Assembly (NCBI RefSeq): GCF_013409065.1
Contig: NZ_JACBZP010000001.1
Span: 744,001-808,000, forward strand
Direction of reading: 5' to 3'
Length of the DNA stretch: 64,000 nt
From: Spelaeicoccus albus
Lineage (GTDB): Bacteria; Actinomycetota; Actinomycetes; Actinomycetales; Brevibacteriaceae
Below are positions 1 through 64,000 of the stretch, piece by piece (within the stretch, counting starts at the first letter, position 1; each line of letters starts with the position of its first letter). The notes under the pieces are model-generated. The model had not been told where the DNA came from, did not search any database, and was given only the letters and a program-made list of their open reading frames with translations. The position numbers and the translations under genes are program-made.

Positions 1-1610
1 TGCATGCACTGACGGCAACGGGAACACTCACCCGTTTCGCGCTGCGGCGGGATCGCCTGAGCACGACGATCTGGACGGTGGCGCTGGCGTTCATGGCCGT
101 CTACCCGGCGATCGCCTTGCAGACGATCTACCCCACGGCAGCGGACCGGCAGGCGCGCGCCGCGTTGATGACGAACCCGGCAGCCATCGTCATGTCCGGG
201 CCGGGGTACGGGTTGGACGATTACACCATCGGCGCCATCAATGCGAACGAGATGTTGCTCTGGCTCATGTTGGCGTCAGCGATCATGAATATCCTACTGA
301 TCACCAAACACACGCGCGCGGAAGAGGAAAGCGGGAGGGCCGAGCTGATTCGGGCCGGCGTCGTCGGCCGATATTCCGGCATGACCGCGGCTCTTCTGGC
401 CGCCGTCGTCGCAAATCTGGCAGTGACAGTGCTCACCGCTCTCGGGCTGCTGGTCGCGGCGTTCGACTTCGGCGATTCACTGCTTTATGCGGCAGCGCTC
501 GGCGTCACGGGGATGGTCTTTGCAGCGATTTCCGCGGTCGCGGCGCAGCTGGCCGAGCACGCCCGCGCGGGCACCGGTATCGCCATGGCCGTGCTCGGGG
601 CCGCGGTGCTTGCCGACGGGATCGGCAATGTGCAAGAAACGCACGGCAATTGGCTGTCGTGGCTTTCGCCGCTGGCGTGGGCGCAGCAGACCCGCAGTTT
701 CGTCGACGCCCGGTGGTGGCCGCTGCTCATCTCGGTGGCGGTGATCGCGGTCCTCGTGGCTGCCGGATATGCCCTGTCGGCCCGGCGAGACGTCGGCGCC
801 GGCCTTCTTCCCGCACGGACGGGACGGGCGCACGGGTCGGCAATGCTCGGCAGTCCGCTCGGGCTGGCGCTTCGGCTTCAGCGCGGACTCTTCATTGCGT
901 GGGCGGCGGCCTTGACGCTGACAGGTTTGGCCATGGGCTCCTTGGTCGGAGCGGCGCAGGACATGTTGAACAGCAATGAGGACATTTCGAAGAAGATGTC
1001 GGCGCTCGTGGCACCGAGCGCAACGAGCGCCGCGGACGGTTTCATTTCCGTCATCCTGCTGTTCATCGCCTTGCTGGCCGGCGTGTTCGCCGTTTCGTCG
1101 ACGTTGCGCCTGCGGTCCGAGGAGACGAGTGGACGCGTGGAGCCGTTGCTGGCAACCGCGACGGGCCGATGGCGTTGGATGGGCCAAGGGCTGATTGTGT
1201 CGGTCGTCGGCGCGGCCGTGCTGCTCATGCTCGGCGCGCTCGGCCTGGCCGTCACGGTGTCGGCCGATCTCGACAGGGCCGGTGAATACGGCCGCGTCAT
1301 GCAGGCGGCGAGCGCGTATCTCGTCCCCGAAGTGTTTCTGTGCGCGCTGGCCGCCGTACTGTTCGGCATCCGATCGGCGCTCGCCCCACTGGCGTGGATT
1401 GCCATCGTTTATGCCGGCGTGGTGGGAATGTTCGGCGGACTGATGAATTTGCCCGACTGGTCGCAAAAACTCTCCCCGTTCCATGCGGTGCCGCAGTTGC
1501 CGGCCTCGGATCCGGACTTCGGGCCGCTGATCGGGTTCGGGGGCGCGGCCGTCGTCCTGCTGGTGCTCGGATTGGTGTTCTTCCGGCGCCGGGACGCCGC
1601 GCTGAGCTGA
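1..1610 (+). CDS. ABC exporter permease, 5' end at window edge
   Basis: Integral membrane permease of the ABC-2 'polyketide antibiotic exporter' type, about 535 residues and roughly 12 hydrophobic segments arranged as two similar halves. The frame is open from base 3. The window starts with TG followed by codons for HALTATGTLTRFALRRDR, which looks like the family's usual N-terminus (M-x-ALTGTG...LRRDR), so probably only the first base of the start codon is missing. Each half has a cytoplasmic segment around a motif such as LRSEETSGRVEPLLAT, typical of these exporters. The partner ATPase would lie upstream, outside the window. Substrate unknown; likely drug or self-resistance export. A later in-frame GTG at 78 would remove the conserved N-terminus and is less likely. 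Confidence 0.8.
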   Translation, partial: HALTATGTLTRFALRRDRLSTTIWTVALAFMAVYPAIALQTIYPTAADRQARAALMTNPAAIVMSGPGYGLDDYTIGAINANEMLLWLMLASAIMNILLITKHTRAEEESGRAELIRAGVVGRYSGMTAALLAAVVANLAVTVLTALGLLVAAFDFGDSLLYAAALGVTGMVFAAISAVAAQLAEHARAGTGIAMAVLGAAVLADGIGNVQETHGNWLSWLSPLAWAQQTRSFVDARWWPLLISVAVIAVLVAAGYALSARRDVGAGLLPARTGRAHGSAMLGSPLGLALRLQRGLFIAWAAALTLTGLAMGSLVGAAQDMLNSNEDISKKMSALVAPSATSAADGFISVILLFIALLAGVFAVSSTLRLRSEETSGRVEPLLATATGRWRWMGQGLIVSVVGAAVLLMLGALGLAVTVSADLDRAGEYGRVMQAASAYLVPEVFLCALAAVLFGIRSALAPLAWIAIVYAGVVGMFGGLMNLPDWSQKLSPFHAVPQLPASDPDFGPLIGFGGAAVVLLVLGLVFFRRRDAALS

Positions 1611-1972
1611 CCCACGCGGGCGCTGGCATCATCCCTCGCCGAGCCGGCTGCCGTGCGCCGGCGAGCGTGAACAGCGCCACCGTCCGCCGCCCACCCAGGC
1701 CGGGCGGGGGCCCGTCGCGCTGGGCGAACTTTTCTGGCGGCAGGTGGCGCTGCCTGCGGGCAGCGACTCTTTCCCACACTGGAGAGCCAAAGCAATACTC
1801 TGACCGGAACCAGCTTCACTGGTAAAGCAGCCCGCTTCTTTACCGTAACGGCGGTTGGCCCGGAAAACCGCGTATTTTTACCGTGAATACCCTCAAAGAA
1901 TCTCGGCGGTATCGGGGCCTGAGCCGACAAGGAGGAGACGACGACTGACGGCGGCCGGCCCGGCTGACGGCG
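1611..1972. other. Intergenic region with two hairpins
   Basis: This stretch of 362 bases has no convincing gene. An inverted repeat at 1635-1665 (7-bp arms CTCGCCG/CGGCGAG, which can also pair as GCCGGC/GCCGGC) follows the permease stop by about 25 bases. A second perfect 7-bp stem with a 4-base loop lies at 1748-1765. Neither has a clear T-run, but both could help end the permease transcript or the leftward sqdX transcript that converges here. A purine-rich ribosome-site-like stretch near 1930 is followed by no usable reading frame. Confidence 0.4.
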
Positions 1973-3118
1973 TTAGGCAGGCGGGGCCGGCGCTTCGGAC
2001 CGGGCCTCCTCGTACCAACGAATCATTTGAGCGGTCGCGGCTGCCCATCCCCATGGTTCGGCTTCATCTCTGGCATGCCGGCTGAGTTCGGTTCGAGGCA
2101 TGCTCGCTAAAAGATCGCGAACTGTCTGCGTGAGCATGCCGGGGTCGCCCGCCGGGAAGAGTTTGGCGGCCGGGCATCCGGTCAGTAGTTCTCGGCTGGC
2201 CGGGCTGTCGACCGAAACGACGGGCAGTCCGCTGGCAAGGGCCTCGATCAGGACAAGTCCGAGGGTCTCTGTCGTGGACGGAAATACGAAGACGTCGGCA
2301 TTCGCGTAGGTTCGGGCGAGTTCGACACCCGTCCGAGAACCGGCGAATACCGTCGGGGTTCCGGCGAACTCCCGCTCCAGCGTCGCCCGGTCCGGCCCCT
2401 CCCCGACCATCACCAGGCGCACAGTGCCGGAACGAGCCAGCGGAAGCAGTCGGCGTAGTCCCTTCTCGGCCGCAAGCCGCCCGACGTAGAGGGCGGTCGG
2501 CAATTGCCGCTCGTCCGACGGCGTTACGGCGCCGACTTGGTCGGAGGTGGCATCACGGTGTTTCGGGTTGAACAATTCCAGGCCGACTCCGCGACGCCAG
2601 AGGCGAAGCCGCCGGATACCGTGGGCGGCCAAGAGATCGACCGCGTAGGTCGACGTGGCCAAGTTGATGTGCGCTTTGTTGTGCAGGGAGCGCGTCAACA
2701 TCCACACCACCGGGCGAAGCCCGCTGAGATGGTAGGACGACGTGTACGCCGCGACGTTCGTGTGAAACGAGGCGATCAGCGCCACCCGGTGTCGCCGGGC
2801 GGCACGTACGCCCGCGATGCCGAGAACGAGCGGGCTGACGACGTGCACGACGTCCGGACGGAACTCGGCGATGTACCTGTCGACGCGCGGCAACGGCCAG
2901 CCCCACGGCTGGCCCCCGTAGACGAAGCCGACCCGAAAGGCGGGAACCCGGCGCACGGTGACGCCCGGATCGGCCGAGTCGGTTTCTCCGCGCTCGTGCG
3001 GCGCGATTATCAAGACGTCGTGGCCTTCGGCTCGCAGCGCGGACACGGTGGCCGCGAGCCGAGTGACAAGGCCGTTGATCGACGGGAACCACATCTCCGT
3101 CACGAAGGCGACTCGCAT
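1973..3118 (-). CDS. sqdX: GT4 glycosyltransferase, SqdX-like sulfoquinovosyltransferase
   Basis: Predicted to transfer sulfoquinovose from UDP-sulfoquinovose to diacylglycerol, the last step of sulfolipid (SQDG) synthesis at the membrane. The 381-residue protein has a GT-B fold of family GT4. Its N-terminus MRVAFVTEMWFPSING and the central stretch HNKAHINLATSTYAVDLLAAHG resemble cyanobacterial SqdX. The C-terminal half carries GRLAAEKGL and the nucleotide-sugar motif FPSTTETLGLVLIEAL with the E-x7-E pair. The start at 3118 matches the family N-terminus and lies 11 bases after the stop of the UDP-sulfoquinovose synthase gene. This pairing is the main reason to prefer SqdX over the related mannosyltransferases MgtA/PimB, which remain the alternative. 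Confidence 0.8.
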   Translation of the reverse strand: MRVAFVTEMWFPSINGLVTRLAATVSALRAEGHDVLIIAPHERGETDSADPGVTVRRVPAFRVGFVYGGQPWGWPLPRVDRYIAEFRPDVVHVVSPLVLGIAGVRAARRHRVALIASFHTNVAAYTSSYHLSGLRPVVWMLTRSLHNKAHINLATSTYAVDLLAAHGIRRLRLWRRGVGLELFNPKHRDATSDQVGAVTPSDERQLPTALYVGRLAAEKGLRRLLPLARSGTVRLVMVGEGPDRATLEREFAGTPTVFAGSRTGVELARTYANADVFVFPSTTETLGLVLIEALASGLPVVSVDSPASRELLTGCPAAKLFPAGDPGMLTQTVRDLLASMPRTELSRHARDEAEPWGWAAATAQMIRWYEEARSEAPAPPA

Positions 3119-3129
3119 TGGGCGTTTTC

Positions 3130-4314
3130 TCAGCCGACGTCGGCCGGTGCCGGCAACCGCCACTTCGATTGAGCGGGAATCTTGTCCGGGTCGCACCGGT
3201 CCGCATAGCGCTCGGCGATGGAAATCACTTCGCCGAGCAACTCGTCCGCAAGTGTCAACGGTTTCAGCCCGAGGGCCAGCAGACCGCTGTTCTTGACGAA
3301 GAGCTCGTTCGACGGGTCCTCCTTGCGAGGATTTTCCACGTGCTCGATGCTTGCCCCGGTCAGGCCGGCGATGAGCTTCGCGAGATCGTCAACACGGTGC
3401 GTTTCGGTCATCTGGTTGTATATGCCCACGCGCTCGCCCTTGGCCGGCGGTGCTTCAATTGCGAGTTGAACGCATTCAACGGTATTGCGCAGGTGGATAA
3501 ATGCACGGGTTTGGCCGCCGGTGCCGTGCACCGTCATCGGATAGCCGATTGCCGCTTGCATCAAAAATCGATTGAGCACCGTGCCGAAGTGACCGTCGTA
3601 ATCGAACCGATTCATCAGGCGCGGGTCCCTGACGGTTTGAGCGGTCTCCGTGCCCCAGACGATGCCTTGGTGCAAATCGGTCACGCGCACATTGTCGTTC
3701 TTGTTGTAGAACGCGAAAAGAAGCTGGTCCATCGTCTTGGTCAAGTGGTAGACGCTTCCGGGGTTCGGCGGATACAAAATCTCTTGCTCGACTTCGGTGC
3801 CGTCGTCCGCCCGCATCGACACGGGCAGATAGCCTTCCGGAATGCTGACCCCGGCCGTGCCGTAGCCGTAAACGCCCATAGTGCCCAGATGCACGACGTG
3901 CGCATCCAGGCGCAGGTCGACCAGAGCGGCCAAGAGGTTGTGCGTGCCGTTCACGTTGTTGTCGACGGTGTAGCGCTTGTGCCCGGCGGACTTCATTGAA
4001 TACGGAGCCGCACGCTGTTCGGCAAAGTGGACGACCGCCTCCGGCCGGTATTCGCCCAGCACCTCGCACAGGCCGTCGAAATCGGCGGCGATATCGCAGT
4101 TCACGAACCGGATGTCACGGCCGGAAACTTCCCGCCAGGCCGCGAGCCGGACGTCGATCGGTTCTATCGGCGTCAGCGATCTCACGCCGAGTTCCGCATC
4201 GATACCCCGACGCGACAAATTGTCCACGATCATCACATCGTGCCCGGCGTCGGAAAGGTGCAGCGCAGTCGGCCATCCGCAAAATCCGTCGCCACCCAGC
4301 ACCAACACCCGCAT
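3130..4314 (-). CDS. sqdB: UDP-sulfoquinovose synthase
   Basis: Converts UDP-glucose plus sulfite to UDP-sulfoquinovose, the sugar donor of the sulfolipid SQDG. It is a 394-residue extended SDR enzyme. Features seen: NAD-binding GGDGFCGW (7-14); the family signature VVHFAEQRAAPYSM (about 94-107), very close to plant and cyanobacterial SQD1/SqdB; HLGTMGVYG with Thr145; and a Tyr189-x3-Lys193 pair in VYHLTK. The start at 4314 is preceded by AAGGAG at good spacing; a start further upstream at 4458 has no homology support. It is the first gene of a two-gene unit with the SqdX-like transferase. SQDG is best known from photosynthetic organisms, so its presence in a likely heterotrophic actinobacterium is notable. 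Confidence 0.92.
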   Translation of the reverse strand: MRVLVLGGDGFCGWPTALHLSDAGHDVMIVDNLSRRGIDAELGVRSLTPIEPIDVRLAAWREVSGRDIRFVNCDIAADFDGLCEVLGEYRPEAVVHFAEQRAAPYSMKSAGHKRYTVDNNVNGTHNLLAALVDLRLDAHVVHLGTMGVYGYGTAGVSIPEGYLPVSMRADDGTEVEQEILYPPNPGSVYHLTKTMDQLLFAFYNKNDNVRVTDLHQGIVWGTETAQTVRDPRLMNRFDYDGHFGTVLNRFLMQAAIGYPMTVHGTGGQTRAFIHLRNTVECVQLAIEAPPAKGERVGIYNQMTETHRVDDLAKLIAGLTGASIEHVENPRKEDPSNELFVKNSGLLALGLKPLTLADELLGEVISIAERYADRCDPDKIPAQSKWRLPAPADVG

Positions 4315-4471
4315 ACGTGCGCTCCTTATCTCTCGGCGGAGACTCAAGCGCCCGGCCCGCCACTGCCTAACCTGCGTCTGTGCGGCGACATCGAATTCGT
4401 CACCTGCCGCCGGCCAACATCTACTACTACAACGTCTCTCATTCAAATATACCGACATCGGCTGGCAAGTT

Positions 4472-5353
4472 TCATGGCCCGCCGACGCGACCGGCGTCGT
4501 CCCTCATATCGTGCGCTTCTCGGCGGGCGAGCGTCACCGCCGCAGTCCCGGCAAGGACTGCCCCGATGATCTGACCGATCACGGCAATCGGTGTGGTCGT
4601 CATCTGTTCACCAAAGGCGACCACGCCGAGCAGCGCAGCCACGACGGGATCGGACAGAGCTAACGGCGGCAGTGCCGCGGCCAACGACCCCGCTTGATAC
4701 GCCGTCTGATTGAGCACGACCCCGAACGCTCCCACGACCACCAGCACGTACAACGGCCAGTCGGTCAGCACTCGGATTGGATCCGAGACGCCGATGCCGA
4801 CGACGTATTTGATGAGCGCTGCCACGATTCCGTATGCGGTGCCGGTGGCGAAGCCGAACAACGCCGGCCGGTAACGGCGCAACGGCACGGCGCCGAGAAA
4901 CACGCTCGTCGCTGTCAGGGCGCCGGCAAGCGCCAGCGCCGGGATGAACACGGAAAGGTTCGGCAGGGCCGTCCCGGCGGTCGGGCGGGCAAAGCCGAGA
5001 AAAAGGCCGAGGCCGACGATGAGCAGGAGTGCCCACGTCCACTCGGTGATGCTGGGGCGGCGCTTGTCGAGAAGCGCCGTGGCCGGCAGCGCAAAGAGCA
5101 GACTCGACACCAGCAGAGGCTGGACGATCGCGAGTTGGCCGCCTTGCAGGGCTGCCGCATGAAAGAGGAACGCGGCGCCCGCCGCCGACACCCCGACGAG
5201 CCACAACGGGCGCCGGAGCAATGAGGCGATGAGACCGATGCGTAGTCCGCGGCCGCCAGGGGCTGCGCGTGCCGTCCGGTGCTGCAGAACGCTGGCGATC
5301 GCGGCGCACCCCGCCGAGGCAAGAGCGAAAATGATTGCGACGGTGAGGCTCAC
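4472..5353 (-). CDS. DMT-family (EamA-like) transporter
   Basis: Small-molecule transporter of the drug/metabolite superfamily. The 293-residue protein has about ten predicted membrane helices arranged as two five-helix EamA halves, the usual length for this group. The GTG start at 5353 overlaps the TGA stop of the PAP2 gene by four bases, so the two are translationally coupled in an operon running leftward from the Gfo/Idh gene. The substrate cannot be read from sequence. The location next to lipid and glycan genes allows export of a sugar or lipid intermediate, but that is a guess. Confidence 0.75.
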   Translation of the reverse strand: MSLTVAIIFALASAGCAAIASVLQHRTARAAPGGRGLRIGLIASLLRRPLWLVGVSAAGAAFLFHAAALQGGQLAIVQPLLVSSLLFALPATALLDKRRPSITEWTWALLLIVGLGLFLGFARPTAGTALPNLSVFIPALALAGALTATSVFLGAVPLRRYRPALFGFATGTAYGIVAALIKYVVGIGVSDPIRVLTDWPLYVLVVVGAFGVVLNQTAYQAGSLAAALPPLALSDPVVAALLGVVAFGEQMTTTPIAVIGQIIGAVLAGTAAVTLARREAHDMRDDAGRVGGP

Positions 5354-5985
5354 GTTCGCATCACCGCGGTGTTCCAGGGCCGCTCGACGAGCAATAGCGC
5401 CGTGCAGAGCGCTACGCCGAGCATGATCGATGCCAGAACGTCCGTCAGCCAGTGGTAGCCGAGATAAAGCCTGCTATACGCGACGGCGCACGTCCACGTG
5501 GCGGCCGAGGCCACGACGATCACACGCGTGACCCGGCTGTGCACCAGTCGGATCGCGACGACCGCCAGCCCGCCGGCCATCGTAGCGGCCGCCAGAGTAT
5601 GCCCGGACGGAAACGACGCGGTAACAGCCGGCGAGCCCACGACAAGGTCGACCGGCGGGCGTGGACGGTTGACTATTGCCTTGAGCGACGTGCTGACCAG
5701 CGAGCCCGCGGCGACTACTGCGGCATATTCGATGGCGGCGCGCGGGCGCCTCCACACCAAAGCGAGAGAAAGCACGATGACGAGGCCGAGAAAAATCGCC
5801 GCACGAGTCGATGCGAGCGACGTGACGAAGGAAAAGACGATAGTCGGTGCCGCCGAGCGATGGGCGTCGACCGCCGCGGCAACGGAGGCGTCCGCCGGGA
5901 TGGCGCCGCCCGTGACCGACACGATGAACAGGAGGACGCCGAATGCGATGATCGCTGCGGCGCCGACGGTTACGGTCGGCTTCAT
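5350..5985 (-). CDS. PAP2-family membrane phosphatase
   Basis: Membrane phosphatase of the PAP2 superfamily, 211 residues with about six helices. All three phosphatase motifs are present: KAIVNRPRP, FPSGH and SRLYLGYHWLTD, giving the catalytic histidines and the final aspartate. Such enzymes remove phosphate from undecaprenyl diphosphate, phosphatidate or similar lipids on the outer membrane face. In this envelope-gene setting recycling of the undecaprenyl carrier is the most economical role, but phosphatidate phosphatase activity, which would supply diacylglycerol for the nearby sulfolipid genes, is equally possible. ATGA overlaps with both neighbours indicate an operon. Confidence 0.85.
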   Translation of the reverse strand: MKPTVTVGAAAIIAFGVLLFIVSVTGGAIPADASVAAAVDAHRSAAPTIVFSFVTSLASTRAAIFLGLVIVLSLALVWRRPRAAIEYAAVVAAGSLVSTSLKAIVNRPRPPVDLVVGSPAVTASFPSGHTLAAATMAGGLAVVAIRLVHSRVTRVIVVASAATWTCAVAYSRLYLGYHWLTDVLASIMLGVALCTALLLVERPWNTAVMRT

Positions 5986-7256
5986 CTGCGCCCCGGAGGG
6001 TTCGCCACCGGGCGCTCCGCCGTCGAATACTCCGGCACGGGGAGTCGTGCACCGCCCTGCAACGCCGACCGGTGCGCGACGAGTCCGGGCGCCGTGAACT
6101 GGGCCGCGCGGACGGCGTCGACCGGTGGTCGCGCGCCGGTCACCACTGCGCGCACGAAGTCGTCAGCCAGAAATTGGTACGATCCTTCGTGACCGTTCGG
6201 GGCGCCATCGAATTGCCACGGCAGTCGCGACCGGTGGTGCACTTCGGCCATGCCGGACGTGAATGCGGCAGCGAGCGCCGGATCGACGCCCGGCCCGGTC
6301 TGCCGGTCGGCTGCCTGCTCGCTCATGGTGGCGAACTTCGACGAAATGTCGTACGAGTCTGTTTTGTCTTGCCACACACAGGTGCGCGCCAACTGCTCAA
6401 AGCTGGCGTCGGTACCGAAGTAGCGGAATCGAGACTCGCGAATGGGCGACGGATAGCCGACCCGTCGCATCTCATTGGTGCGCATGACACCGCCGTCGGC
6501 AAGTTCGAACAGCGCCGTGGCATTGGAGAAGTCGTTGCCCCAACGGCTGACGTCACCGTCGAACACGCCGTCCCCGCGGTCGTCGGGCACGCCCAGGCAG
6601 CTGACGCTGACGGCGTGCGTGGGCAGGGCGCCAAGCACTCCCCCAATGGCGTGCGTCGGGTACAGCATGGGCGGGAAGGACGCCGTGGACTTCCACTCGG
6701 CCCCGCCACTGTATTGATACGCGGCGTAGAACCCAAGATCCATGTCGTGCACGTAGTCGCCTTCGGCGTAAAACACGCGGCCGAAGTCGCCGTTTCGATG
6801 CCGGTCCCGGGCGTAGACGACGGCCGGGTTGTAATAGCTGGTCTCGCCCATCATGTACGTCAGCCCCGTCTCGTCGACCAAGCGAACGATCTCGTCGATT
6901 TCGGTCAACGCCGAGGCCATCGGCACCGCCGAGTACACGTGCTTGCCGGCTCGAAGCGCCTGCGCGACCAGCGGGCCGTGGGTCCATCGCTGCGTGAAGA
7001 CGGCGACGGCATCGATAGTCGGCGAGTCGAGCATCTGATCGAAGGACTCGAACGTTCCGGCAAGCCCCTGCCGGGCGACGAGCGCTGCCGCACGGTCGGG
7101 CACGACGTCCGACACGTACACGTTGCCGACGTTCGGGTGTCGAGCGAACAACGCAGTGAAAGCGCCGCTGAATTGCCCGGCTCCGAGCACGCCGATGCTG
7201 AGCGTCCCGGCGTCCGGAGTCAGCCGGGACGCCGGCTCGGGCGGAAGTTTCGACAT
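5982..7256 (-). CDS. Gfo/Idh/MocA-family oxidoreductase
   Basis: NAD(P)-dependent sugar or cyclitol dehydrogenase, 424 residues. The N-terminal Rossmann fold carries IGVLGAGQFSGAF, and the AVFTQRW stretch is followed by GKHVYSAVPMA where the family's usual catalytic E-K-P-x motif sits, here without the lysine-proline pair. The C-terminal half is the larger alpha/beta substrate domain. It is the first gene of a three-gene unit (oxidoreductase, PAP2, DMT transporter) with 4-base overlaps, and is divergent from the GH13 glucosidase across about 140 bases. Substrate unknown; the changed E-K-P motif is worth noting because Lys normally serves as the catalytic acid. Confidence 0.75.
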   Translation of the reverse strand: MSKLPPEPASRLTPDAGTLSIGVLGAGQFSGAFTALFARHPNVGNVYVSDVVPDRAAALVARQGLAGTFESFDQMLDSPTIDAVAVFTQRWTHGPLVAQALRAGKHVYSAVPMASALTEIDEIVRLVDETGLTYMMGETSYYNPAVVYARDRHRNGDFGRVFYAEGDYVHDMDLGFYAAYQYSGGAEWKSTASFPPMLYPTHAIGGVLGALPTHAVSVSCLGVPDDRGDGVFDGDVSRWGNDFSNATALFELADGGVMRTNEMRRVGYPSPIRESRFRYFGTDASFEQLARTCVWQDKTDSYDISSKFATMSEQAADRQTGPGVDPALAAAFTSGMAEVHHRSRLPWQFDGAPNGHEGSYQFLADDFVRAVVTGARPPVDAVRAAQFTAPGLVAHRSALQGGARLPVPEYSTAERPVANPPGRR

Positions 7257-7395
7257 GGATCACCTGTCGTCGTTCGGGTTTTCGTCATCCTACGCGACCA
7301 AGAGATCAGTAGCGCCGCGCGATGCGAATCTGACAGAATCAACGTGCGATAGACCACCTCCCTTATACCCGAAGGCGACTCCGCACTTGACTAGC

Positions 7396-9081
7396 ATGCG
7401 CACGACCTCGACTCAGCCTTCAACAGCCGCGGCGGCTCAGCCGGCCGGCGACGGTGCCACCTGGTGGCGACAGGCCGCCGTCTACCAGATTTATCCGCGT
7501 AGCTTCGCCGATACCGACGGCAACGAAATCGGGGACTTGAAGGGCATTACCTCCCGCGTGCCCTATCTGAAGTCGCTGGGTATCGATGCCGTCTGGCTCA
7601 GCCCGTTCTACCCGTCCGCGCTGGCGGACGGCGGATACGATGTCGACGACTATCGCGACGTGGATCCGAAGATTGGCACCCTTGCCGATTTCGATGCCAT
7701 GTCGGCAGCGCTGCACGAAGCCGGCCTCAAGCTCATCGTCGACATCGTGCCGAACCACACCTCCGATCGGCACGAGTGGTTCCGCGAAGCCCTAGCCTCC
7801 CCCAAGGGGTCACCGGCCCGCGACCGCTACATATTCCGCGACGGCGCCGGGTCCGACGGCTCTCTTCCGCCGACGGACTGGGAGGCGAACTTTGGCGGCA
7901 GTGCCTGGCAACGCGTGGACGACGGCCAGTGGTACCTGCACTTGTTCGCGCCCGAACAGCCCGATCTGAACTGGAACAACCGGGAAGTGTGCGACGACTT
8001 CCTGACGACACTGCGTTTCTGGTCCGACCGCGGCGTCGATGGTTTCCGGGTCGATGTGGCACACGGGCTGGCCAAAGACTTGAGCGATCCGTTGCCCACG
8101 AAGGCGATGCTGGACGAGTCGAACGACCGGCACGACGGGTCGAATGCGCTCTGGGATCGGGACGATGTGCACGAGATCTACGCCGAATGGCGCAAGGTCT
8201 TCAACGAATACGATCCGCCGCGGACCGCCGTCGCCGAAGCATGGGTGCATGCCGACCGCCGCGCCCGCTACGCCAGCCCGGACGGGCTCGGCCAGGCGTT
8301 CAATTTCGACTTGCTCGAAGCCGAGTGGTCACCGGACGAGTTCCGCACGATCATCACCAAGAATCTGGCCGAAGCTCGCGACTCCGGAGCGTCATCGACG
8401 TGGGTGCTGTCCAACCACGACGTCGTCCGACATGCCACCCGGTACGGGCTCACGTCCGTGGCCGGCGATCACGGCGATCCGCGCGAGCGCGGCAAGCAGT
8501 GGCTGCTCGGCGGCGATGACGCTCCGACGTTGGACGGGGCGCTCGGCCTGCGGCGGGCACGGGCCGCGACACTGCTCATGCTGGCGCTCCCCGGGTCGGC
8601 CTATATCTATCAGGGTGAGGAGCTCGGTCTTCAGGAGGTTGGCGAGATTCCGGACGACGCCCGGGCCGATCCGGTGTTCTTCCGCAGCCGGGGCGCGGAG
8701 AAGGGGCGTGACGGCTGCCGGGTGCCGTTGCCGTGGACGCGAGACGGACGAGCGTTCGGGTTCAGTGATACCGGCGCACACCTGCCGCAGCCATCGTGGT
8801 TCGGCGCCTATTCGGTCGAAGCCGAGGAATCGGACCTCGAATCGACGCTCGCCCTTTACCGACGGGCCCTGAACCTGCGCCACCGACTCCAGACTGATGA
8901 AACTCTCAACTGGGTGGACGATGCTCCGGAGGTCGTGCACTTCACCAGGCCGGGCGGTTGGCGATGCGTGACGAACTTCGGTTCGGAGCCGATCACGCTT
9001 CCCGGCGGAGACGTGGCTGTCGTCAGCGGTCCGCTACGGGCCGGCATGCTTCCGCCGGACACGACGGCGTGGCTGGCCTAG
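7396..9081 (+). CDS. GH13 alpha-glucosidase
   Basis: Cytoplasmic GH13 enzyme of the oligo-1,6-glucosidase/alpha-glucosidase group, 561 residues, no signal peptide. The (beta/alpha)8 regions are all visible: VYQIYPRSFAD near the N-terminus, DIVPNHTS (region I), GFRVDVAHG with the nucleophile Asp (region II), VAEAW with the acid Glu (region III) and LSNHD (region IV). ATG 7396 is chosen because homology begins about 25 residues later; an in-frame ATG at 7123 would overlap the divergent oxidoreductase gene. Probable role: hydrolysis of malto- or isomalto-oligosaccharides or sucrose. It has no obvious tie to the wall genes. Confidence 0.9.
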   Translation: MRTTSTQPSTAAAAQPAGDGATWWRQAAVYQIYPRSFADTDGNEIGDLKGITSRVPYLKSLGIDAVWLSPFYPSALADGGYDVDDYRDVDPKIGTLADFDAMSAALHEAGLKLIVDIVPNHTSDRHEWFREALASPKGSPARDRYIFRDGAGSDGSLPPTDWEANFGGSAWQRVDDGQWYLHLFAPEQPDLNWNNREVCDDFLTTLRFWSDRGVDGFRVDVAHGLAKDLSDPLPTKAMLDESNDRHDGSNALWDRDDVHEIYAEWRKVFNEYDPPRTAVAEAWVHADRRARYASPDGLGQAFNFDLLEAEWSPDEFRTIITKNLAEARDSGASSTWVLSNHDVVRHATRYGLTSVAGDHGDPRERGKQWLLGGDDAPTLDGALGLRRARAATLLMLALPGSAYIYQGEELGLQEVGEIPDDARADPVFFRSRGAEKGRDGCRVPLPWTRDGRAFGFSDTGAHLPQPSWFGAYSVEAEESDLESTLALYRRALNLRHRLQTDETLNWVDDAPEVVHFTRPGGWRCVTNFGSEPITLPGGDVAVVSGPLRAGMLPPDTTAWLA

Positions 9082-9105
9082 GGCCGAGAACCGACATTGC
9101 TGGAA

Positions 9106-10848
9106 TCAGCGTTGGCCCGAGTTCCCGATACCGGCATAGAACCAGAGCGAGCCGTCCTTCTTTCGGGCAATCAGGTCCGGGTGCCTATTGCCGCCGTAGT
9201 TGCCGACGCCTAGCAATTTCGAGTACTGATCCCACCCACTCTTTCCGAGTCGGACGCGCTTCTTGTACCCCTTGGCCTTAGGGCCGGCCTTACCCGTGCC
9301 CGCATAAAACCACAGCGCCCCGGTGGACTTCATCACGACAACGAAGTCATTCTTTCCGTCGCTGTTGAAATCGCCGACGCCTTCGATTTGGGAAAACTTG
9401 TTCCATCCAGTCTTGCTCAATCTCACCCGAGGCTTGTATCCCTTGGCTCTTTTGCCGGCTCTCCCGGTGCCGGCATAAAACCACAGCGAGCCGTCATCTC
9501 GCTTGACGACGAGGAAGTCGTTCTTCCCGTCGCCGTTGTAATCTCCGACCGGCACGAATTCCGAGAATTTGTTCCAACCCTTTTTACTCAACTGCACGCG
9601 TGGCTTGTATCCGTTGGCCTTCGCACCGGCTCTACCGGTGCCGGCATAGAGCCACAAAGATCCGCCGTGCTTCTTGACCACGAGGAAGTCGTTCTTCCCG
9701 TCGCCGTTGAAGTCGCCAACCGGCACGAAATGCGAGAACTTCGTCCACCCTTTTTTGCTCAGCCGCACGCGCTTTTTGTGGCCGCCGCCCTGTGCCGCGT
9801 TACCCGTGCCTGCATAGAAGCGAAGTGACGTGTCACTTTGCTTGACGGCGAGGAGATCGGCTTTCTTGTCGCTGTTGAAATCGCCGGGGCCGAACAGCTT
9901 GGTGTACTGGTTCCATCCGCTCCGACCGATCCGCACACGCTTCTTCATACCCAGCTTCGGCTTCGGCTTGGACTTACTTCCTTTCGCCAGTTGCTGCAGC
10001 TGCTTTGCCGACCCGTTGAACACGTCCTGGTCACCGGGGTAATTCGGCGGGTTGTCCGAGTCCGAATACTGCCAAAACGTTTGAAAGTTCCAGCCGTTGG
10101 GCAGCGTGCCGACTGTTGAGTTGTAACGCGCGATGAACAGTGGGCTGGAACTGAACTTGGAGCTGTTGCCGGTGCACGTCTTCCACCAGTCGGTGGTGGT
10201 GTAGATCGCAGGCGGTCGGCCGGTGAGCTTCTTCATCCGGTTCACAAAGCTCTTTACCCACGACACCATCTGCGAATCGGACAAGCCGTAGCACGTGTTG
10301 CCGTACGGGTTGTACTCCATGTCGAGGAGCGGCGGAAGGGTCTTGCCGTCGGACGACCAACCCCCGCCGTTCTTGACGAAGTAGTTCGCTTGGGCAGCGC
10401 CGGACGACTTGTTCGGTAGCGCAAAGTGATAGGCGCCACGGATGATGCCTTGTTTGTACGCGCCAATGTAGTTGTCGTTGAACTGCGGATCGGTATAGGT
10501 GGTCGACTCGGTGGCCTTGATGTACGCGAACTTCACGTTCGACGACACTTTGCTCCAGTTGATGTTGCCCTGCCAGTGGCTGACATCGATTCCTCGGGTC
10601 CCACTCGGAGTCGCCATCCTCGACAAGGCTCGCGGTGCCATCGAGCGCGACTGCGAATAGTTCGGGTCATTTGCTCGGATGGTCGATCCCATTGTGTCGT
10701 GGACAAAACTTTCAGCATCGGGTGACGACGATGTCCCGACGGTTGGCGACGGCGCAGCTTCGGCGAGCGGAGCGAGCCCGATCATCGAAAATGAAAGACA
10801 CGCGACGCCGCCCAGTGCCACGAGACGGTGCCTATACAACTTTTGCAT
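9106..10848 (-). CDS. Secreted GH25 lysozyme with five FG-GAP-like repeats
   Basis: Peptidoglycan muramidase, 580 residues. Residues 1-32 form a signal peptide with likely cleavage after AEA. The GH25 domain follows, with GIDVSHWQG, FAYIKATES and the D-x-E motif LLDMEYN. The C-terminal half (DNA about 9109-9945) holds five tandem repeats of about 57 residues, each containing a sequence like GDFNGDGKNDF, a D-x-D/N-x-D-G calcium-type loop of VCBS/FG-GAP repeats, and ending in LWFYAGTG. The start at 10848 is preceded by GGGAG and gives the signal peptide; the earlier start at 10935 would not. Probably used in wall turnover or lysis of competitors, with the repeats binding wall glycans (inference). 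Confidence 0.88.
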   Translation of the reverse strand: MQKLYRHRLVALGGVACLSFSMIGLAPLAEAAPSPTVGTSSSPDAESFVHDTMGSTIRANDPNYSQSRSMAPRALSRMATPSGTRGIDVSHWQGNINWSKVSSNVKFAYIKATESTTYTDPQFNDNYIGAYKQGIIRGAYHFALPNKSSGAAQANYFVKNGGGWSSDGKTLPPLLDMEYNPYGNTCYGLSDSQMVSWVKSFVNRMKKLTGRPPAIYTTTDWWKTCTGNSSKFSSSPLFIARYNSTVGTLPNGWNFQTFWQYSDSDNPPNYPGDQDVFNGSAKQLQQLAKGSKSKPKPKLGMKKRVRIGRSGWNQYTKLFGPGDFNSDKKADLLAVKQSDTSLRFYAGTGNAAQGGGHKKRVRLSKKGWTKFSHFVPVGDFNGDGKNDFLVVKKHGGSLWLYAGTGRAGAKANGYKPRVQLSKKGWNKFSEFVPVGDYNGDGKNDFLVVKRDDGSLWFYAGTGRAGKRAKGYKPRVRLSKTGWNKFSQIEGVGDFNSDGKNDFVVVMKSTGALWFYAGTGKAGPKAKGYKKRVRLGKSGWDQYSKLLGVGNYGGNRHPDLIARKKDGSLWFYAGIGNSGQR

Positions 10849-11105
10849 TTTTCTCCCAAGACGGTGGAGCACGCCCCATTTTCCGGCCCGCGACCATGGG
10901 GTAATCACGTTTCTGCCGGTGCCCGAGAAAAACAACTACGGGGTGCGCGATACGCTATCCTACCCGTCATGCTGGCTATTCGCCCGCATCCCACCGACGC
11001 AACAAGTTCGGCGAGTCGTATTTATCACGTTGAGCAAATTCGGACGACGGTGCCGATTCGCCTAAGCTGGACTCATTACCCCTTTTTGCGCACTTAAGGA
11101 TTCCT

Positions 11106-12623
11106 ATGCCGCGAATTTTGCTCCGTTCTGCGAAAAATCCATGGGTGTCGGTCTCGGCCGAAGCGGTCCTCACCCGTAGCGTGATCGCCACCAACGCGGG
11201 CAATCTGCTGTTCGGGCAGTCGGTCCATCGGATGTTGAGTGTTCCGGGGACGGAGATCGTACCGAACAACTACAACACGGGCCGCGAAGGAATCGACGAG
11301 AAGCTCATTCGCCGTATCAACTCCGAGTTCGACCACTTCGTCATCCCGCTGGCGAACGCATTCCGTCCGAGTTTCCAAGCGAACCTGCAAAGGCTGACTC
11401 GTGTGATCTCCGGGCTCGACATCCCGGTGACTGTCGTCGGCGTCGGCAGCCAGCACGAGCTCAGCGACGCCACGCGCCAAAACGACCCGATTGCCGACGA
11501 CGTCAAAGCGTTCATGAAGGCAGTGCTCGACAGATCGGCGAGCGTAGGGGTGCGCGGAGAACTGACCGCGGAGTACCTGGCCGGCTTGGGTTTTGACGAA
11601 CGACACGTTGACGTCATCGGGTGTCCCTCCATCTTCTTACGCGGCAGGAACCCGGCTGTATCCGTCAAGCCAACGTCATTGGACTCCGACAGCCGCATTG
11701 CGATGAGCGTCTCTCCGTACGTGAAGCAGATGGCGGCGGTTGTGGAACGCCACACAAACCGATACCCGAATCTCATTTACATTCCGCAGAACGACACGGA
11801 TCTGCTCACCATGCTGTGGGGCGAAAACCCCGCAACGATTCCCGACAAACGGCGACCCATCCATATCGATCACCCCCTGTACACGGCCGACCGCATGCGT
11901 TTCCCGCTCGACCCCCGCACATGGATTGACTTTCTTCAAGACTTTGAATTCTCCTTCGGCACACGGATCCACGGCACAATTTCGTCGATCCTCGCCGGCA
12001 CGCCCGCCATGCTTTTAGCACACGATTCGCGCACCCAGGAACTGGCCGACTATCACGCGATACCGTACAAGCGCATCTACGACGTATCGGCAACGACCGA
12101 TGCCGCAGATTTGCTCGCCGAATGCGACTATTCACGGTTTAACGCCAGACTTCCTGAAACGTTCGACAGGTTCACGGCATTCTTGGAAAAGAACGACCTC
12201 GCCCACATCTATCAACCCGGCAACGAGTCCACGGAGTTCGACGACAAGCTGGCAGCGGCTGATCTGCCCCCGATGGTTCATCCGGTGCTGGCGCCGGGAG
12301 CGCCAGGACGGCGTGAGGTCATGTCGAGGCTGCGTTGGCTTCGACAGGGTAAAGCGATAGACGCCAAACGGACGAAATTCGCATTCAAATACGACCTGCC
12401 GCACACGCCCAAATCTCCTCCGCCGAGCGCAATCGAGAAGAAAATCAGCTCGCTTGAGAAAGAATTGAAGGAAGCGCGATCCCAACTCGCCGCGCAAGCC
12501 AAAATTCTCGATCGGCAGGCAACGGCCCTGAAACGACTCGATGTATCGCTTTTCGTTCGCGGCCGCCGCTGGGCGAACAGAATGGGGCGTAAGGTGACGA
12601 ATCGAGCTGCCCGCTCACGCTAG
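11106..12623 (+). CDS. Polysaccharide pyruvyltransferase family protein
   Basis: Likely adds a ketal pyruvate from phosphoenolpyruvate to a sugar of a wall or capsular glycan. It is 505 residues long. The pyruvyltransferase fold (PF04230 type) covers about residues 20-330, with the typical end segment FGTRIHGTISSILAGTPAML. The C-terminal 90 residues end in a coiled coil (IEKKISSLEKELKEARSQLA) followed by a basic tail, which suggests association with a partner or the membrane. AAGGA lies just before the ATG. The divergent upstream neighbour is the lysozyme gene across 257 bases. Pyruvylated wall polymers are known from actinobacteria and bacilli; the acceptor here is unknown. Confidence 0.78.
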   Translation: MPRILLRSAKNPWVSVSAEAVLTRSVIATNAGNLLFGQSVHRMLSVPGTEIVPNNYNTGREGIDEKLIRRINSEFDHFVIPLANAFRPSFQANLQRLTRVISGLDIPVTVVGVGSQHELSDATRQNDPIADDVKAFMKAVLDRSASVGVRGELTAEYLAGLGFDERHVDVIGCPSIFLRGRNPAVSVKPTSLDSDSRIAMSVSPYVKQMAAVVERHTNRYPNLIYIPQNDTDLLTMLWGENPATIPDKRRPIHIDHPLYTADRMRFPLDPRTWIDFLQDFEFSFGTRIHGTISSILAGTPAMLLAHDSRTQELADYHAIPYKRIYDVSATTDAADLLAECDYSRFNARLPETFDRFTAFLEKNDLAHIYQPGNESTEFDDKLAAADLPPMVHPVLAPGAPGRREVMSRLRWLRQGKAIDAKRTKFAFKYDLPHTPKSPPPSAIEKKISSLEKELKEARSQLAAQAKILDRQATALKRLDVSLFVRGRRWANRMGRKVTNRAARSR

Positions 12624-12668
12624 TGTGAACCGGCGGGTTCGCTGGCCGTGTGGCAAAATAATCCGGGT

Positions 12669-13631
12669 ATGGATGTCACCATGGCGATTGCCGCTTTCGG
12701 TGTCGGTATTTGCGTCGGACTGACCGGGATGGGCGGCGGCGCATTGATGACGCCGATCCTGGTTTTCTTTTTCAACGTGCCCCCGCTGGCGGCGGTTTCA
12801 AGCGACTTGTTATCAAGCGCTGTTATGAAGCCCGTCGGCTCCTTTATGCACCTCCGGCAAAAGACGTCCAACCTGCAGATCGTCAAGTGGCTCATCATCG
12901 GATCGGTGCCTGCGGCATTTTGCGGCGTCCTCATATTAAAGCTGCTCGGCACCAGCGACACCGTCCAGAATTTCATCCAAACCGCGCTGGGCGTGGCACT
13001 ACTGCTTTCGGCGATCCTGCTGGTCGTGCGGGCATATCTTCGACTCCTCGAACATGCCCGCTCCCGCAGCGGCTCCGGCCCACCGCTTCCCCGTGCGCGT
13101 CCCAGCATGCCGATCCGCCCACTTCCCACGATCATGCTGGGCGTCATCGGCGGGCTGCTGGTCGGGCTCACCTCGGTGGGGTCCGGATCCATCATCATCA
13201 TTGGCCTCATGGTGATCTACCCGGGTCTTCGCGCCAGCCAGCTCGTCGGCACCGATCTCGCCCAGGCCGTTCCGCTGGTGATCGCGGCCGCAGTCGGGCA
13301 CGCATTCTTCGGTGACCTGCAATGGGGCGTCGCAGTACCGCTCATTATCGGCAGCGTCCCCGGTGTCCTCATCGGTTCGAAGCTGGCCGCAGTCCTGGCC
13401 GGCGGCGTCGTACGCCGTGCACTCGCGTTCGTACTGCTGGGATCCGGCCTGAAGATGCTCGGCCTCGGGAATACGTCCACGATCGTCCTTCTCATTGCAG
13501 TCCTCTTGATTGCGCCGGCCATGTGGATGCTCGCTCGCCGCCGTTTTGGGTTGCATCCTCTCGCATCCGTTCAGCGCAAGATCGATCTTGAGAACAAGGC
13601 AAAGTCGAAACCGCCCAACAACAGCTCCTGA
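12669..13631 (+). CDS. TauE/SafE-family permease
   Basis: Membrane permease of the sulfite exporter TauE/SafE family (PF01925), about 320 residues with eight hydrophobic segments in two repeats. The N-terminal signature VGLTGMGGGALMTPIL is repeated in weaker form as VGLTSVGSGSIIIIGL. Family members move sulfite, sulfonates or other organic anions. The sulfolipid and sulfate-activation genes in this window make a sulfur anion a reasonable substrate, but this is context only. ATG 12669 gives a standard N-terminus; a GTG at 12648 in the same frame adds seven residues and cannot be excluded. Confidence 0.8.
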   Translation: MDVTMAIAAFGVGICVGLTGMGGGALMTPILVFFFNVPPLAAVSSDLLSSAVMKPVGSFMHLRQKTSNLQIVKWLIIGSVPAAFCGVLILKLLGTSDTVQNFIQTALGVALLLSAILLVVRAYLRLLEHARSRSGSGPPLPRARPSMPIRPLPTIMLGVIGGLLVGLTSVGSGSIIIIGLMVIYPGLRASQLVGTDLAQAVPLVIAAAVGHAFFGDLQWGVAVPLIIGSVPGVLIGSKLAAVLAGGVVRRALAFVLLGSGLKMLGLGNTSTIVLLIAVLLIAPAMWMLARRRFGLHPLASVQRKIDLENKAKSKPPNNSS

Positions 13632-13643
13632 CCGCTCGTGACC

Positions 13644-13679
13644 GTGCGGTCGGCGCGTTCGTCGCCCATCCGACCGCAC
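13644..13679 (+). terminator. Strong inverted repeat after the TauE/SafE gene
   Basis: A perfect 10-bp stem (GTGCGGTCGG/CCGACCGCAC) with a 16-base loop begins 12 bases after the permease stop. There is no T-run, so it may act as a factor-assisted or U-less terminator, or simply protect the 3' end. Confidence 0.5.
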
Positions 13680-13729
13680 CACTCACCTACTATGGAAGAA
13701 ACCGCAGCTACGTAAGGGTCCCGTCGGAT

Positions 13730-14806
13730 ATGAGCCTGGCCGATCTACCTCAGCCGTCGGCGACCCATCCCGATTCGCAGCTCGGCGTGTCCTACATCAT
13801 GCCGGTGCTCAACGAGGCGAAATACATCGAGCGGTCGGTCACGACAGTGCTCGCCCAGGACTATCCGGGCGAGAAGGAGATCATCCTCGCTCTCGGTCCT
13901 TGCACGGACGGCACCGACAGGATCGTCGAGGTGCTGAACAAGGCCAATGCGGCTATCCGAATCGTGCACAACCCCGGCCGGGACATTCCGATCGGCTTGA
14001 ATCTGGCCATCGAAGCAAGCCGGCACCCCGTGATCGTCCGAGTCGACGCCCATTCCGAGCTGGCGTCCGACTACACCAAGCAGGCGGTCGACACGCTCAT
14101 GCGCACCGGTGCCGTCAACGTCGGCGGGCTGATGGACGCGCAAGGAGAGACGCCGTTTCAACAGGCTGTCGCATACGCGTATACCTCAAGGGTCGGTATC
14201 GGCGGTGCCTCCTACCATGTGGGGGCCGAAGAAGGGCCAGCCGAATCGGCGTATCTCGGCGTCTTCAGGCGAGACGCGCTGCGCCGGGTCGGCGGGTTCG
14301 ATGAAACGATTCGACGCGGCGAAGACTGGGAATTGAACCTTCGCCTTCGCGAAGCGGGCGGCACAGTGCTCTTCACGCCCAAACTGCGGGTCACGTATTG
14401 GCCGCGGACGACGTGGAACAAGCTGGTCCGGCAGTTCCACGCCACCGGAGGCTGGCGGGGTGAACTGTTCCGCAGGCTCGGCATGCGCAACTCGCTGCGC
14501 TATTTTGCGCCGCCCGCCCTTGTCGTGGCGATCGGCTCGGCCGTCGTCGCACTGATCGTGCAACTGTCCACTCTCGGACTGCTTCCCACGTGGGTCGGTA
14601 TCGTGCTGGCCGTCATCGAGCTACCAACGGCGATTTACATTCTCGGCGTGCTCATGGCGGGGCTCTTGGCGCGCGGCTTGAGCGTTAAGGCGCGAGGCTG
14701 CTTGGTCGCCGTACTGCCCACCATGCACCTCAGCTGGGGCCTTGGCTTCATCGGCGGGGCGTTGCGCGGCGCCAAGCACGTCGTCGACACCAGCCGGCAT
14801 CATTAA
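13730..14806 (+). CDS. Membrane GT2 glycosyltransferase, ExoA-like
   Basis: Inverting sugar transferase, 358 residues. The GT-A domain (about 18-255) shows YIMPVLNEAKYIERSV, the acidic VRVDAHSELAS in the DxD position, and GEDWELNLRLREAG near the catalytic base. Three hydrophobic segments follow (about 260-345), so the enzyme is membrane anchored with a cytoplasmic catalytic domain. The layout resembles ExoA of succinoglycan synthesis. AAGGG precedes the ATG. It converges with the TagF-like gene on the other strand, their stop codons overlapping. Likely builds an oligosaccharide on a lipid carrier; sugar unknown. Confidence 0.82.
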   Translation: MSLADLPQPSATHPDSQLGVSYIMPVLNEAKYIERSVTTVLAQDYPGEKEIILALGPCTDGTDRIVEVLNKANAAIRIVHNPGRDIPIGLNLAIEASRHPVIVRVDAHSELASDYTKQAVDTLMRTGAVNVGGLMDAQGETPFQQAVAYAYTSRVGIGGASYHVGAEEGPAESAYLGVFRRDALRRVGGFDETIRRGEDWELNLRLREAGGTVLFTPKLRVTYWPRTTWNKLVRQFHATGGWRGELFRRLGMRNSLRYFAPPALVVAIGSAVVALIVQLSTLGLLPTWVGIVLAVIELPTAIYILGVLMAGLLARGLSVKARGCLVAVLPTMHLSWGLGFIGGALRGAKHVVDTSRHH

Positions 14807-16047
14807 CCCAGACGGCGTCGAATCTCGTCGACTACACGACGGGTGTTCCCGCCGTCGTCGAACGCTTGAAAACGTGAGCGTATCCCCCGAGTTCGCGCCT
14901 TGGCACGTTCCTCTTCCGCACCGTCGAGCTTCTCGAGTCGGACGACGACGTCGTCCCATGTGGTCGCGTAGTCACCGCCGGTGAAGGCTCCGTAGTCTTC
15001 GTACAGTCCCCGAAGTCTTGAATACTTCTCCAGGTCCGGGGCCAAGAAGATGATGGGGCGGCCGGTGGCCGAGAAGTCGAAGACGACCGCCGAATAGTCG
15101 GTGATCAGAACGTCCACTGCTCCCAGCACTTCGATCACGTCTTTGACTTCCGTTTCGGGAAGGAACCGTACCCGCGACCCTTCGAAGGCTTCGTCTACAA
15201 AGTTCGGGTCGGAACCAAGGCGATGAGAGCGCACGATGAGTACCGTGTCGCTACGTGCCAGATAGCTCTCCAGGCGCGCTCTGCCGGCGCCCGAGAGCGT
15301 TTTCGGATTGTCGGCACCATCTCGCCATGTCGGCGCGTACATGAGGAAGCCGCCTCTGGGGACCGCCTCCAAGCCGAGCGTGTCCACGAGCCGCGATTCG
15401 GCGTCGTGCCGAACTGCCGGGCTATCGGCATGGCAAAGCCTGTCCATGCGCGGATCGCCCGTCACGGCTACTTGATCGTCACGCAGCGCGAACCCGGTCT
15501 TGAATCGGCTCGCGGCCTCATCGGAGGCAGCAACGAACATGCCGATTTGCTTGCCGGCTCGCGTATAGGATTCCCGCAGCAGACGGACGACGGGGCTAAA
15601 GCGTTCGAGCGCAGTCACGTGCATGGTGGCCGGCGAGTCGAGGTGCAACAGCTTCAGCGGAGTTCCATGCCAAAGTTGGACGATGAACGCTCCGAATACG
15701 CCAAAGCGGTTCGCGTCGCCGAACCCGTGCGTCACCACGACCACCCGCGAGCGTGCCGTCTGCCAAAATCCGCGCACCGTGTTTTTCCAAACCACCGCGA
15801 TGCCTCGACGCCGGCAGTCGTCGAAATCGGCCTGATTGTCAACAAGCCACACCGTGCGCATCCCCGGCGCGCTGCGCCGAACTTCGTCATAAAGCGCAAG
15901 CGCACCGGCGCCGACGCCGGTAGCCTGCCCGAACGCCCACCGGCGATTGTCGCGCGGAATAACCCGCGTGGCCGCGTAGCCGGCCGCGTACATCGGGGCC
16001 GAGAGGAGCTTACGCAAATTACCGGTTCGGAAATCGAATTTTCCCAT
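14803..16047 (-). CDS. TagB/TagF-family glycerophosphotransferase, canonical motif type
   Basis: Transfers polyol-phosphate units from a CDP-polyol to a teichoic acid primer or chain at the inner membrane face. At 414 residues it is a minimal PF04464 enzyme. The canonical WHGTPLK occurs at 126-132 (His as catalytic base), then YAPTWRDG, IVRSHRLG in place of the usual second HP site, and LITDYSAVVFDF followed by IFLAPDLEKY. The start at 16047 comes one base after the stop of the upstream polymerase gene. Whether it is a primase (TagB-like) or a polymerase (TagF/TarL-like), and whether glycerol or ribitol phosphate is used, cannot be decided from sequence. It is one of two WHGTPLK-type members here; the others use HG(E/D)S(D/E)K. 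Confidence 0.85.
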   Translation of the reverse strand: MGKFDFRTGNLRKLLSAPMYAAGYAATRVIPRDNRRWAFGQATGVGAGALALYDEVRRSAPGMRTVWLVDNQADFDDCRRRGIAVVWKNTVRGFWQTARSRVVVVTHGFGDANRFGVFGAFIVQLWHGTPLKLLHLDSPATMHVTALERFSPVVRLLRESYTRAGKQIGMFVAASDEAASRFKTGFALRDDQVAVTGDPRMDRLCHADSPAVRHDAESRLVDTLGLEAVPRGGFLMYAPTWRDGADNPKTLSGAGRARLESYLARSDTVLIVRSHRLGSDPNFVDEAFEGSRVRFLPETEVKDVIEVLGAVDVLITDYSAVVFDFSATGRPIIFLAPDLEKYSRLRGLYEDYGAFTGGDYATTWDDVVVRLEKLDGAEEERAKARTRGIRSRFQAFDDGGNTRRVVDEIRRRLG

Positions 16048-16048
16048 A

Positions 16049-17971
16049 CTATGCCCGGCCGTCCGCGTCGAATTCGCGGGCGATCCGATCTGCAATCTCC
16101 CGGCGACGTTCGTCCCGCTTAGCCCGCAACGACACGACACCGTCCGCTACCCGGGTCAACGTATCGACCACCTGCGCGTCGTCGAAACGCCCGTCGACGC
16201 CGACGACGCGCACTTTGCCGGAGCCGGCGAAGCCCCGCACCGTTTCGGCGATTCGGGCTCCATCGTCGTCGCCGGGCACGAGGACGCTGTCGTAAACGCG
16301 CAGCCTGTTGTCCAGCCAGTCTCGACCCGATTCCGAGCCGATAAACACGTGCGCAACGTCGTGGATGCCGGTTTCTCGGAAGTTGAGCTCCGATTGTTCG
16401 AGATGCAGGACGACACGGGCGCCCACCGTGCGAACCAGATGTTCGGGATCGGCGGCGCCGTAGACGAGGAAACACGGCAAGGAGCAAACGTCGCGGACGT
16501 ACTCCAGCGCCCGAGTGTTGCTCACCATAAACGCGATGCCTCGCTCGCGATGCAGTTGCTCCAGCGCGGGCAGTCGGGCGGCCATCGTCTCCAAGCCACG
16601 ATCGTCGGTCGCGTGGAAGTTCACGACGAACTGGGCGGTAGTCGAGTCGAGAGCCGGCCCTTGACGGGAGATGGTCCGCTGCCCGGACGTGTGCTCGACA
16701 AGTTTGTCGGCAATACGTCGGGTCGCATCGCCAACCGCGGTCTCAAGCCGTGCGGTATGGCCGGAGTCGCCGGACGGCTGCTGGTCGTAGTAGCCAGCGA
16801 GCCGGTCGATGGCGTCTATGAATTTCCGCGTCGCCGTTCCTCGTGCGGAGTCGCCGTAGTAGTAGTTGCTGATAAGGATCATCTGCTCGTGAACGCCGGA
16901 GTCGTCCAGGAAGGAATCGACGACGTCCACGATCGTCGGGGCGTTGCGAACGTCAAGTTTCGGAAGCCGACTGAGCAAGACCGTGTTATCGGTCGACGCG
17001 GACTCGTCCACCGGAAGCGTGAGCACCTGGGGCTTCGCGGTGGCAAGCCAATCGTAGGCCACGGCGGAGATGTCGCTGATCATCATATCGGCGGACTGCA
17101 GCTGCCATCCGAATGACGACTCGTCCACCAGGTGACAAGCGGCCTGATCGCTGTCGTTCGCTGCGGCGACTAGGTCACGGATCCGCTGGTCGGCGTGCCG
17201 GAATGCGGCCAGCACCGTCCCGGTCAGCGGATGCGGCCGGTAAATGACGCGGTATCGCGCATCCCGGACGAGCCCTTCGACAATTGACTCGCCGTGCGAG
17301 ACAACCGAGCTGTAGCGCATTGTGGGCCGGTACCCCTCCCAGGTAGGCGCGTACAGAACGACCCGACGGTCGTCGTCCGGCAGCTCGGGTGCGCGCGACG
17401 GCCAGTCGAGTTGCGGCCGGCCGATAGCAATGGCCCGGGCTTCGACGTCGTAGTCGAACAGATTGCTCGCGAGCCGATCTTTGGCAGCCTGTCCCGCAAC
17501 GAAATTGAAGTCGAACGCCTTGAGCAAATTGGACGACATGAAGATCTTGTCCGATTCGCCATGGCTGATGAAGGCATGCAGCGGGCGGACGAATCGAAGC
17601 GGACGGAAATTCAGGTTGTTGTGATTGAGGTAGAGGACGACTTTCGGCTGCTGGGTTCGGGCCAACCGCGCATCGCGGCCGGCGCCATCAAGCAGCACGA
17701 TCGGTAGAAGTGTCCGCTCGCGCACGAGCCGGGCGGTATCGGCGCGGGTGCAGACGATCGCGGTGCTGTGCGTCTTGGCCAGTTCTTCCAGCGGTGCCAG
17801 CCATTGTTGGACTTGGTAGAAGTTCTTGGGGCGGTCGGCGAAATACACCAGTACGTCGAACGAAGCGCGGCGCGGCACGGCGAACTCGGGCGACTCGATG
17901 AGTCTGCGCCGATCGAGCACGTCGCGCATGTCGCCGGTCAGGCGCAACGCGCCCGCCAGAAGAGAAGACAT
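16049..17971 (-). CDS. TagF-family protein with degenerate second acceptor domain
   Basis: Member of the CDP-polyol phosphotransferase family, 640 residues. Residues 38-400 form a complete GT-B enzyme: HGESDK at 137-142, YAPTWEG, YRPHPLTG and MISDISAVAYDW. Residues 448-548 repeat the N-terminal half: ARVVLHLEQSELNFR matches PKVVLYLNHNNLNFR, and FIGSES stands where FISHGES stands, so the catalytic His is lost. The donor-binding half is not repeated. The extra domain could bind acceptor chain or scaffold a complex (inference). A close paralogue without the extension lies at 18823-20046. The divergent nucleotidyltransferase at 18112 shares the upstream region. Confidence 0.82.
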   Translation of the reverse strand: MSSLLAGALRLTGDMRDVLDRRRLIESPEFAVPRRASFDVLVYFADRPKNFYQVQQWLAPLEELAKTHSTAIVCTRADTARLVRERTLLPIVLLDGAGRDARLARTQQPKVVLYLNHNNLNFRPLRFVRPLHAFISHGESDKIFMSSNLLKAFDFNFVAGQAAKDRLASNLFDYDVEARAIAIGRPQLDWPSRAPELPDDDRRVVLYAPTWEGYRPTMRYSSVVSHGESIVEGLVRDARYRVIYRPHPLTGTVLAAFRHADQRIRDLVAAANDSDQAACHLVDESSFGWQLQSADMMISDISAVAYDWLATAKPQVLTLPVDESASTDNTVLLSRLPKLDVRNAPTIVDVVDSFLDDSGVHEQMILISNYYYGDSARGTATRKFIDAIDRLAGYYDQQPSGDSGHTARLETAVGDATRRIADKLVEHTSGQRTISRQGPALDSTTAQFVVNFHATDDRGLETMAARLPALEQLHRERGIAFMVSNTRALEYVRDVCSLPCFLVYGAADPEHLVRTVGARVVLHLEQSELNFRETGIHDVAHVFIGSESGRDWLDNRLRVYDSVLVPGDDDGARIAETVRGFAGSGKVRVVGVDGRFDDAQVVDTLTRVADGVVSLRAKRDERRREIADRIAREFDADGRA

Positions 17972-18111
17972 CAGAAGTTACCTCACGTTCGCGTGCCCGT
18001 CATGCGCCCGAGATTCCGGGGTCTTCATGTTAATCTAGCGGACGAGCCAGGGGGCGTGGGAGTTCGTCTCTACTTCGTCCCAAATCGCACGCGAGCCGTA
18101 GGAGACGTTGC

Positions 18112-18810
18112 ATGTCCGACTTTCAGGTAGTTATTTTGGCCGCAGGCCTCGGAACTCGTCTCGGTCGGCCGTTGCCGAAGACGCTGACCGAGTTGGACAG
18201 CGGCGGAACTATACTGTCGCGCCAACTGTCCTCACTGAAAGGCGCGTTCGGCGACGACGTGAAGATCCTGATTGTCGTGGGCTTCAAAATGGACCTGATT
18301 CTTGAAGCGGCGCCGGAAGCCACGTTCGTCTACAACGAACGCTACGACCGCACCAATACGTCGAAGAGCCTTCTCAAGGCACTCCAACATTCGTACCCGG
18401 GCCACGGCGTGCTGTGGATGAACGCGGACGTCGTGTTCGACCCGGCGATTCTCGACCGGTTGAAGCCCAACTTGGAAAAGGATCAGTCAAGCATCATCGT
18501 GGATACGTCGACAGTGGCTGAGGAAGAGGTCAAATACACGCTCGACGATTCCGGCTATATCAACGAGATTTCAAAGAAGGTCGTAGGCGGTCTCGGCGAG
18601 GCTCTGGGCATCAACTACGTGTCGTCAAAGGACAAGGAATCGTTCGTGACCGGCTTGGAGGCCGTCCACGATCAAGAGTACTTCGAGGGCGGAATCGAGT
18701 ACGCGATCAAGAACTCCGGCGCACAATTCACCGCAATTGACGTTTCCGATCTCAATGCAGTGGAAGTCGATGACCAGTCCGATCTCGACAATGCCAATTC
18801 GGTCTTTTAG
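18112..18810 (+). CDS. Nucleotidyltransferase, LicC/MobA-like NTP transferase
   Basis: Makes a nucleotide-activated small molecule, 232 residues. The N-terminal ILAAGLGTRLGRPLPKTL is the NTP-binding loop plus lysine of GT-A-like nucleotidyltransferases, and VLWMNADVVFDP carries the metal-binding aspartates. The rest resembles LicC-type phosphocholine or related cytidylyltransferases rather than hexose-1-phosphate enzymes, and it is not the TagD fold. GGAG lies eight bases before the ATG. It stands 12 bases ahead of a TagF-family gene, so it may supply that enzyme's CDP-linked substrate. The actual substrate (choline, glycerol or another alcohol phosphate) is not determined. Confidence 0.72.
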   Translation: MSDFQVVILAAGLGTRLGRPLPKTLTELDSGGTILSRQLSSLKGAFGDDVKILIVVGFKMDLILEAAPEATFVYNERYDRTNTSKSLLKALQHSYPGHGVLWMNADVVFDPAILDRLKPNLEKDQSSIIVDTSTVAEEEVKYTLDDSGYINEISKKVVGGLGEALGINYVSSKDKESFVTGLEAVHDQEYFEGGIEYAIKNSGAQFTAIDVSDLNAVEVDDQSDLDNANSVF

Positions 18811-18822
18811 CATCGACGCCGA

Positions 18823-20046
18823 ATGAGCTTTTTGCGGCCGACCCTGCCCTCACGGGCCGTCTCCAAGATGAGGCGGTCCGTGAGTTCGTCACGGACCGCT
18901 GCACGTAGCCTGACGGCGCCGGGGGTCTCGGAGGCACAGGTTTTCGTCTTCTTCGCAGACGGGCCGGCGCATCTCTACCAGCTCGACCAATGGTTCGCGC
19001 CACTGAAGGCGCTCGCTCAGGCGATGCCGACAGCCATTCTCGTGGCTAATTTCGACACGTATCGACACGTGGTGAAACGCGTCAGCTTGCCGGTGGGGCT
19101 GGCGCTTTCCACGCCGGACCTTGAAAGGACGATCGGAGCGCCCGGGACAAAGGCCGTGCTGTATCCGAACAATCATGCGCTGAACTTCCGGTGCTTGCGC
19201 TATCGCGCACCGATGCATATTTTCATCGGCCACGGTGAGTCCGACAAGGGATCAAGTTCGTCGAATCAGCTGCGGGCCTACGATTACGCCCTCGCAGCCG
19301 GTGAGGCCTCGAAGCGCCGCATGGAGGGAATTCGGTTCTTTGACACCGCCGAGCGCGTCATCGCTGTCGGACGGCCGCAAGCGGACGATATGAACCAGCC
19401 CCTTGCTCCGGACACCGTCAGGGCTTGGCAGGGCGACGGCATACCAATTGTGTTGTACGCACCGACTTGGGAGGGTGATAGGCCGTCGATGGCGTACGGC
19501 TCGGCTGCCAGCCACGGGCGGGCGTTGGTCGATGCGATTCTGGCCGACGGCCGGTTTCATCTGATCTTTCGGCCACATCCTTCGAGCGGCACGGTGTCGC
19601 GGTCGTACCGAACCGCGGTGGCGGAGATCGCAGCGAAAGTGCAGCGCTCGGGCACGAAGAATTATGCCGACGGCACTGCCTACGGCTGGCAGCTGGACGC
19701 CGCCGACTATCTCATCACGGACGTGTCGGCCGTCGCGTATGATTGGCTCGCGCAAGACAAGCCGATGCTCGTCACCCTGCCGGCGTCCGATGCGGTGCAC
19801 CGCGAAGAGTCGGACCTTCTCGCGGCGGTCCCGGGTATCGAAGCGACGTCCGCCATCAATGTCGTCGATGTGCTGACAGCCGCCGAGGATCAGCGCGATC
19901 CCAATTCGCCGCTGCATGCAGATTTGGAGCGGCTCCGCGACGAGTATTTCGGTGATCGCTCGCCCGGTGCCGCCACACGCCGTTTCGTGTCGGCAGTGAC
20001 CCAACTCAGCGGTCTCGGCACGGCCGGGCGGACCGCGAACGGCTGA
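18823..20046 (+). CDS. TagF-family phosphotransferase, HGESDK type
   Basis: A 407-residue member of the CDP-glycerol/ribitol phosphotransferase family and clear paralogue of the N-terminal 400 residues of the protein at 16049-17971: HGESDK lies at the same residue numbers (137-142), followed by YAPTWEGDRPSM, FRPHPSSGTVS and ITDVSAVAYDW. It has no membrane segment; a basic, Ser-rich N-terminus of about 30 residues could touch the membrane. It is 12 bases after the LicC-like gene and probably co-transcribed. Likely role: priming or extending a teichoic acid chain. The gene converges with the 1,194-residue polymerase gene. Confidence 0.83.
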   Translation: MSFLRPTLPSRAVSKMRRSVSSSRTAARSLTAPGVSEAQVFVFFADGPAHLYQLDQWFAPLKALAQAMPTAILVANFDTYRHVVKRVSLPVGLALSTPDLERTIGAPGTKAVLYPNNHALNFRCLRYRAPMHIFIGHGESDKGSSSSNQLRAYDYALAAGEASKRRMEGIRFFDTAERVIAVGRPQADDMNQPLAPDTVRAWQGDGIPIVLYAPTWEGDRPSMAYGSAASHGRALVDAILADGRFHLIFRPHPSSGTVSRSYRTAVAEIAAKVQRSGTKNYADGTAYGWQLDAADYLITDVSAVAYDWLAQDKPMLVTLPASDAVHREESDLLAAVPGIEATSAINVVDVLTAAEDQRDPNSPLHADLERLRDEYFGDRSPGAATRRFVSAVTQLSGLGTAGRTANG

Positions 20047-20066
20047 AGTCTCGCCATCCGGATTTG

Positions 20067-23000
20067 CTAGACGAGCTCGCGTTCGGCGTCAATCATCTCG
20101 ATGGCCTGATGCAAAAACACATCGGCGTACCTGTCGGGATCGAAATCGCCGAGGTAGTACACACGCATTTGTTCACGCTCCTGCGCCAACGGGTCGGCGC
20201 CGAGTAGATCATCCAAGGCGCTCTGCAAGTTGGACAAGTCGCCATCGATGACGTACGACGCCTTCGAGGCGGGCGCGTCCTCCGTCAATTGCCTGCGTGT
20301 CCGACCAACAGAAACCATGGCCAGCGGCTTGCCCGACTGGAGGTAATCGGACACGACGGCCGACACATCGGCGATCATGGCGTCCGACGAATTGAAACAG
20401 TCGATCAACGACATCTCCTGTTCGGCGACGGTACCCCATTTGTGCTCGCGGCCGGTACGTGCCGCGTCCGCGTCGAGCAAGGCGCCGATCTGGCGGATCA
20501 TTGCGCGTGATTCCGCGAATTGGTAATTGAAGCTGTGTGACCGGAAGATCACGGTGCAGCCGCGGGCGAGAAGGGCGGAGACGATTTCCACACCCGACGG
20601 CAACGAATACACTTCCGTGTCCTTGTACGGGCCTTTCCACGTGGGGGCGTACAGCACCGTCTTGTCGTCCATTCGGCTGATCGGCACGTCCGGCCGCTTG
20701 ATTTTTTCGACCTGCGGACGCCCGACGATCTTGAACTTCTCTCGCGGAATCTCGACGCCGTGCCGGGCATATCTGTCGATGCCGGCCTGCCCGGCAGCGT
20801 AGATGTAGTCGTAGATGGCATGGACCGGATTGAAGCAGGCCGGCTTTTCGGAATCGCCGTGGTTCAGCCACACATGCGTCATTTCGCGCCGCTCGATGAA
20901 GTGCGAATTCTTGCCGGCGTTGTTGACGTAGAACGCCACCTTCAGCGACGGCGTGATGACAGTTTCCAGGCTTCGCAAGGTGGGCCTGTTAATGACCGGA
21001 GCTTCAGTCACTTGTCCGGCCGTGCGCATCATCGGCAGGTCGCGAGTCACAACGATGAACGGCCTGCCGATGCGCTGGAAGTATTCTTCCCACATGCCGA
21101 GTTGGTAGCGGATCCCCATGGTAGAGCCGAAATACACGGCGAATTCAGCGCCGTACGACTCCAAAATCGACGGCAGTTGTTCTTCCAAGTTCGCACTTCG
21201 GCGACCGCGAATGATGCCTGAGACGTACACCAACACACCATAAGCAAGCGGAAATAGTGAAACGATGAATGGGATCAACGGTGCAACACCGAAGTAGGCA
21301 AAGATCCACCACAGCGCGGTCGCGGCCGATCCGCCGGCCGCCACTGCACCACGATCAACTGGCTGGAACCCACGCGTTTCGATCCCCGGCAAGTTGCGGG
21401 CTTCCACACCAGTCGCCGCCCACGCTTTACGTAACCCGGTCTCCATCACGCACGTGAACACGAGGATCGCGCTGCCTGCTATGACCTCCCAGGACCACCC
21501 GTAGGTACTTGTCCAGACAAGAGCAAAGACAAAAATCAAAAGCGTGCGAGCACTATTGACCGCGCGAAGCATCCCGGTCAGTTGCCGCCGGGACTTCAGC
21601 GCACGGCGATTCAGATAAAGGTGGACGACATTACCCAGCAGGCCCACTGTGACGACCGCAACGACCGGGGCCGGCACGATAAGAAGAATCAAGGAGGCCA
21701 CGGCAAACAGCGTCGGAAGCAGCGTACGGCCGGCCAAGCGCGTCCATAACCGCCGGAACGTCAATGTCATTGAACGCGAGTCGACGATTGCGTCATCGCT
21801 TTCAAGATCGCCCGTATCGCCGTTGGTTTCCGCGGCCGATGCTTCGCCATTTCCGGCGATGGCAACGTCCTGCGACTCCGGTTCGGCATCTGTCGCCAGT
21901 GTGTCCTCGTCAAGATCGGCATCCTCGTGGCGACGAGGCGTGGTAATCATCCGTTGCGCGGCGGACACGAAATGACCGCCATAATTTTCGTCCGGAAAAT
22001 CCCCGAGGTAGTCCGCACGCATCTCGAGCCGCCGGCTGCGATTAGGATCCTCTCGTAGAAGCTCTTCCAAAACTTCGTCGAGGTTACTCAGGTCTCCTTC
22101 GAGAACGTACGAGGCGCCGGCAATGGGGTACTGTTCGACGAAATCCGCACCGTGCGCACTAACGGCCACCATGGCGAATGGCTTTCCCGAATAGAGGTAA
22201 TCGGAAACGACACTGGACACGTCCGAGATCATTGCATCGGACATATTGGTCAGTTCAAAGACGTCATGGTCCGTCTCAGCCGCCGATCCATAGAGATGGT
22301 TGCGACCGGTTCGCGCCGCGTCCTCCTCCAAAATTGCGGTGATTTTCGCTATCGTTTCGACGTCGTCGGGGAATTGGTAGCTGAACGGATGCGGCCGGAA
22401 AATCACTGTGGCACCCCTGGCAAGCAGAGCGCGAATGATTCCCGGCGCGACCGGGAGCGAATAGAGCAAGGTCTCCTCGACGTGACCACGCCACGTCGGC
22501 GCATAGAACACGACTGGAGAATCGATCTCTTTGATCGGCGTGCTCGTGCGTTCCACCGACTCGAGCTGCGGACGCCCGACGATTTCAAATTTGTCATCGC
22601 CGATTAAGACGCCGTGCGCGCCGTACCGGCGAATTGCGGCCGGTCCGGCCGCAAAGATCTTGTCGTACATGGCGTGCAACGGATTGTAGGATGTTGGCTT
22701 GTCGGAGTCTCCATGGCCGAGGAATACATGGTTGAAATCCGGATATCGCACCATAGTACCGTTGCCCGACGACGCATTGACGTAAAACACCGCGTTAATG
22801 CTTCCGACGAGCACGCTTTCCAGATCTTTTACGCTGCGTCGCGTGACTACCGGAGCATCCGTCAATTCGGCGATCGCACGAGCGGGGCCTTCATTCCGAC
22901 AGATGACGATAAAGCGGTGTCCGGTTCGTTCCAAGTACGGCAACCACATCATGACTTGATGCGGAGCGAGATCGGGCAACGCGTTGTAGATGACGAATTC

Positions 23001-23651
23001 GGGGTGGTAGTCGCGGACCGCGTCGGGCAGCTCACGTTTAAGACGCATGTCGGCCCGCACGGACGCTATCACCTTCGCGGCGATAACACCGTACGCGACA
23101 TCCATTGCAGCGGCGGCGACAAGCCACCAGACGGGTGCCAGCCCGTACACCGAGGTAATCGCGCCAAACGCAATGATCGCCGCCGAGGCGGTAACGATGG
23201 GACGGTCGAGCTGCGGTGGCAAACCTGCCGCAGTGACTCCGGGCAGATGAGCTACGAAGACCCTTCTCTTCGCGGTCGCGCGGCCGAGTATGCTTTCCAA
23301 CGCAATCGGTGTGGCCAATATCGCGCACGAAACGGCAGGCATCCAAAGATGAGCACTCGACCATCCTTGGTGAGCAAAACTCACGGCGACGGACGCTGCC
23401 AACAGCACTCTCACGGTTGCTCGATGCCCCAGTTTCGACCTGTTCCGCCAGAGCGTCAAGACATGGAGACCCAGCACAATGACAACGACGCCGACAAAAA
23501 ACCCGGCGGACACCGACGTGAGGGGCAAATAGGCAGCCAGCAAGGCACCCAAGGCACCGCCGCAGTACGAAAGCGTCGACAGGATGGTCGAACGCGAAAA
23601 TAGAGCCGCCGCGGATTGCGGCGGCTTTGCGGTGTGATCATTCGTCGCCAT
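20067..23651 (-). CDS. Two-module membrane TagF-type polymerase
   Basis: A single 1,194-residue protein holding two complete copies of one module. Each copy has four or five membrane helices followed by a PF04464 catalytic domain. Module 1 (1-572): helices between 25 and 195, HGDSDK 313-318, YAPTWRG 383-389, FRPHPFSYQF, MISDVSSVVSDYL. An acidic, low-complexity linker (about 575-627) follows. Module 2 (628-1194): helices between 645 and 815, HGDSEK 931-936, YAPTWKG, FRSHSFNYQF, MIADVSAVVSDYL. Module 2 has Ser where FRPHP has Pro. Both sites keep the key His. The single-module relative at 23807-25537 is divergent from it. Two linked sites could alternate two units or raise processivity (inference). 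Confidence 0.85.
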   Translation of the reverse strand: MATNDHTAKPPQSAAALFSRSTILSTLSYCGGALGALLAAYLPLTSVSAGFFVGVVVIVLGLHVLTLWRNRSKLGHRATVRVLLAASVAVSFAHQGWSSAHLWMPAVSCAILATPIALESILGRATAKRRVFVAHLPGVTAAGLPPQLDRPIVTASAAIIAFGAITSVYGLAPVWWLVAAAAMDVAYGVIAAKVIASVRADMRLKRELPDAVRDYHPEFVIYNALPDLAPHQVMMWLPYLERTGHRFIVICRNEGPARAIAELTDAPVVTRRSVKDLESVLVGSINAVFYVNASSGNGTMVRYPDFNHVFLGHGDSDKPTSYNPLHAMYDKIFAAGPAAIRRYGAHGVLIGDDKFEIVGRPQLESVERTSTPIKEIDSPVVFYAPTWRGHVEETLLYSLPVAPGIIRALLARGATVIFRPHPFSYQFPDDVETIAKITAILEEDAARTGRNHLYGSAAETDHDVFELTNMSDAMISDVSSVVSDYLYSGKPFAMVAVSAHGADFVEQYPIAGASYVLEGDLSNLDEVLEELLREDPNRSRRLEMRADYLGDFPDENYGGHFVSAAQRMITTPRRHEDADLDEDTLATDAEPESQDVAIAGNGEASAAETNGDTGDLESDDAIVDSRSMTLTFRRLWTRLAGRTLLPTLFAVASLILLIVPAPVVAVVTVGLLGNVVHLYLNRRALKSRRQLTGMLRAVNSARTLLIFVFALVWTSTYGWSWEVIAGSAILVFTCVMETGLRKAWAATGVEARNLPGIETRGFQPVDRGAVAAGGSAATALWWIFAYFGVAPLIPFIVSLFPLAYGVLVYVSGIIRGRRSANLEEQLPSILESYGAEFAVYFGSTMGIRYQLGMWEEYFQRIGRPFIVVTRDLPMMRTAGQVTEAPVINRPTLRSLETVITPSLKVAFYVNNAGKNSHFIERREMTHVWLNHGDSEKPACFNPVHAIYDYIYAAGQAGIDRYARHGVEIPREKFKIVGRPQVEKIKRPDVPISRMDDKTVLYAPTWKGPYKDTEVYSLPSGVEIVSALLARGCTVIFRSHSFNYQFAESRAMIRQIGALLDADAARTGREHKWGTVAEQEMSLIDCFNSSDAMIADVSAVVSDYLQSGKPLAMVSVGRTRRQLTEDAPASKASYVIDGDLSNLQSALDDLLGADPLAQEREQMRVYYLGDFDPDRYADVFLHQAIEMIDAERELV

Positions 23652-23806
23652 CGCAGGCTTTCATGTCGTCAATAGGAGTCTTGTCGATTGTAACGGCGGA
23701 ACGACAGCGCTCGCTATCTGACACGGGTTCAGTTGCCGCCTGGGCCAACATCGTTGGCCCGGCATGCCGTCGCATCACACATTGGCCGCATGGTAGACAT
23801 GAATTC

Positions 23807-25537
23807 ATGAAAATCCCCCGCATCGGTGCCCTCGTACGCCAAATCCGACGTACCGTCAATTGGTTACTCGGCGGCTTCCTCCCCGCGCCGCTTTCGTCGA
23901 GAGCGCTACTCGCAACCGCAGGTGTCGCCGCAGTCGTACTGTTGGCGTGGGGGGACACGATCGCCGGTCTCGTCGTTGGGTTGGTGCTCTCCGCCGGCGT
24001 GTGGTTTTCGGAGGCTGTCGACGCAGTCGGCAAGTCGAACGATTCCATCGCTCGGCATTCGCCCCTGAGCATGTCGTACGCTGTCCTGCTTTGCCTGGGT
24101 TTTGGCGGCCTGTATGCTCAGCGAGCAAGCAGCGGTGCCTCGCTCGAATGGGTGTGCATGGGTCTACTTGGGCTCTGTGGCTGGCTCGTGAACGCTCAGC
24201 CACGATTTCTCGACGTCAAACAGATCGAGACAGCCCACGTACCCAATGTTCCGCGTCCGTCCGACCGTCCGAGGCTCAGCGTCCGTGGGCTCATTCGTGT
24301 GCTGTGGGTTTCGGTGGCTGTCGCCGGGATTTTAGCAGCTACCGAAGTGACACCACTGTGGGTTTGCATCCCGGTGCTGATCACCGTCGTGATTGTCGGC
24401 GCTAACCTATTCGGCGCTTGGCGCTATGCGTATTCACGGCGATATGGCGTGATTCGCGCCGTCAACGCGCTCAAGCCGGAGTTTGTGATCCCGACGGGCG
24501 GCGGAACACCCTTGCAGATCGAGATGTGGGAGCGGTACCTACGCACGCTCGGTAAACCCTACCTAATTCTCCCGACACGACCTATTGCGCTCAAACGTCT
24601 AGCTGCGACCATCGATGCACCGATCGTGCGCCCGGCCGGGCGAAGTATCAGCGAGGCACAAGCAGTGACGCCGTCCTCGGTCCGAGTGGCATTCTTCGTA
24701 CAGAACTCGAGCGATAATGACCTGTTCATCGCCAACAAGCAATTGACAAGCGTCTGGCTGCACCACGGTGACAGCGATAAGCCAGTCACCTATACAAAGA
24801 GAAATAAAAAATATGATCATTTGTTCGTTGCAGGACAAGCAGCAATAGATCGATACAAAGATCACGGCGTGGACATACCCGACGACAAATTCCACATCAT
24901 CGGACGGCCGCAGACGTCTACGATTAACCACGACACGACGAGAATTTCTAGCAAGGCCACGCCTCAAGTCCTTTACGCGCCGACCTGGCGTGGTGAGACT
25001 ACTCGATTCTCTTCGTTGCCACGGGGGATGGAAATTGTTTCGGCGCTGCTAGAGCGAGGCGCAAGCGTCATATTTCGACCGCACCCGGCGAGCCAATATT
25101 ATTGGTATCACCGAGAATTGGTGAGCGAAATCAACGCATTGCTGGAAGCCGATCATCTCAAAACAGGACGGAAACACATGTGGGGTGAAATCTCGGCGGC
25201 GAGCCAAATGCCGTTCGATCGTGCAGCGAATCTCAGCGACGCAATGGTTTCCGACGTCTCGGGAGTCGTAACGGACTATATGCAATCCGGTAAACCATAT
25301 GCAATCGTCTCAAAAGACTTGCCGGCCGACCAGTTCCGCAGGGAATATCCGACCGCCCAGGCTGCGTACATCATTGATAATGATCCGGACACACTTTCCA
25401 CAGCGTTGGATGAAATGCTGGGCGATGATCCACTTTCAGAATTTCGCGACAGTCGCCGACAATACTTCCTTGGCGAATACGAGGGTGTCAAAGCGGTGGA
25501 GCGATTCCTCGGCGAGTCGAGCAAGCTAATGATTTAA
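23807..25537 (+). CDS. Membrane TagF-type polymerase, single module
   Basis: A 576-residue protein with about four or five N-terminal helices (between 30 and 205) and one PF04464 catalytic domain: HGDSDK 320-325, YAPTWRGET, FRPHPASQYYWY and MVSDVSGVVTDYM. It matches each half of the 1,194-residue protein encoded divergently 155 bases away. ATG 23807 fits the divergent promoter region; the longer frame from 23627 would run into the neighbour. The coding sequence from about 24,700 on is visibly richer in A+T than its neighbours (for example around 24,800), hinting at different ancestry. It presumably polymerises CDP-ribitol or CDP-glycerol units. Confidence 0.83.
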   Translation: MKIPRIGALVRQIRRTVNWLLGGFLPAPLSSRALLATAGVAAVVLLAWGDTIAGLVVGLVLSAGVWFSEAVDAVGKSNDSIARHSPLSMSYAVLLCLGFGGLYAQRASSGASLEWVCMGLLGLCGWLVNAQPRFLDVKQIETAHVPNVPRPSDRPRLSVRGLIRVLWVSVAVAGILAATEVTPLWVCIPVLITVVIVGANLFGAWRYAYSRRYGVIRAVNALKPEFVIPTGGGTPLQIEMWERYLRTLGKPYLILPTRPIALKRLAATIDAPIVRPAGRSISEAQAVTPSSVRVAFFVQNSSDNDLFIANKQLTSVWLHHGDSDKPVTYTKRNKKYDHLFVAGQAAIDRYKDHGVDIPDDKFHIIGRPQTSTINHDTTRISSKATPQVLYAPTWRGETTRFSSLPRGMEIVSALLERGASVIFRPHPASQYYWYHRELVSEINALLEADHLKTGRKHMWGEISAASQMPFDRAANLSDAMVSDVSGVVTDYMQSGKPYAIVSKDLPADQFRREYPTAQAAYIIDNDPDTLSTALDEMLGDDPLSEFRDSRRQYFLGEYEGVKAVERFLGESSKLMI

Positions 25538-25552
25538 CGTCTTCACGACGTT
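25536..25552. terminator. Small hairpin between convergent stops
   Basis: AACGTC and GACGTT form a 6-bp stem with a 5-base loop across the stop codons of the polymerase (+) and CDP-ribitol synthase (-) genes. It is short and lacks a T-run, so terminator function is only possible. Confidence 0.25.
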
Positions 25553-26978
25553 ATCCCGACCCCTCCGCGTGTCCGACCAAGGGGTCGTCCTTGCGCACAT
25601 CGATCACGTGACCGGTCTTCGACGCCAGCATGATGTCAAGCGACGCGTGCGCCACGGTCTCAGAGTCCAACAGTGACGCCGGGTCCTCGTCGCCGAATGC
25701 TTTAGTACGCATCGGTGTGCCGGTCCGTTCCGGGTTGATGCAGTTCACGCGCACTTTGTCCGCCGACCATTCGTCAGCGAGCGCCTGCGTCAGGTTGACT
25801 GTTGCGGCCTTCGCCGAGCTGTAAAGACTGTATCCGCTGCGCCCGCGCGTGTACGAGCTGGACGTAAACAGCAGTAGCGCGCCTTCAGATTCTTTGAGTT
25901 GCGGATAAAACGTCTGCGCCAACAGAACCGGGCCTATGTAATTGATCTCAGTGGCTTCGTAAATCGTGTCGTCACTTGTCTCGCTGAGTGCCCCCAAAGG
26001 CAAGACACCCGCCGTATTGACGACAAAATCGACCCGCCCAGTCTCCGCCAGAACCTCGTCACGCGCTTTGATGAGATCGTCACGCTTGTTGATATGCGTA
26101 TTTGTCGACGATCGGGAAAAGCACTTCACCGTAGCGCCGTATTTTTCAGCCAAACGCGCAATATCGGCACCTATCCCGTAGGAGCCACCAAAGATCGCCA
26201 TGGTCTTACCGGTCAAAGCATCACGGTAATCCTGCTCTGACCTATCGATTCCGTCGCCGGCACTCGTCAACTGAAAGAGCTTATCCGCAATGTAGATATC
26301 GATCGGCTCGGTGACTTTCATATTGCGGTCGTCCCCGAGCACTACAGCGACCGGCACATCCGGCGTATAACGCAATACGACGGTGCAGTCGTCGGTGGCG
26401 ACGAAGCGCGGGTCCGCATTGGCCAATTCGTATGCTGCGCGAATTGCCGAGAGCTTGAACGCTTGCGGCGTCTGACCACGCCGAAGGTTAGCCCTGGGCG
26501 GCACATCTTTGATCACCGGATAATTCGGATCGACCTGATCGTCGACTTCGATGATCGTGTCAGCCGACGGAATAGCCACGTCCACGGCTTGACGGAATTC
26601 GAGCGCTTCAATCACATCACTGATAATTCTCGGCGAAAGCAGGGGCCGAACAGCGTCATGCAAAATGACGTTGCAGTCATCATCGCCGAGCGCAGCAAGA
26701 GCCGCTTGCGTCGTGTCATTCCGACTGGCCGCACCTTCGAGGATCTGCGAGACCTTGCCGAAGTCGTTCTTCCGCACGATCTCACGCACGTTATCCAAAT
26801 ACCCCGGAGTCATCATGACTATCACATCGTCGATCAACGGATGGTCATCGACAATCGCCAGCGTGTGCTCCATGATGGGGCGGCCGGCAATTTTGATGAG
26901 CTGCTTGGGAATGCTCAGCCCGACACGGTTGCCGACGCCACCTGCCAGGATGACAGCGACGTTACGAGTTTTTGCCAC
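25551..26978 (-). CDS. Bifunctional ribitol-5-P cytidylyltransferase / ribulose-5-P reductase (Bcs1-like)
   Basis: Makes CDP-ribitol, the donor for poly(ribitol phosphate) teichoic acid, from ribulose 5-phosphate and CTP. It is 475 residues. An IspD/TarI-type cytidylyltransferase domain (about 1-235; LAGGVGNRVG 11-20, ILHDAVRPL, GQTPQAFK) is fused to an SDR reductase (about 250-475; GGSYGIGADIA, NTAGV, Tyr-x3-Lys in YSSAK). This matches Haemophilus Bcs1, whereas Staphylococcus uses separate TarI and TarJ with an unrelated reductase. GTG start with GAGGGAG ahead. It is the last gene of a leftward run, 48 bases after cysN, which ties ribitol supply to sulfate activation. Confidence 0.88.
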   Translation of the reverse strand: MAKTRNVAVILAGGVGNRVGLSIPKQLIKIAGRPIMEHTLAIVDDHPLIDDVIVMMTPGYLDNVREIVRKNDFGKVSQILEGAASRNDTTQAALAALGDDDCNVILHDAVRPLLSPRIISDVIEALEFRQAVDVAIPSADTIIEVDDQVDPNYPVIKDVPPRANLRRGQTPQAFKLSAIRAAYELANADPRFVATDDCTVVLRYTPDVPVAVVLGDDRNMKVTEPIDIYIADKLFQLTSAGDGIDRSEQDYRDALTGKTMAIFGGSYGIGADIARLAEKYGATVKCFSRSSTNTHINKRDDLIKARDEVLAETGRVDFVVNTAGVLPLGALSETSDDTIYEATEINYIGPVLLAQTFYPQLKESEGALLLFTSSSYTRGRSGYSLYSSAKAATVNLTQALADEWSADKVRVNCINPERTGTPMRTKAFGDEDPASLLDSETVAHASLDIMLASKTGHVIDVRKDDPLVGHAEGSG

Positions 26979-27026
26979 GAGATGAACTCCCTCGATGGTT
27001 CAGTAAGCGCGGATTGGCCTCCGTGC

Positions 27027-28292
27027 TCAGTAGCCGTGCTTCGGCGTACCGATCATCCCGGCTGCCACTGTGCGGTTCGTCGACTCGTCGACCAAGATGA
27101 ACGATCCGGTCTCCGGGTTCTGCACGTACGGGTCGGTGAAGAACGGCTGGGTGGTGCGGAGCTTGACGCGCCCGATCTCGTTCAGTTTTAGTTCGTTGAC
27201 GGACTCGTCCCGGTGTAGCGAATTGATATCGACGCGATACATGACGTCCTTCACGATGGCACGGGCCCAGCGCGTCGTCTGCTTGATGGCGTACTTGTGG
27301 CCCTCGTTCAACGGCTGCTTCTCGTCCATCCAGCAAATCCGCGCATCGATATCCTGCGTCGTTTCCGGCGTATTCTGCGGACGGCAAATCATGTCCCCGC
27401 GGCTGATGTCGATGTCGTCCTCGAGACGGACGGTCACCGACATCGGCGGATAGGCCTCGTCGAGTTCACCGTCGGCCGAATCGATTGCCTTGATCTTCGT
27501 CTCGAAACCGCTGGGCAGCACCAGAACGGGATCGCCGGGCTTCATCACTCCGCTAGAAACGGTTCCCGCGTACCCGCGGTAGTCCATTCCGTTAGAGGTT
27601 TGCGGGCGAATCACGTACTGCACCGGGAACCGCACGTCCTGCATGTTACGGTCGCTCGCCACGAAGAGTTGTTCGAGCTGACTCAGCAGCGGGGCCCCGT
27701 CGTACCACGGCATGTTCTCGCTGCTGTTGACGACGTTGTCGCCTTTCAGCGCCGACACCGGAACGAAGGTCAAATCTTGAATGTTCAGTCGCGTCGCGAA
27801 ATCGGAAAAGTCGCGGCGGACCTTTTCGTACTCTTCTTCCGAATAGTCGACAAGGTCCATCTTGTTGACGCACACAACGATGTGCGGCACGCCAAGAAGC
27901 GTCGCCAAGAAGGCGTGGCGTCGGCTTTGCTCGCTGACTCCGTTACGCACGTCCACAATGATCAGCGCAGCATTGGCGGTCGACGCACCCGTGACCATAT
28001 TGCGCGTGTACTGCACGTGGCCGGGAGTATCGGCGATAATGAACTTACGCTTGGGCGTCGCGAAATAACGGTAGGCCACATCAATGGTGATGCCTTGTTC
28101 GCGCTCCGCTTTCAAGCCGTCGGTCAACAGTGCCAAGTTGGTGTATTCGTCACCCCGGCGCCGGCTGACTCCCTCGACGGACTCCAACTGGTCGTTGAAA
28201 AGTGTTTTGGAGTCGAACAGCAGACGCCCGATCAGCGTGCTTTTGCCGTCGTCGACGGAACCGGCTGTGGCAAATCGAAGTAGATCAGACAT
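27027..28292 (-). CDS. cysN: Sulfate adenylyltransferase, GTPase subunit
   Basis: The GTPase subunit of ATP sulfurylase drives formation of adenosine 5'-phosphosulfate (APS). It is 421 residues, the normal length for CysN without a fused APS kinase. GTPase motifs: GSVDDGKSTLIGRLLFDSK at the N-terminus, DTPGHVQYTRNM and NKMD, followed by two beta-barrel domains as in elongation factors. It starts two bases after cysD. The unit also includes cysQ and a sulfotransferase, and no cysH, cysI or cysJ is present in the window, so the APS made here is more plausibly used for sulfation than for cysteine synthesis (inference; reductases may sit elsewhere in the genome). Confidence 0.95.
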   Translation of the reverse strand: MSDLLRFATAGSVDDGKSTLIGRLLFDSKTLFNDQLESVEGVSRRRGDEYTNLALLTDGLKAEREQGITIDVAYRYFATPKRKFIIADTPGHVQYTRNMVTGASTANAALIIVDVRNGVSEQSRRHAFLATLLGVPHIVVCVNKMDLVDYSEEEYEKVRRDFSDFATRLNIQDLTFVPVSALKGDNVVNSSENMPWYDGAPLLSQLEQLFVASDRNMQDVRFPVQYVIRPQTSNGMDYRGYAGTVSSGVMKPGDPVLVLPSGFETKIKAIDSADGELDEAYPPMSVTVRLEDDIDISRGDMICRPQNTPETTQDIDARICWMDEKQPLNEGHKYAIKQTTRWARAIVKDVMYRVDINSLHRDESVNELKLNEIGRVKLRTTQPFFTDPYVQNPETGSFILVDESTNRTVAAGMIGTPKHGY

Positions 28293-28294
28293 CG

Positions 28295-29197
28295 TTAAAA
28301 GTACCCCACGCGCTTTCGCTCTTCCATTGCAGCTTCACTGACTTTGTCGTCGCCTCGAGTGGCGCCGCGTTCGGTGAGACGCACCTTCTCGATTTCTTCG
28401 ACGACCTTTTCGACGGTATCCGCCGTGGACGGCACCGCAGCCGTCAGGTTCGCATCACCCATGGTGCGGTAGCGGACGCTGCGCACCTCGGACTTCTCGC
28501 CGTCCTTCAGCGTGATGAAGTCGTTGACGGCGAAGAGCATGCCGTCACGGTCGACGACTTCACGTTCCTTGGCGTAGTAGAGGTCGGGGACCGCGACGTT
28601 GGCCTCGGCGATATACGTCCAGATATCCAGTTCCGTCCAGTTGGACAGCGGAAAGACACGGATACTCTCCCCAGGGAAGACGCGGCCGTTGTAGAGACTC
28701 CAGATTTCGGGACGTTGACTCTTCGGGTCCCATTGGCTGAACTCGTCACGGAATGAGAAGACACGTTCCTTGGCTCGTGCCTTTTCCTCGTCACGGCGGG
28801 CGCCGCCGAACATGGCATCGAAGCCGTGCTTCTCCGCGGCTTCAAGCAAAACAGGGGTCTGGATCTGGTTGCGCGATCCACCCGGGGGCTCCTTGACCAG
28901 GCCGCGTTCGATAGCGTCCGGGACGCTTGCGACGATCAGCTCGGCACCGAGTTCAGCGATCTTGGCGTCGCGGAACGCGATGACCTCGGGAAAGTTCAGC
29001 CCCGTATCCACGTGCATCACCGGGAACGGTATCCGCGCCGGCGCGAATGCTTTCCGGGCCAGTTCCAACATCACGAGTGAGTCCTTACCGCCGGAGAACA
29101 GCAGGCAGGGCCGCTGCATCTCGGCTGCAACCTCACGCATGATGTGCAGGCTTTCAGCTTCGAGAGCCTTTATCTGGCTCAAAGTCTTACTAGTCAA
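28295..29197 (-). CDS. cysD: Sulfate adenylyltransferase, catalytic subunit
   Basis: The catalytic subunit of ATP sulfurylase forms APS from ATP and sulfate. It has 300 residues, the family's standard length. The PP-loop SGGKDSLVMLELA is near residue 35, followed by HVDTGLNFPE, GGARRDEEKARAKER and FPLSNWTELDIW. Its ATG overlaps the cysQ stop by four bases and cysN follows two bases after its own stop, so the CysDN heterodimer is made from one transcript. Confidence 0.95.
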   Translation of the reverse strand: MTSKTLSQIKALEAESLHIMREVAAEMQRPCLLFSGGKDSLVMLELARKAFAPARIPFPVMHVDTGLNFPEVIAFRDAKIAELGAELIVASVPDAIERGLVKEPPGGSRNQIQTPVLLEAAEKHGFDAMFGGARRDEEKARAKERVFSFRDEFSQWDPKSQRPEIWSLYNGRVFPGESIRVFPLSNWTELDIWTYIAEANVAVPDLYYAKEREVVDRDGMLFAVNDFITLKDGEKSEVRSVRYRTMGDANLTAAVPSTADTVEKVVEEIEKVRLTERGATRGDDKVSEAAMEERKRVGYF

Positions 29198-30009
29198 TCG
29201 TTATGCTCCTCATGGTTCATCGCCGCCAAGATTTCGGTAATTCGTGGCACTAGCGCCGGGCGGCAGATAAACAGATCCGGCAGCCAAGGGTCCGCTCGAT
29301 TGTATATCAGGTCCGTCCCGTCGAGCCGCGACGCGTGCAGACCATGCGCACGTGCCACCGCAACCGGGGCTGCAGAGTCCCATTCATATTGGCCGCCGGC
29401 ATGGATATACGCGTCGGTTTCACCGGTGATGACCGACATTGTTTTGACGCCAGCCGATCCCATGCGCACCAAGTCAACGTCGTACGCGCCGACAATGTCG
29501 TCGATGAGTTTCGGTGGGTGCGACCTGCTTGCCGCCAGCTTCAGCGTCCCGCCATCGACTCCGCCAGTCCGTTGACCCGGCTCACTTGGCAAGTCGAAAC
29601 CCGAAGTATCGAACACCTGCCCACGGCCCGGCAACGCAACGGCGCCCGCGATCAGCCCGTCGGCCTTGGACCACAACGCGACGTGCACCGCCCAATCGTC
29701 GCGCCATACGCCGTCGCTGCGCTCGGAAAACTCCCGCGTGCCGTCAAGCGGGTCGACAATCCAAACCCGGTCGGCGGAGAGCCGCTCGTTCGAGTCCGCG
29801 CCCTCTTCAGAAAGGACGGCGTCGTCCGGCCGAAAACCGGCAAGCTGCTTCATCAGAAATTCGTGCGAGCGGGCATCGCCACTGTCCTTGAGCGTGCGCG
29901 GCTCGTAGTCGGCACCTCCAATGTCCGAACGCAATCCGTTCAATAATTCGCCGGCTTCGCACGCCAGCTGCGAGGCCAGCGCACGATCCGATGTTTTCCC
30001 ATCATTCAT
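29194..30009 (-). CDS. cysQ: 3'(2'),5'-bisphosphate nucleotidase
   Basis: Hydrolyses 3'-phosphoadenosine 5'-phosphate (PAP), the by-product and inhibitor of sulfotransferases, to AMP. It has 271 residues with lithium-sensitive phosphatase motifs: LSEEGAD (metal-binding glutamates), WIVDPLDGTREF, and WDSAAPVAVARAHG near the C-terminus. The gene lies between a sulfotransferase (4-base overlap at 30006-30009) and cysD (4-base overlap). Translational coupling to a sulfotransferase argues that it clears PAP made by sulfation. An inositol monophosphatase role is the less likely alternative. Confidence 0.9.
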   Translation of the reverse strand: MNDGKTSDRALASQLACEAGELLNGLRSDIGGADYEPRTLKDSGDARSHEFLMKQLAGFRPDDAVLSEEGADSNERLSADRVWIVDPLDGTREFSERSDGVWRDDWAVHVALWSKADGLIAGAVALPGRGQVFDTSGFDLPSEPGQRTGGVDGGTLKLAASRSHPPKLIDDIVGAYDVDLVRMGSAGVKTMSVITGETDAYIHAGGQYEWDSAAPVAVARAHGLHASRLDGTDLIYNRADPWLPDLFICRPALVPRITEILAAMNHEEHND

Positions 30010-31307
30010 TTGATTGGTTTCGACCGTCCTGTCTTCAACTTATGCTTCAGGCGTGCGGCTACAGCTCTGGTCAGCTCTCGAGTGGTGTAAGTTTCCGACG
30101 GCCGAGCGCGCTTACCAGCTGCTTTCTTAGTAGGACGACTCCGTTTCGGCGCGGTCGTCTTCTTGAGACTTGCAAGTTTTTTATCCGCAACGTTCTTTTG
30201 ACGCTGGCCCGCCGCCAGCGCGCCCACGACCGACTGCACGCCGATGTCGAACGGCACCTGATCGGCGGGAACACGGTCGGCGCCGACTTTTGGCGGCGCC
30301 TTGAGTTTTGCGAGATCTCCGACTACTCGGACTCCGGTTCGTTCGATGTGCTCCGCAAACTTCTCACCGTCGCGCTGGGCGAGGTCAGCGGCCCATTGAG
30401 GCAATCGCACCGGCGGCTCGTCGGCCGGCGGCACGCGATGATTCACTACACGTCCCATTGCACCGAGTCGGCCAAGCTTATGATAGGTAAACCAATCGAT
30501 TTCCTCATCGCGCAATACAACATTGACCCGACGAAATAACTCTGCTTCGACCGCGGTCATCGATCGATTTGAAAGCGCGGCACTCCCGTCATTTTTACCA
30601 AGTAGTCCCGGCGGGAGTCCCAGTAGTGCCTCGAACGTGTCCGTCAAAAAATTTGGTCGCTTTTCATCGACAATGACGACAGTGACATTGTCTGCACCGA
30701 CAATTCCAGCCCACCGCTCGATCAACTGACCCTGATCATATGCTCGCCGAAAGTGCGCCGGCATGTCCTGTGGATCATCGCCGTATACCCGATTCAACCA
30801 GTCGTTGAGTGTGAGGGTCTGCCCGTCGTCCTTGATACCTTGAGCCCACAGTGAGGGCGCTATGGCTCCGGGCGAGCGAAGTGTTATAACCACGTGCACT
30901 CGGTCGGGGTCTAGCTCGTCCACAAGAGTGTTCGCCCCGACATCGTCGATTTGGCTTAGGTACTCATGAGAAATAAATATTCTGTTATTCTCATCCGCCT
31001 CGATTTCGGCGTGAAGTTTATCCCACTCGGCGCGTGGCGGAACACCAGATTCGTCAGTCTCTAAGAGGTCGGTTCTAATTCGCCCTTCTCGCAAATGAAA
31101 GTAAGCGCTGAATCCGAGTAAAGCGCCAAGTTGAACCCGATGGTTCACCGCCTTACCGGGGTAGCGCACCCCGTGCTCCAACAAATTGCGTCGATTCCGT
31201 CTTGCGGACCGCTGGAGCGAGGTCGTCCCTGTCTTCATTGGTCCAATATGGAGCAATCGCGTCCCCTCCGGAAGCAGGAGGTCGTTTTCGTTGGACTCGA
31301 TAGTCAA
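30006..31307 (-). CDS. PAPS-dependent sulfotransferase with basic tail
   Basis: Probable transfer of sulfate from PAPS to an envelope glycan hydroxyl. It has 433 residues. The 5'-phosphosulfate loop is GPMKTGTTS at 22-30, and the 3'-phosphate-binding segment ITLRSPGAIAPSLW at 141-154 has the usual Arg and Ser. The C-terminal 90 residues are strongly basic (clusters such as KRSRPTKKAAGKRARPSE) and could hold the enzyme to an anionic polymer or the membrane surface. TTG start with GAGGAAG ahead. It is coupled by 4 bases to cysQ and is paralogous to the proteins at 31464-32741 and 63633-64000. The acceptor is not known. Confidence 0.8.
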   Translation of the reverse strand: MTIESNENDLLLPEGTRLLHIGPMKTGTTSLQRSARRNRRNLLEHGVRYPGKAVNHRVQLGALLGFSAYFHLREGRIRTDLLETDESGVPPRAEWDKLHAEIEADENNRIFISHEYLSQIDDVGANTLVDELDPDRVHVVITLRSPGAIAPSLWAQGIKDDGQTLTLNDWLNRVYGDDPQDMPAHFRRAYDQGQLIERWAGIVGADNVTVVIVDEKRPNFLTDTFEALLGLPPGLLGKNDGSAALSNRSMTAVEAELFRRVNVVLRDEEIDWFTYHKLGRLGAMGRVVNHRVPPADEPPVRLPQWAADLAQRDGEKFAEHIERTGVRVVGDLAKLKAPPKVGADRVPADQVPFDIGVQSVVGALAAGQRQKNVADKKLASLKKTTAPKRSRPTKKAAGKRARPSETYTTRELTRAVAARLKHKLKTGRSKPIK

Positions 31308-31463
31308 AGCTTCCTCAAATCATGGGATTTTACCGATCATTACGGTCACGTTCTATCGCCGAGTAACGACGCAAAGCCTACCGGGCGTGCCGGAGTGGGG
31401 CCAATTTGTCGCGTTTCTCGTCGCGTCGGCCGAACCACTTTCGTTCAGTTTGCGGCCTGGCCG

Positions 31464-32741
31464 TCAACGACGTAACGCGGCGATGCTCGTCTTAACCCTT
31501 CGACGGAGCTCCACCTTCAGGGCGTGCGACAAATCGCGCGATGTGTGAGTGTCGGCCGCGCGGATCAGATGCGAAGCGAACGCCAATGCGCGCTGTTTCG
31601 CGCCCTCAGGGGCAGCGCTTCTAAAGACGCCTTTACCAATCGCGGCGTCGAGTGTGCCGAGGATGGACTCAACTGCCACATCCATCGGGACTGAACGTAA
31701 ACCCGCCTCGGTGCCGACACTCGTATTCACCGGGGCCGACAGCGCATTCAAGTCACCCACCACGCGCACGCCCGACCTAGCGATTCGTTTCGCATACTTG
31801 CGCCCACGATCACGCGCGAGCTCGGCAGCCCATTCCGGCATCTGCAGCCGGGGCTCGTCCCCGGCGGGTGTACGGGAGTCGAGCAATCGCCCGATGGCGC
31901 CATGCCGGATCAGTTTCGTGTAGTCGGCCCAGCTGATCGCCGCATCCTTCGCCGCTCGGTTAATCTGCAAAAGCAGCTCAGCCTCCGCGCGCGTCAACGA
32001 CCGGTTCGAGGTGACACCGTTCGTCTGTGCAGCGGACAGCAAGCCCTCAGGGAGTCCAAGAAGTCGTTCGAAACTCTGCAAAAGCAGCTCCGGCCGCCTT
32101 TTATCAACAACTATCACCGTCACGTTTTCGGGGCCGACAATCGATGCCCACCGACTGACAAGGGCCCCCTGATTCTGGCTCCGACGAAACTGTTTGCGCA
32201 TAGGTTGCTCGGGCACCATGTTGAACACTCGTTGCAACCACGCTTCGAACGAGTCGTCTTGCCCGGATTTCAACCGTTGCGTCCACAATGAAGGAAGAAT
32301 TTCCGCCGGATTGCGCAAGGTGATCACGATATGAGTACGTTCACCCAATGCGTCGACGAATTTTCGCGCCATCGCGTTACTCGACTCCGCAGCGAACTCG
32401 TGACTTATCCATGCACGGCGCGAATGGTCGGTTTCCACTTCGGCCATCAGCCGCTCCCACTCTTCGCTGGGCGGAACTGCCTCATCGACTGATCGGTCCG
32501 GGCGCTGACCAACGGCCCCGTTCCGCTGTTCCAAAAGAACTGATTTGTTCATGAACGCGCCAATGGCTTTGCGGTGGTTGAGAGTCGTGCCGGGGTAACG
32601 CACACCGTTGCCGAGCAACTGTCCACGTAGCGAGCTCGCAGCCGATTGTGTCGATGTCGTCCCGGTTTTCATGGGCCCGATATGAAACAAGCGTGCCCGT
32701 TCGGGCAGCAGGAGTGACGCGTCGTCCGGCGATGTGTGCAT
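31464..32741 (-). CDS. PAPS-dependent sulfotransferase
   Basis: A 425-residue paralogue of the next gene in the unit. GPMKTGTTS lies at the same residue numbers (22-30), WISHEF at 111-116 and VITLRNPAEILPSLW at 139-153. The C-terminal region has KGVFRSAAPEGAKQRALAF and a basic end but lacks the dense Lys/Arg tail of its neighbour. It is the promoter-proximal gene of the leftward run sulfotransferase, sulfotransferase, cysQ, cysD, cysN, CDP-ribitol synthase. A promoter-like sequence sits so close to the ATG that the message may be leaderless. Two similar enzymes in series suggest two acceptor positions or sugars (inference). Confidence 0.8.
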   Translation of the reverse strand: MHTSPDDASLLLPERARLFHIGPMKTGTTSTQSAASSLRGQLLGNGVRYPGTTLNHRKAIGAFMNKSVLLEQRNGAVGQRPDRSVDEAVPPSEEWERLMAEVETDHSRRAWISHEFAAESSNAMARKFVDALGERTHIVITLRNPAEILPSLWTQRLKSGQDDSFEAWLQRVFNMVPEQPMRKQFRRSQNQGALVSRWASIVGPENVTVIVVDKRRPELLLQSFERLLGLPEGLLSAAQTNGVTSNRSLTRAEAELLLQINRAAKDAAISWADYTKLIRHGAIGRLLDSRTPAGDEPRLQMPEWAAELARDRGRKYAKRIARSGVRVVGDLNALSAPVNTSVGTEAGLRSVPMDVAVESILGTLDAAIGKGVFRSAAPEGAKQRALAFASHLIRAADTHTSRDLSHALKVELRRRVKTSIAALRR

Positions 32742-32747
32742 AGCCCT

Positions 32748-32776
32748 AAATTACCGAGTCCGTCGATCATGACCAA
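32748..32776 (-). promoter_or_regulatory. Probable leaderless promoter of the sulfation operon
   Basis: On the minus strand TTGGTC and TAATTT are separated by exactly 17 bases, and the -10 element ends six bases before the sulfotransferase ATG at 32741. No ribosome-binding site lies between them, so transcription would start at or next to the ATG. Leaderless messages are common in actinobacteria. Confidence 0.55.
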
Positions 32777-32825
32777 TTTGGCGGAATCGCCGGAAAGGCT
32801 GCTTGTGCCCTATAGGGTGAAACTG

Positions 32826-34100
32826 ATGAATACAAAGCCCACTTCGGACAACGCGTCGCTGGTTCTGGCCGGCGCCGATCTCGATCTACTCGAACTGGCG
32901 CTCGGCGGGGCGATCGACAATGCTTTCAGCGTACGTGACGGCACACGCGTCCTGACGGACGCCGAGAACACCCCGTTGGCCGCACTGACTCCGTCCGGCG
33001 CAGACGGTGTGCAGACCGCGACCGCCCGACAACAGTTCCACGTCGGCCAATCCGCCCAATGGGACGCGAACTTGCGCCGGCCGGCCCGTGACGTCAAGAT
33101 GTGCACGACCGGCGACGTGCTCGCCGTTGCGATCACGGACTTCCCAACCATTTCGGATATGAAACGCGTGCAGCAAGCGATTGCCGAGCGGCCGGCAAGT
33201 TCTGTCCTCTGGCTGATACTCGTTGGGCGACAGTCCGGCGGTATCGATTCCGGCCCCGAGGGGCCCGCACTCGTCCGCGCAGCAACTGCGCTGGCGCCGG
33301 AGGGATCGATAACGGTCATCGTCCCGTGGTCCGCGGGGGCGGCGCCTGTCGAGCTGACGATCCGCGATCTCGAACCGTCGTCTTCGAATTTCATCCGCCG
33401 GGTACTGTCCGGTTACGGCGCGGACGACGTGCTGGACGTCGCCTCGACGAGGCCGGAGGAAGATAAGCGGCTCATCGCCGAGCTCGATAATGCGTGGCGC
33501 CACGCCGCCGGCGCCGTTTATCCGAAAGAGTCGCTCGACGAACTCGAATCGCTAAGGGCCTCGGGCGCTGCCACAACCGACGGACTAGTGGTTCTGTTGA
33601 GCGGACTCTCCGGCTCCGGAAAATCGACGATCGCGCATGCCCTGTCCGCGGAACTCCCGGCGAGACTCGGCCGTCGGTCGACGTTGCTGGATGGCGACGA
33701 GGTTCGCCAGATGCTCTCAGCCGGGCTTGGATTCGACCGTGAATCACGCGAGTTGAACGTCAAACGCATCGGGTACGTGGCAGGACTCATCGCCAGTCAC
33801 GGCGGTGTTGCCGTCGCCGCGCCTATCGCGCCATTCGCCGGTGCAAGATCGTACGTGCGCGCACAGGCCGAAGCAAACGGCCGATATTTGCTCGTCTATG
33901 TGTCAACGCCGCTCGAAGTCTGCGAAGCGCGCGATCGTAAAGGCCTGTACGCCAAGGCTCGCGCCGGCGAAATTGCCGAATTCACGGGTATATCGTCACC
34001 ATACGAGGTCCCGGACGACGCCGACTTGACGATCGACACATCCGTCACAGCTGTCGACGCTGCAGTCGATCTGATCATCCACGCGATCGAGATGGGATAG
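32826..34100 (+). CDS. cysC: APS kinase with N-terminal sulfurylase-like domain
   Basis: Phosphorylates APS to PAPS, the sulfate donor for sulfotransferases. It is 424 residues from ATG 32826. The C-terminal domain (about 250-424) is a full APS kinase: Walker A GLSGSGKST at 260-268, LDGDEVR, and a terminal DLTIDTS segment. The first 250 residues resemble a worn ATP-sulfurylase scaffold without clear catalytic motifs. ATP sulfurylase here is CysDN, so this domain is probably structural or regulatory. In-frame starts at 32736 and 32769 lack ribosome sites and the former overlaps the divergent gene. TATAGG at 32811 would place transcription close to ATG 32826. A GDPD gene follows after three bases. 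Confidence 0.88.
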   Translation: MNTKPTSDNASLVLAGADLDLLELALGGAIDNAFSVRDGTRVLTDAENTPLAALTPSGADGVQTATARQQFHVGQSAQWDANLRRPARDVKMCTTGDVLAVAITDFPTISDMKRVQQAIAERPASSVLWLILVGRQSGGIDSGPEGPALVRAATALAPEGSITVIVPWSAGAAPVELTIRDLEPSSSNFIRRVLSGYGADDVLDVASTRPEEDKRLIAELDNAWRHAAGAVYPKESLDELESLRASGAATTDGLVVLLSGLSGSGKSTIAHALSAELPARLGRRSTLLDGDEVRQMLSAGLGFDRESRELNVKRIGYVAGLIASHGGVAVAAPIAPFAGARSYVRAQAEANGRYLLVYVSTPLEVCEARDRKGLYAKARAGEIAEFTGISSPYEVPDDADLTIDTSVTAVDAAVDLIIHAIEMG

Positions 34101-34103
34101 GCC

Positions 34104-34823
34104 ATGTCCGACACCTCGACCAAGCGAATCGTTGTCACCGGCCATCGTGGCGCAATGGCGCACGCCCCGGAAAACTCGATCAGATCGTTCCAGCTCGCTG
34201 CCGAAGTCGGTGCCGACGAAGTCGAGCTCGATATTCAATTGTCGAAAGACGGCGTCATGGTGATCAACCACGACAACGTCGTGGACAGGACGACCGACGG
34301 TAGTGGTCTGATCGCTGCCCAGCGGTGGTCCGAGCTGTCGGAACTGCGCATTCACGGCATCGAGCCCCTCTGCACGTTTGAAGACGTCGTCGAAGAAGTT
34401 CCCGACATAGGACTCCAGATCGAGGTGAAGGACGCACACGCCGTGGAGCCGCTGCTGGACCTCCTCCGGGCTGACCCGACGCTCCGTGATCGATCCATGG
34501 TGACGTGCTTCAACCCGGGCATCGTCGACCACGTACGGGCAAGCGGCATTCCGGTACGGTACGCGAGAATTCTCCAGTCGAAAGGCGGCGGCAAGCTCGC
34601 CGACTTCATTCGAACCGGCATCAGGCACGCATTGCTCAAGTGGCCGCTAGTGCATACTCCTGCAATGCGACGGTTCCGATCAGAGGGCGGCAAAGTCAGC
34701 GTGTGGCCGTGTGATGACGAGGAGTCGATTCGGCGTGCGATCGACGAGGGATTCTACGGGTTGACGACGAACGATCCGGGCCTGGCCGTTGCGACTCGGG
34801 CGAGTCATACCGCGCCGATCTAG
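34104..34823 (+). CDS. Glycerophosphodiester phosphodiesterase, cytoplasmic
   Basis: Cleaves glycerophosphodiesters to glycerol 3-phosphate and an alcohol. It has 239 residues with no signal peptide. GDPD motifs: GHRGAMAHAPENS (catalytic His and Arg), EVELDIQLSKDG (metal-binding Glu and Asp) and NHDNVVDRTTDG. It lies three bases after cysC, in the same transcript. A second, secreted GDPD is encoded at 41597-42439. In this location it may recycle phospholipid or teichoic-acid glycerol phosphate; generic phospholipid salvage is equally possible. Confidence 0.88.
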   Translation: MSDTSTKRIVVTGHRGAMAHAPENSIRSFQLAAEVGADEVELDIQLSKDGVMVINHDNVVDRTTDGSGLIAAQRWSELSELRIHGIEPLCTFEDVVEEVPDIGLQIEVKDAHAVEPLLDLLRADPTLRDRSMVTCFNPGIVDHVRASGIPVRYARILQSKGGGKLADFIRTGIRHALLKWPLVHTPAMRRFRSEGGKVSVWPCDDEESIRRAIDEGFYGLTTNDPGLAVATRASHTAPI

Positions 34824-34837
34824 CCCTGAGCGGCAGC

Positions 34838-35671
34838 TTACGTTTGATCGCCGTCGCCGTCGTTGCGGCCGGGACCGCGGTCACGCTCGCGTTTGCCCGG
34901 GTGGTCGCGTCGAGATTCCTGATAGGCGGGTACGACTTCCTCCGTCGGACCGTCCATGACGAGTTCGCCTTCGTTGATCCACAACACCCGATCGCAGGTA
35001 CTCCTGATCGAGGACATCGAGTGGCTGACCAGAAAGACCGTGCCGGCAGCCTCGCGAATCTCGCGGATTCGGTCCTCGCTCTTTGCGCGAAATTCCTTGT
35101 CGCCGACGGCGAGCGCCTCATCGACAATGAGAATCTCATGCGCACGAGACGTAGCGATAGCGAACTTGAGCCTTGCGGCCATGCCGGAGGAATACGTGCG
35201 CATCGGCATGTTGATGAATTTTTGCATGTCGGTGAACTCGACAATTTCGTCGCGCCGCGCCTCGATTTCATCGATGGTGAATCCCATGGCAAGGCCACCG
35301 AGGATAATGTTTTGTTCACCCGAGAGGTCGCGGATCAGGGCTGCGCCCACGCCGAGAAGGTTCGGCCGCGACGAAGCGTAAACCGCCCCCTTACTGGCAG
35401 GAGTCAGGCCGACTATCGCCCGCATGAGTGTGGACTTGCCCGATCCGTTATGGCCGATGACGCCGATCGATTCATTCTGGTAAGCGGTGAATGAGACGCC
35501 TTTCAGGGCGTGCACCGTCTGGGTTGCCCGACCTCGCTTGAACAACTTACTGCTGGCATTGCGCACACGTTTACCGGTGACGTAGACGCGGTAATCGACG
35601 TGCAAGTCGTCAACGACGACAACCGGAGTGCGCGTTTTCACTGCCGACGGAGCGTTAATCTGTTCGACCAT
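34838..35671 (-). CDS. tagH: Teichoic acid exporter ATPase, first copy
   Basis: ATP-binding subunit of a TagGH-type exporter that flips lipid-linked teichoic acid to the outer membrane face. It is 277 residues. Walker A GHNGSGKSTLMR, signature YSSGMAARLKFAIATS and Walker B ILIVDEALAVGD are intact. It lacks the long C-terminal extension of Bacillus TagH. The start at 35671 has GGAGG ahead and overlaps the permease gene's end by 17 bases; the longer frame to 35722 has no support. A second TagGH pair occurs at 55769-57542. Confidence 0.9.
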   Translation of the reverse strand: MVEQINAPSAVKTRTPVVVVDDLHVDYRVYVTGKRVRNASSKLFKRGRATQTVHALKGVSFTAYQNESIGVIGHNGSGKSTLMRAIVGLTPASKGAVYASSRPNLLGVGAALIRDLSGEQNIILGGLAMGFTIDEIEARRDEIVEFTDMQKFINMPMRTYSSGMAARLKFAIATSRAHEILIVDEALAVGDKEFRAKSEDRIREIREAAGTVFLVSHSMSSIRSTCDRVLWINEGELVMDGPTEEVVPAYQESRRDHPGKRERDRGPGRNDGDGDQT

Positions 35672-36509
35672 ATCGCTCCTCCGCCGCCCAGAAATAGAGA
35701 CCGCCTCCGACGAAGCTGACAACCGCCCATGCAGCGCCGATCAGGAAAGTCGTCATATCCACGTCATACCCCGGCACCAACGCGCCGCGTGCGATCTGCA
35801 TGTAGTCGTAAAGCGGATTGAGGGTGAAGAACAACAAAAACCCTGCCGGGAGTATGCCGGGGATGAAACGCTCCGGCCCGTACAGAACGCCCGAAAAATA
35901 CCTGGCGAACCGGTTGATGAAGGGGATGACCTGGCTGAGGTCGCGGAAGTGGACCGTGACTCGGGCGACGAACATCACGAGGCCGGCGTTGAAGAGCGTG
36001 GCCATGACGATTGCCGGAATCAGATAGAACCAGCTCCATGTTGGTACCGAGCCAAAGAGAATATTGATGATGATCATCAGGCCGACCATGGGCATGAAGT
36101 TCAAGAAGTGCTCGATGGCAGTGGCGAGCGGTAGCACCATACGCGGGAAGCTGAGGCTTTGCACGAGGTTCTGATTGTTCGTGATCGATTTCGTACCGCC
36201 GGAAAGACACGAGCTGAAGAACCGGAAGAAGAAGATTCCGGTGATGAGGTACTGCAGGAAGTTTTCCGGCTTATTCGCGCCGAGCACGAAACCGAAAACG
36301 ATCCCGTAGACCGCCGCGTCGAGCAGCGGAGTGATGACGACCCACGCCATGCCGAAACGGTTGGCCTGGTTCGAAGCACGAATCCTCGAGCGCGCTAGTG
36401 TGTAAGCGAAGTCACGCCGCTGCCACACCTGTTTGGCGTACTGCCCAAGCGGCGACCTGGCGCCGACGCGCTTCAGACCGTGCTGAGCCGCGTAATCGGC
36501 CAAACTCAT
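35655..36509 (-). CDS. tagG: Teichoic acid exporter permease, first copy
   Basis: ABC-2 membrane subunit, 284 residues with about six helices. The N-terminus has KQVWQRRDFAYTLARSRIRASNQANRFG, an amphipathic interface region typical of TagG/Wzm proteins, and the middle shows FFRFFSSCLSGGTKSI. It forms a complete exporter with the overlapping TagH downstream. The gene order, with polymerases and CDP-ribitol synthase upstream, makes the ribitol-phosphate polymer its likely cargo. Confidence 0.88.
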   Translation of the reverse strand: MSLADYAAQHGLKRVGARSPLGQYAKQVWQRRDFAYTLARSRIRASNQANRFGMAWVVITPLLDAAVYGIVFGFVLGANKPENFLQYLITGIFFFRFFSSCLSGGTKSITNNQNLVQSLSFPRMVLPLATAIEHFLNFMPMVGLMIIINILFGSVPTWSWFYLIPAIVMATLFNAGLVMFVARVTVHFRDLSQVIPFINRFARYFSGVLYGPERFIPGILPAGFLLFFTLNPLYDYMQIARGALVPGYDVDMTTFLIGAAWAVVSFVGGGLYFWAAEERYGRTD

Positions 36510-36628
36510 AATTCAGTGATTCCCTACTGTTCGGGCGCCAAGGTGCGGGGTCCCGTCCTTGCTCAATTCAGCGTTCTTCAGTGTAATCGAGGTTCTGCAA
36601 AGATCCTGAATTTGCGCGCCCCGCGAGC

Positions 36629-37570
36629 TCACCGGTCGTCGAGCGGGTCGAGCAGATCAAGTTTGCGCAAGATGACCCCCTCACGCAGGGCCCATGGACT
36701 GATTGCCAGCGAATCGACGCCGAACACGTCCATGGTCGCTTCGGCGACGATGGCACCGGCAAGCATCTGCCCGGCTCGCGCGGCGGACACCGCCGGAAGC
36801 TGTTCACGTTCGGTAGCTTTCATCGCGCCGAGCTTCGGAACTATCTCTTTCAGGGCGCTTTTGGTCAGCCGTCGGGGCGTGTAGATCCCGTCTGCGCGAG
36901 GAGCCGCACCGGCGATCCGGGCCAGTGAACGGAACGTCTTCGAACTCGCAGCGACCCAGTCGGGCGGGCCGACCCTGGTCAGGTCGTGCGCCTTCTTGCC
37001 GATCTCGGCGTGCACGTATTTGCGGGCGGCGGCAATATCGTCGGGCTCGGGCGGGTCCCCCGTCAGTCTGTCGTGCGTCAACCGGCCGGCTCCGAGCGGC
37101 AGGGAGAGCGCGACGTCCGGCACCTCGTCCGCGCCAACGGCCAATTCGAGCGAGCCGCCGCCAATGTCGAACAGAAGGATCTTCCCGGCCGACCAGCCGA
37201 ACCAACGGCGGACGGCGAGAAAGGTCAGTCTCGCTTCGTCGTCGCCGGACAGTGCCGACAAATCAACTCCGGTTTCGGACCGCACGCGAGCGAGGACAAC
37301 TTCTCCATTGGGTGCCTCACGGATCGCGGACGTCGCGAACGCCAGCACGCTCTCGGCGCCGTGGTCTTCGGCAACAACGAGCGAATCGGTTACGAAGCGC
37401 ACCAGCGCGTCGGCGCCGTCGTTCGAGATCGACCCGTCGTTTTCAAGGTGTTGCGCAAGCCGCAGCTCCGTCCGCTCCGATGTGGCGGGGATCGGCCGCG
37501 CACCCGGATGGGCGTCGACGACCAACAGGTGGACGGTGTTGGATCCGACATCGAGAACGGCAAGGCGCAT
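36629..37570 (-). CDS. Ppx/GppA-family phosphatase
   Basis: Exopolyphosphatase or pppGpp phosphatase of the actin-like ASKHA fold, 313 residues, the short actinobacterial type. Motifs: [14 protein letters not shown] at the N-terminus (phosphate 1 loop) and [16 protein letters not shown] (phosphate 2 loop). ATG 37570 fits the family N-terminus; the frame to 37666 adds an Arg-rich stretch with no homology. It does not appear to belong to the envelope pathway. Confidence 0.88.
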
Positions 37571-37622
37571 GCTCGTCAAGATACCGTGTCGTCCGCTCCG
37601 GCGACGGCGCGGGCGGCGTGGA

Positions 37623-38003
37623 TCAGCCTCGTTGCGGGTCGGGCCAGGCTCTGATCCCCGCGACAAAATTCGCAGGACCGGCCGCCACTATCAGGCGTGC
37701 CGGCTGGGTGCCGGGATTTGCTAGCGAGACTGCCTCGTCTCTCGTGATGTACACGGCATCGCCCACATGGACATCGACGGATTCTTCGCCTTTGACGACG
37801 CGGACGAAACCCGAGATTGGCGTCAAGATCACGTCCGAGCCGCTGTGCTTGTGGGTCGGCATTCCAGCTCCGGCCGGCACGTCGACTCGCACCATACCCA
37901 CATCGGGACTTTCCGTTTCATCGCCGAAGTAGACAGTGACGGTCGGGCTGTCCGGCGCCGGCGGTTGACGGATCAAACCGTCACTTTCCCGACACAACTG
38001 CAT
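37623..38003 (-). CDS. Cupin-domain protein
   Basis: A single-domain cupin of 126 residues. The first cupin motif appears as [19 protein letters not shown] and the second as [17 protein letters not shown]. It keeps two of the usual metal-binding histidines in motif 1, while the His of motif 2 is missing. GGAGG precedes the ATG. It sits 52 bases upstream of the Ppx/GppA gene on the same strand. Its role is unknown; small cupins may be isomerases, oxygenases or binding proteins. Confidence 0.7.
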
Positions 38004-38184
38004 GGTGTCATCCCTCCGTTCGTTCCTGCTCCATCAGCGTGCTTCCAGCCTATAATCGGGAAGCACGGATTTCCGCTGCCGTCAGCCAATATTTCCGAAT
38101 ACACCGCGCCGATTTGCACGCCGGCATGCTCGTGACCGGACCGTTGGACAGCCCGTCGGCAGCGTCACCCCGCCAGCGGTGAAT

Positions 38185-38218
38185 GGATGCCCGGTTACTG
38201 GCCGGTAACCGGGCATCC
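38185..38218. repeat. Perfect 14-bp palindrome in a divergent intergenic region
   Basis: GGATGCCCGGTTAC pairs perfectly with GTAACCGGGCATCC around a 6-base loop. It lies between the cupin gene (-) and rmlA (+), about 75 bases before rmlA. No gene ends here, so it is not an obvious terminator. It could be an operator, an mRNA leader hairpin for rmlA or a dispersed palindromic element. Confidence 0.6.
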
Positions 38219-38294
38219 GTCCACCCCTCGGCGACGCAACTCGCCAGTTGGTCGATAGCGATGCGAACGAACTTGCGCACGATAGCCTTGCCGT

Positions 38295-39164
38295 ATGCGC
38301 GGAATCATCCTGGCCGGCGGAACCGGCAGCCGACTGCACCCGATCACTTTGGGCACCAGCAAGCAGCTCGTGCCGGTTTACGACAAGCCGATGGTCTACT
38401 ATCCGCTTTCAACGCTCATCCTTGCCGGGATTCGGGACATCCTCATCATCACGACGCCCGAGGATTCGAGTCATTTCACGCATCTCCTCGGCGACGGAAG
38501 CGCTTACGGCATCGATCTGACGTACGCAACGCAGCCGGATCCCGGCGGACTCGCCCAGGCGTTCACCATCGGGGCCGATTTCATCGGTGACGACAAGGTG
38601 GCCCTTGCCCTCGGCGACAACATTTTTTACGGGCCGGGTTTGGGCTCGCAACTGCAACGATTTGCCGATGTGGACGGCGCGGCGGTGTTCGCGTACTGGG
38701 TCAGTAACCCGAGTGCGTACGGCGTCGTCGATTTTGACAACAACGGCACGGCGTTGTCGCTGGAAGAAAAACCGGAGAATCCCCGCAGCAACTGGGCAAT
38801 TCCGGGCCTTTACTTTTACGACAATGACGTCATCGACATTGCCCGTACGCTCACTCCATCCGATCGCGGCGAGCTCGAGATCACCGACATCAACCGGCGT
38901 TATCTCGAACAGGGCAAACTCAGCGTGTCGCCTTTGCCGCGCGGCACTGCATGGCTCGACACCGGCACCATTGACGCGCTCCAGGACGCCGGTGCATACG
39001 TCCGTGCCGTACAAGCACGGCAAGGCCTCAACATCGGTTCGCCCGAAGAAGTGGCGTGGCGGCGCGGGTTCCTCACCGACGACGAACTACGCAAGCGCGC
39101 CGAACCGCTCGTGAAGTCCGGGTACGGCTCGTACTTGCTGGAATTGCTGGAAAAACCTCACTGA
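38295..39164 (+). CDS. rmlA: Glucose-1-phosphate thymidylyltransferase
   Basis: Makes dTDP-glucose from glucose 1-phosphate and dTTP, step one of dTDP-L-rhamnose synthesis. It is 289 residues, the standard length. Motifs: [40 protein letters not shown], and [12 protein letters not shown] near the end. It is transcribed toward the rmlCD-rmlB genes on the opposite strand and separated from them by a terminator hairpin. Confidence 0.95.
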
Positions 39165-39195
39165 GCGAGTCGCCCGCTTCGACACGCAAACTCGC

Positions 39196-39198
<3 letters not shown>
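39162..39198. terminator. Bidirectional hairpin between rmlA and rmlCD
   Basis: TGAGCGAGT and ACTCGCTCA form a perfect 9-bp stem with a 19-base loop. Its arms overlap both stop codons of the convergent rmlA and rmlCD genes, so it is well placed to end both transcripts. Confidence 0.6.
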
Positions 39199-41582
<2,384 letters not shown>

Positions 41583-41596
41583 TCAAGCCTACTGGT

Positions 41597-42439
41597 CTAC
41601 CCGTAGTGCGCCTTACTCAGCTTCCACGGGTTGTTGGTGAAGACGCCGACCGCTCCGGCCTTGAATTGGCGGCGGGCGTCGCCGACGGTGTTGACGGTCC
41701 ATGCAACGGGTTTCAGTCCGGCATGGACGGCACGTTTCACGGCGTCCGGCGGGAGGCTTTCGTCATACCCCCAGTACGTAATGCCGTCGCTTTTTGCTGC
41801 CTTGAATTTGTCGTCGGACGGTGCGTCCGACGACAGCCACAGCGTTGGAATGTCTTTGGCGGCCGCGGCGACCGCAGCCTCGTAATAGAACGATTGGACT
41901 ATGACGTCGCGTTGTAAATCTCGCTTCACTATTGACTCGATGAGCGCATTCTTCGCGTCCTTGGACTTGATCTCCGGCACGAGAAGGTGTTTGCCGCCGA
42001 ACTTGTCCAGCACTTCCTTGAGCTGTAGCGGTTTTACCGGCTTGCCGCCGGGCTTGATCGGCTTGATCCGCATTTTCTCCCACTGCGCCAGGGTGAGATC
42101 TTTGACCTTCCCGTGCCCCGTCATGGTCCGGTCGGCTGTGGAGTCGTGAATGATTACCGGAGTGCCGTCTTTCAGGAGTTGCACGTCCTGCTCGATGGGG
42201 AATCCTGCCTTCGCATCGGCGTCGTACGCTTCCATCGAATGTTCCGGATATCGGGCTGCGCCGCCGCGGTGTGCGATGAAGAACGGGGGTTGAAGTTTGT
42301 CGGCCAGCCCCGTACTCTGCGTCGGCGTCACGTCTCTTCTGTCTTCGCTGCACGCGACCAGAAGGCCGCCTGCTGCCGTGAGAGCGGCGCCGAGTGCAAC
42401 ACGCCGCGTGACGATTTCGCTCATGCTTCGCACTGCCAT
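41597..42439 (-). CDS. Lipoprotein glycerophosphodiester phosphodiesterase
   Basis: Extracytoplasmic GDPD, about 280 residues. The N-terminus TRRVALGAALTAAGGLLVAC looks like a signal peptide with a lipobox (LVAC) and an Arg pair that could allow Tat export. Catalytic motifs: FIAHRGGAARYPEHSMEAY, FPIEQDVQLLKDG and IHDSTADRTMTG. ATG 42439 or 42424 are both possible starts; neither has a strong ribosome site. It is seven bases after the TarS-like gene. Secreted GDPDs such as GlpQ can hydrolyse glycerol-phosphate teichoic acid, so polymer trimming or phosphate salvage is likely (inference). Confidence 0.85.
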   Translation of the reverse strand: MAVRSMSEIVTRRVALGAALTAAGGLLVACSEDRRDVTPTQSTGLADKLQPPFFIAHRGGAARYPEHSMEAYDADAKAGFPIEQDVQLLKDGTPVIIHDSTADRTMTGHGKVKDLTLAQWEKMRIKPIKPGGKPVKPLQLKEVLDKFGGKHLLVPEIKSKDAKNALIESIVKRDLQRDVIVQSFYYEAAVAAAAKDIPTLWLSSDAPSDDKFKAAKSDGITYWGYDESLPPDAVKRAVHAGLKPVAWTVNTVGDARRQFKAGAVGVFTNNPWKLSKAHYG

Positions 42440-42446
42440 GGCGCGC

Positions 42447-44309
42447 TCAGGATTTTCTCCCGGTATTTTTCGAATTTCCGAATATACGGCGTAGCAGGCC
42501 GAGTCGACGAGGGGCTTCCTGCCGCTGAGTCTGTTGTACGCGCAGTCCGGCCGCGCCCTTTCCATGCGATGTTCTCAGGTTCAGGTGCGCGTGATCGTGC
42601 TTCTGTGAAAATTCGGCCGTCAGCAGTCCGCCGCCCTCGGATGCGATGATCCGGCCCGCAACCGACTCGTAATCAGCGCCGTCGTGCGACTCCGCCGTGA
42701 CGTCAACCGGTAAATCCGCGGACTCCGGGGTTGTATGCACTGGAAGCGTCAATCGGAGCTCGGGTCCGAACGCCTCACCCACGTTCGCTAGTTCACCTGC
42801 AAGTTCCAGCGGAAGTGACTTAACTTTCTGTGCCATGTCAATGCTGAAGTTTCCAGCGTCCGTCCGATATGGAATGACGATACGCGGCTTATCGCCGACG
42901 ATCGCCGAAGTCATATCCACGCCGGCAGCCACAGATACGCGCTTCGTTTGCCGCGCCCACCCCCAGTGGGTCATCCGGGTGTATAGATCCCACACGCCAC
43001 CCTTTACTGTGCCGACGTCGACCTTCACCTGATACGTATAATCAACGGCGCCCGCGCCACCAGGTACTCTCCGACCGGTAGGGGACGCCATGCATTCAAC
43101 ACTCGTACCGTCACCACGCTTGCGGACTGTGAATGTCAGATCGGCATCTTCCACCTCCTCAGTAACGCGTCGCGCTTCAGACGAGACACCGTCGATCGGA
43201 ATCGACAAGTACTTGTCGCGCTCGTCGGCCAACAATTCGACGGGCGCCCCGTCCGGCGTCCGCGACACGACATGCACGGTGAGCAGTACAGTTCCGTCGA
43301 CCCAACGAGCCGAAGTCGCCTCGGCGAGCGTTGAAATTCCCAATTCGAACTCTGACAAGGCGACGAGGTCGTCGAAACGATCAGCGCGCAAAAGCTCGCC
43401 TCGAACTCGGAACAGCGCTGTGAGCGGACGCCAGATTTCCGGATCGGTGAAGCGCTCCCGCGCAAGCTCGTAAATTTCGCGATAAATTGCACGACGATAC
43501 TTGTCGTCGTATCGGGCAAAAGGCGTGCCTACGCGCTTCAGCATCTCGGTGCGGTACCAGCGCCGGAGCAGCACATTGCGCCGCGGCCCGGGCTCCGTAA
43601 GGCATTCGACCGCGTCGATCGCTTCACGCAGATTGTCGAAGTAGCCGGCCGGATCGAGCTGCTGGAAGCCGGCGTTTGCCTCGTCCTCGCGTTTAATGTG
43701 GTGATAGCACGAGTAATCCGACAAAACCGAAATTCCGTCAGCCTGTAAATACGCTTTTGTGCAAAAGAGGTGATCTTCCAGCCGCCGTTTGCCTTCGGGG
43801 AAGCGGATTCCGTGAGCACTCAGGAATTCGCGCCGAAACATCTTGTGCGGCGTCATGCTTTCGACGATCGGTGCGGTCTCGATGTCGGCGTGTTCGTAGT
43901 TTCGCCGGAATAGCGTCGTGGGCACACGGCGTCCATGCCCCTCGATCTTTCCGATGACGACGTCGGACTTGGTGCGCACGCCCATGTCATACATGCGTTC
44001 AAGAGCTTCCGGGGCAAGCCAGTCGTCGTGATCGACAAAATAGATGTATTCGCCACGGGCCAGTTCCGTACCGATGTTGCGCGGCTTGCCGGGCCAACCC
44101 GAGTTCGGGATGTGCTCGACCCGCACGTTTTCTCGTTCCGCAGCCAACTGGTCGAGTCGCGCGGGCGTTTCGTCGCTGGAACCGTCGTCGACAAAGATCG
44201 CTTCGTACTCGTCGTCTGACATCGTCTGCCCGATGATCGAGTCGATCAGCGGCTCAATGTATTCGCCGGTGTTATAAACAGCAACGACGACACTGACCTT
44301 GGTTGTCAT
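42447..44309 (-). CDS. TarS-like teichoic acid glycosyltransferase
   Basis: GT2 enzyme, 620 residues from ATG 44309. The N-terminal GT-A domain (about 1-320) has VSVVVAVYNTGEYIEPLIDS, FVDDGSS, NSGWPGKPRNIGTELARG, YFVDHDDW and LEDHLFCTKAYL. The order and the PGKPRN motif closely follow Staphylococcus TarS and TarP, which glycosylate poly(ribitol phosphate). The remaining 300 residues are beta-rich, as in TarS's C-terminal modules. It leads an operon with GDPD, rmlB and rmlCD, so rhamnose is a possible donor sugar (inference); GlcNAc, as in Staphylococcus, is the alternative. A start at 44447 is possible but lacks homology. Confidence 0.78.
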   Translation of the reverse strand: MTTKVSVVVAVYNTGEYIEPLIDSIIGQTMSDDEYEAIFVDDGSSDETPARLDQLAAERENVRVEHIPNSGWPGKPRNIGTELARGEYIYFVDHDDWLAPEALERMYDMGVRTKSDVVIGKIEGHGRRVPTTLFRRNYEHADIETAPIVESMTPHKMFRREFLSAHGIRFPEGKRRLEDHLFCTKAYLQADGISVLSDYSCYHHIKREDEANAGFQQLDPAGYFDNLREAIDAVECLTEPGPRRNVLLRRWYRTEMLKRVGTPFARYDDKYRRAIYREIYELARERFTDPEIWRPLTALFRVRGELLRADRFDDLVALSEFELGISTLAEATSARWVDGTVLLTVHVVSRTPDGAPVELLADERDKYLSIPIDGVSSEARRVTEEVEDADLTFTVRKRGDGTSVECMASPTGRRVPGGAGAVDYTYQVKVDVGTVKGGVWDLYTRMTHWGWARQTKRVSVAAGVDMTSAIVGDKPRIVIPYRTDAGNFSIDMAQKVKSLPLELAGELANVGEAFGPELRLTLPVHTTPESADLPVDVTAESHDGADYESVAGRIIASEGGGLLTAEFSQKHDHAHLNLRTSHGKGAAGLRVQQTQRQEAPRRLGLLRRIFGNSKNTGRKS

Positions 44310-44462
44310 ATGGCTCACTAGGATCGGGAGCAACGTGGGCGATGTGCCGGAAAACAGGCACGCGTCCAGTTTACGGTAGCAACCTGCGGATCCTGTATTC
44401 TCGGTGCAAGCTCCGCCGGGCGATTCGACGCCTGAAATCCCGTTCAACGAAAGGCAACGTCA

Positions 44463-45089
44463 GTGCCGGTATTCAAAAATGGCGACAAGAACGTCCTGTT
44501 CATCCATGTACCCAAGACCGGCGGGACGTCGGTGGAAAAAATCTTCACCGACAGCGGCTACGAGAAGTATCTCTACGACAAGTCCTACGGCAAGGATTCT
44601 CCCAATTATCTGCGGCGTAGCTCACCGCAGCATCTGCATGCGGAGCTTCTGCGTGCCACGCTTCGGCTGAACCGGTTCGATGTCATATTCATGACGACCC
44701 GCGAGCCGATGGCCCGGTTCAAGTCCGAATACGCTATGCGCAACAAGGAGAACCTCGAACCCGCCAATCAGCGGGTCGAGGAATGGACCGACAGCGCGTT
44801 CTCGAAGTACATGGCTGATCCGTTCGTTCACGACAATCACCTGCGACCGCAATCGGAGTTCTATCTGCCCGGCTGCATCGTCTACCGACTCGAGGACGGC
44901 CTCGAATCAATAGTGAACGACCTCAACACCAAGCACGGTTTGAACTTGAGCTCCGATATCCCGCGATCCATGGACCGGCAGAAACGAAGCGGGCACTCCA
45001 GCAAGGACGTCGTTGTGCCGGAAAACGTAGAACGCCGTGTCAAGGAATTCTATTACGACGACTTCGCAAAGTTCGGGTACGAACTCTAG
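44463..45089 (+). CDS. Small sulfotransferase, family-2 type
   Basis: Predicted sulfotransferase, 208 residues, from a different branch than the GPMKTGTT group. The phosphosulfate loop HVPKTGGTS is at 15-23, as in uronyl and heparan 2-O-sulfotransferases, and [16 protein letters not shown] supplies the Arg/Ser 3'-phosphate site. GTG start preceded by AAGG. It is divergent from the TarS-like gene and converges with the acetyltransferase gene, overlapping by four bases. It gives the locus a second structural class of sulfotransferase. Acceptor unknown. Confidence 0.78.
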
Positions 45090-45892
45090 GAGTTGCTCGG
45101 CCGCGTCTCGGTCGCCGACAGCGCGATTGACGCAAACGGATACTTTTCGACACGGCCTGCGGAAATATCGTCGAGTAACTTGCGAGTGTCCGTCAGCTGC
45201 TCGGCGAATAGCGAACGTGGATCGTATTCCCACCACCGACTGGCGATCAATTCGTGCGCTCGGGACTCATCGAATCTGTATCGGATGATGCGGCCCGGGT
45301 TTCCGCCAACAATTGCATACGGCGGCACGTCTTTCGTAACCACGGCTCCAGCGGCGATGACGGCTCCGGTTCCTATCGTGATGCCCGCGGCCAGGGTAGC
45401 GCCGTCACCGATCCATACGTCGTGACCGATCTCCGGGTAACGCAATTCTCCGTACGGGTGGAAGGATTTGGCGTGCTCGACAATCGGATCAGTCATGAAA
45501 TCGGCGAACAGCGGGTTCTTCGTGCGAAAAGTTATCGCCGATGTCGTGATCAGATTCAGCGGATGATGCGAGTCGATGAATCTCAGTCCTCGCGAGATCG
45601 AGCAGAATCTGCCAATCACGATGCTTTCGGGTAGCGCCGAATACGAGTAGCTAAACGCGCCGATACTGCACAGGCCGGATGTGTGCCGTCCCCCAGCCAT
45701 CGCGCGATACTTGCCGCCGAAGAGCCCCGAGTTCTGCTCGATCGTCACGGGTCCGTGCAAGACAATTTCTTGGCCCGCCGCCAACCAGCCATATTTGCCG
45801 TCCGCTACCGACAGGTTCTTTCGATGCAAATAGACGCGATGACTCTGTAGTTCGCGCAGAAATTCTTCAGTGATCGTGAATTTTTTAGCCAC
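45086..45892 (-). CDS. CatB-like hexapeptide O-acetyltransferase
   Basis: Acetyl-CoA-dependent O-acetyltransferase of the left-handed beta-helix (xenobiotic acetyltransferase) family, 268 residues. The repeat region shows [19 protein letters not shown] with the probable catalytic His, then [20 protein letters not shown] and [20 protein letters not shown], the usual coil ending. Family members acetylate sugars in capsules and O-antigens as well as drugs. In this setting acetylation of the envelope polymer is most likely. Confidence 0.83.
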
Positions 45893-46003
45893 ACCTCGAA
45901 CAGTACAAACCGCCTCTCGGAGTTTACTGCGTAAGCACGCTGAAATTCCTGCAGAGTGGCTGCACAGGCAGCGGACCCCGAGAGCGCGGTTTGCGACAAG
46001 TGT

Positions 46004-47122
46004 TTACGGCAGCACCCTGACGTACTTGAGGGGCTTCATCCAGCTGAACGTGCGATGAATGGTGTCGACGCGGGTGTTTCCGGCGTCGTACATCTTGCCG
46101 TGGCCGTCATAGATGCCCACATGCGACGACGTGGCCACCAGGTCCCCTGCCTTCGCTTTCGACTTCGAAATGATCTTCCCGGCCGCGCGTTGTCCCGAAG
46201 CACTGTGGGGCAGGCTTACACCCACCTTTTTGTACACGTACCGGGTGAACCCGGAGCAGTCCCATCCGGTCGAAGGGCTCGTCCCGCCGTACCTGTACTT
46301 GGTGCCCACGTACTTCTTGGCGAGTTTGATGACCTTTTCGCGCTTCGTGGTCGGCGACTTCTTGACGTGCACCGTCGGCTTACCGGCTTTCCGCCACTTC
46401 GCCTTGGAGATGGTGCGGTTTTCCATCAGGCCGTCGTAGTGGATCGTCGACTTGCCCGAGTACCGCCAGAAAGTGTCGCCCGGGAAGTGCTTGACCTTTT
46501 TCACGTGCGGCTTGCCGTACCTCTTGAAAGTGGCGGCGGATATGTGGCTGCCGTGCCCCTTGCGGAGATTCGTCATATAGGCGACCTTCGGGCTCCAGGA
46601 CAGCCGCTCAAACCCATGGTTCGAGTACGTTTCGATGTGGCCGAGACTCGCTGCCTTGGAGTTGGAATACTGCCACTTGTGGTATCGACCCGATGGGCTT
46701 AAGAGCATGATCTGAGACGACGTGCCCCAACGGACGAACCGGCTGCCGGGCAGATAGGTGGTCGCCTTTCGAATGTGCGGTCGGCCGGCCCGCTTGTATT
46801 CGGAAGCTGTCAGGTGAACCCAGGAATTCGGGCCGGGCCAGTTGGTGTCGGCAATGACCGCCGTGTCCCATCCGTACTTGTAGTACTTCGCGTGGACCTT
46901 GATCAGCTTGTGGTGCCGTCTGGCTTTCTTCCACTGCGGATACGTCAGCTTGACGCGCGTGGTGCCGGTGACCTTGTAAATGGCCTTGGAATATTCGGCC
47001 TTCATATACTTCGCCGACGATGCGTAGGCGTCGACCGGAAGACCGGCCACGGCGCCTACGGCAAGAACGAGTGTTCCAACGGTAAGCGCGCGCATGCGCC
47101 TGAGGGGGTGTCGCAATGTCAT
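46004..47122 (-). CDS. Secreted NlpC/P60 peptidoglycan hydrolase
   Basis: Cuts peptide stems of peptidoglycan. It is 372 residues. A signal peptide (residues 1 to about 35, cleavage after AYA) is followed by about 200 Lys/Tyr/Trp-rich residues in several loose repeats (KxxGKPHVKKVK, KWRKAGKPTVHVKK), probably wall binding. The C-terminal NlpC/P60 domain contains GWDCSGFTRYVYKKVGVSLP with the catalytic Cys and SSHVGIYDG with the His. GGAGAG lies six bases before the ATG. The leader carries a c-di-AMP riboswitch, which fits a wall hydrolase under second-messenger control. Confidence 0.9.
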   Translation of the reverse strand: MTLRHPLRRMRALTVGTLVLAVGAVAGLPVDAYASSAKYMKAEYSKAIYKVTGTTRVKLTYPQWKKARRHHKLIKVHAKYYKYGWDTAVIADTNWPGPNSWVHLTASEYKRAGRPHIRKATTYLPGSRFVRWGTSSQIMLLSPSGRYHKWQYSNSKAASLGHIETYSNHGFERLSWSPKVAYMTNLRKGHGSHISAATFKRYGKPHVKKVKHFPGDTFWRYSGKSTIHYDGLMENRTISKAKWRKAGKPTVHVKKSPTTKREKVIKLAKKYVGTKYRYGGTSPSTGWDCSGFTRYVYKKVGVSLPHSASGQRAAGKIISKSKAKAGDLVATSSHVGIYDGHGKMYDAGNTRVDTIHRTFSWMKPLKYVRVLP

Positions 47123-47127
47123 AGTGC

Positions 47128-47273
47128 TCTCCGAAGCCTGCGAAGTTAGCTGTCGGGTTCGGGCTGGAGTTGCCCGGCGGAACTCGTCCGCTTCACCCCG
47201 TTGGCGGCCATGCCGTCAAGTTGGGTTCCCCGCCGCTGCCGTCATCACTAATCGACCGGTTGGAACGGCAGCG
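47128..47273 (-). ncRNA. Cyclic di-AMP riboswitch (ydaO/yuaA class)
   Basis: On the minus strand, in 5' to 3' order, the leader of the NlpC/P60 gene contains GGGGAACCCAA, then GGGGTGAAG, then CCGAACCCGACAGCTAACTT followed by CGCAGGC. These are the conserved blocks of the ydaO riboswitch in the right order and spacing. A 9-bp repeat (CGCTGCCGT/ACGGCAGCG) at the 5' end could form an upstream stem. Actinobacterial examples precede resuscitation-factor and NlpC/P60 genes and reduce expression when c-di-AMP is high. The boundaries given are approximate. Confidence 0.85.
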
Positions 47274-47374
47274 TTCGGCTTTTCCGTCCGGGCCCACCTC
47301 TTCGGTGCGATGGGCAGAACTAACTTAGCGCACTTTCAATGCAAATGGACATGCCGATCGAGATGAATTTGAAA

Positions 47375-48544
47375 TCATTCCGTGACCGAATGGTTGAAAT
47401 CGGCCATCCGGGATCCCACGCCGAGATACTCGGCGATTGCCGCTGCGCAGCGCGGAGCAGCGAATCCGTCGCCATACGGATTGGCCGCCTTCGACATCTC
47501 GGCATACGCGTCCGGGTCGTCCAACAACTGCGAAACTTCTTTGACGATCCGCTCGCGATCGGTGCCGATCAGTTTGACGGTTCCGGCCTCGACGGCCTCG
47601 GGCCGCTCGGTGCTATCGCGCATCACCAGCACCGGTTTTCCGAGCGACGGAGCCTCTTCCTGCACGCCGCCGGAATCGGTCAGGACGATGGTGCTCTCGG
47701 CCAAGAGGTGCGTGAACTCCCGGTAATCGAGCGGCTCGACAACCGTGACATTCGAAAGATTCTCGAGATGCGGCAGCATCGCCTCACGCATCACGGGACT
47801 GCGGTGAGCCGGGAACACGATGCGCAATTCCGGCCGCTCGGCGGCGAGCTGTCGCAGTGCTCTGCCGACGTTCGACATCGCGTCGCCGTAGTTCTCTCGG
47901 CGATGAGTCGTGACGAGCAGCAACGGCCCGTCACGGCGGATCGCGGCCCGCAGCTCCGGCGCCGTGAACGCAGCCGGCGCTTTCACGACAGTGTGCAAAG
48001 CATCGATGACGGTGTTGCCCGTGACGACGATCTCGCCGTCGGGAACTCCCTCGCGAATGAGATTGGCTCGGCTGGATTGTGTGGGCGCAAGATGAAGCGA
48101 GGCGATCTGCGTGGTGACCTTGCGGTTGATTTCTTCGGGAAACGGCGAATACCTGTGACCGGACCGCAGCCCAGCTTCAAGGTGCACGACGGGGATCTTC
48201 TCGTAGAACGCCGCAAGCGCGGCAGCCGTCGACGTGCCCGTGTTCCCTTGCACGACAACGGCGTCCGGACGAACCGTCGCAAACAAGCTGCTCAGTCCGG
48301 CGAGAGCCTTCGCCGTGATCGCCGACAGCGTCTGCCTCGGGGAATGGATATTCAAATCGTGATCCCCGGCAATTCCGAACAAGTCGTTCACCTGGTCGAG
48401 CATTTCGCGGTGCTGGCCGGTCACCGTGACGAACACGTCGAGCTCCGGGCCCTCACGCAGCAAGGCAATCAGTGGTGCCATTTTGACCGCTTCGGGGCGG
48501 GTGCCGTAGATCGGCATGATCAACGGCGCGGCGCGTTCAGGCAA
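47375..48544 (-). CDS. wecB: UDP-GlcNAc 2-epimerase (non-hydrolysing)
   Basis: Interconverts UDP-GlcNAc and UDP-ManNAc. It is 389 residues. Motifs: YGTRPEAVKMAPL near the start, VTGQHREMLDQ, VVQGNTGT, HLEAGLRSGHRYSPFPEEINR, TTHRRENYG and DSGGVQEEAPSLGKPVL. ManNAc is the second sugar of the teichoic acid linkage unit in Bacillus and Staphylococcus, although no TagA-type ManNAc transferase is seen here. TTG 48544 overlaps the LCP stop by eight bases and keeps the first beta-strand; ATG 48517 would cut into it. Confidence 0.92.
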   Translation of the reverse strand: MPERAAPLIMPIYGTRPEAVKMAPLIALLREGPELDVFVTVTGQHREMLDQVNDLFGIAGDHDLNIHSPRQTLSAITAKALAGLSSLFATVRPDAVVVQGNTGTSTAAALAAFYEKIPVVHLEAGLRSGHRYSPFPEEINRKVTTQIASLHLAPTQSSRANLIREGVPDGEIVVTGNTVIDALHTVVKAPAAFTAPELRAAIRRDGPLLLVTTHRRENYGDAMSNVGRALRQLAAERPELRIVFPAHRSPVMREAMLPHLENLSNVTVVEPLDYREFTHLLAESTIVLTDSGGVQEEAPSLGKPVLVMRDSTERPEAVEAGTVKLIGTDRERIVKEVSQLLDDPDAYAEMSKAANPYGDGFAAPRCAAAIAEYLGVGSRMADFNHSVTE

Positions 48545-49565
48545 AGTCGGCCATCGAGTCGTTGTTCAATGCGTGCGTGAGTTCGGTCATGGCGTCGGGA
48601 TCGGCCTTCACGATGGAAGCGCCGGAGTCCGACCGTCCCGGAGCCCCGTGCGGGGCGGTCAAGAAGTCGACGTGGTTCATGGTGATCTTGCGCATGCTCC
48701 ACCCGAGCGCCACCATCGATTTGGGGGTAAAGGCCGAGTCGACGGTGAGGTACGGGGCAAGGGTCTGCACGAGCTTCGACACTTTGTCCGGCCTGCCGAG
48801 CGTGTCCTTATTGAGGACGGCGCGCAATACGCCCCGCAGAAATGCCTGCTGATTGCGCATCCGCTGGAAACCGCCGTCCTTGAACGCGTGCCGTTCCCGC
48901 ACGAACGACAAGGCTTCCGCGCCGTCCAACTTCTGCCGGCCTCGCTCGAATGTGAAATCACGCGTTGTGAATGACTGGGATACGTCGACGGTGACGCCTC
49001 CAAGCTGTTTCGTCAGCTTCGCGAACCCATCGAAATCGATCATCGCTACATGGTTGATTGGCACTCCGGCGACATCTTCGACGGTCCGCACCGCAAGCCG
49101 CAGTCCACCGTAGGCAAGCGCTGCATTGAGCTTGGCTTTGCCGTGGCCCGGAACATCCACCCAAAGATCGCGAGGAAACGAGATCACATAGGCGTGCGTG
49201 TGAGCCTCGTTCATGTGCAGCAGCATGATGACGTCGGCCCGCTGCCCCTTGATCCGCGATCCTTCGGGGCGCTCGTCGGACCCGAGGAGCAAAATGTTCT
49301 CGACGCCGCGGGCCCGGTCATCGTTCTTGTGCGCGTCGTGTGACAGGGCATCGGACACGTACGTCGTGTTGGATTGAATGGTGTGCTGCAGCGACCAGGC
49401 GTACCCGCCCGATACCGTGACCGCTGCTGCGAGAACGACGACCAGACAGACCGTCAGCGTCCAAAACGTCCGCCGCGAGCGCCGGTTCGAATGCCGGGCT
49501 CCGCGCACAGCACCGCGAGGCACAGGCGAGGATCCGGGTTGCGCTGGGTCGCGGTGGGAGGGCAC
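48537..49565 (-). CDS. LytR-CpsA-Psr family glycopolymer ligase
   Basis: Attaches lipid-linked wall polymers to peptidoglycan on the outer membrane face. It is 342 residues: a basic cytoplasmic N-terminus, one helix at about 30-52, then the LCP domain with LLLGSDERPEGSRIKGQRADVI in pieces (LGSDERP, RADVIML), SFPRDLWVDVPG and KLNAALAYGG, and LVDFDGF in the form MIDFDGFAKL. These cover the Arg and Asp residues that bind the pyrophosphate lipid. GTG start at 49565. It shares a transcript with wecB and is divergent from the CapD-like operon, linking the two blocks. Confidence 0.92.
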   Translation of the reverse strand: MPSHRDPAQPGSSPVPRGAVRGARHSNRRSRRTFWTLTVCLVVVLAAAVTVSGGYAWSLQHTIQSNTTYVSDALSHDAHKNDDRARGVENILLLGSDERPEGSRIKGQRADVIMLLHMNEAHTHAYVISFPRDLWVDVPGHGKAKLNAALAYGGLRLAVRTVEDVAGVPINHVAMIDFDGFAKLTKQLGGVTVDVSQSFTTRDFTFERGRQKLDGAEALSFVRERHAFKDGGFQRMRNQQAFLRGVLRAVLNKDTLGRPDKVSKLVQTLAPYLTVDSAFTPKSMVALGWSMRKITMNHVDFLTAPHGAPGRSDSGASIVKADPDAMTELTHALNNDSMADFA

Positions 49566-49640
49566 TGTCGTAGTATAGCGACGGGACAGACTACACCTGC
49601 AAACCGTGGCGATACTGTATTCTAAATGGGTCGTTCATTG

Positions 49641-49680
49641 AATTCTTGATGAATTGCGGGAATTCTTTCATCAATTGCGG
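49641..49680 (+). repeat. Two 20-base near-direct repeats before the CapD-like gene
   Basis: AATTCTTGATGAATTGCGGG is followed directly by AATTCTTTCATCAATTGCGG. The copies match apart from a short shifted stretch. They lie 14-53 bases before the chosen GTG start and 75 bases from the divergent LCP gene. A regulator site or a recent duplication are both possible. Confidence 0.5.
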
Positions 49681-49693
49681 AGGCTATCGGAAC

Positions 49694-51616
49694 GTGTCGC
49701 GCGAGGCGCCAACTGGACCGCGAGGCACGCGTAGCTCACTGAGCGCCCTCGGAAAGTTCTGGCGCAGCGACTTCCGCATCGTCCTCGATCTCATTGCCTG
49801 GCTGATCAGTCTGGGCATGGTGGCCAGTGTCCGCTACGACATGGCCGATGCATGGGCAAATCACACCGGTCTGCTCACTGCGGCAGCAATCGTCGTAGTC
49901 CTTCACCTCGGGCTCGGCATGTTCTTGGTCTATCGCGGGCAGTACCGTTACGGCTCAACGGATGAGCTGATCGGCTTGGCCACGGTCGTCGGCATCACCA
50001 CGGCCGTCCTGCTGGTCGTGGCCTTGTTGTTGCCGGCACCGCGAATTGTGCCTCTGTCGGTACCGCCGGTCGCGGGGGCGGTCGCGCTGGTGCTGATCGT
50101 CATCGAGCGGTGGGCCGGCAAGCGGATGCGCGACACACACCGTCCCACGACCCACCGCGTCGAGATCCAACGCGCCATCATCGTCGGCGCGGGCGACGGC
50201 GGCCTGACGGCGGTTCGCATCATGCACGGCGACGTGCATTCGAAATACCGGCCGGTCGCGCTCCTCGACGATGACCTCGCCAAGCGCTACTTGCGCATCG
50301 ACGGCGTCCACGTCATGGGCCGGCTGTCCGATCTGGAGCGCGTGGCGACAGCGCTGAATGCGGACGTCGTCGTGTTCGCGATTCCCACAGCCGGCAAGGA
50401 AGTCCTCAACGCAGCCGCCGATACCGCTGCCCGGCTGAAGCTGAAATTCAAAGTACTGCCCTCGTTCAACGAGTCGGCGCTGCAGACGTCCCGCGGCTCC
50501 CTGGCTGGGACGGCCGACGTGCGGCCGATCGGCCAGTTCCGCGATGTGTCGTTGTTCGACTTGATCGGCCGGCATCAGATCAAGACGGATGTCGAGCAGA
50601 TTTCGCAATATCTAGCCGGCAAGACGGTGCTGGTGACCGGCGCCGGCGGTTCGATCGGTTCGCGGCTCTGCGCCGAGATTTCGCGGTTTGCCGTGAAACG
50701 GCTCGTCATGACCGACCGTGACGAGTCGGGCCTGCACTCGGTCGAGCTCGGTATCGGCGGCAGGGCACTGTTGACGTCGCCCGATTTGGTCCTCGGTGAT
50801 CTGCGCGACTCGGGTTTCATCCCGCAGCTTTTCGCATCAGCGCAGCCGGACGTCGTGTTCCATGCCGCGGCGCTCAAGCATCTTCCGCTGCTCGAGTCGT
50901 TCCCCGAAGAAGCCGTCAAAACCAACGTCCTGGTCACCGATCGGCTTTTGACGGAGGCGCGTAGACACCGAATCGACAGGTTCGTGCACATCTCGACCGA
51001 CAAGGCCGCAGAGCCGACAAGCGTTCTCGGCCTGACAAAGAGGATCGCCGAACGCCTCACGGCGACCACGAACGACGACGAGCTGCCGGGTACGTATCTA
51101 TCGGTACGTTTCGGCAATGTGCTTGGATCCCGCGGGTCCGTGTTGACCACCTTTGCGTCGCAGGTCGCGTCCGGGGGGCCTCTTACCGTGACCGACCCGC
51201 AGATGCGCCGGTATTTCATGACCGTCGACGAGGCGTGCGAGCTCGTCGTCCAGGCCGGCGCGATCGGGGCCAGCCGTGAAGTGCTCGTGCTCGACATGGG
51301 CGAACAAGTGTTGATCGAAGACCTGGCCCGGCGTATGGCGGAAATGGGCGGCCATCCCGAGATGGCAATCGAATACACCGGACTGCGCCACGGCGAGAAG
51401 CTGCTGGAGAAACGTCTGAGCAAATACGAAGCCGACAGCCGGCCGTCGCATCCACAAGTCTCCCAAGTGCCGGTGCCGCCGTTTACCGACAACGTGGTCG
51501 AGAGGTTGTCGTACATGGTCCGGCAGCCGATGACCGAGGACGTGCGCCGGGAGCTTGTGAAAGAACTGAACATTGCCAGCAGGATCGGCCTGGACCGATC
51601 ACGATCGCCCCGATGA
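49694..51616 (+). CDS. Membrane UDP-sugar 4,6-dehydratase (CapD/WbpM-like)
   Basis: Likely forms a UDP-4-keto-6-deoxy-HexNAc, the precursor of sugars such as FucNAc, QuiNAc or bacillosamine. It is 640 residues from GTG 49694, which has GGAGG at the correct spacing; upstream ATGs lack one. Four helices (about 25-140) precede a CoA-binding-like Rossmann domain (VGAGDGGLTAVRIMHG) and the SDR domain (VTGAGGSIGSRL, HAAALKHLPLLESFPEEA, STDKAAEPTSVLGLTKR). In WbpM relatives the MxxxK motif has Met where Leu stands here, an oddity. Its ATGA overlap with the next gene makes it first of a seven-gene operon. Confidence 0.87.
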   Translation: MSREAPTGPRGTRSSLSALGKFWRSDFRIVLDLIAWLISLGMVASVRYDMADAWANHTGLLTAAAIVVVLHLGLGMFLVYRGQYRYGSTDELIGLATVVGITTAVLLVVALLLPAPRIVPLSVPPVAGAVALVLIVIERWAGKRMRDTHRPTTHRVEIQRAIIVGAGDGGLTAVRIMHGDVHSKYRPVALLDDDLAKRYLRIDGVHVMGRLSDLERVATALNADVVVFAIPTAGKEVLNAAADTAARLKLKFKVLPSFNESALQTSRGSLAGTADVRPIGQFRDVSLFDLIGRHQIKTDVEQISQYLAGKTVLVTGAGGSIGSRLCAEISRFAVKRLVMTDRDESGLHSVELGIGGRALLTSPDLVLGDLRDSGFIPQLFASAQPDVVFHAAALKHLPLLESFPEEAVKTNVLVTDRLLTEARRHRIDRFVHISTDKAAEPTSVLGLTKRIAERLTATTNDDELPGTYLSVRFGNVLGSRGSVLTTFASQVASGGPLTVTDPQMRRYFMTVDEACELVVQAGAIGASREVLVLDMGEQVLIEDLARRMAEMGGHPEMAIEYTGLRHGEKLLEKRLSKYEADSRPSHPQVSQVPVPPFTDNVVERLSYMVRQPMTEDVRRELVKELNIASRIGLDRSRSPR

Positions 51617-52662
51617 TTCTCGCCTTCCTGGTCGCCGGCACCGTCGCTGCAGTCGTTACCGCGCTCACTCTCGCCGTCGCCGTGCCCCAGTTGAACAAGC
51701 ACGGCATCATCGACGTTCCGTCAGACCGCTCGTCGCACGCCGCACCCATCACGCGCGGCGGGGGCATCGCACCAGTCATCGGCGTCGTAACGGGCATCAT
51801 CGCCGGCTGGCTGACGTTGTCGACGGCAATGAGCCTCATGCAAACCGCGGCGGCGCTCATGATCGCCGTGTCGACGATCGTCTTCGTGCTGGTTTTCGCC
51901 GGGTTCGGATTCGCCGAGGACGTGCTGGGACTCCACGTCGGCTCACGGCTCGCACTCCAGTTGGTGGTCTCTGCGTTCTTTGCCGTCGAACTCATCGTGT
52001 GGAGCGGGCATTCGTGGGCGTGGTTGCCGATCATCGCCGTGTCCAACGTAGTCGGCGTGAACTTCACGAACTTCATGGATGGCATCAACGGGATCACGTC
52101 GCTCTTCGCTGCGGTGGCCGGAGCCTGGTTCCTGATCGTCGAGATCCACGGCGGCGAGCCCACCTTGGCGTGTATTTCACTCGTGTTGCTGGTGGCGGCT
52201 CTCGTGTTTCTCCCCAGCAATGCGCCGCGGGCGAAGGTGTTCATGGGCGATGTCGGCAGTTACGGAATCGGCGCAGCGGTGTGCGCAGTCGTGTGCTGGC
52301 TGATCTTCACCGGGGTCAGTCTGCCCGTGGCGCTGGCGCCGGTCGTCCTTTATCTGTCCGATGCGGGATTCACGCTGGTACGGCGGAGCATCGGCCGCGA
52401 GAACCTTGCCGATGCCCATCGCACTCACGTCTATCAGCGCCTGACCGACTTGGGGTATCCGCACATTGCCGTCACGCTCATGACTGTTGGCGTTTCGATG
52501 GCGCTCTGCACCCTGAGCACGGCATTCCTGTTCAATGCTCCGGTCATCCTGCGCCTGCTGGCGATCGTGACCGGCGCCATCATCGTCGTCGCCTATCTGG
52601 CGTCGCCGCGTTGGCTGCGTCCCGTCGGACGGCGGCATCGGCAAATCGGGGTGCGCGCATGA
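51613..52662 (+). CDS. WecA/TagO-like undecaprenyl-phosphate sugar-1-P transferase
   Basis: Starts a glycan by moving a HexNAc-1-phosphate from UDP-sugar to undecaprenyl phosphate. It is 349 residues with about ten helices of the MraY/WecA superfamily. Motifs: HAAPITRGGGIAP, NFTNFMDGINGIT and AKVFMGDVGSYGIG, then NLADAHRTHVYQRL with the conserved His loop. The ATG overlaps the CapD-like stop. The order dehydratase-transferase suggests that the first sugar may be a 6-deoxy-HexNAc rather than GlcNAc (inference). It is the only such transferase in the window, so it may also begin the teichoic acid linkage unit. Confidence 0.9.
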   Translation: MILAFLVAGTVAAVVTALTLAVAVPQLNKHGIIDVPSDRSSHAAPITRGGGIAPVIGVVTGIIAGWLTLSTAMSLMQTAAALMIAVSTIVFVLVFAGFGFAEDVLGLHVGSRLALQLVVSAFFAVELIVWSGHSWAWLPIIAVSNVVGVNFTNFMDGINGITSLFAAVAGAWFLIVEIHGGEPTLACISLVLLVAALVFLPSNAPRAKVFMGDVGSYGIGAAVCAVVCWLIFTGVSLPVALAPVVLYLSDAGFTLVRRSIGRENLADAHRTHVYQRLTDLGYPHIAVTLMTVGVSMALCTLSTAFLFNAPVILRLLAIVTGAIIVVAYLASPRWLRPVGRRHRQIGVRA

Positions 52663-53894
52663 AAATTTTGCTGGTAACCAACTATTACGAGCCGGAGGTC
52701 GGAGCACCGCAACGACGCTGGGCGAACTTGGCTCAGCGATTCACGGCGGCCGGCCACCAGCTGTGCGTTTTGGCTCCGGTTCCGCATTACCCGAGCGGTA
52801 CCGCTTCCGAGAGCACCTTGCGCGCGCACCCCGTCGGCCGTCTGAAGAACGGCAATCACGGCGAAACGATAGTGCGGGTGCCTTTTCGTGAATATTCGGA
52901 GTCGATGGCATCGCTCTTGCTCGACCAGGGAGTCAACTCCGCCGGCTCCGTCGCGCAGGCCGCCCGATGGTTTTCCGGCACCGGACGACGTCCCGACGTC
53001 GTGATCGCATCGATTCCGGGTCTACCGACGATGCTGGCCGGGCAGGCGATTGCTCGGCTTTTTCGCATCCCGCTCGTCGCCGAGATGCGCGATGCGTGGC
53101 CGGACTTGATCAGCGACGGCGGCCTCCTCCGTGGGCTGATGCGAGGAGTTCCGGGCGCCGAACGGCTTGAAGGTGCGATGATGTCGTTCTTCACCTGGCT
53201 GCAGCGGCACTCAAGCCTCGTCGTGACGACCACCGAGTCTTTTGCCGGTGCACTGCGTTCTCGCGGCATTGCCCAGACGGTCGCGGTGCGGAATGGTTCC
53301 GAAGTTCCGGCCGTCGCCGATCACCGCGAAGCTCCGCGGTCCCCCGACGAATTCCACGCTCTTTATCTTGGAACAGTGGGTCGATCGCAGGATCTCGACA
53401 CCGCGGTGAGGGCCGCCTGTCGTGCCGCAGATCTCGGCACGCCGATCACGTTGCGCATTGTGGGTGCGGGAGCGTCGTCAGCGGAGCTTCGTCGGCTGGC
53501 AAACGAGCTCAACGCGCCGGTCGAATTCAGTCCGCCGGTTGAGCCGGAAGAACTGTCGCGGGCTTATGCGTGGGCCGACACCCATATCGTGTCCCTGCGT
53601 GATTGGCCGGCTTTCGGCATGACTGTGCCGTCGAAGCTCTACGAGGTCATGGGCACAGGGCATCACGTCAGCGGAGTGCTCACCGGCGAGGCGGCGCAGA
53701 TCGTGAACGCGGCAAGGGCCGGAGACGTCGTCACTCCCGGCGACCATCGGGCACTTGGCGATTTGTGGGCGAAACTGCACGCCGACAGGTCACGGCTCGC
53801 AGCCGACCGCCACGGGCGTGCGTGGATCGCCGCACACGCCGATTACGATGCGCTCGCAAGCCGATACCTCAATATTCTTGAGGAGCTCGTATGA
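52659..53894 (+). CDS. GT4 glycosyltransferase, WbuB-like
   Basis: Retaining GT-B transferase of 411 residues. The N-terminus KILLVTNYYEPEVGAPQRR and VAEMRDAWPDL are typical of WbuB/WcaI-type GT4 enzymes that add the second sugar to a lipid-linked HexNAc. The donor half has YLGTVGRSQDLDTAV and GMTVPSKLYEVMGTG with the glutamate. ATG 52659 overlaps the upstream stop. A longer open frame from 51573 is only antiphase reading of the WecA-like gene. Confidence 0.87.
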   Translation: MKILLVTNYYEPEVGAPQRRWANLAQRFTAAGHQLCVLAPVPHYPSGTASESTLRAHPVGRLKNGNHGETIVRVPFREYSESMASLLLDQGVNSAGSVAQAARWFSGTGRRPDVVIASIPGLPTMLAGQAIARLFRIPLVAEMRDAWPDLISDGGLLRGLMRGVPGAERLEGAMMSFFTWLQRHSSLVVTTTESFAGALRSRGIAQTVAVRNGSEVPAVADHREAPRSPDEFHALYLGTVGRSQDLDTAVRAACRAADLGTPITLRIVGAGASSAELRRLANELNAPVEFSPPVEPEELSRAYAWADTHIVSLRDWPAFGMTVPSKLYEVMGTGHHVSGVLTGEAAQIVNAARAGDVVTPGDHRALGDLWAKLHADRSRLAADRHGRAWIAAHADYDALASRYLNILEELV

Positions 53895-55726
53895 CAGCGA
53901 CTCCCGGCAGCCGTCTCACTCCCGGCGAATTGGCGCGCAATACGGTGATCACGGCGCGTCTGGTCGGCGAACACCTTCACGACGACCCGATGATGCTCCT
54001 CTTTCAATCCACGAGGCGGCTACCCCGGCGGATCGTCCGACCGATGGCTGCCATAGCGAAGCGGCTGGCAAACGTGACGAAGCGGCGCGGCGGTCTGGCG
54101 TTCGCCGCGTGGGCCGCCGGTAACGACGGCGAGGCGCAGCAAATTGTTGCTGCAGGGCTCGAGTCGAGGGCGGCGAGTCGAGGCCCGGAACACTCGCGCG
54201 ACACTCGCTGGCTGGGCGAGATCGCCTTGCAGCTCGGGCTTGCCGACGCTGCCGAACAATATGCGGCGATGCTGGCACCCGAATCGCGGGCCGGCAGGGG
54301 GCTTCGCTCGCGCCTGCGATGGTATCGGGGCGACATGTCCGGGGCTCTCGGCGCTCTCAGCGGTACTTCTCGCAGTGAGAGCCGCTCGCGACGTCGACTG
54401 GCCTCCGAGATCGCGACGATGGATGCCGGATGGTCCCCGTCGTTGGTTGAGCGAGGAGCTTACGACGAGTCGAAACCCGACGACGCGAAAACCCGCATCC
54501 TCCATCTCCTCACCAATTCGCTCCCCCACACTTTCAGCGGCTACACCATGCGCTCCCATGCCGTACTTCGCGCGCAAGCCGCAGCCGGCATGCAGCCAAC
54601 TGCCGTGACTCGCCTTGGTTACCCGGTGGCAATCGGTGCCCCGCTTGCCAATACGCTCGATATCGTCGACGACATCGACTATTACCGGTTACTGCCGGCA
54701 AAGATGGCGGAAACTCCGGCCGCGCGGCTTCAACAGCAAGCGACGCTTCTGGCTCAATTGGTTGACGACTTACGCCCCGGCATCCTCCACACGACGACGC
54801 ACTTCACGAACGCGCTGGTAGCCAAAGCCGTTGCACGCAGCCGCGGGATCCCGTGGGTGTACGAAGTGCGGGGGCTGCTCGAGGACACTTGGGCGGCCGG
54901 ACGTGCGGATCCGGTGGCCGCACTGGAGTCCGAACGCTACCGAGCATTCAAAGCCAAAGAGACCGAATGCATGCTCGACGCGGATCTCGTCGTCACCCTC
55001 GGCGCGCCAATGCGTGATCTACTCATCGAGCGAGGCGTACCGGCCGACAAAACGATAGTGGTGCCGAATGCGATCGACGATCGGCTACTGGACTTCGACG
55101 ACATCGCACCGGCGGAGGCGCGGGCCGCGCTTGACCTCCCCCGCGACGGTATCTGGGTCGGCACTGTCAGCAGTCTTGTCGACTACGAGGGTCTGGACAC
55201 GCTGGTCGACGCCGTCGCCTCGGCACGAACGTCCGGGCGCGACGTCCGGCTTTTGATAGTCGGTGACGGAGTGTCGCGCAGCCGGCTGATGCAAAAAGCA
55301 CAAGACGCCGGGCTGGGCACGGCGGCCGTGTTCACCGGGCGAGTACCGAAGTCGGCGACCCCTGACTACTTCCGCGCGCTCGACGTGTTCTGCGTGCCCC
55401 GCCGGGATCTGCCGGTATGCCGGATGGTGTCGCCACTCAAGCCGGTCGAAGCCATGGGCATGCGTCGTCCACTGATAGTCAGCGATCTGCCGGCGCTAGC
55501 CGAGTTAATCGACGATGGTCGCAACGGAATTGCCGTAGCCCCGGATGATGCAGCAGCTTTCGCACACGCGATCGCAAAGCTCGGTGACGATCCAGCCGTG
55601 CGCCGTTCGATGGGCGAATCCGGGCATCGGCAGGTGCGACAACAACGAACGTGGTCGCAAAACGCAGCGAAATACCAGCGCGCGTACGAATCGCTGCGGC
55701 CAGCGATAGCACGGACTGCACGATAA
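53891..55726 (+). CDS. GT4 glycosyltransferase with helical N-terminal extension
   Basis: A 611-residue GT4 enzyme. Residues from about 200 form the GT-B fold: ILHLLTNSLPHTFSGYTMRS, WVYEVRGLLEDTWAAG, VVPNAIDDRLL, GTVSSLVDYEGLDTLV and MVSPLKPVEAMGMRRPLIV. The first 195 residues are Ala/Arg-rich and helical, with TPR-like spacing (AAWAAGNDGEAQQIVAAG, LGLADAAEQYAAML), and may bind a partner in the assembly complex. AGGAG and a 4-base overlap with the previous gene indicate coupling. Confidence 0.83.
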   Translation: MTATPGSRLTPGELARNTVITARLVGEHLHDDPMMLLFQSTRRLPRRIVRPMAAIAKRLANVTKRRGGLAFAAWAAGNDGEAQQIVAAGLESRAASRGPEHSRDTRWLGEIALQLGLADAAEQYAAMLAPESRAGRGLRSRLRWYRGDMSGALGALSGTSRSESRSRRRLASEIATMDAGWSPSLVERGAYDESKPDDAKTRILHLLTNSLPHTFSGYTMRSHAVLRAQAAAGMQPTAVTRLGYPVAIGAPLANTLDIVDDIDYYRLLPAKMAETPAARLQQQATLLAQLVDDLRPGILHTTTHFTNALVAKAVARSRGIPWVYEVRGLLEDTWAAGRADPVAALESERYRAFKAKETECMLDADLVVTLGAPMRDLLIERGVPADKTIVVPNAIDDRLLDFDDIAPAEARAALDLPRDGIWVGTVSSLVDYEGLDTLVDAVASARTSGRDVRLLIVGDGVSRSRLMQKAQDAGLGTAAVFTGRVPKSATPDYFRALDVFCVPRRDLPVCRMVSPLKPVEAMGMRRPLIVSDLPALAELIDDGRNGIAVAPDDAAAFAHAIAKLGDDPAVRRSMGESGHRQVRQQRTWSQNAAKYQRAYESLRPAIARTAR

Positions 55727-55768
55727 GCTTGGCCGACACTGAAAACATTCGAGAAGAAGAGATACGGA

Positions 55769-56644
55769 TTGAGTTCGACTGACCCGAAGACGTGGCACCC
55801 CAGCGTCACGGTCGATGTCGCGGGTCTTCAACCCATCGGCCGCCGACCGAGCCTGCCCACATATATTCGTCGGCTCTGGCAGCGCCGCTTCTTTATTTAC
55901 GCCGAAGCACGGTCGAAACTGCTCAGCAGCACGCGGCAAAATATCCTCGGCAATGCATGGTTGATCCTCGACCCCATCATCAGCGGGGCAGTCTACTTCG
56001 TGATCTTCGGTCTCGTACTGCACACCAGCCGCGGAATCGACGATTTCATCGGGTATCTCGTCATCGGCGTGTTCTTGTTCAAGTACACGACACGGTGCCT
56101 GACGTCCGGCGCGGGGTCGATTCGTTCAAATCGTGCCATGATCAAGGCGTTTTCTTTCCCGCGCGCGTCGATACCGATCACCGTGATCATGCGCGAGGTG
56201 CTCAACCTGGTGCCGATTGTCATCGCAATGCTGCTGATCATCCTCATCGCGTCGCCCCGCGAAGAGATCACGTGGCGGTGGGCTCTTTTAATTCCCATTT
56301 TGGCGATTCAAACGGTCTTCAACTTGGGGATCGCCCTGTTCGCAGCTCGCCTGGCGTCGATGATCCCCGACGTCGAACAATTACTGAAGTACCTCAGCCG
56401 CTTTTGGCTTTACGCCTCGGCCGTGTTTTTTTCGTACGATCGCTTTGAGGGTCACCCCCTGATCCTCGCAGCGACGGACCTCAACCCGGCGTTCAATTTT
56501 CTCGACATGACCCGCGACTCGTTGCTTTACGCCACGACCCCGCACCTTTCGTCTTGGCTGCTGACAAGCGGTTGGGCGCTGGGTATGGCCATCGTCGGGT
56601 TCGTCTTCTTCTGGCAGGGCGAAGAAAGCTACGCCCGTGATTGA
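55769..56644 (+). CDS. Polysaccharide ABC exporter permease, second copy
   Basis: ABC-2 permease of the TagG/Wzm type, 291 residues with about six helices. The interface segment IRRLWQRRFFIYAEARSKLL is followed by NILGNAWLILDPIISGAVYF, the typical start of the membrane domain. TTG start with an A/G-rich stretch ahead; no ATG fits better. It pairs with the ATPase that overlaps it downstream. As a second exporter beside the pair at 34838-36509, it implies a second polymer or a second lipid-linked intermediate. Confidence 0.87.
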   Translation: MSSTDPKTWHPSVTVDVAGLQPIGRRPSLPTYIRRLWQRRFFIYAEARSKLLSSTRQNILGNAWLILDPIISGAVYFVIFGLVLHTSRGIDDFIGYLVIGVFLFKYTTRCLTSGAGSIRSNRAMIKAFSFPRASIPITVIMREVLNLVPIVIAMLLIILIASPREEITWRWALLIPILAIQTVFNLGIALFAARLASMIPDVEQLLKYLSRFWLYASAVFFSYDRFEGHPLILAATDLNPAFNFLDMTRDSLLYATTPHLSSWLLTSGWALGMAIVGFVFFWQGEESYARD

Positions 56645-57542
56645 CGACATCCTCAAACCTCCCGTGACGGTCGCAGTGAATGATCTGCACGTGACATTCC
56701 GCGTCCCGACGTCACAAAAGCCCAAGCCGTCAGCCGGCGCTCTCAGGAGAGTCGGCCGGCTCGCCGGGCTTAGCCCGCGAGCTACGGTGCTGGCTCTTCG
56801 CGGACTGTCGTTCGTGGCCCGCGAAGGGGAATCGGTGGGTATCGTCGGGCAGAACGGTTCCGGAAAAAGTACGTTGCTGCGGACGATGGCCGGGCTGCAG
56901 CGGCCGAGCCGCGGAGAGGTGCATGCTTCCAGCGAGCCAGTGCTCCTCGGGGTGAACGCTGCGCTGCAGCAAGAACTGTCCGGCGTTGCCAATGTCCGTC
57001 TCGGCCTACTGGCGATGGGGATGACGCCGGAGCGCGCTGATGCGACGATCGGCGAAGTCATCGATCTGGCCGGAATCGGTGACTCCATCCATCTGCCAAT
57101 GCGCACGTATTCATCGGGGATGGCGGCTCGATTGCGGTTTGCGATCGCATGCGCATCGAAGCCGCACATACTGCTGATCGATGAGGCATTGAACACCGGC
57201 GACGCGGCATTCAAGGAACGCAGTAAGCAAAGCATGGACGAGCTACGCCGGCAAGCAGGAACGGTATTCATCGTCAGTCACGCGGCCGAGACGATCCAGG
57301 AGATGTGCACGCGAGCGATTTGGCTCGACAAAGGCGACTTCGTCATGGATGGCCACGCCGAGGAAGTAGCCTTGAAATACCGCTGGTGGGCTTGGAATAT
57401 CGCAAAGGGAAAGCCCAAGAAGGCAAACAGACTGTTGAACAAAGCTAAAGCCGAGGGCAAAATGACTGCCGTCTATCTCAATCGTGAAATCGTCGAAGAC
57501 GACGACCTTGCGCCTCGTCACGCTTTGAGGGCGCGGAAATAA
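56637..57542 (+). CDS. Polysaccharide ABC exporter ATPase, second copy
   Basis: TagH/Wzt-type ATPase, 301 residues. Walker A GIVGQNGSGKSTLLR, signature YSSGMAARLRFAIACA, Walker B LLIDEALNTGD. The GTG start overlaps the permease stop by eight bases. Beyond the ATPase core there are about 45 residues ending in a Lys-rich segment, but no carbohydrate-binding domain like that of Wzt, so cargo recognition probably lies in the permease or lipid. Confidence 0.9.
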   Translation: MIDDILKPPVTVAVNDLHVTFRVPTSQKPKPSAGALRRVGRLAGLSPRATVLALRGLSFVAREGESVGIVGQNGSGKSTLLRTMAGLQRPSRGEVHASSEPVLLGVNAALQQELSGVANVRLGLLAMGMTPERADATIGEVIDLAGIGDSIHLPMRTYSSGMAARLRFAIACASKPHILLIDEALNTGDAAFKERSKQSMDELRRQAGTVFIVSHAAETIQEMCTRAIWLDKGDFVMDGHAEEVALKYRWWAWNIAKGKPKKANRLLNKAKAEGKMTAVYLNREIVEDDDLAPRHALRARK

Positions 57543-58003
57543 TGACACATCGTGCTGTGCTCGTGTCGTCTGTTGCCGCAGCATGGTTCATCGCGGTGAT
57601 CATTTTGGTGATACTGGGCCTATACGGGTGGGCAATTGCCTTGCAAGCAATCGTCGTCGTCGCACTCGCTCTTGCTTGGTTGCACGAAGCGTCACGAAAT
57701 CGAGCGGCGATTTCAACAGCGTTGCGCAATGTTCGTCGGGTGGCCGAGTCATCGAAGCGGTACGCGGACAGTCACGTCGAGCGTGGGCATCAAGAGACCG
57801 AAGCGATGCGCGGCGAAATGGAAGACCTTTCCCGTCAGGTCCGTGCCCTTCAGTCGTTGGTCAAGACGACCGATAGGAAGGTCATCGACGGAGATTTTCT
57901 CGCCACGCTGGACGACGGGCTCTCGCGGCTTGGCGTAAGGATGCTCAAGCTGGAAAGACGGGTCCAGAAGCAACGTCAACGGGTCAACAAATCCGCCGAT
58001 TAA
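57542..58003 (+). CDS. Small membrane protein with coiled coil
   Basis: Unrecognised protein of 153 residues. Two close hydrophobic helices (about 7-48) are followed by a long polar helix or coiled coil (about 50-150) with heptad-like Leu/Val spacing and a basic end (LERRVQKQRQRVNKS). Its ATG shares a base with the stop of the exporter ATPase gene, so it belongs to the exporter operon. The layout recalls chain-length or scaffold proteins, but without sequence support. An accessory role for the second exporter is the best guess. Confidence 0.6.
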   Translation: MTHRAVLVSSVAAAWFIAVIILVILGLYGWAIALQAIVVVALALAWLHEASRNRAAISTALRNVRRVAESSKRYADSHVERGHQETEAMRGEMEDLSRQVRALQSLVKTTDRKVIDGDFLATLDDGLSRLGVRMLKLERRVQKQRQRVNKSAD

Positions 58004-58022
58004 GCGAGGACATCTGCTCGCT
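58003..58022 (+). terminator. Weak hairpin after the exporter operon
   Basis: AGCGAG and CTCGCT form a 6-bp stem with an 8-base loop directly after the coiled-coil gene's stop. There is no T-run. Confidence 0.3.
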
Positions 58023-58093
58023 CGGTCGACAGTTGAGGGAGGAGCCCTTCGTCTCGCTGGCGCTCGCTCAGGACGACCTCTGCGGAGTCGAAA

Positions 58094-58843
58094 TCAAGCA
58101 AGCGAGCGGCTCTCAGCCCCAGCGCGCTGCAGCATCTGAGAGCTGATGTCGTCGTAGTACTCAGGCACATAGTGAAATGGCGCAAGTCCCCAACGCTGAT
58201 CCGGATCGGCCAGCAAATTCGCGTGATCGGCTTCAATGGTCGTGATCCGATCGCCGAACCTCTTCTCAATCATTGCGTAATCAATGCGCAAGCCGCCATT
58301 CACACTATTCACGAAGTCGCGCACGCGCGCAGTAAACGCAGTATCACCATTAACGGACTGATCCGTCAGCCACGCTTTGTGCAGCACGATCGGCATAGTC
58401 GGCAGCCTCTTGAGGATGTCACCGAATTCACGCGCGAATAATTTGGCAAAGAGCTTGTGACGCCGCGCTGTGCCATATTGCAAAATTTCATCGGAGCAAT
58501 CTCGGATCATTCGACCAAAGCCGCAACGATCCCACTGCTCCGACTCAGTAAACCAGCCGTTGCCAACCCGATGAACCGCTAGACGCTCGTCGACTAGATC
58601 TAAGTAAAGTATGTCCGGCTTCGAACGTCGAAACGCATCACTTAACGTCTTATACGCATCCAAACGCATGAACCTGCCATATAGCGGAGGGTTCACATTG
58701 AACGTATCGACCGGTCCAGGCCAGGCCACGCTGCCTTGGGATATCCAGCTCGTACGCGCGAAGTAATCGATCTCCCCAAACTCACTACGTCGAAATTCGG
58801 CCGAGTCTCGGGTGACGCAGCTGCCCACGATCGATATGTTCAC
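58094..58843 (-). CDS. DUF6270-like protein
   Basis: A 249-residue cytoplasmic protein of unknown function. The N-terminus ISIVGSCVTRDSAEF and the C-terminal WGLAPFHYVPEYYDD resemble the DUF6270 family, found in teichoic acid and capsule loci. GSC near the start and a late FHY motif recall SGNH hydrolases, but no catalytic set is proven. GTG 58843 is chosen because GGAGG stands five bases before it; the TTG at 58855 overlaps that site. It is divergent from the GT2-TagF fusion, and the two may share regulation. Confidence 0.6.
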   Translation of the reverse strand: MNISIVGSCVTRDSAEFRRSEFGEIDYFARTSWISQGSVAWPGPVDTFNVNPPLYGRFMRLDAYKTLSDAFRRSKPDILYLDLVDERLAVHRVGNGWFTESEQWDRCGFGRMIRDCSDEILQYGTARRHKLFAKLFAREFGDILKRLPTMPIVLHKAWLTDQSVNGDTAFTARVRDFVNSVNGGLRIDYAMIEKRFGDRITTIEADHANLLADPDQRWGLAPFHYVPEYYDDISSQMLQRAGAESRSLA

Positions 58844-58923
58844 CTGCACCTCCAACCGACGCTACAACGATAGAATGGCACATTGCATCCACGTCTTCCT
58901 CCGAAATTTCGAAAGGCAACACC

Positions 58924-61900
58924 TTGTCCGAACGGGCGAACACCGTGAAGCACCTTCTCAAGGATAGCTATTCGTGGCTGCGGAGGAAACTCGATCCGCG
59001 CCGGTCAACGGGTGCATCGTCTCGTGTACACAACGAAGTGAATAGCGCTCAGGACGATCTGATATCAATAATTGTCCCGACCTACAATGTTGAAAAATAT
59101 CTGGAGCGATGCCTAAACGGAATTTTCAATCAAACTTATCGAAACCTTGAAATCATAGTTGCCGACGACGGCTCCACGGATACGACACTCGATCTCGCCC
59201 ACCGTTTAGCGCGCTCCGACCATCGGGTAAAAGTTCTCGAATTACATCATGCGGGAAACGGTTCAGCGCGCAATTCGGCGATTGCCGTAGCCAACGGACG
59301 ATTTCTCGCCTTTGCCGATGCAGACGATTCAATGCCAACGGATGCGTATGAAAAACTGTGGAAGACACTTCGTACGACCGGTTCTCAATTTGTCGTCGGC
59401 TGCTTCGCCCACGTGGATACATCTAATATGTGGCGCCCGAAGTTCGCCGACGATGTGCACCGCTCGACTCATCACTCGATCCAACTCGGCGATTGCCCTT
59501 CAATTATGCAAAATATTTTTTTGTGGGACAAAATGTTCCGTCGCGATTTCTGGGATCGATGCGTTGCTCCGATTCCGGCGCGGACGCTTTACGAGGATCA
59601 AGAAGCCGTTATGCGTGCGTTTTTTGGTGCGGAGAATTTCGACGTCATTCCGGATACGGTATATTTTTGGCACAGCCGACCGGATCAAACGTCGATCACA
59701 CAACAAAAGGGAGATGTTACCGACCTAGCTAATCGACTCGAAGTCGCGCTCACGGTGACGAAGCTCGCCAGCGCTCGAGCTTCGGAAACAGTTTGGCAAG
59801 CATGGCTGACGAAACTATTTCAGTGGGATCTGAGTCCGTACTTCAAGCAGATACCGAAATCTTCGGAGGAGTATTGGAACGCATTGGTGACCGGAATTCG
59901 ACGTGTGGTTGATTTCGTCGGGAACCAAATTTGGGACACTGTCCAGCTCCATGACCGCTTGCTGTTATCGGCGATATGCGAGTCAAACAGACATGACGCT
60001 GAAACTATAGTGATCGATCGTGAGGAGAACGGCACCGACTACCACGTAAGTTATGATTTCGGATCATACATCGGAATTCCCGGCTATTTGTTGCGGCTAA
60101 GCGACCGACCGGCCGCTTCGCTTTTGGAAATCCGTAAAATCGACCTGGATTTGGTAAGTCAAGTCGACGAGATACATTGGTCGCGCGCAGGGTTACTGGA
60201 AATAACCGGATTCGCATTTATTCGGAATTTTGATACCGCCAATTTTCCACAAAATTTGACATTTTCGTTGCGGGACGCGAACAGCGATCAAGTCATCGAA
60301 TTATCTCATCGGTCGATAGCCTCACCGGACATCGATCAGATCGCAGGCGACGCGTGGAATTGTTACGCGCGTTCGGGGTTCTCGCTGGCCATCGACGTTT
60401 CGGCGATCGACCGATTAGATCAGGAGGCAACGCCCAAGCCGCGTTGGCGTCTCCACGTTACCGTTACCTGTGGCGACAAATGCACCGAAGGCCTGATGCG
60501 CTCGCGCCACCCCGAAACTGCCGGTGGCGCCATTCCGCTCGACGATTGCATCGGTACTCATCGTTTGGTATGCCAATTTTCGAAAGACGACGGACTCTTT
60601 CTCGAGCGCGTTCGTTATGCGCACATTGCGACGGCCGTCGACATGTACGATCAGTTTTTTCGCCTTACTGTCAGGCATCCAACGGGAAATCCACCGGCAG
60701 GCGTCCTTGTTGGCGCCGACGAAATCGCGGTAACCGATTCGATTCAGCTGACACCGAACGAATGCATCGTGACGGTCCGTTTCCCGTCAGTTCACTTGGG
60801 CACTGGGCGCTCCGAATCCAAAAGCACTCTCAAGCTCATCACGAGCGACGGACGCACCCACCTCATCGCGTGGGCGCACTCGTCGCAAAAACTCGTTGAA
60901 GAATCGCCGCTGCATCGACCATCCCGGCTCTCGGCGACCGGGTACGGCTATTTGCAATTGATGCGGGCCGGCGCCCGCGGGATCGTGACAAGCGCGACCC
61001 TCGCCACCGACGAAGACGCTCTGATTGTGCGCGGTGAGACAAGCGTCGACGATGCGGAATCCGATCCTACTTTCTCGTTGATTACCTCTCGGAGGAAGCT
61101 TCACGCCAGTTCAACTGCCGTCGAACAAGACGGGCGATTCACTGCCCGCTTCGAACTGACCGAAGACAAGTGGCAGCTCGGCGTAGCCGTCGTAGATTCT
61201 GGTGCGTACGTTTTTCAAATCAGCGGCGGCGAAGTGCCGTTCACCGTCATACCTGACTTCGCTAAGGAGCTCCCCCTGACAACACTTCGCCCCAGGTACC
61301 GGCTCACAATCACACGAAAACAGCCCAACGACGCGTTGGTGGTCAAAATTGGAGCACCGCTCGCCGACTACGAACGCTCGGCTCTAGGCCGCCGACGCAT
61401 ACGGGAAATCTTCCAAACAGCCACCGATGAAACGGAACTCAGTGATTCGATTCTCTTTGAATCGTTCGGTGGAACAGCAGCAACGGACAGCGTGCGAGCT
61501 CTATTCGACGAATACGTCAGATCAGGCGACCAGAGAACGAAATATTGGGTCGTCCGAGATTACTCAGTCATCACTCCACCCGGTTGCGTGCCGATCATCT
61601 ACAACTCGGCAGCGTATGTCCGGGCGCTCAGTGGCTGTTCGACGCTCGTCAACAACAACACTTTCCCGCACTACTTTCGGAAAAGCCCGGGCCAACGATA
61701 TGTGCAGACATGGCACGGCACGCCGTTGAAGCAGATCGGCTTCGACACGCCGCTCACACAAATATCCAACTCGTACCTGGACATCCTCACTCGCGAATCA
61801 ACTTATTGGGATCTACTCATCGCACAGAGTCCCGTTGCGGCCGATTTGTTGCGGCAGGCATTCGGCTACACGGGCGCCATTGCGGCGCGGGGCCTTCCGC

Positions 61901-62508
61901 GAAACGATTCATTCTTCGGAAGCCATGCTGATTCCATCCGCCGCGATACACGCCATTCGCTTGGAGTCTACGACGATCAACAGATGGTCCTATACATGCC
62001 GACTTGGAGAGACCACGCTATCGACCCGTATGGACGACACGATTTTGTCTCGACAATCGATTTCGAGGCATTGCGAAGGGCAGTCGGTGCGCAATACGCG
62101 TTTTTTGCCCGTGGCCACCACACCACCATCGAAAGTGTTCGGCACGACGTGCTCGACGTCACCGACTTGACGACGTATCCCGATGTCAGCCGGCTGCTGC
62201 TTGCGGCCGACATTCTCATTTCGGATTATTCTTCAGTGATGTTCGACTTCGCCATTACGGGAAAACCCCTTATTCAATACATTCCCGATTTCGACGATTA
62301 TGTCACGACGTCGCGATCGCTCTACGAAACGTCAATGAAGTCAATCGTCTGGCCCAAAGCCTATTCTCAATCCGATCTTGAGCGCCTCGTACTCCGTTCG
62401 ACCGGAATGAGACCTTTTGAAATGTACTCGCCCGAACGGTCTCCACTTTTCCACCGATCGAATTTCGAGCCCACCAGTAGGTCCGTGCTCGAGCGCTTTT
62501 CAGTATGA
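58924..62508 (+). CDS. GT2 glycosyltransferase fused to TagF-type polymerase
   Basis: A 1,194-residue bifunctional protein. Residues about 45-330 are a GT2 domain (ISIIVPTYNVEKYLERCL, VADDGSTD, FADADDSMPTDAYEK, LYEDQEAVMRAFF). The middle (about 380-800) is beta-rich without a named domain. Residues about 830-1190 are a canonical PF04464 domain: WHGTPLK 930-936, YMPTWRDH, FFARGHH in the second His site, LISDYSSVMFDFAITGKPL and YIPDFDDY. TTG start. It could both glycosylate and extend a polyol-phosphate chain, as proposed for similar capsule polymerases. The first half is richer in A+T than its neighbours. Confidence 0.85.
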   Translation: MSERANTVKHLLKDSYSWLRRKLDPRRSTGASSRVHNEVNSAQDDLISIIVPTYNVEKYLERCLNGIFNQTYRNLEIIVADDGSTDTTLDLAHRLARSDHRVKVLELHHAGNGSARNSAIAVANGRFLAFADADDSMPTDAYEKLWKTLRTTGSQFVVGCFAHVDTSNMWRPKFADDVHRSTHHSIQLGDCPSIMQNIFLWDKMFRRDFWDRCVAPIPARTLYEDQEAVMRAFFGAENFDVIPDTVYFWHSRPDQTSITQQKGDVTDLANRLEVALTVTKLASARASETVWQAWLTKLFQWDLSPYFKQIPKSSEEYWNALVTGIRRVVDFVGNQIWDTVQLHDRLLLSAICESNRHDAETIVIDREENGTDYHVSYDFGSYIGIPGYLLRLSDRPAASLLEIRKIDLDLVSQVDEIHWSRAGLLEITGFAFIRNFDTANFPQNLTFSLRDANSDQVIELSHRSIASPDIDQIAGDAWNCYARSGFSLAIDVSAIDRLDQEATPKPRWRLHVTVTCGDKCTEGLMRSRHPETAGGAIPLDDCIGTHRLVCQFSKDDGLFLERVRYAHIATAVDMYDQFFRLTVRHPTGNPPAGVLVGADEIAVTDSIQLTPNECIVTVRFPSVHLGTGRSESKSTLKLITSDGRTHLIAWAHSSQKLVEESPLHRPSRLSATGYGYLQLMRAGARGIVTSATLATDEDALIVRGETSVDDAESDPTFSLITSRRKLHASSTAVEQDGRFTARFELTEDKWQLGVAVVDSGAYVFQISGGEVPFTVIPDFAKELPLTTLRPRYRLTITRKQPNDALVVKIGAPLADYERSALGRRRIREIFQTATDETELSDSILFESFGGTAATDSVRALFDEYVRSGDQRTKYWVVRDYSVITPPGCVPIIYNSAAYVRALSGCSTLVNNNTFPHYFRKSPGQRYVQTWHGTPLKQIGFDTPLTQISNSYLDILTRESTYWDLLIAQSPVAADLLRQAFGYTGAIAARGLPRNDSFFGSHADSIRRDTRHSLGVYDDQQMVLYMPTWRDHAIDPYGRHDFVSTIDFEALRRAVGAQYAFFARGHHTTIESVRHDVLDVTDLTTYPDVSRLLLAADILISDYSSVMFDFAITGKPLIQYIPDFDDYVTTSRSLYETSMKSIVWPKAYSQSDLERLVLRSTGMRPFEMYSPERSPLFHRSNFEPTSRSVLERFSV

Positions 62509-62536
62509 CGTTATCGCTCGAGCCGAGAGTATTCGG

Positions 62537-63484
62537 TTAGATAGCGGACGAGATGATCTCGCTCAAGCCGTACGAGGCCTTCCAGCCCAGCTCGTTTTGG
62601 ATACGCGCGACGTTCGCGATCAATCTCGCAGGATCGCCCGCGCGTCGTCCGTCGACGACAGGCTGAATTTTCCGGCCTACGTGCGAACTGATCGTGTTGA
62701 CCACCTCATATACCGATGCCCCTGTTCCGGTGCCAACATTGAAAGTGTCGTATGAGCGATCGGGCCGATCGAGGTATTCCAGAGCATCGATGTGCGCGGC
62801 CGCGAGGTCAAGGACGTGCACATAATCTCGAATGCACGTTCCATCCGGCGTCGGATAGTTCGAGCCGAAAACGACCGGTTGCCGGTGCTCCACCAGACTT
62901 TTCAAGACGATTGGGATCAGGTTCAGGGCTGATGGATCTTTCAACTCCGACCAGCCGCTTCCGGCAACGTTGAAATACCGCAGATTGGCAACGCGCAAGC
63001 CCCACGCCAGCGCGGCATTCCGCGACATCCACTCGCAAACTAGCTTCGACTGTCCGTACGGGTTGATGGGGCTGCATTCCACCCGTTCATCAACTTCCTC
63101 GACATCAGGCATGCCGTATACGGCAGCGGAGGAGGAGAATACGAGGCGCTCAACACAATTGACTTGCATTGCCGTGAGCAGGTTGGTCATGGAATGCACA
63201 TTTTGACGGTAATACCAGGTCGGATTGTTGACCGATTCACCCACCTGCTTTTTTCCCGCGACGTGAACAACTGACGTTATATCACGGCTCTTCATGATCT
63301 GCGACAAGTCGTTAGCGGCCGCATCGGCGCTCAAGTCAAAGCTCACGACATCCGTGCCCGCAATTCGCTCGCTGTCACCGGTAGTGAGGTCGTCAACAAC
63401 CACGACGTCGAAATCTCGCTCTTTCAGTAGCCTCGCAACGTGCGCGCCAATATAGCCGGCACCGCCGGTTAACAAAACGGTCAT
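62537..63484 (-). CDS. galE: UDP-glucose 4-epimerase
   Basis: Interconverts UDP-glucose and UDP-galactose, possibly also the HexNAc forms. It is 315 residues. Motifs: VLLTGGAGYIGAHVARLL, HVAGKKQVGESV, SSSAAVYGMPD and the Tyr-x3-Lys in YGQSK. ATG 63484 gives the standard N-terminus. It converges with the GT2-TagF fusion gene and probably supplies galactose units for a transferase here. Confidence 0.9.
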   Translation of the reverse strand: MTVLLTGGAGYIGAHVARLLKERDFDVVVVDDLTTGDSERIAGTDVVSFDLSADAAANDLSQIMKSRDITSVVHVAGKKQVGESVNNPTWYYRQNVHSMTNLLTAMQVNCVERLVFSSSAAVYGMPDVEEVDERVECSPINPYGQSKLVCEWMSRNAALAWGLRVANLRYFNVAGSGWSELKDPSALNLIPIVLKSLVEHRQPVVFGSNYPTPDGTCIRDYVHVLDLAAAHIDALEYLDRPDRSYDTFNVGTGTGASVYEVVNTISSHVGRKIQPVVDGRRAGDPARLIANVARIQNELGWKASYGLSEIISSAI

Positions 63485-63496
63485 TCCGAAATCATA
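63485..63496 (-). promoter_or_regulatory. Possible leaderless -10 element of galE
   Basis: On the minus strand TATGAT ends six bases before the galE ATG, with no ribosome-binding site between. The matching -35 region is weak, so this rests on the -10 fit and spacing alone. Confidence 0.35.
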
Positions 63497-63632
63497 CCGT
63501 TGGCGATCCGTATGCCGAGCCGCCAAGTACACCAATCATCTCGTAACGTATTCTTGGCCTAGACGATCGTACGTAGCCTGAAATTCACCGCTTGCAGCCG
63601 ATTCGGGCCGTTGAACTGTAGGGGAATGACGC

Positions 63633-64000
63633 ATGACCGCCGACGACAACCTTCTAGATGCCCACCCGGTACCGTCCGGCAGCGCTGTAGTACAGATCGG
63701 CCCTATGAAGACCGGTACGACTGCCGTTCAACGCGCCGCCAGTCAGGCCAGAGATCGTCTCTTGGAGTTCGGAGTTCTTTACCCCGGCTCGGGCTTGAAT
63801 CACGGTGAGGCACTGATCGATTTTTTTGGCTTCGAAGCGAAAGCCGCCGGACGCCCCGGTGTGTGGGACGCTTTGTACGAAGAAATCGACTCGACCAAGC
63901 ACGATCGGCTCTTCTTGAGCCATGAATTCGTCGCAGAAGCCGACGCCGCAGGTATTGACAAGCTACGCACAGTTCTCGACCGACCGTTATACGCCTTAAT
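63633..64000 (+). CDS. PAPS-dependent sulfotransferase, 3' end beyond window
   Basis: The first 122 residues of a third GPMKTGTT-type sulfotransferase. The phosphosulfate loop GPMKTGTTA is at 23-31, followed by VLYPGSGLNH and FLSHEFVAEAD, which match VRYPGTTLNH and WISHEFAAES of the paralogue at 31464-32741. AGGGGA lies ahead of the ATG, which is preferred over an out-of-frame ATG at 63626. It is divergent from galE across 148 bases. The frame stays open to the end of the window. Confidence 0.8.
   Translation, partial: MTADDNLLDAHPVPSGSAVVQIGPMKTGTTAVQRAASQARDRLLEFGVLYPGSGLNHGEALIDFFGFEAKAAGRPGVWDALYEEIDSTKHDRLFLSHEFVAEADAAGIDKLRTVLDRPLYAL

Follow-up and report, generated by a model that had tools for sequence, protein, structure and literature searches.

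Spelaeicoccus albus carries the genes for PAPS synthesis among genes for wall polymers, and this locus raises the question of what the PAPS is made for. We analyzed a stretch of 64,000 nucleotides (referred to here as the window; contig NZ_JACBZP010000001.1, positions 744,001 to 808,000) that a first-pass annotation, made from the letters alone, had read as a candidate sulfated ribitol teichoic acid system. Our data suggest, with a probability of approximately 0.7, that the locus is a wall-glycopolymer sulfation module for which any wall glycopolymer of the cluster could be the acceptor.

Gene content of the locus

Two putative sulfotransferase genes (ST2 and ST1) lead a leftward run in the order ST2-ST1-cysQ-cysD-cysN-bcs1, all on the minus strand, with cysC divergent on the plus strand. 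The module and the genes we associate with it are:

12648..13631, plus: TauE-family permease (PF01925), which may import sulfate for the module
25551..26978, minus: Bcs1/TarIJ-like CDP-ribitol synthase candidate (IspD and short-chain dehydrogenase Pfam domains)
27027..28292, minus: CysN, ATP sulfurylase GTPase subunit without APS-kinase fusion (TIGR02034 above cut-off)
28295..29197, minus: CysD, ATP sulfurylase small subunit (TIGR02039 above cut-off)
29194..30009, minus: CysQ-like 3'-phosphoadenosine 5'-phosphate phosphatase (PF00459; recurs in the module)
30006..31307, minus: ST1, paralogue of ST2 with 44% identity over the match (motif conservation, paralogy)
31464..32741, minus: ST2, sulfotransferase-fold protein of 425 aa (motif conservation and predicted fold)
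32736..34100, plus: CysC, APS kinase (PF01583 at residues 283-434) with an N-terminal degenerate ATP-sulfurylase-like part
63633..64000, plus: ST3, first part of a third sulfotransferase paralogue that runs past the window end (paralogy)

The ORF coordinates reproduce the gene order, strands, overlaps, 2-base gap before cysN, and divergent cysC that the first-pass annotation had described. A gap of 156 bases separates ST2 from ST1, 4-base overlaps join ST1 to cysQ (30006-30009) and cysQ to cysD (29194-29197), and gaps of 2 and 48 bases precede cysN and bcs1, respectively. CysC translation probably begins downstream of the first GTG in its ORF. In scans for promoters and terminators, matches were no more frequent than in shuffled sequence. 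Beyond the window, another paralogue (ST4) follows ST3 at contig position about 810.1 kb.

CysD, CysN, and the APS kinase domain of CysC all score above curated cut-offs, and by these domain models the gene set for PAPS synthesis (both ATP-sulfurylase subunits and the APS kinase domain) is complete in the module. Foldseek matched CysC to 1m8p, 3cr8, and 2gks. The best NCBIfam model for CysQ is TIGR01331, at a score under the cut-off, while its inositol-phosphatase Pfam domain passes. A homologue of the TauE permease adjoins cysC, between cysC and cysN or cysQ, in eight loci of relatives (L077, L082, L090, L096, L099, L101, L102, and L103); CysZ of C. glutamicum is a precedent for such a role.

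The surrounding wall-polymer genes are:

11106..12623, plus: polysaccharide pyruvyl transferase (PF04230)
13730..14806, plus: family-2 glycosyltransferase, recurring in module loci (domain match and relatives' loci)
14803..16140, minus: Glyphos_transf protein (PF04464)
16049..17971, minus: Glyphos_transf protein (PF04464); a 51% identical homologue adjoins an ST1-type gene in Microlunatus
18112..18810, plus: nucleotidyltransferase (PF12804), LicC-like by context only
18823..20046, plus: Glyphos_transf protein (PF04464)
20067..23651, minus: double-domain Glyphos_transf protein, polymerase candidate (PF04464, two stretches); homologue near Bcs1 in genome G283
23627..25537, plus: Glyphos_transf protein (PF04464)
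34838..35722, minus: TagH-like ABC ATPase, set 1 (PF00005)
35655..36509, minus: TagG-like ABC permease, set 1 (PF01061)
42447..44447, minus: TarS/TarP-like glycosyltransferase with TarS linker domain (PF22181, E 1.9e-28)
47375..48544, minus: UDP-GlcNAc 2-epimerase, WecB/MnaA type (PF02350)
48537..49565, minus: LytR-CpsA-Psr (LCP) ligase (PF03816)
51613..52662, plus: undecaprenyl-phosphate sugar-1-P transferase, WecA/TagO type (PF00953)
55769..57542, plus: second TagG/TagH pair, set 2 (PF01061, PF00005)
58924..62508, plus: glycosyltransferase-Glyphos_transf fusion (PF00535 and PF04464)

Six Glyphos_transf (TagF-type) proteins lie inside the window and one beyond it, and ribitol specificity is not readable from their sequences. 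The PDB matches of the TarS/TarP-like glycosyltransferase are 8bz4, 5tze, and 6h1j, the latter two of which we take to be TarS and TarP, respectively. The cluster also has rhamnose, glucuronate, and galactose genes, and other glycans are therefore possible acceptors.

The sulfotransferase family and its genomic company

Neither ST1 nor ST2 matches a Pfam or NCBIfam family above threshold; ST2 only gives a sub-threshold match to Sulfotransfer_1 (E 0.12), and a profile of the family found nothing below E 0.01 among PDB sequences (best 3rnl, 0.031). All 24 aligned homologues share K25, E115, R143, S151, and W153 of ST2. Among these residues kept in all 24, we take K25 to be the lysine of the 5'-phosphosulfate loop and R143, with S151 eight residues on, to be the 3'-phosphate site, which together would make up the PAPS site. 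The predicted model of ST2 (pLDDT 87) is closest to heparan-sulfate sulfotransferases (Z 14-15.6), with small-molecule sulfotransferases at Z 11 or below, and its best fold matches are NDST1 (Z 15.6 over 237 residues at 3.7 Å), 3rnl (Foldseek E 4.2e-6), and 3-O-sulfotransferases. Because of the motif conservation and the predicted fold, ST1 and ST2 are predicted to be PAPS-dependent sulfotransferases.

In a tree of the family, ST1, ST2, and two Microlunatus endophyticus proteins from one genome form a set of four with support of 99. Branches are long and deep forks weak (six rows, from genus g116, are tblastn segments), and we rely on this set only. The gene for one of the Microlunatus relatives directly follows a Glyphos_transf polymerase gene and adjoins TagF/TarS-linker genes; for the other (L032), no TagF gene was found in 17 kb.

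We found the sulfotransferase family in 32 of 396 genomes of the order and 12 of 110 sampled genera, counts that are lower bounds since at most four candidates were scored per genome. A clear APS kinase (E 1e-20 or better) is present in 32 of 32 sulfotransferase genomes compared to 72 of 396 overall (P 2e-27, kinship ignored). At E 0.001 the APS kinase tally is 207 of 396 genomes, of which 199 pass the Pfam cut-off, mostly with weak or partial matches; at this looser cut-off the co-occurrence has P 7e-11, kinship again ignored. The co-occurrence table held APS kinase rows at E 1e-20 or better and NeuB rows of sulfotransferase genomes only. In 20 of the 32 genomes, spanning eight genera, an APS kinase lies within 30 kb of the sulfotransferase family (in two of the 20, G294 and G126, the sulfotransferase matches are weak), and in the other 12 it lies on a different contig (9) or at a distance above 380 kb (3). 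The co-occurrence of the sulfotransferase family with APS kinase is far above chance and the module recurs, supplying candidate genes for wall-polymer sulfation across these genera. The family is not confined to a wall or cys setting, because in five genus g43 genomes and G073 wall and cys homologues are absent from the 15-20 kb around the sulfotransferase gene.

As read by tblastn, relatives repeatedly have TagGH, family-2 glycosyltransferase, and TagF-type genes next to the module. Homologues of the set 1 TagH lie near relatives' cys genes at 49-64% identity (37% in L090), homologues of the set 2 pair occur with sulfotransferases in genus g116 clusters, and the nucleotidyltransferase at 18112..18810 recurs in some module loci (those of G128 and G378). 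NeuB lies within 30 kb in 19 of the 32 sulfotransferase genomes. Judged by these neighborhoods, NeuB/CMP-nonulosonate synthesis, in teichulosonic-acid-like clusters, is a commoner module partner than Bcs1. Teichulosonic acid was rejected for Spelaeicoccus albus itself, in whose genome no NeuB-type nonulosonate synthase was matched.

Candidate acceptors and alternative roles

From the gene set we infer activities, sulfate import, substrate, and sulfation site as follows. Sulfate would enter, probably via the TauE-type permease, CysDN would adenylate it to APS, and CysC would phosphorylate APS to PAPS. In the cytoplasm, ST1 and ST2 would then sulfate hydroxyls of a wall polymer, or of the lipid-linked precursor to that polymer, ahead of its export by TagGH and its attachment by the LCP ligase (the cluster has domains for both steps), and CysQ would clear PAP. 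ST3 and ST4 would probably play this part for another polymer that leaves through the set 2 TagGH pair, and the same APS would also feed a distant cysH for cysteine.

The likeliest substrate of ST1 and ST2 is a teichoic acid of the poly(alditol phosphate) type that would likely be ribitol-based, since the genome has no NeuB, since it encodes Bcs1, TagF-type proteins, and a TarS-linker glycosyltransferase, and since a Microlunatus relative sits beside TagF/TarS-linker genes. Taken by itself, a teichoic acid acceptor is a part of the wall-glycopolymer probability given above and falls somewhat short of even odds. We infer that sulfate would sit on a sugar substituent, the polyol being less likely.

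The first-pass annotation held that PAPS serves sulfation of a ribitol polymer. A PAPS supply for the surrounding wall-polymer genes stands; a general pairing with CDP-ribitol synthase does not. The IspD and short-chain dehydrogenase Pfam domains of Bcs1 pass, the NCBIfam ribitol-5-phosphate cytidylyltransferase and IspD models both score below cut-off, and TarI-type PDB chains are among its best sequence matches. Among the matches listed, which run best first and of which the third is already one-domain, full-length Bcs1 occurs in 2 of 32 sulfotransferase genomes (Spelaeicoccus albus and G283), and we rejected it as a conserved module partner. It lies beside the module only in Spelaeicoccus albus among these matches, the Bcs1 block of G283 being about 160 kb from the module, and by this comparison the CDP-ribitol link is local.

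Nested within the wall-glycopolymer reading is an alternative in which the acceptor is a non-teichoic wall polysaccharide of the cluster, containing rhamnose, glucuronate, or galactose, and the Bcs1 adjacency is incidental. The distance of the G283 block fits this, as does the company kept in relatives, where NeuB-type clusters accompany the module (19 of the 31 others within 30 kb) and sulfotransferase genes alone, rather than the whole module, sit with UDP-glucuronate-type clusters, neither setting including Bcs1 among the matches listed. The sulfate of the Promicromonospora citrea polymer is also on glucose of a teichulosonic acid, according to PMC6801904. However, Spelaeicoccus albus lacks NeuB, bcs1 comes after cysN, in the same orientation and 48 bases away, and the clade of four holds the Microlunatus protein encoded directly after a polymerase gene. 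We consider a non-teichoic acceptor somewhat unlikely. The teichoic acid reading extends to a scenario that we put forward tentatively, in which four dedicated sulfotransferases draw on one PAPS supply to sulfate two polymers of the wall, including a ribitol-phosphate teichoic acid, and the module moved to a teichoic acid cluster from an origin in nonulosonate (teichulosonic acid) clusters.

We also asked whether cysDNCQ might serve mainly cysteine synthesis while the sulfotransferases act on small molecules, for example a lipid or an antibiotic. The window has no PAPS or APS reductase ORF, as the first-pass annotation had said, and the two PF01507 matches of the genome are the cysD of the window and a cysH that lies some 1.05 Mb distant and has no cysD in its vicinity. 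A genome search for cysH and a further cysD found one copy of the former and none of the latter: the only cysD and cysC are those of the module, whose CysC is the sole APS kinase match, and Sat has no match. Thus, the first half of the counter-case named in the first-pass annotation, a cysH-dependent cysteine pathway with these genes as its only supply, is what we found, while its second half, small-molecule substrates, is disfavored by fold and context. CysH has CC and CxxC motifs with 83-84 residues between first cysteines, as in all 32 CysH read, a spacing that we take to be the APS-reductase iron-sulfur pattern. Given this motif, cysteine synthesis should need no CysC, for which C. glutamicum and Mycobacterium tuberculosis are precedents (the latter from PMC3141025), and in a cysteine-supply role cysC and cysQ would stand idle. 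CysH may nevertheless use PAPS, since its above-cut-off NCBIfam model is named phosphoadenylyl-sulfate reductase and the APS_reductase model falls just under cut-off (219.6 of 235.3).

The CysD lineage bears on the same question. CysDs linked to cysH form one clade (support 99) that includes those of the host's own family, in all 11 rows of which cysD adjoins cysH; the window CysD falls outside it, and with cysH distant the genes do not make up an assimilatory cysH-cysD-cysN operon. The window CysD is placed among module CysDs with moderate support (93 and 90), within a module group supported overall at only 47 and with two rows labelled module (G126, L034) far outside it. Both kinds of CysD occur together in three genomes. 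An ordinary cysteine-supply role was rejected on the CysH motif together with the CysD lineage, and, with the glycan-like fold of ST2 and the recurrent wall-polymer context, we regard cysteine supply combined with small-molecule sulfation as improbable. Least probable is that the PAPS genes are passengers, cysteine genes gained by horizontal transfer that came to lie in a variable wall locus: the sulfotransferase family was not found in the other 59 genomes of the host family and CysD is 57-58% identical to the 11 own-family CysDs and 66-79% to most other-family module CysDs (45% and 50% to two), but an APS kinase is linked to the family in eight genera and the junctions with ST1 are those of a tight operon.

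Comparison with known systems

A wall-glycopolymer sulfation module, if it acts on teichoic acids, would add negative charge other than phosphate to them, with possible relevance for ion binding, phosphate limitation, and phage binding. Our searches of the open-licence PMC literature found no paper joining PAPS or sulfotransferase genes to teichoic acid. The statement in the first-pass annotation that no described pathway has such a layout was too strong, given reports on Cobetia capsule clusters (PMC11766843) and a Pontimonas wall-sulfation proposal (PMC6106888).

A sulfated actinobacterial wall polymer is already known from Promicromonospora citrea, where glucose is 3-O-sulfated (Dmitrenok 2017, as cited in PMC6801904). 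It shares O-sulfate and pyruvate on an actinobacterial wall glycopolymer with our proposal, and Isoptericola, of the family Promicromonosporaceae, carries the sulfation module. In contrast to Spelaeicoccus albus, which is without NeuB, it is a Kdn polymer, and the available text of PMC6801904 names no sulfation genes. Pontimonas salivibrio is an actinobacterium that has acquired a PAPS pathway, together with sulfotransferases for which wall modification is presumed; it differs, in the available part of PMC6106888, in having no PAPS or sulfite reductase and an inferred polyrhamnose wall with two teichoic genes missing, and the proposal is genome-based. Mycobacterium tuberculosis CysD/CysNC/CysQ/Stf shares the APS branch point, PAPS for sulfation, and CysQ, whereas cysNC is fused, metabolites and sulfolipid are sulfated, and the accessible portion of PMC3141025 mentions no wall-polymer linkage. 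The wps-1 polysaccharide cluster of the actinomycete Actinoplanes missouriensis likewise has two predicted sulfotransferases, but these have other domains, the pathway is Wzx/Wzy, and cysD, cysC, and PAPS are not named in the main text (PMC13390465). Cobetia marina has cysN/C, cysD, cysQ, a sulfate permease, sulfotransferases, and ABC export in one surface-polysaccharide cluster; its capsule is Gram-negative and KpsSC-primed, with cysN/C fused, and PMC11766843, which reports that the polymer was chemically shown to be sulfated, mentions neither teichoic acid nor LCP genes in the accessible part.

Arrangement and recurrence of the candidate sulfation genes

We found that the gene coordinates bear out the minus-strand order ST2-ST1-cysQ-cysD-cysN-bcs1 and the divergent cysC described in the first-pass annotation. 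The principal features are as follows:
25551-26978, minus strand: bcs1, a candidate Bcs1/TarIJ-like CDP-ribitol synthase
30006-31307, minus strand: ST1, a sulfotransferase-fold protein
31464-32741, minus strand: ST2, a paralogue of ST1
63633 onward: ST3, a third paralogue

Junctions along the run, computed from these coordinates, are 156, -4, -4, 2, and 48 bases. The arrangement is real and non-random, and we read it best as a wall-glycopolymer sulfation module (probability about 0.7). Pfam and NCBIfam confirmed CysD, CysN, and the APS kinase domain. The CysQ-like protein belongs to the inositol-phosphatase family and the bcs1 product carries IspD and short-chain dehydrogenase domains, with the NCBIfam CysQ and ribitol models scoring below cut-off; neither search assigned a family to ST1 or ST2. 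Over its full length, the predicted CysC model (pLDDT 74) aligns with the ATP sulfurylase of Penicillium and with the sulfurylase-kinase fusions of Thiobacillus denitrificans and Aquifex, an alignment valid domain by domain only since the whole-length rmsd is approximately 12 Å. This points to a kinase preceded by a degenerate fused ATP-sulfurylase-like part (window 32736-33560); something comparable is present at the N-terminus of module CysCs from other genera.

The ST family (these paralogues and their homologues) has four copies in the source genome, namely two in the window, ST3, and ST4 approximately 2.5 kb further, and was not found in the rest of its family (60 genomes searched, source included). 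Across the order it occurs in at least 32 of 396 genomes, all of which fall within the 72 whose APS kinase match reaches E 1e-20 or better (hypergeometric P = 2e-27; P = 7e-11 at a looser cut-off of 199 genomes; relatedness left uncorrected in both). The first-pass annotation had proposed following the gene order across genomes, and linkage of ST to APS kinase does recur: the nearest pair lies within 30 kb in 20 of the 32 genomes, spanning 8 genera, on another contig in 9, and more than 380 kb away in 3. In Isoptericola and other genera, CysQ-CysD-CysN and CysC adjoin ST, a TagGH exporter pair, a family-2 glycosyltransferase, and TagF-type proteins. Counting against linkage, five genomes of genus g43 and genome G073 carry ST without module or wall-gene neighbours in the stretches read; the g43 proteins perhaps represent a different use of the family. 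The g43 loci (L086, L087, L088, L091, and L093, from 7.8-9.4 Mb genomes) showed no wall-polymer or cys homologues within 15-20 kb of ST.

Since a TauE-family permease is often part of the relatives' CysQ-CysD-CysN/CysC neighbourhoods, the window TauE gene (12648-13631) probably encodes the module's sulfate permease. We take DUF81 and TauE to be one family. CysZ of C. glutamicum, a DUF81 protein, acts like a sulfate importer in the portion consulted of PMC1266029. Window positions 1973-4458 encode a protein resembling UDP-sulfoquinovose synthase (SqdB; E 2e-95 to Arabidopsis SQD1, NCBIfam model under its cut-off) beside a family-4 glycosyltransferase, possibly representing sulfolipid or sulfosugar genes in this region.

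Sulfate activation and the probable use of PAPS

We found one cysD and one cysC in the source genome and no match to a Sat-type sulfurylase, so no second cysD, as part of the further cysDN set that the first-pass annotation proposed to look for, was found: the single cysD is that of the module. Its statement that the window contains no PAPS reductase is borne out, and one cysH lies elsewhere in the genome, away from any cysD; the genes on either side of it are of the nitrite/sulfite-reductase type and the siroheme-type methylase kind. CysH passes the NCBIfam phosphoadenylyl-sulfate reductase cut-off, while the APS_reductase model falls just under its own. A CC and a CxxC motif with 83-84 residues between the first cysteine of each, a pattern of APS-type reductases, are nevertheless present in 32 of 32 CysH sequences (one from the source genome, one from each of 29 among the 31 remaining ST genomes, and two from family relatives); G073 and G126 gave no CysH-type match. 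As excerpted, prior work describes C. glutamicum as having no APS kinase and a CysH that complements E. coli cysC mutants (PMC1266029), and APS as starting the reductive branch in M. tuberculosis, with PAPS the sulfation branch (PMC3141025). By analogy, CysC is dispensable for cysteine with an APS-type reductase, and because of this PAPS in the source genome should serve sulfation while CysDN should supply both branches. G126, a 2.7 Mb draft of 100% completeness, has PAPS genes without a reductase: in its locus L104, wall-type genes adjoin cysD, cysN, cysC, and a weakly matching cysQ. The ST match of this genome is also weak.

Identity between the window CysD and module CysDs is 66-79% for most and 45-50% for two; against 11 CysDs from its own family it is 57-58%, and at all 11 of those loci cysH adjoins cysD. 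These 11 form one clade (support 99) with second copies from G378, G385, and G181, genomes that hold two CysD kinds, one by cysH and the other by APS kinase. The window CysD falls outside that clade, near module CysDs (nearest branches 93 and 90). From this tree position and these identities we infer that a sulfation-type cysDN was acquired, displacing the family's cysH-linked set.

Candidate acceptor polymers

K25, E115, R143, S151, and W153 are invariant across 24 aligned ST homologues; the lysine, together with the arginine and the serine eight residues after it, agrees with the PAPS site of known sulfotransferases. The ST2 model (pLDDT 87, pTM 0.87) is structurally closest to the NDST1 N-sulfotransferase domain (Z 15.6), followed by an Alicyclobacillus sulfotransferase (Z 15.4) and heparan 3-O-sulfotransferases (Z 14.0-14.7), whereas the cytosolic, polyketide, and glycopeptide-antibiotic enzymes within the 50 listed entries score no higher than 11.0. 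Since the model is nearest to glycan sulfotransferases, this ranking favours a glycan acceptor.

The first-pass annotation proposed a sulfated ribitol polymer. Wall-polymer sulfation is supported, but the Bcs1 link is not general: full-length Bcs1 occurs in 2 of 32 ST genomes among the matches listed, and in G283 it lies approximately 160 kb from the module. Of the 32 ST genomes, 26 have NeuB (145 of 396 across the order), and in 19 it lies no more than 30 kb from an ST; by Pfam, loci of this kind also encode CMP-sugar synthetase, polysialyltransferase-like, and DUF6716 proteins. The wall teichulosonic acid of Promicromonospora citrea contains 3-O-sulfated glucose and pyruvylated Kdn (Dmitrenok 2017, as cited in the part consulted of PMC6801904). 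Given this sulfated polymer and NeuB near ST, sulfated teichulosonic acid is, by analogy, a plausible and chemically known candidate product of the relatives' module. L103:10942-12249 encodes, between the PAPS genes and NeuB, a sulfotransferase-like protein that is more distant and has no Pfam match.

NeuB had no match in the source genome; in a large sister genus it is present in 33 genomes and missing in one (G015) among those listed. The source cluster has six Glyphos_transf (TagF-type) proteins inside the window and one beyond, together with Bcs1, a TarS-linker glycosyltransferase, WecA, WecB, two TagGH pairs, an LCP ligase, and a pyruvyl transferase. In the ST tree, ST1 and ST2 cluster with two Microlunatus endophyticus proteins (support 99). 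The gene of the first follows a glycosyltransferase-Glyphos_transf fusion, a TarS-linker gene lies nearby, and NeuB is missing from the 21 kb read; the second locus has no TagF gene across 17 kb. Because NeuB is absent, the Bcs1/Glyphos_transf/TarS-linker set is present, and a Microlunatus relative lies by a Glyphos_transf fusion, teichoic acid is tentatively the likeliest ST1/ST2 acceptor. Another wall glycan of the cluster is a somewhat less likely acceptor, and sulfation at the ribitol hydroxyl itself is improbable. The window's polysaccharide pyruvyl transferase lies at 11106-12623; pyruvylated teichoic acids are known from Brevibacterium (PMC6801904, in part). L008:11136-15146 encodes a 1336-residue protein whose TPR repeats are joined with a Glyphos_transf domain and with a group-1 glycosyltransferase.

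In three g116 genomes (5-7 Mb), ST genes adjoin a TagGH pair, WecB, LCP, UDP-glucose dehydrogenase, and a glycosyltransferase, neighbours that match the window's right half and the region past it; no cys homologues or NeuB occurred in the 40 kb read per genome. Since ST3 and ST4 sit in the corresponding region, one PAPS supply may feed two polymers. A DUF6270 protein (58094-58855) adjoins a glycosyltransferase-Glyphos_transf fusion and has homologues in the g116 clusters.

Relation to known sulfation systems

We found no publication on sulfated teichoic acid genes in the open-licence literature searched. The earlier view that no pathway with this layout had been described goes too far, since surface sulfation has precedents, none of them joined to teichoic acid genes in the portions consulted. 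Surface sulfation with such genes has been described in Cobetia (PMC11766843), wall sulfation has been proposed in Pontimonas (PMC6106888), and the Actinoplanes wps-1 polysaccharide cluster contains two predicted sulfotransferases (PMC13390465). Sulfation of bacterial surface and wall polymers by such genes is thus not a new idea.
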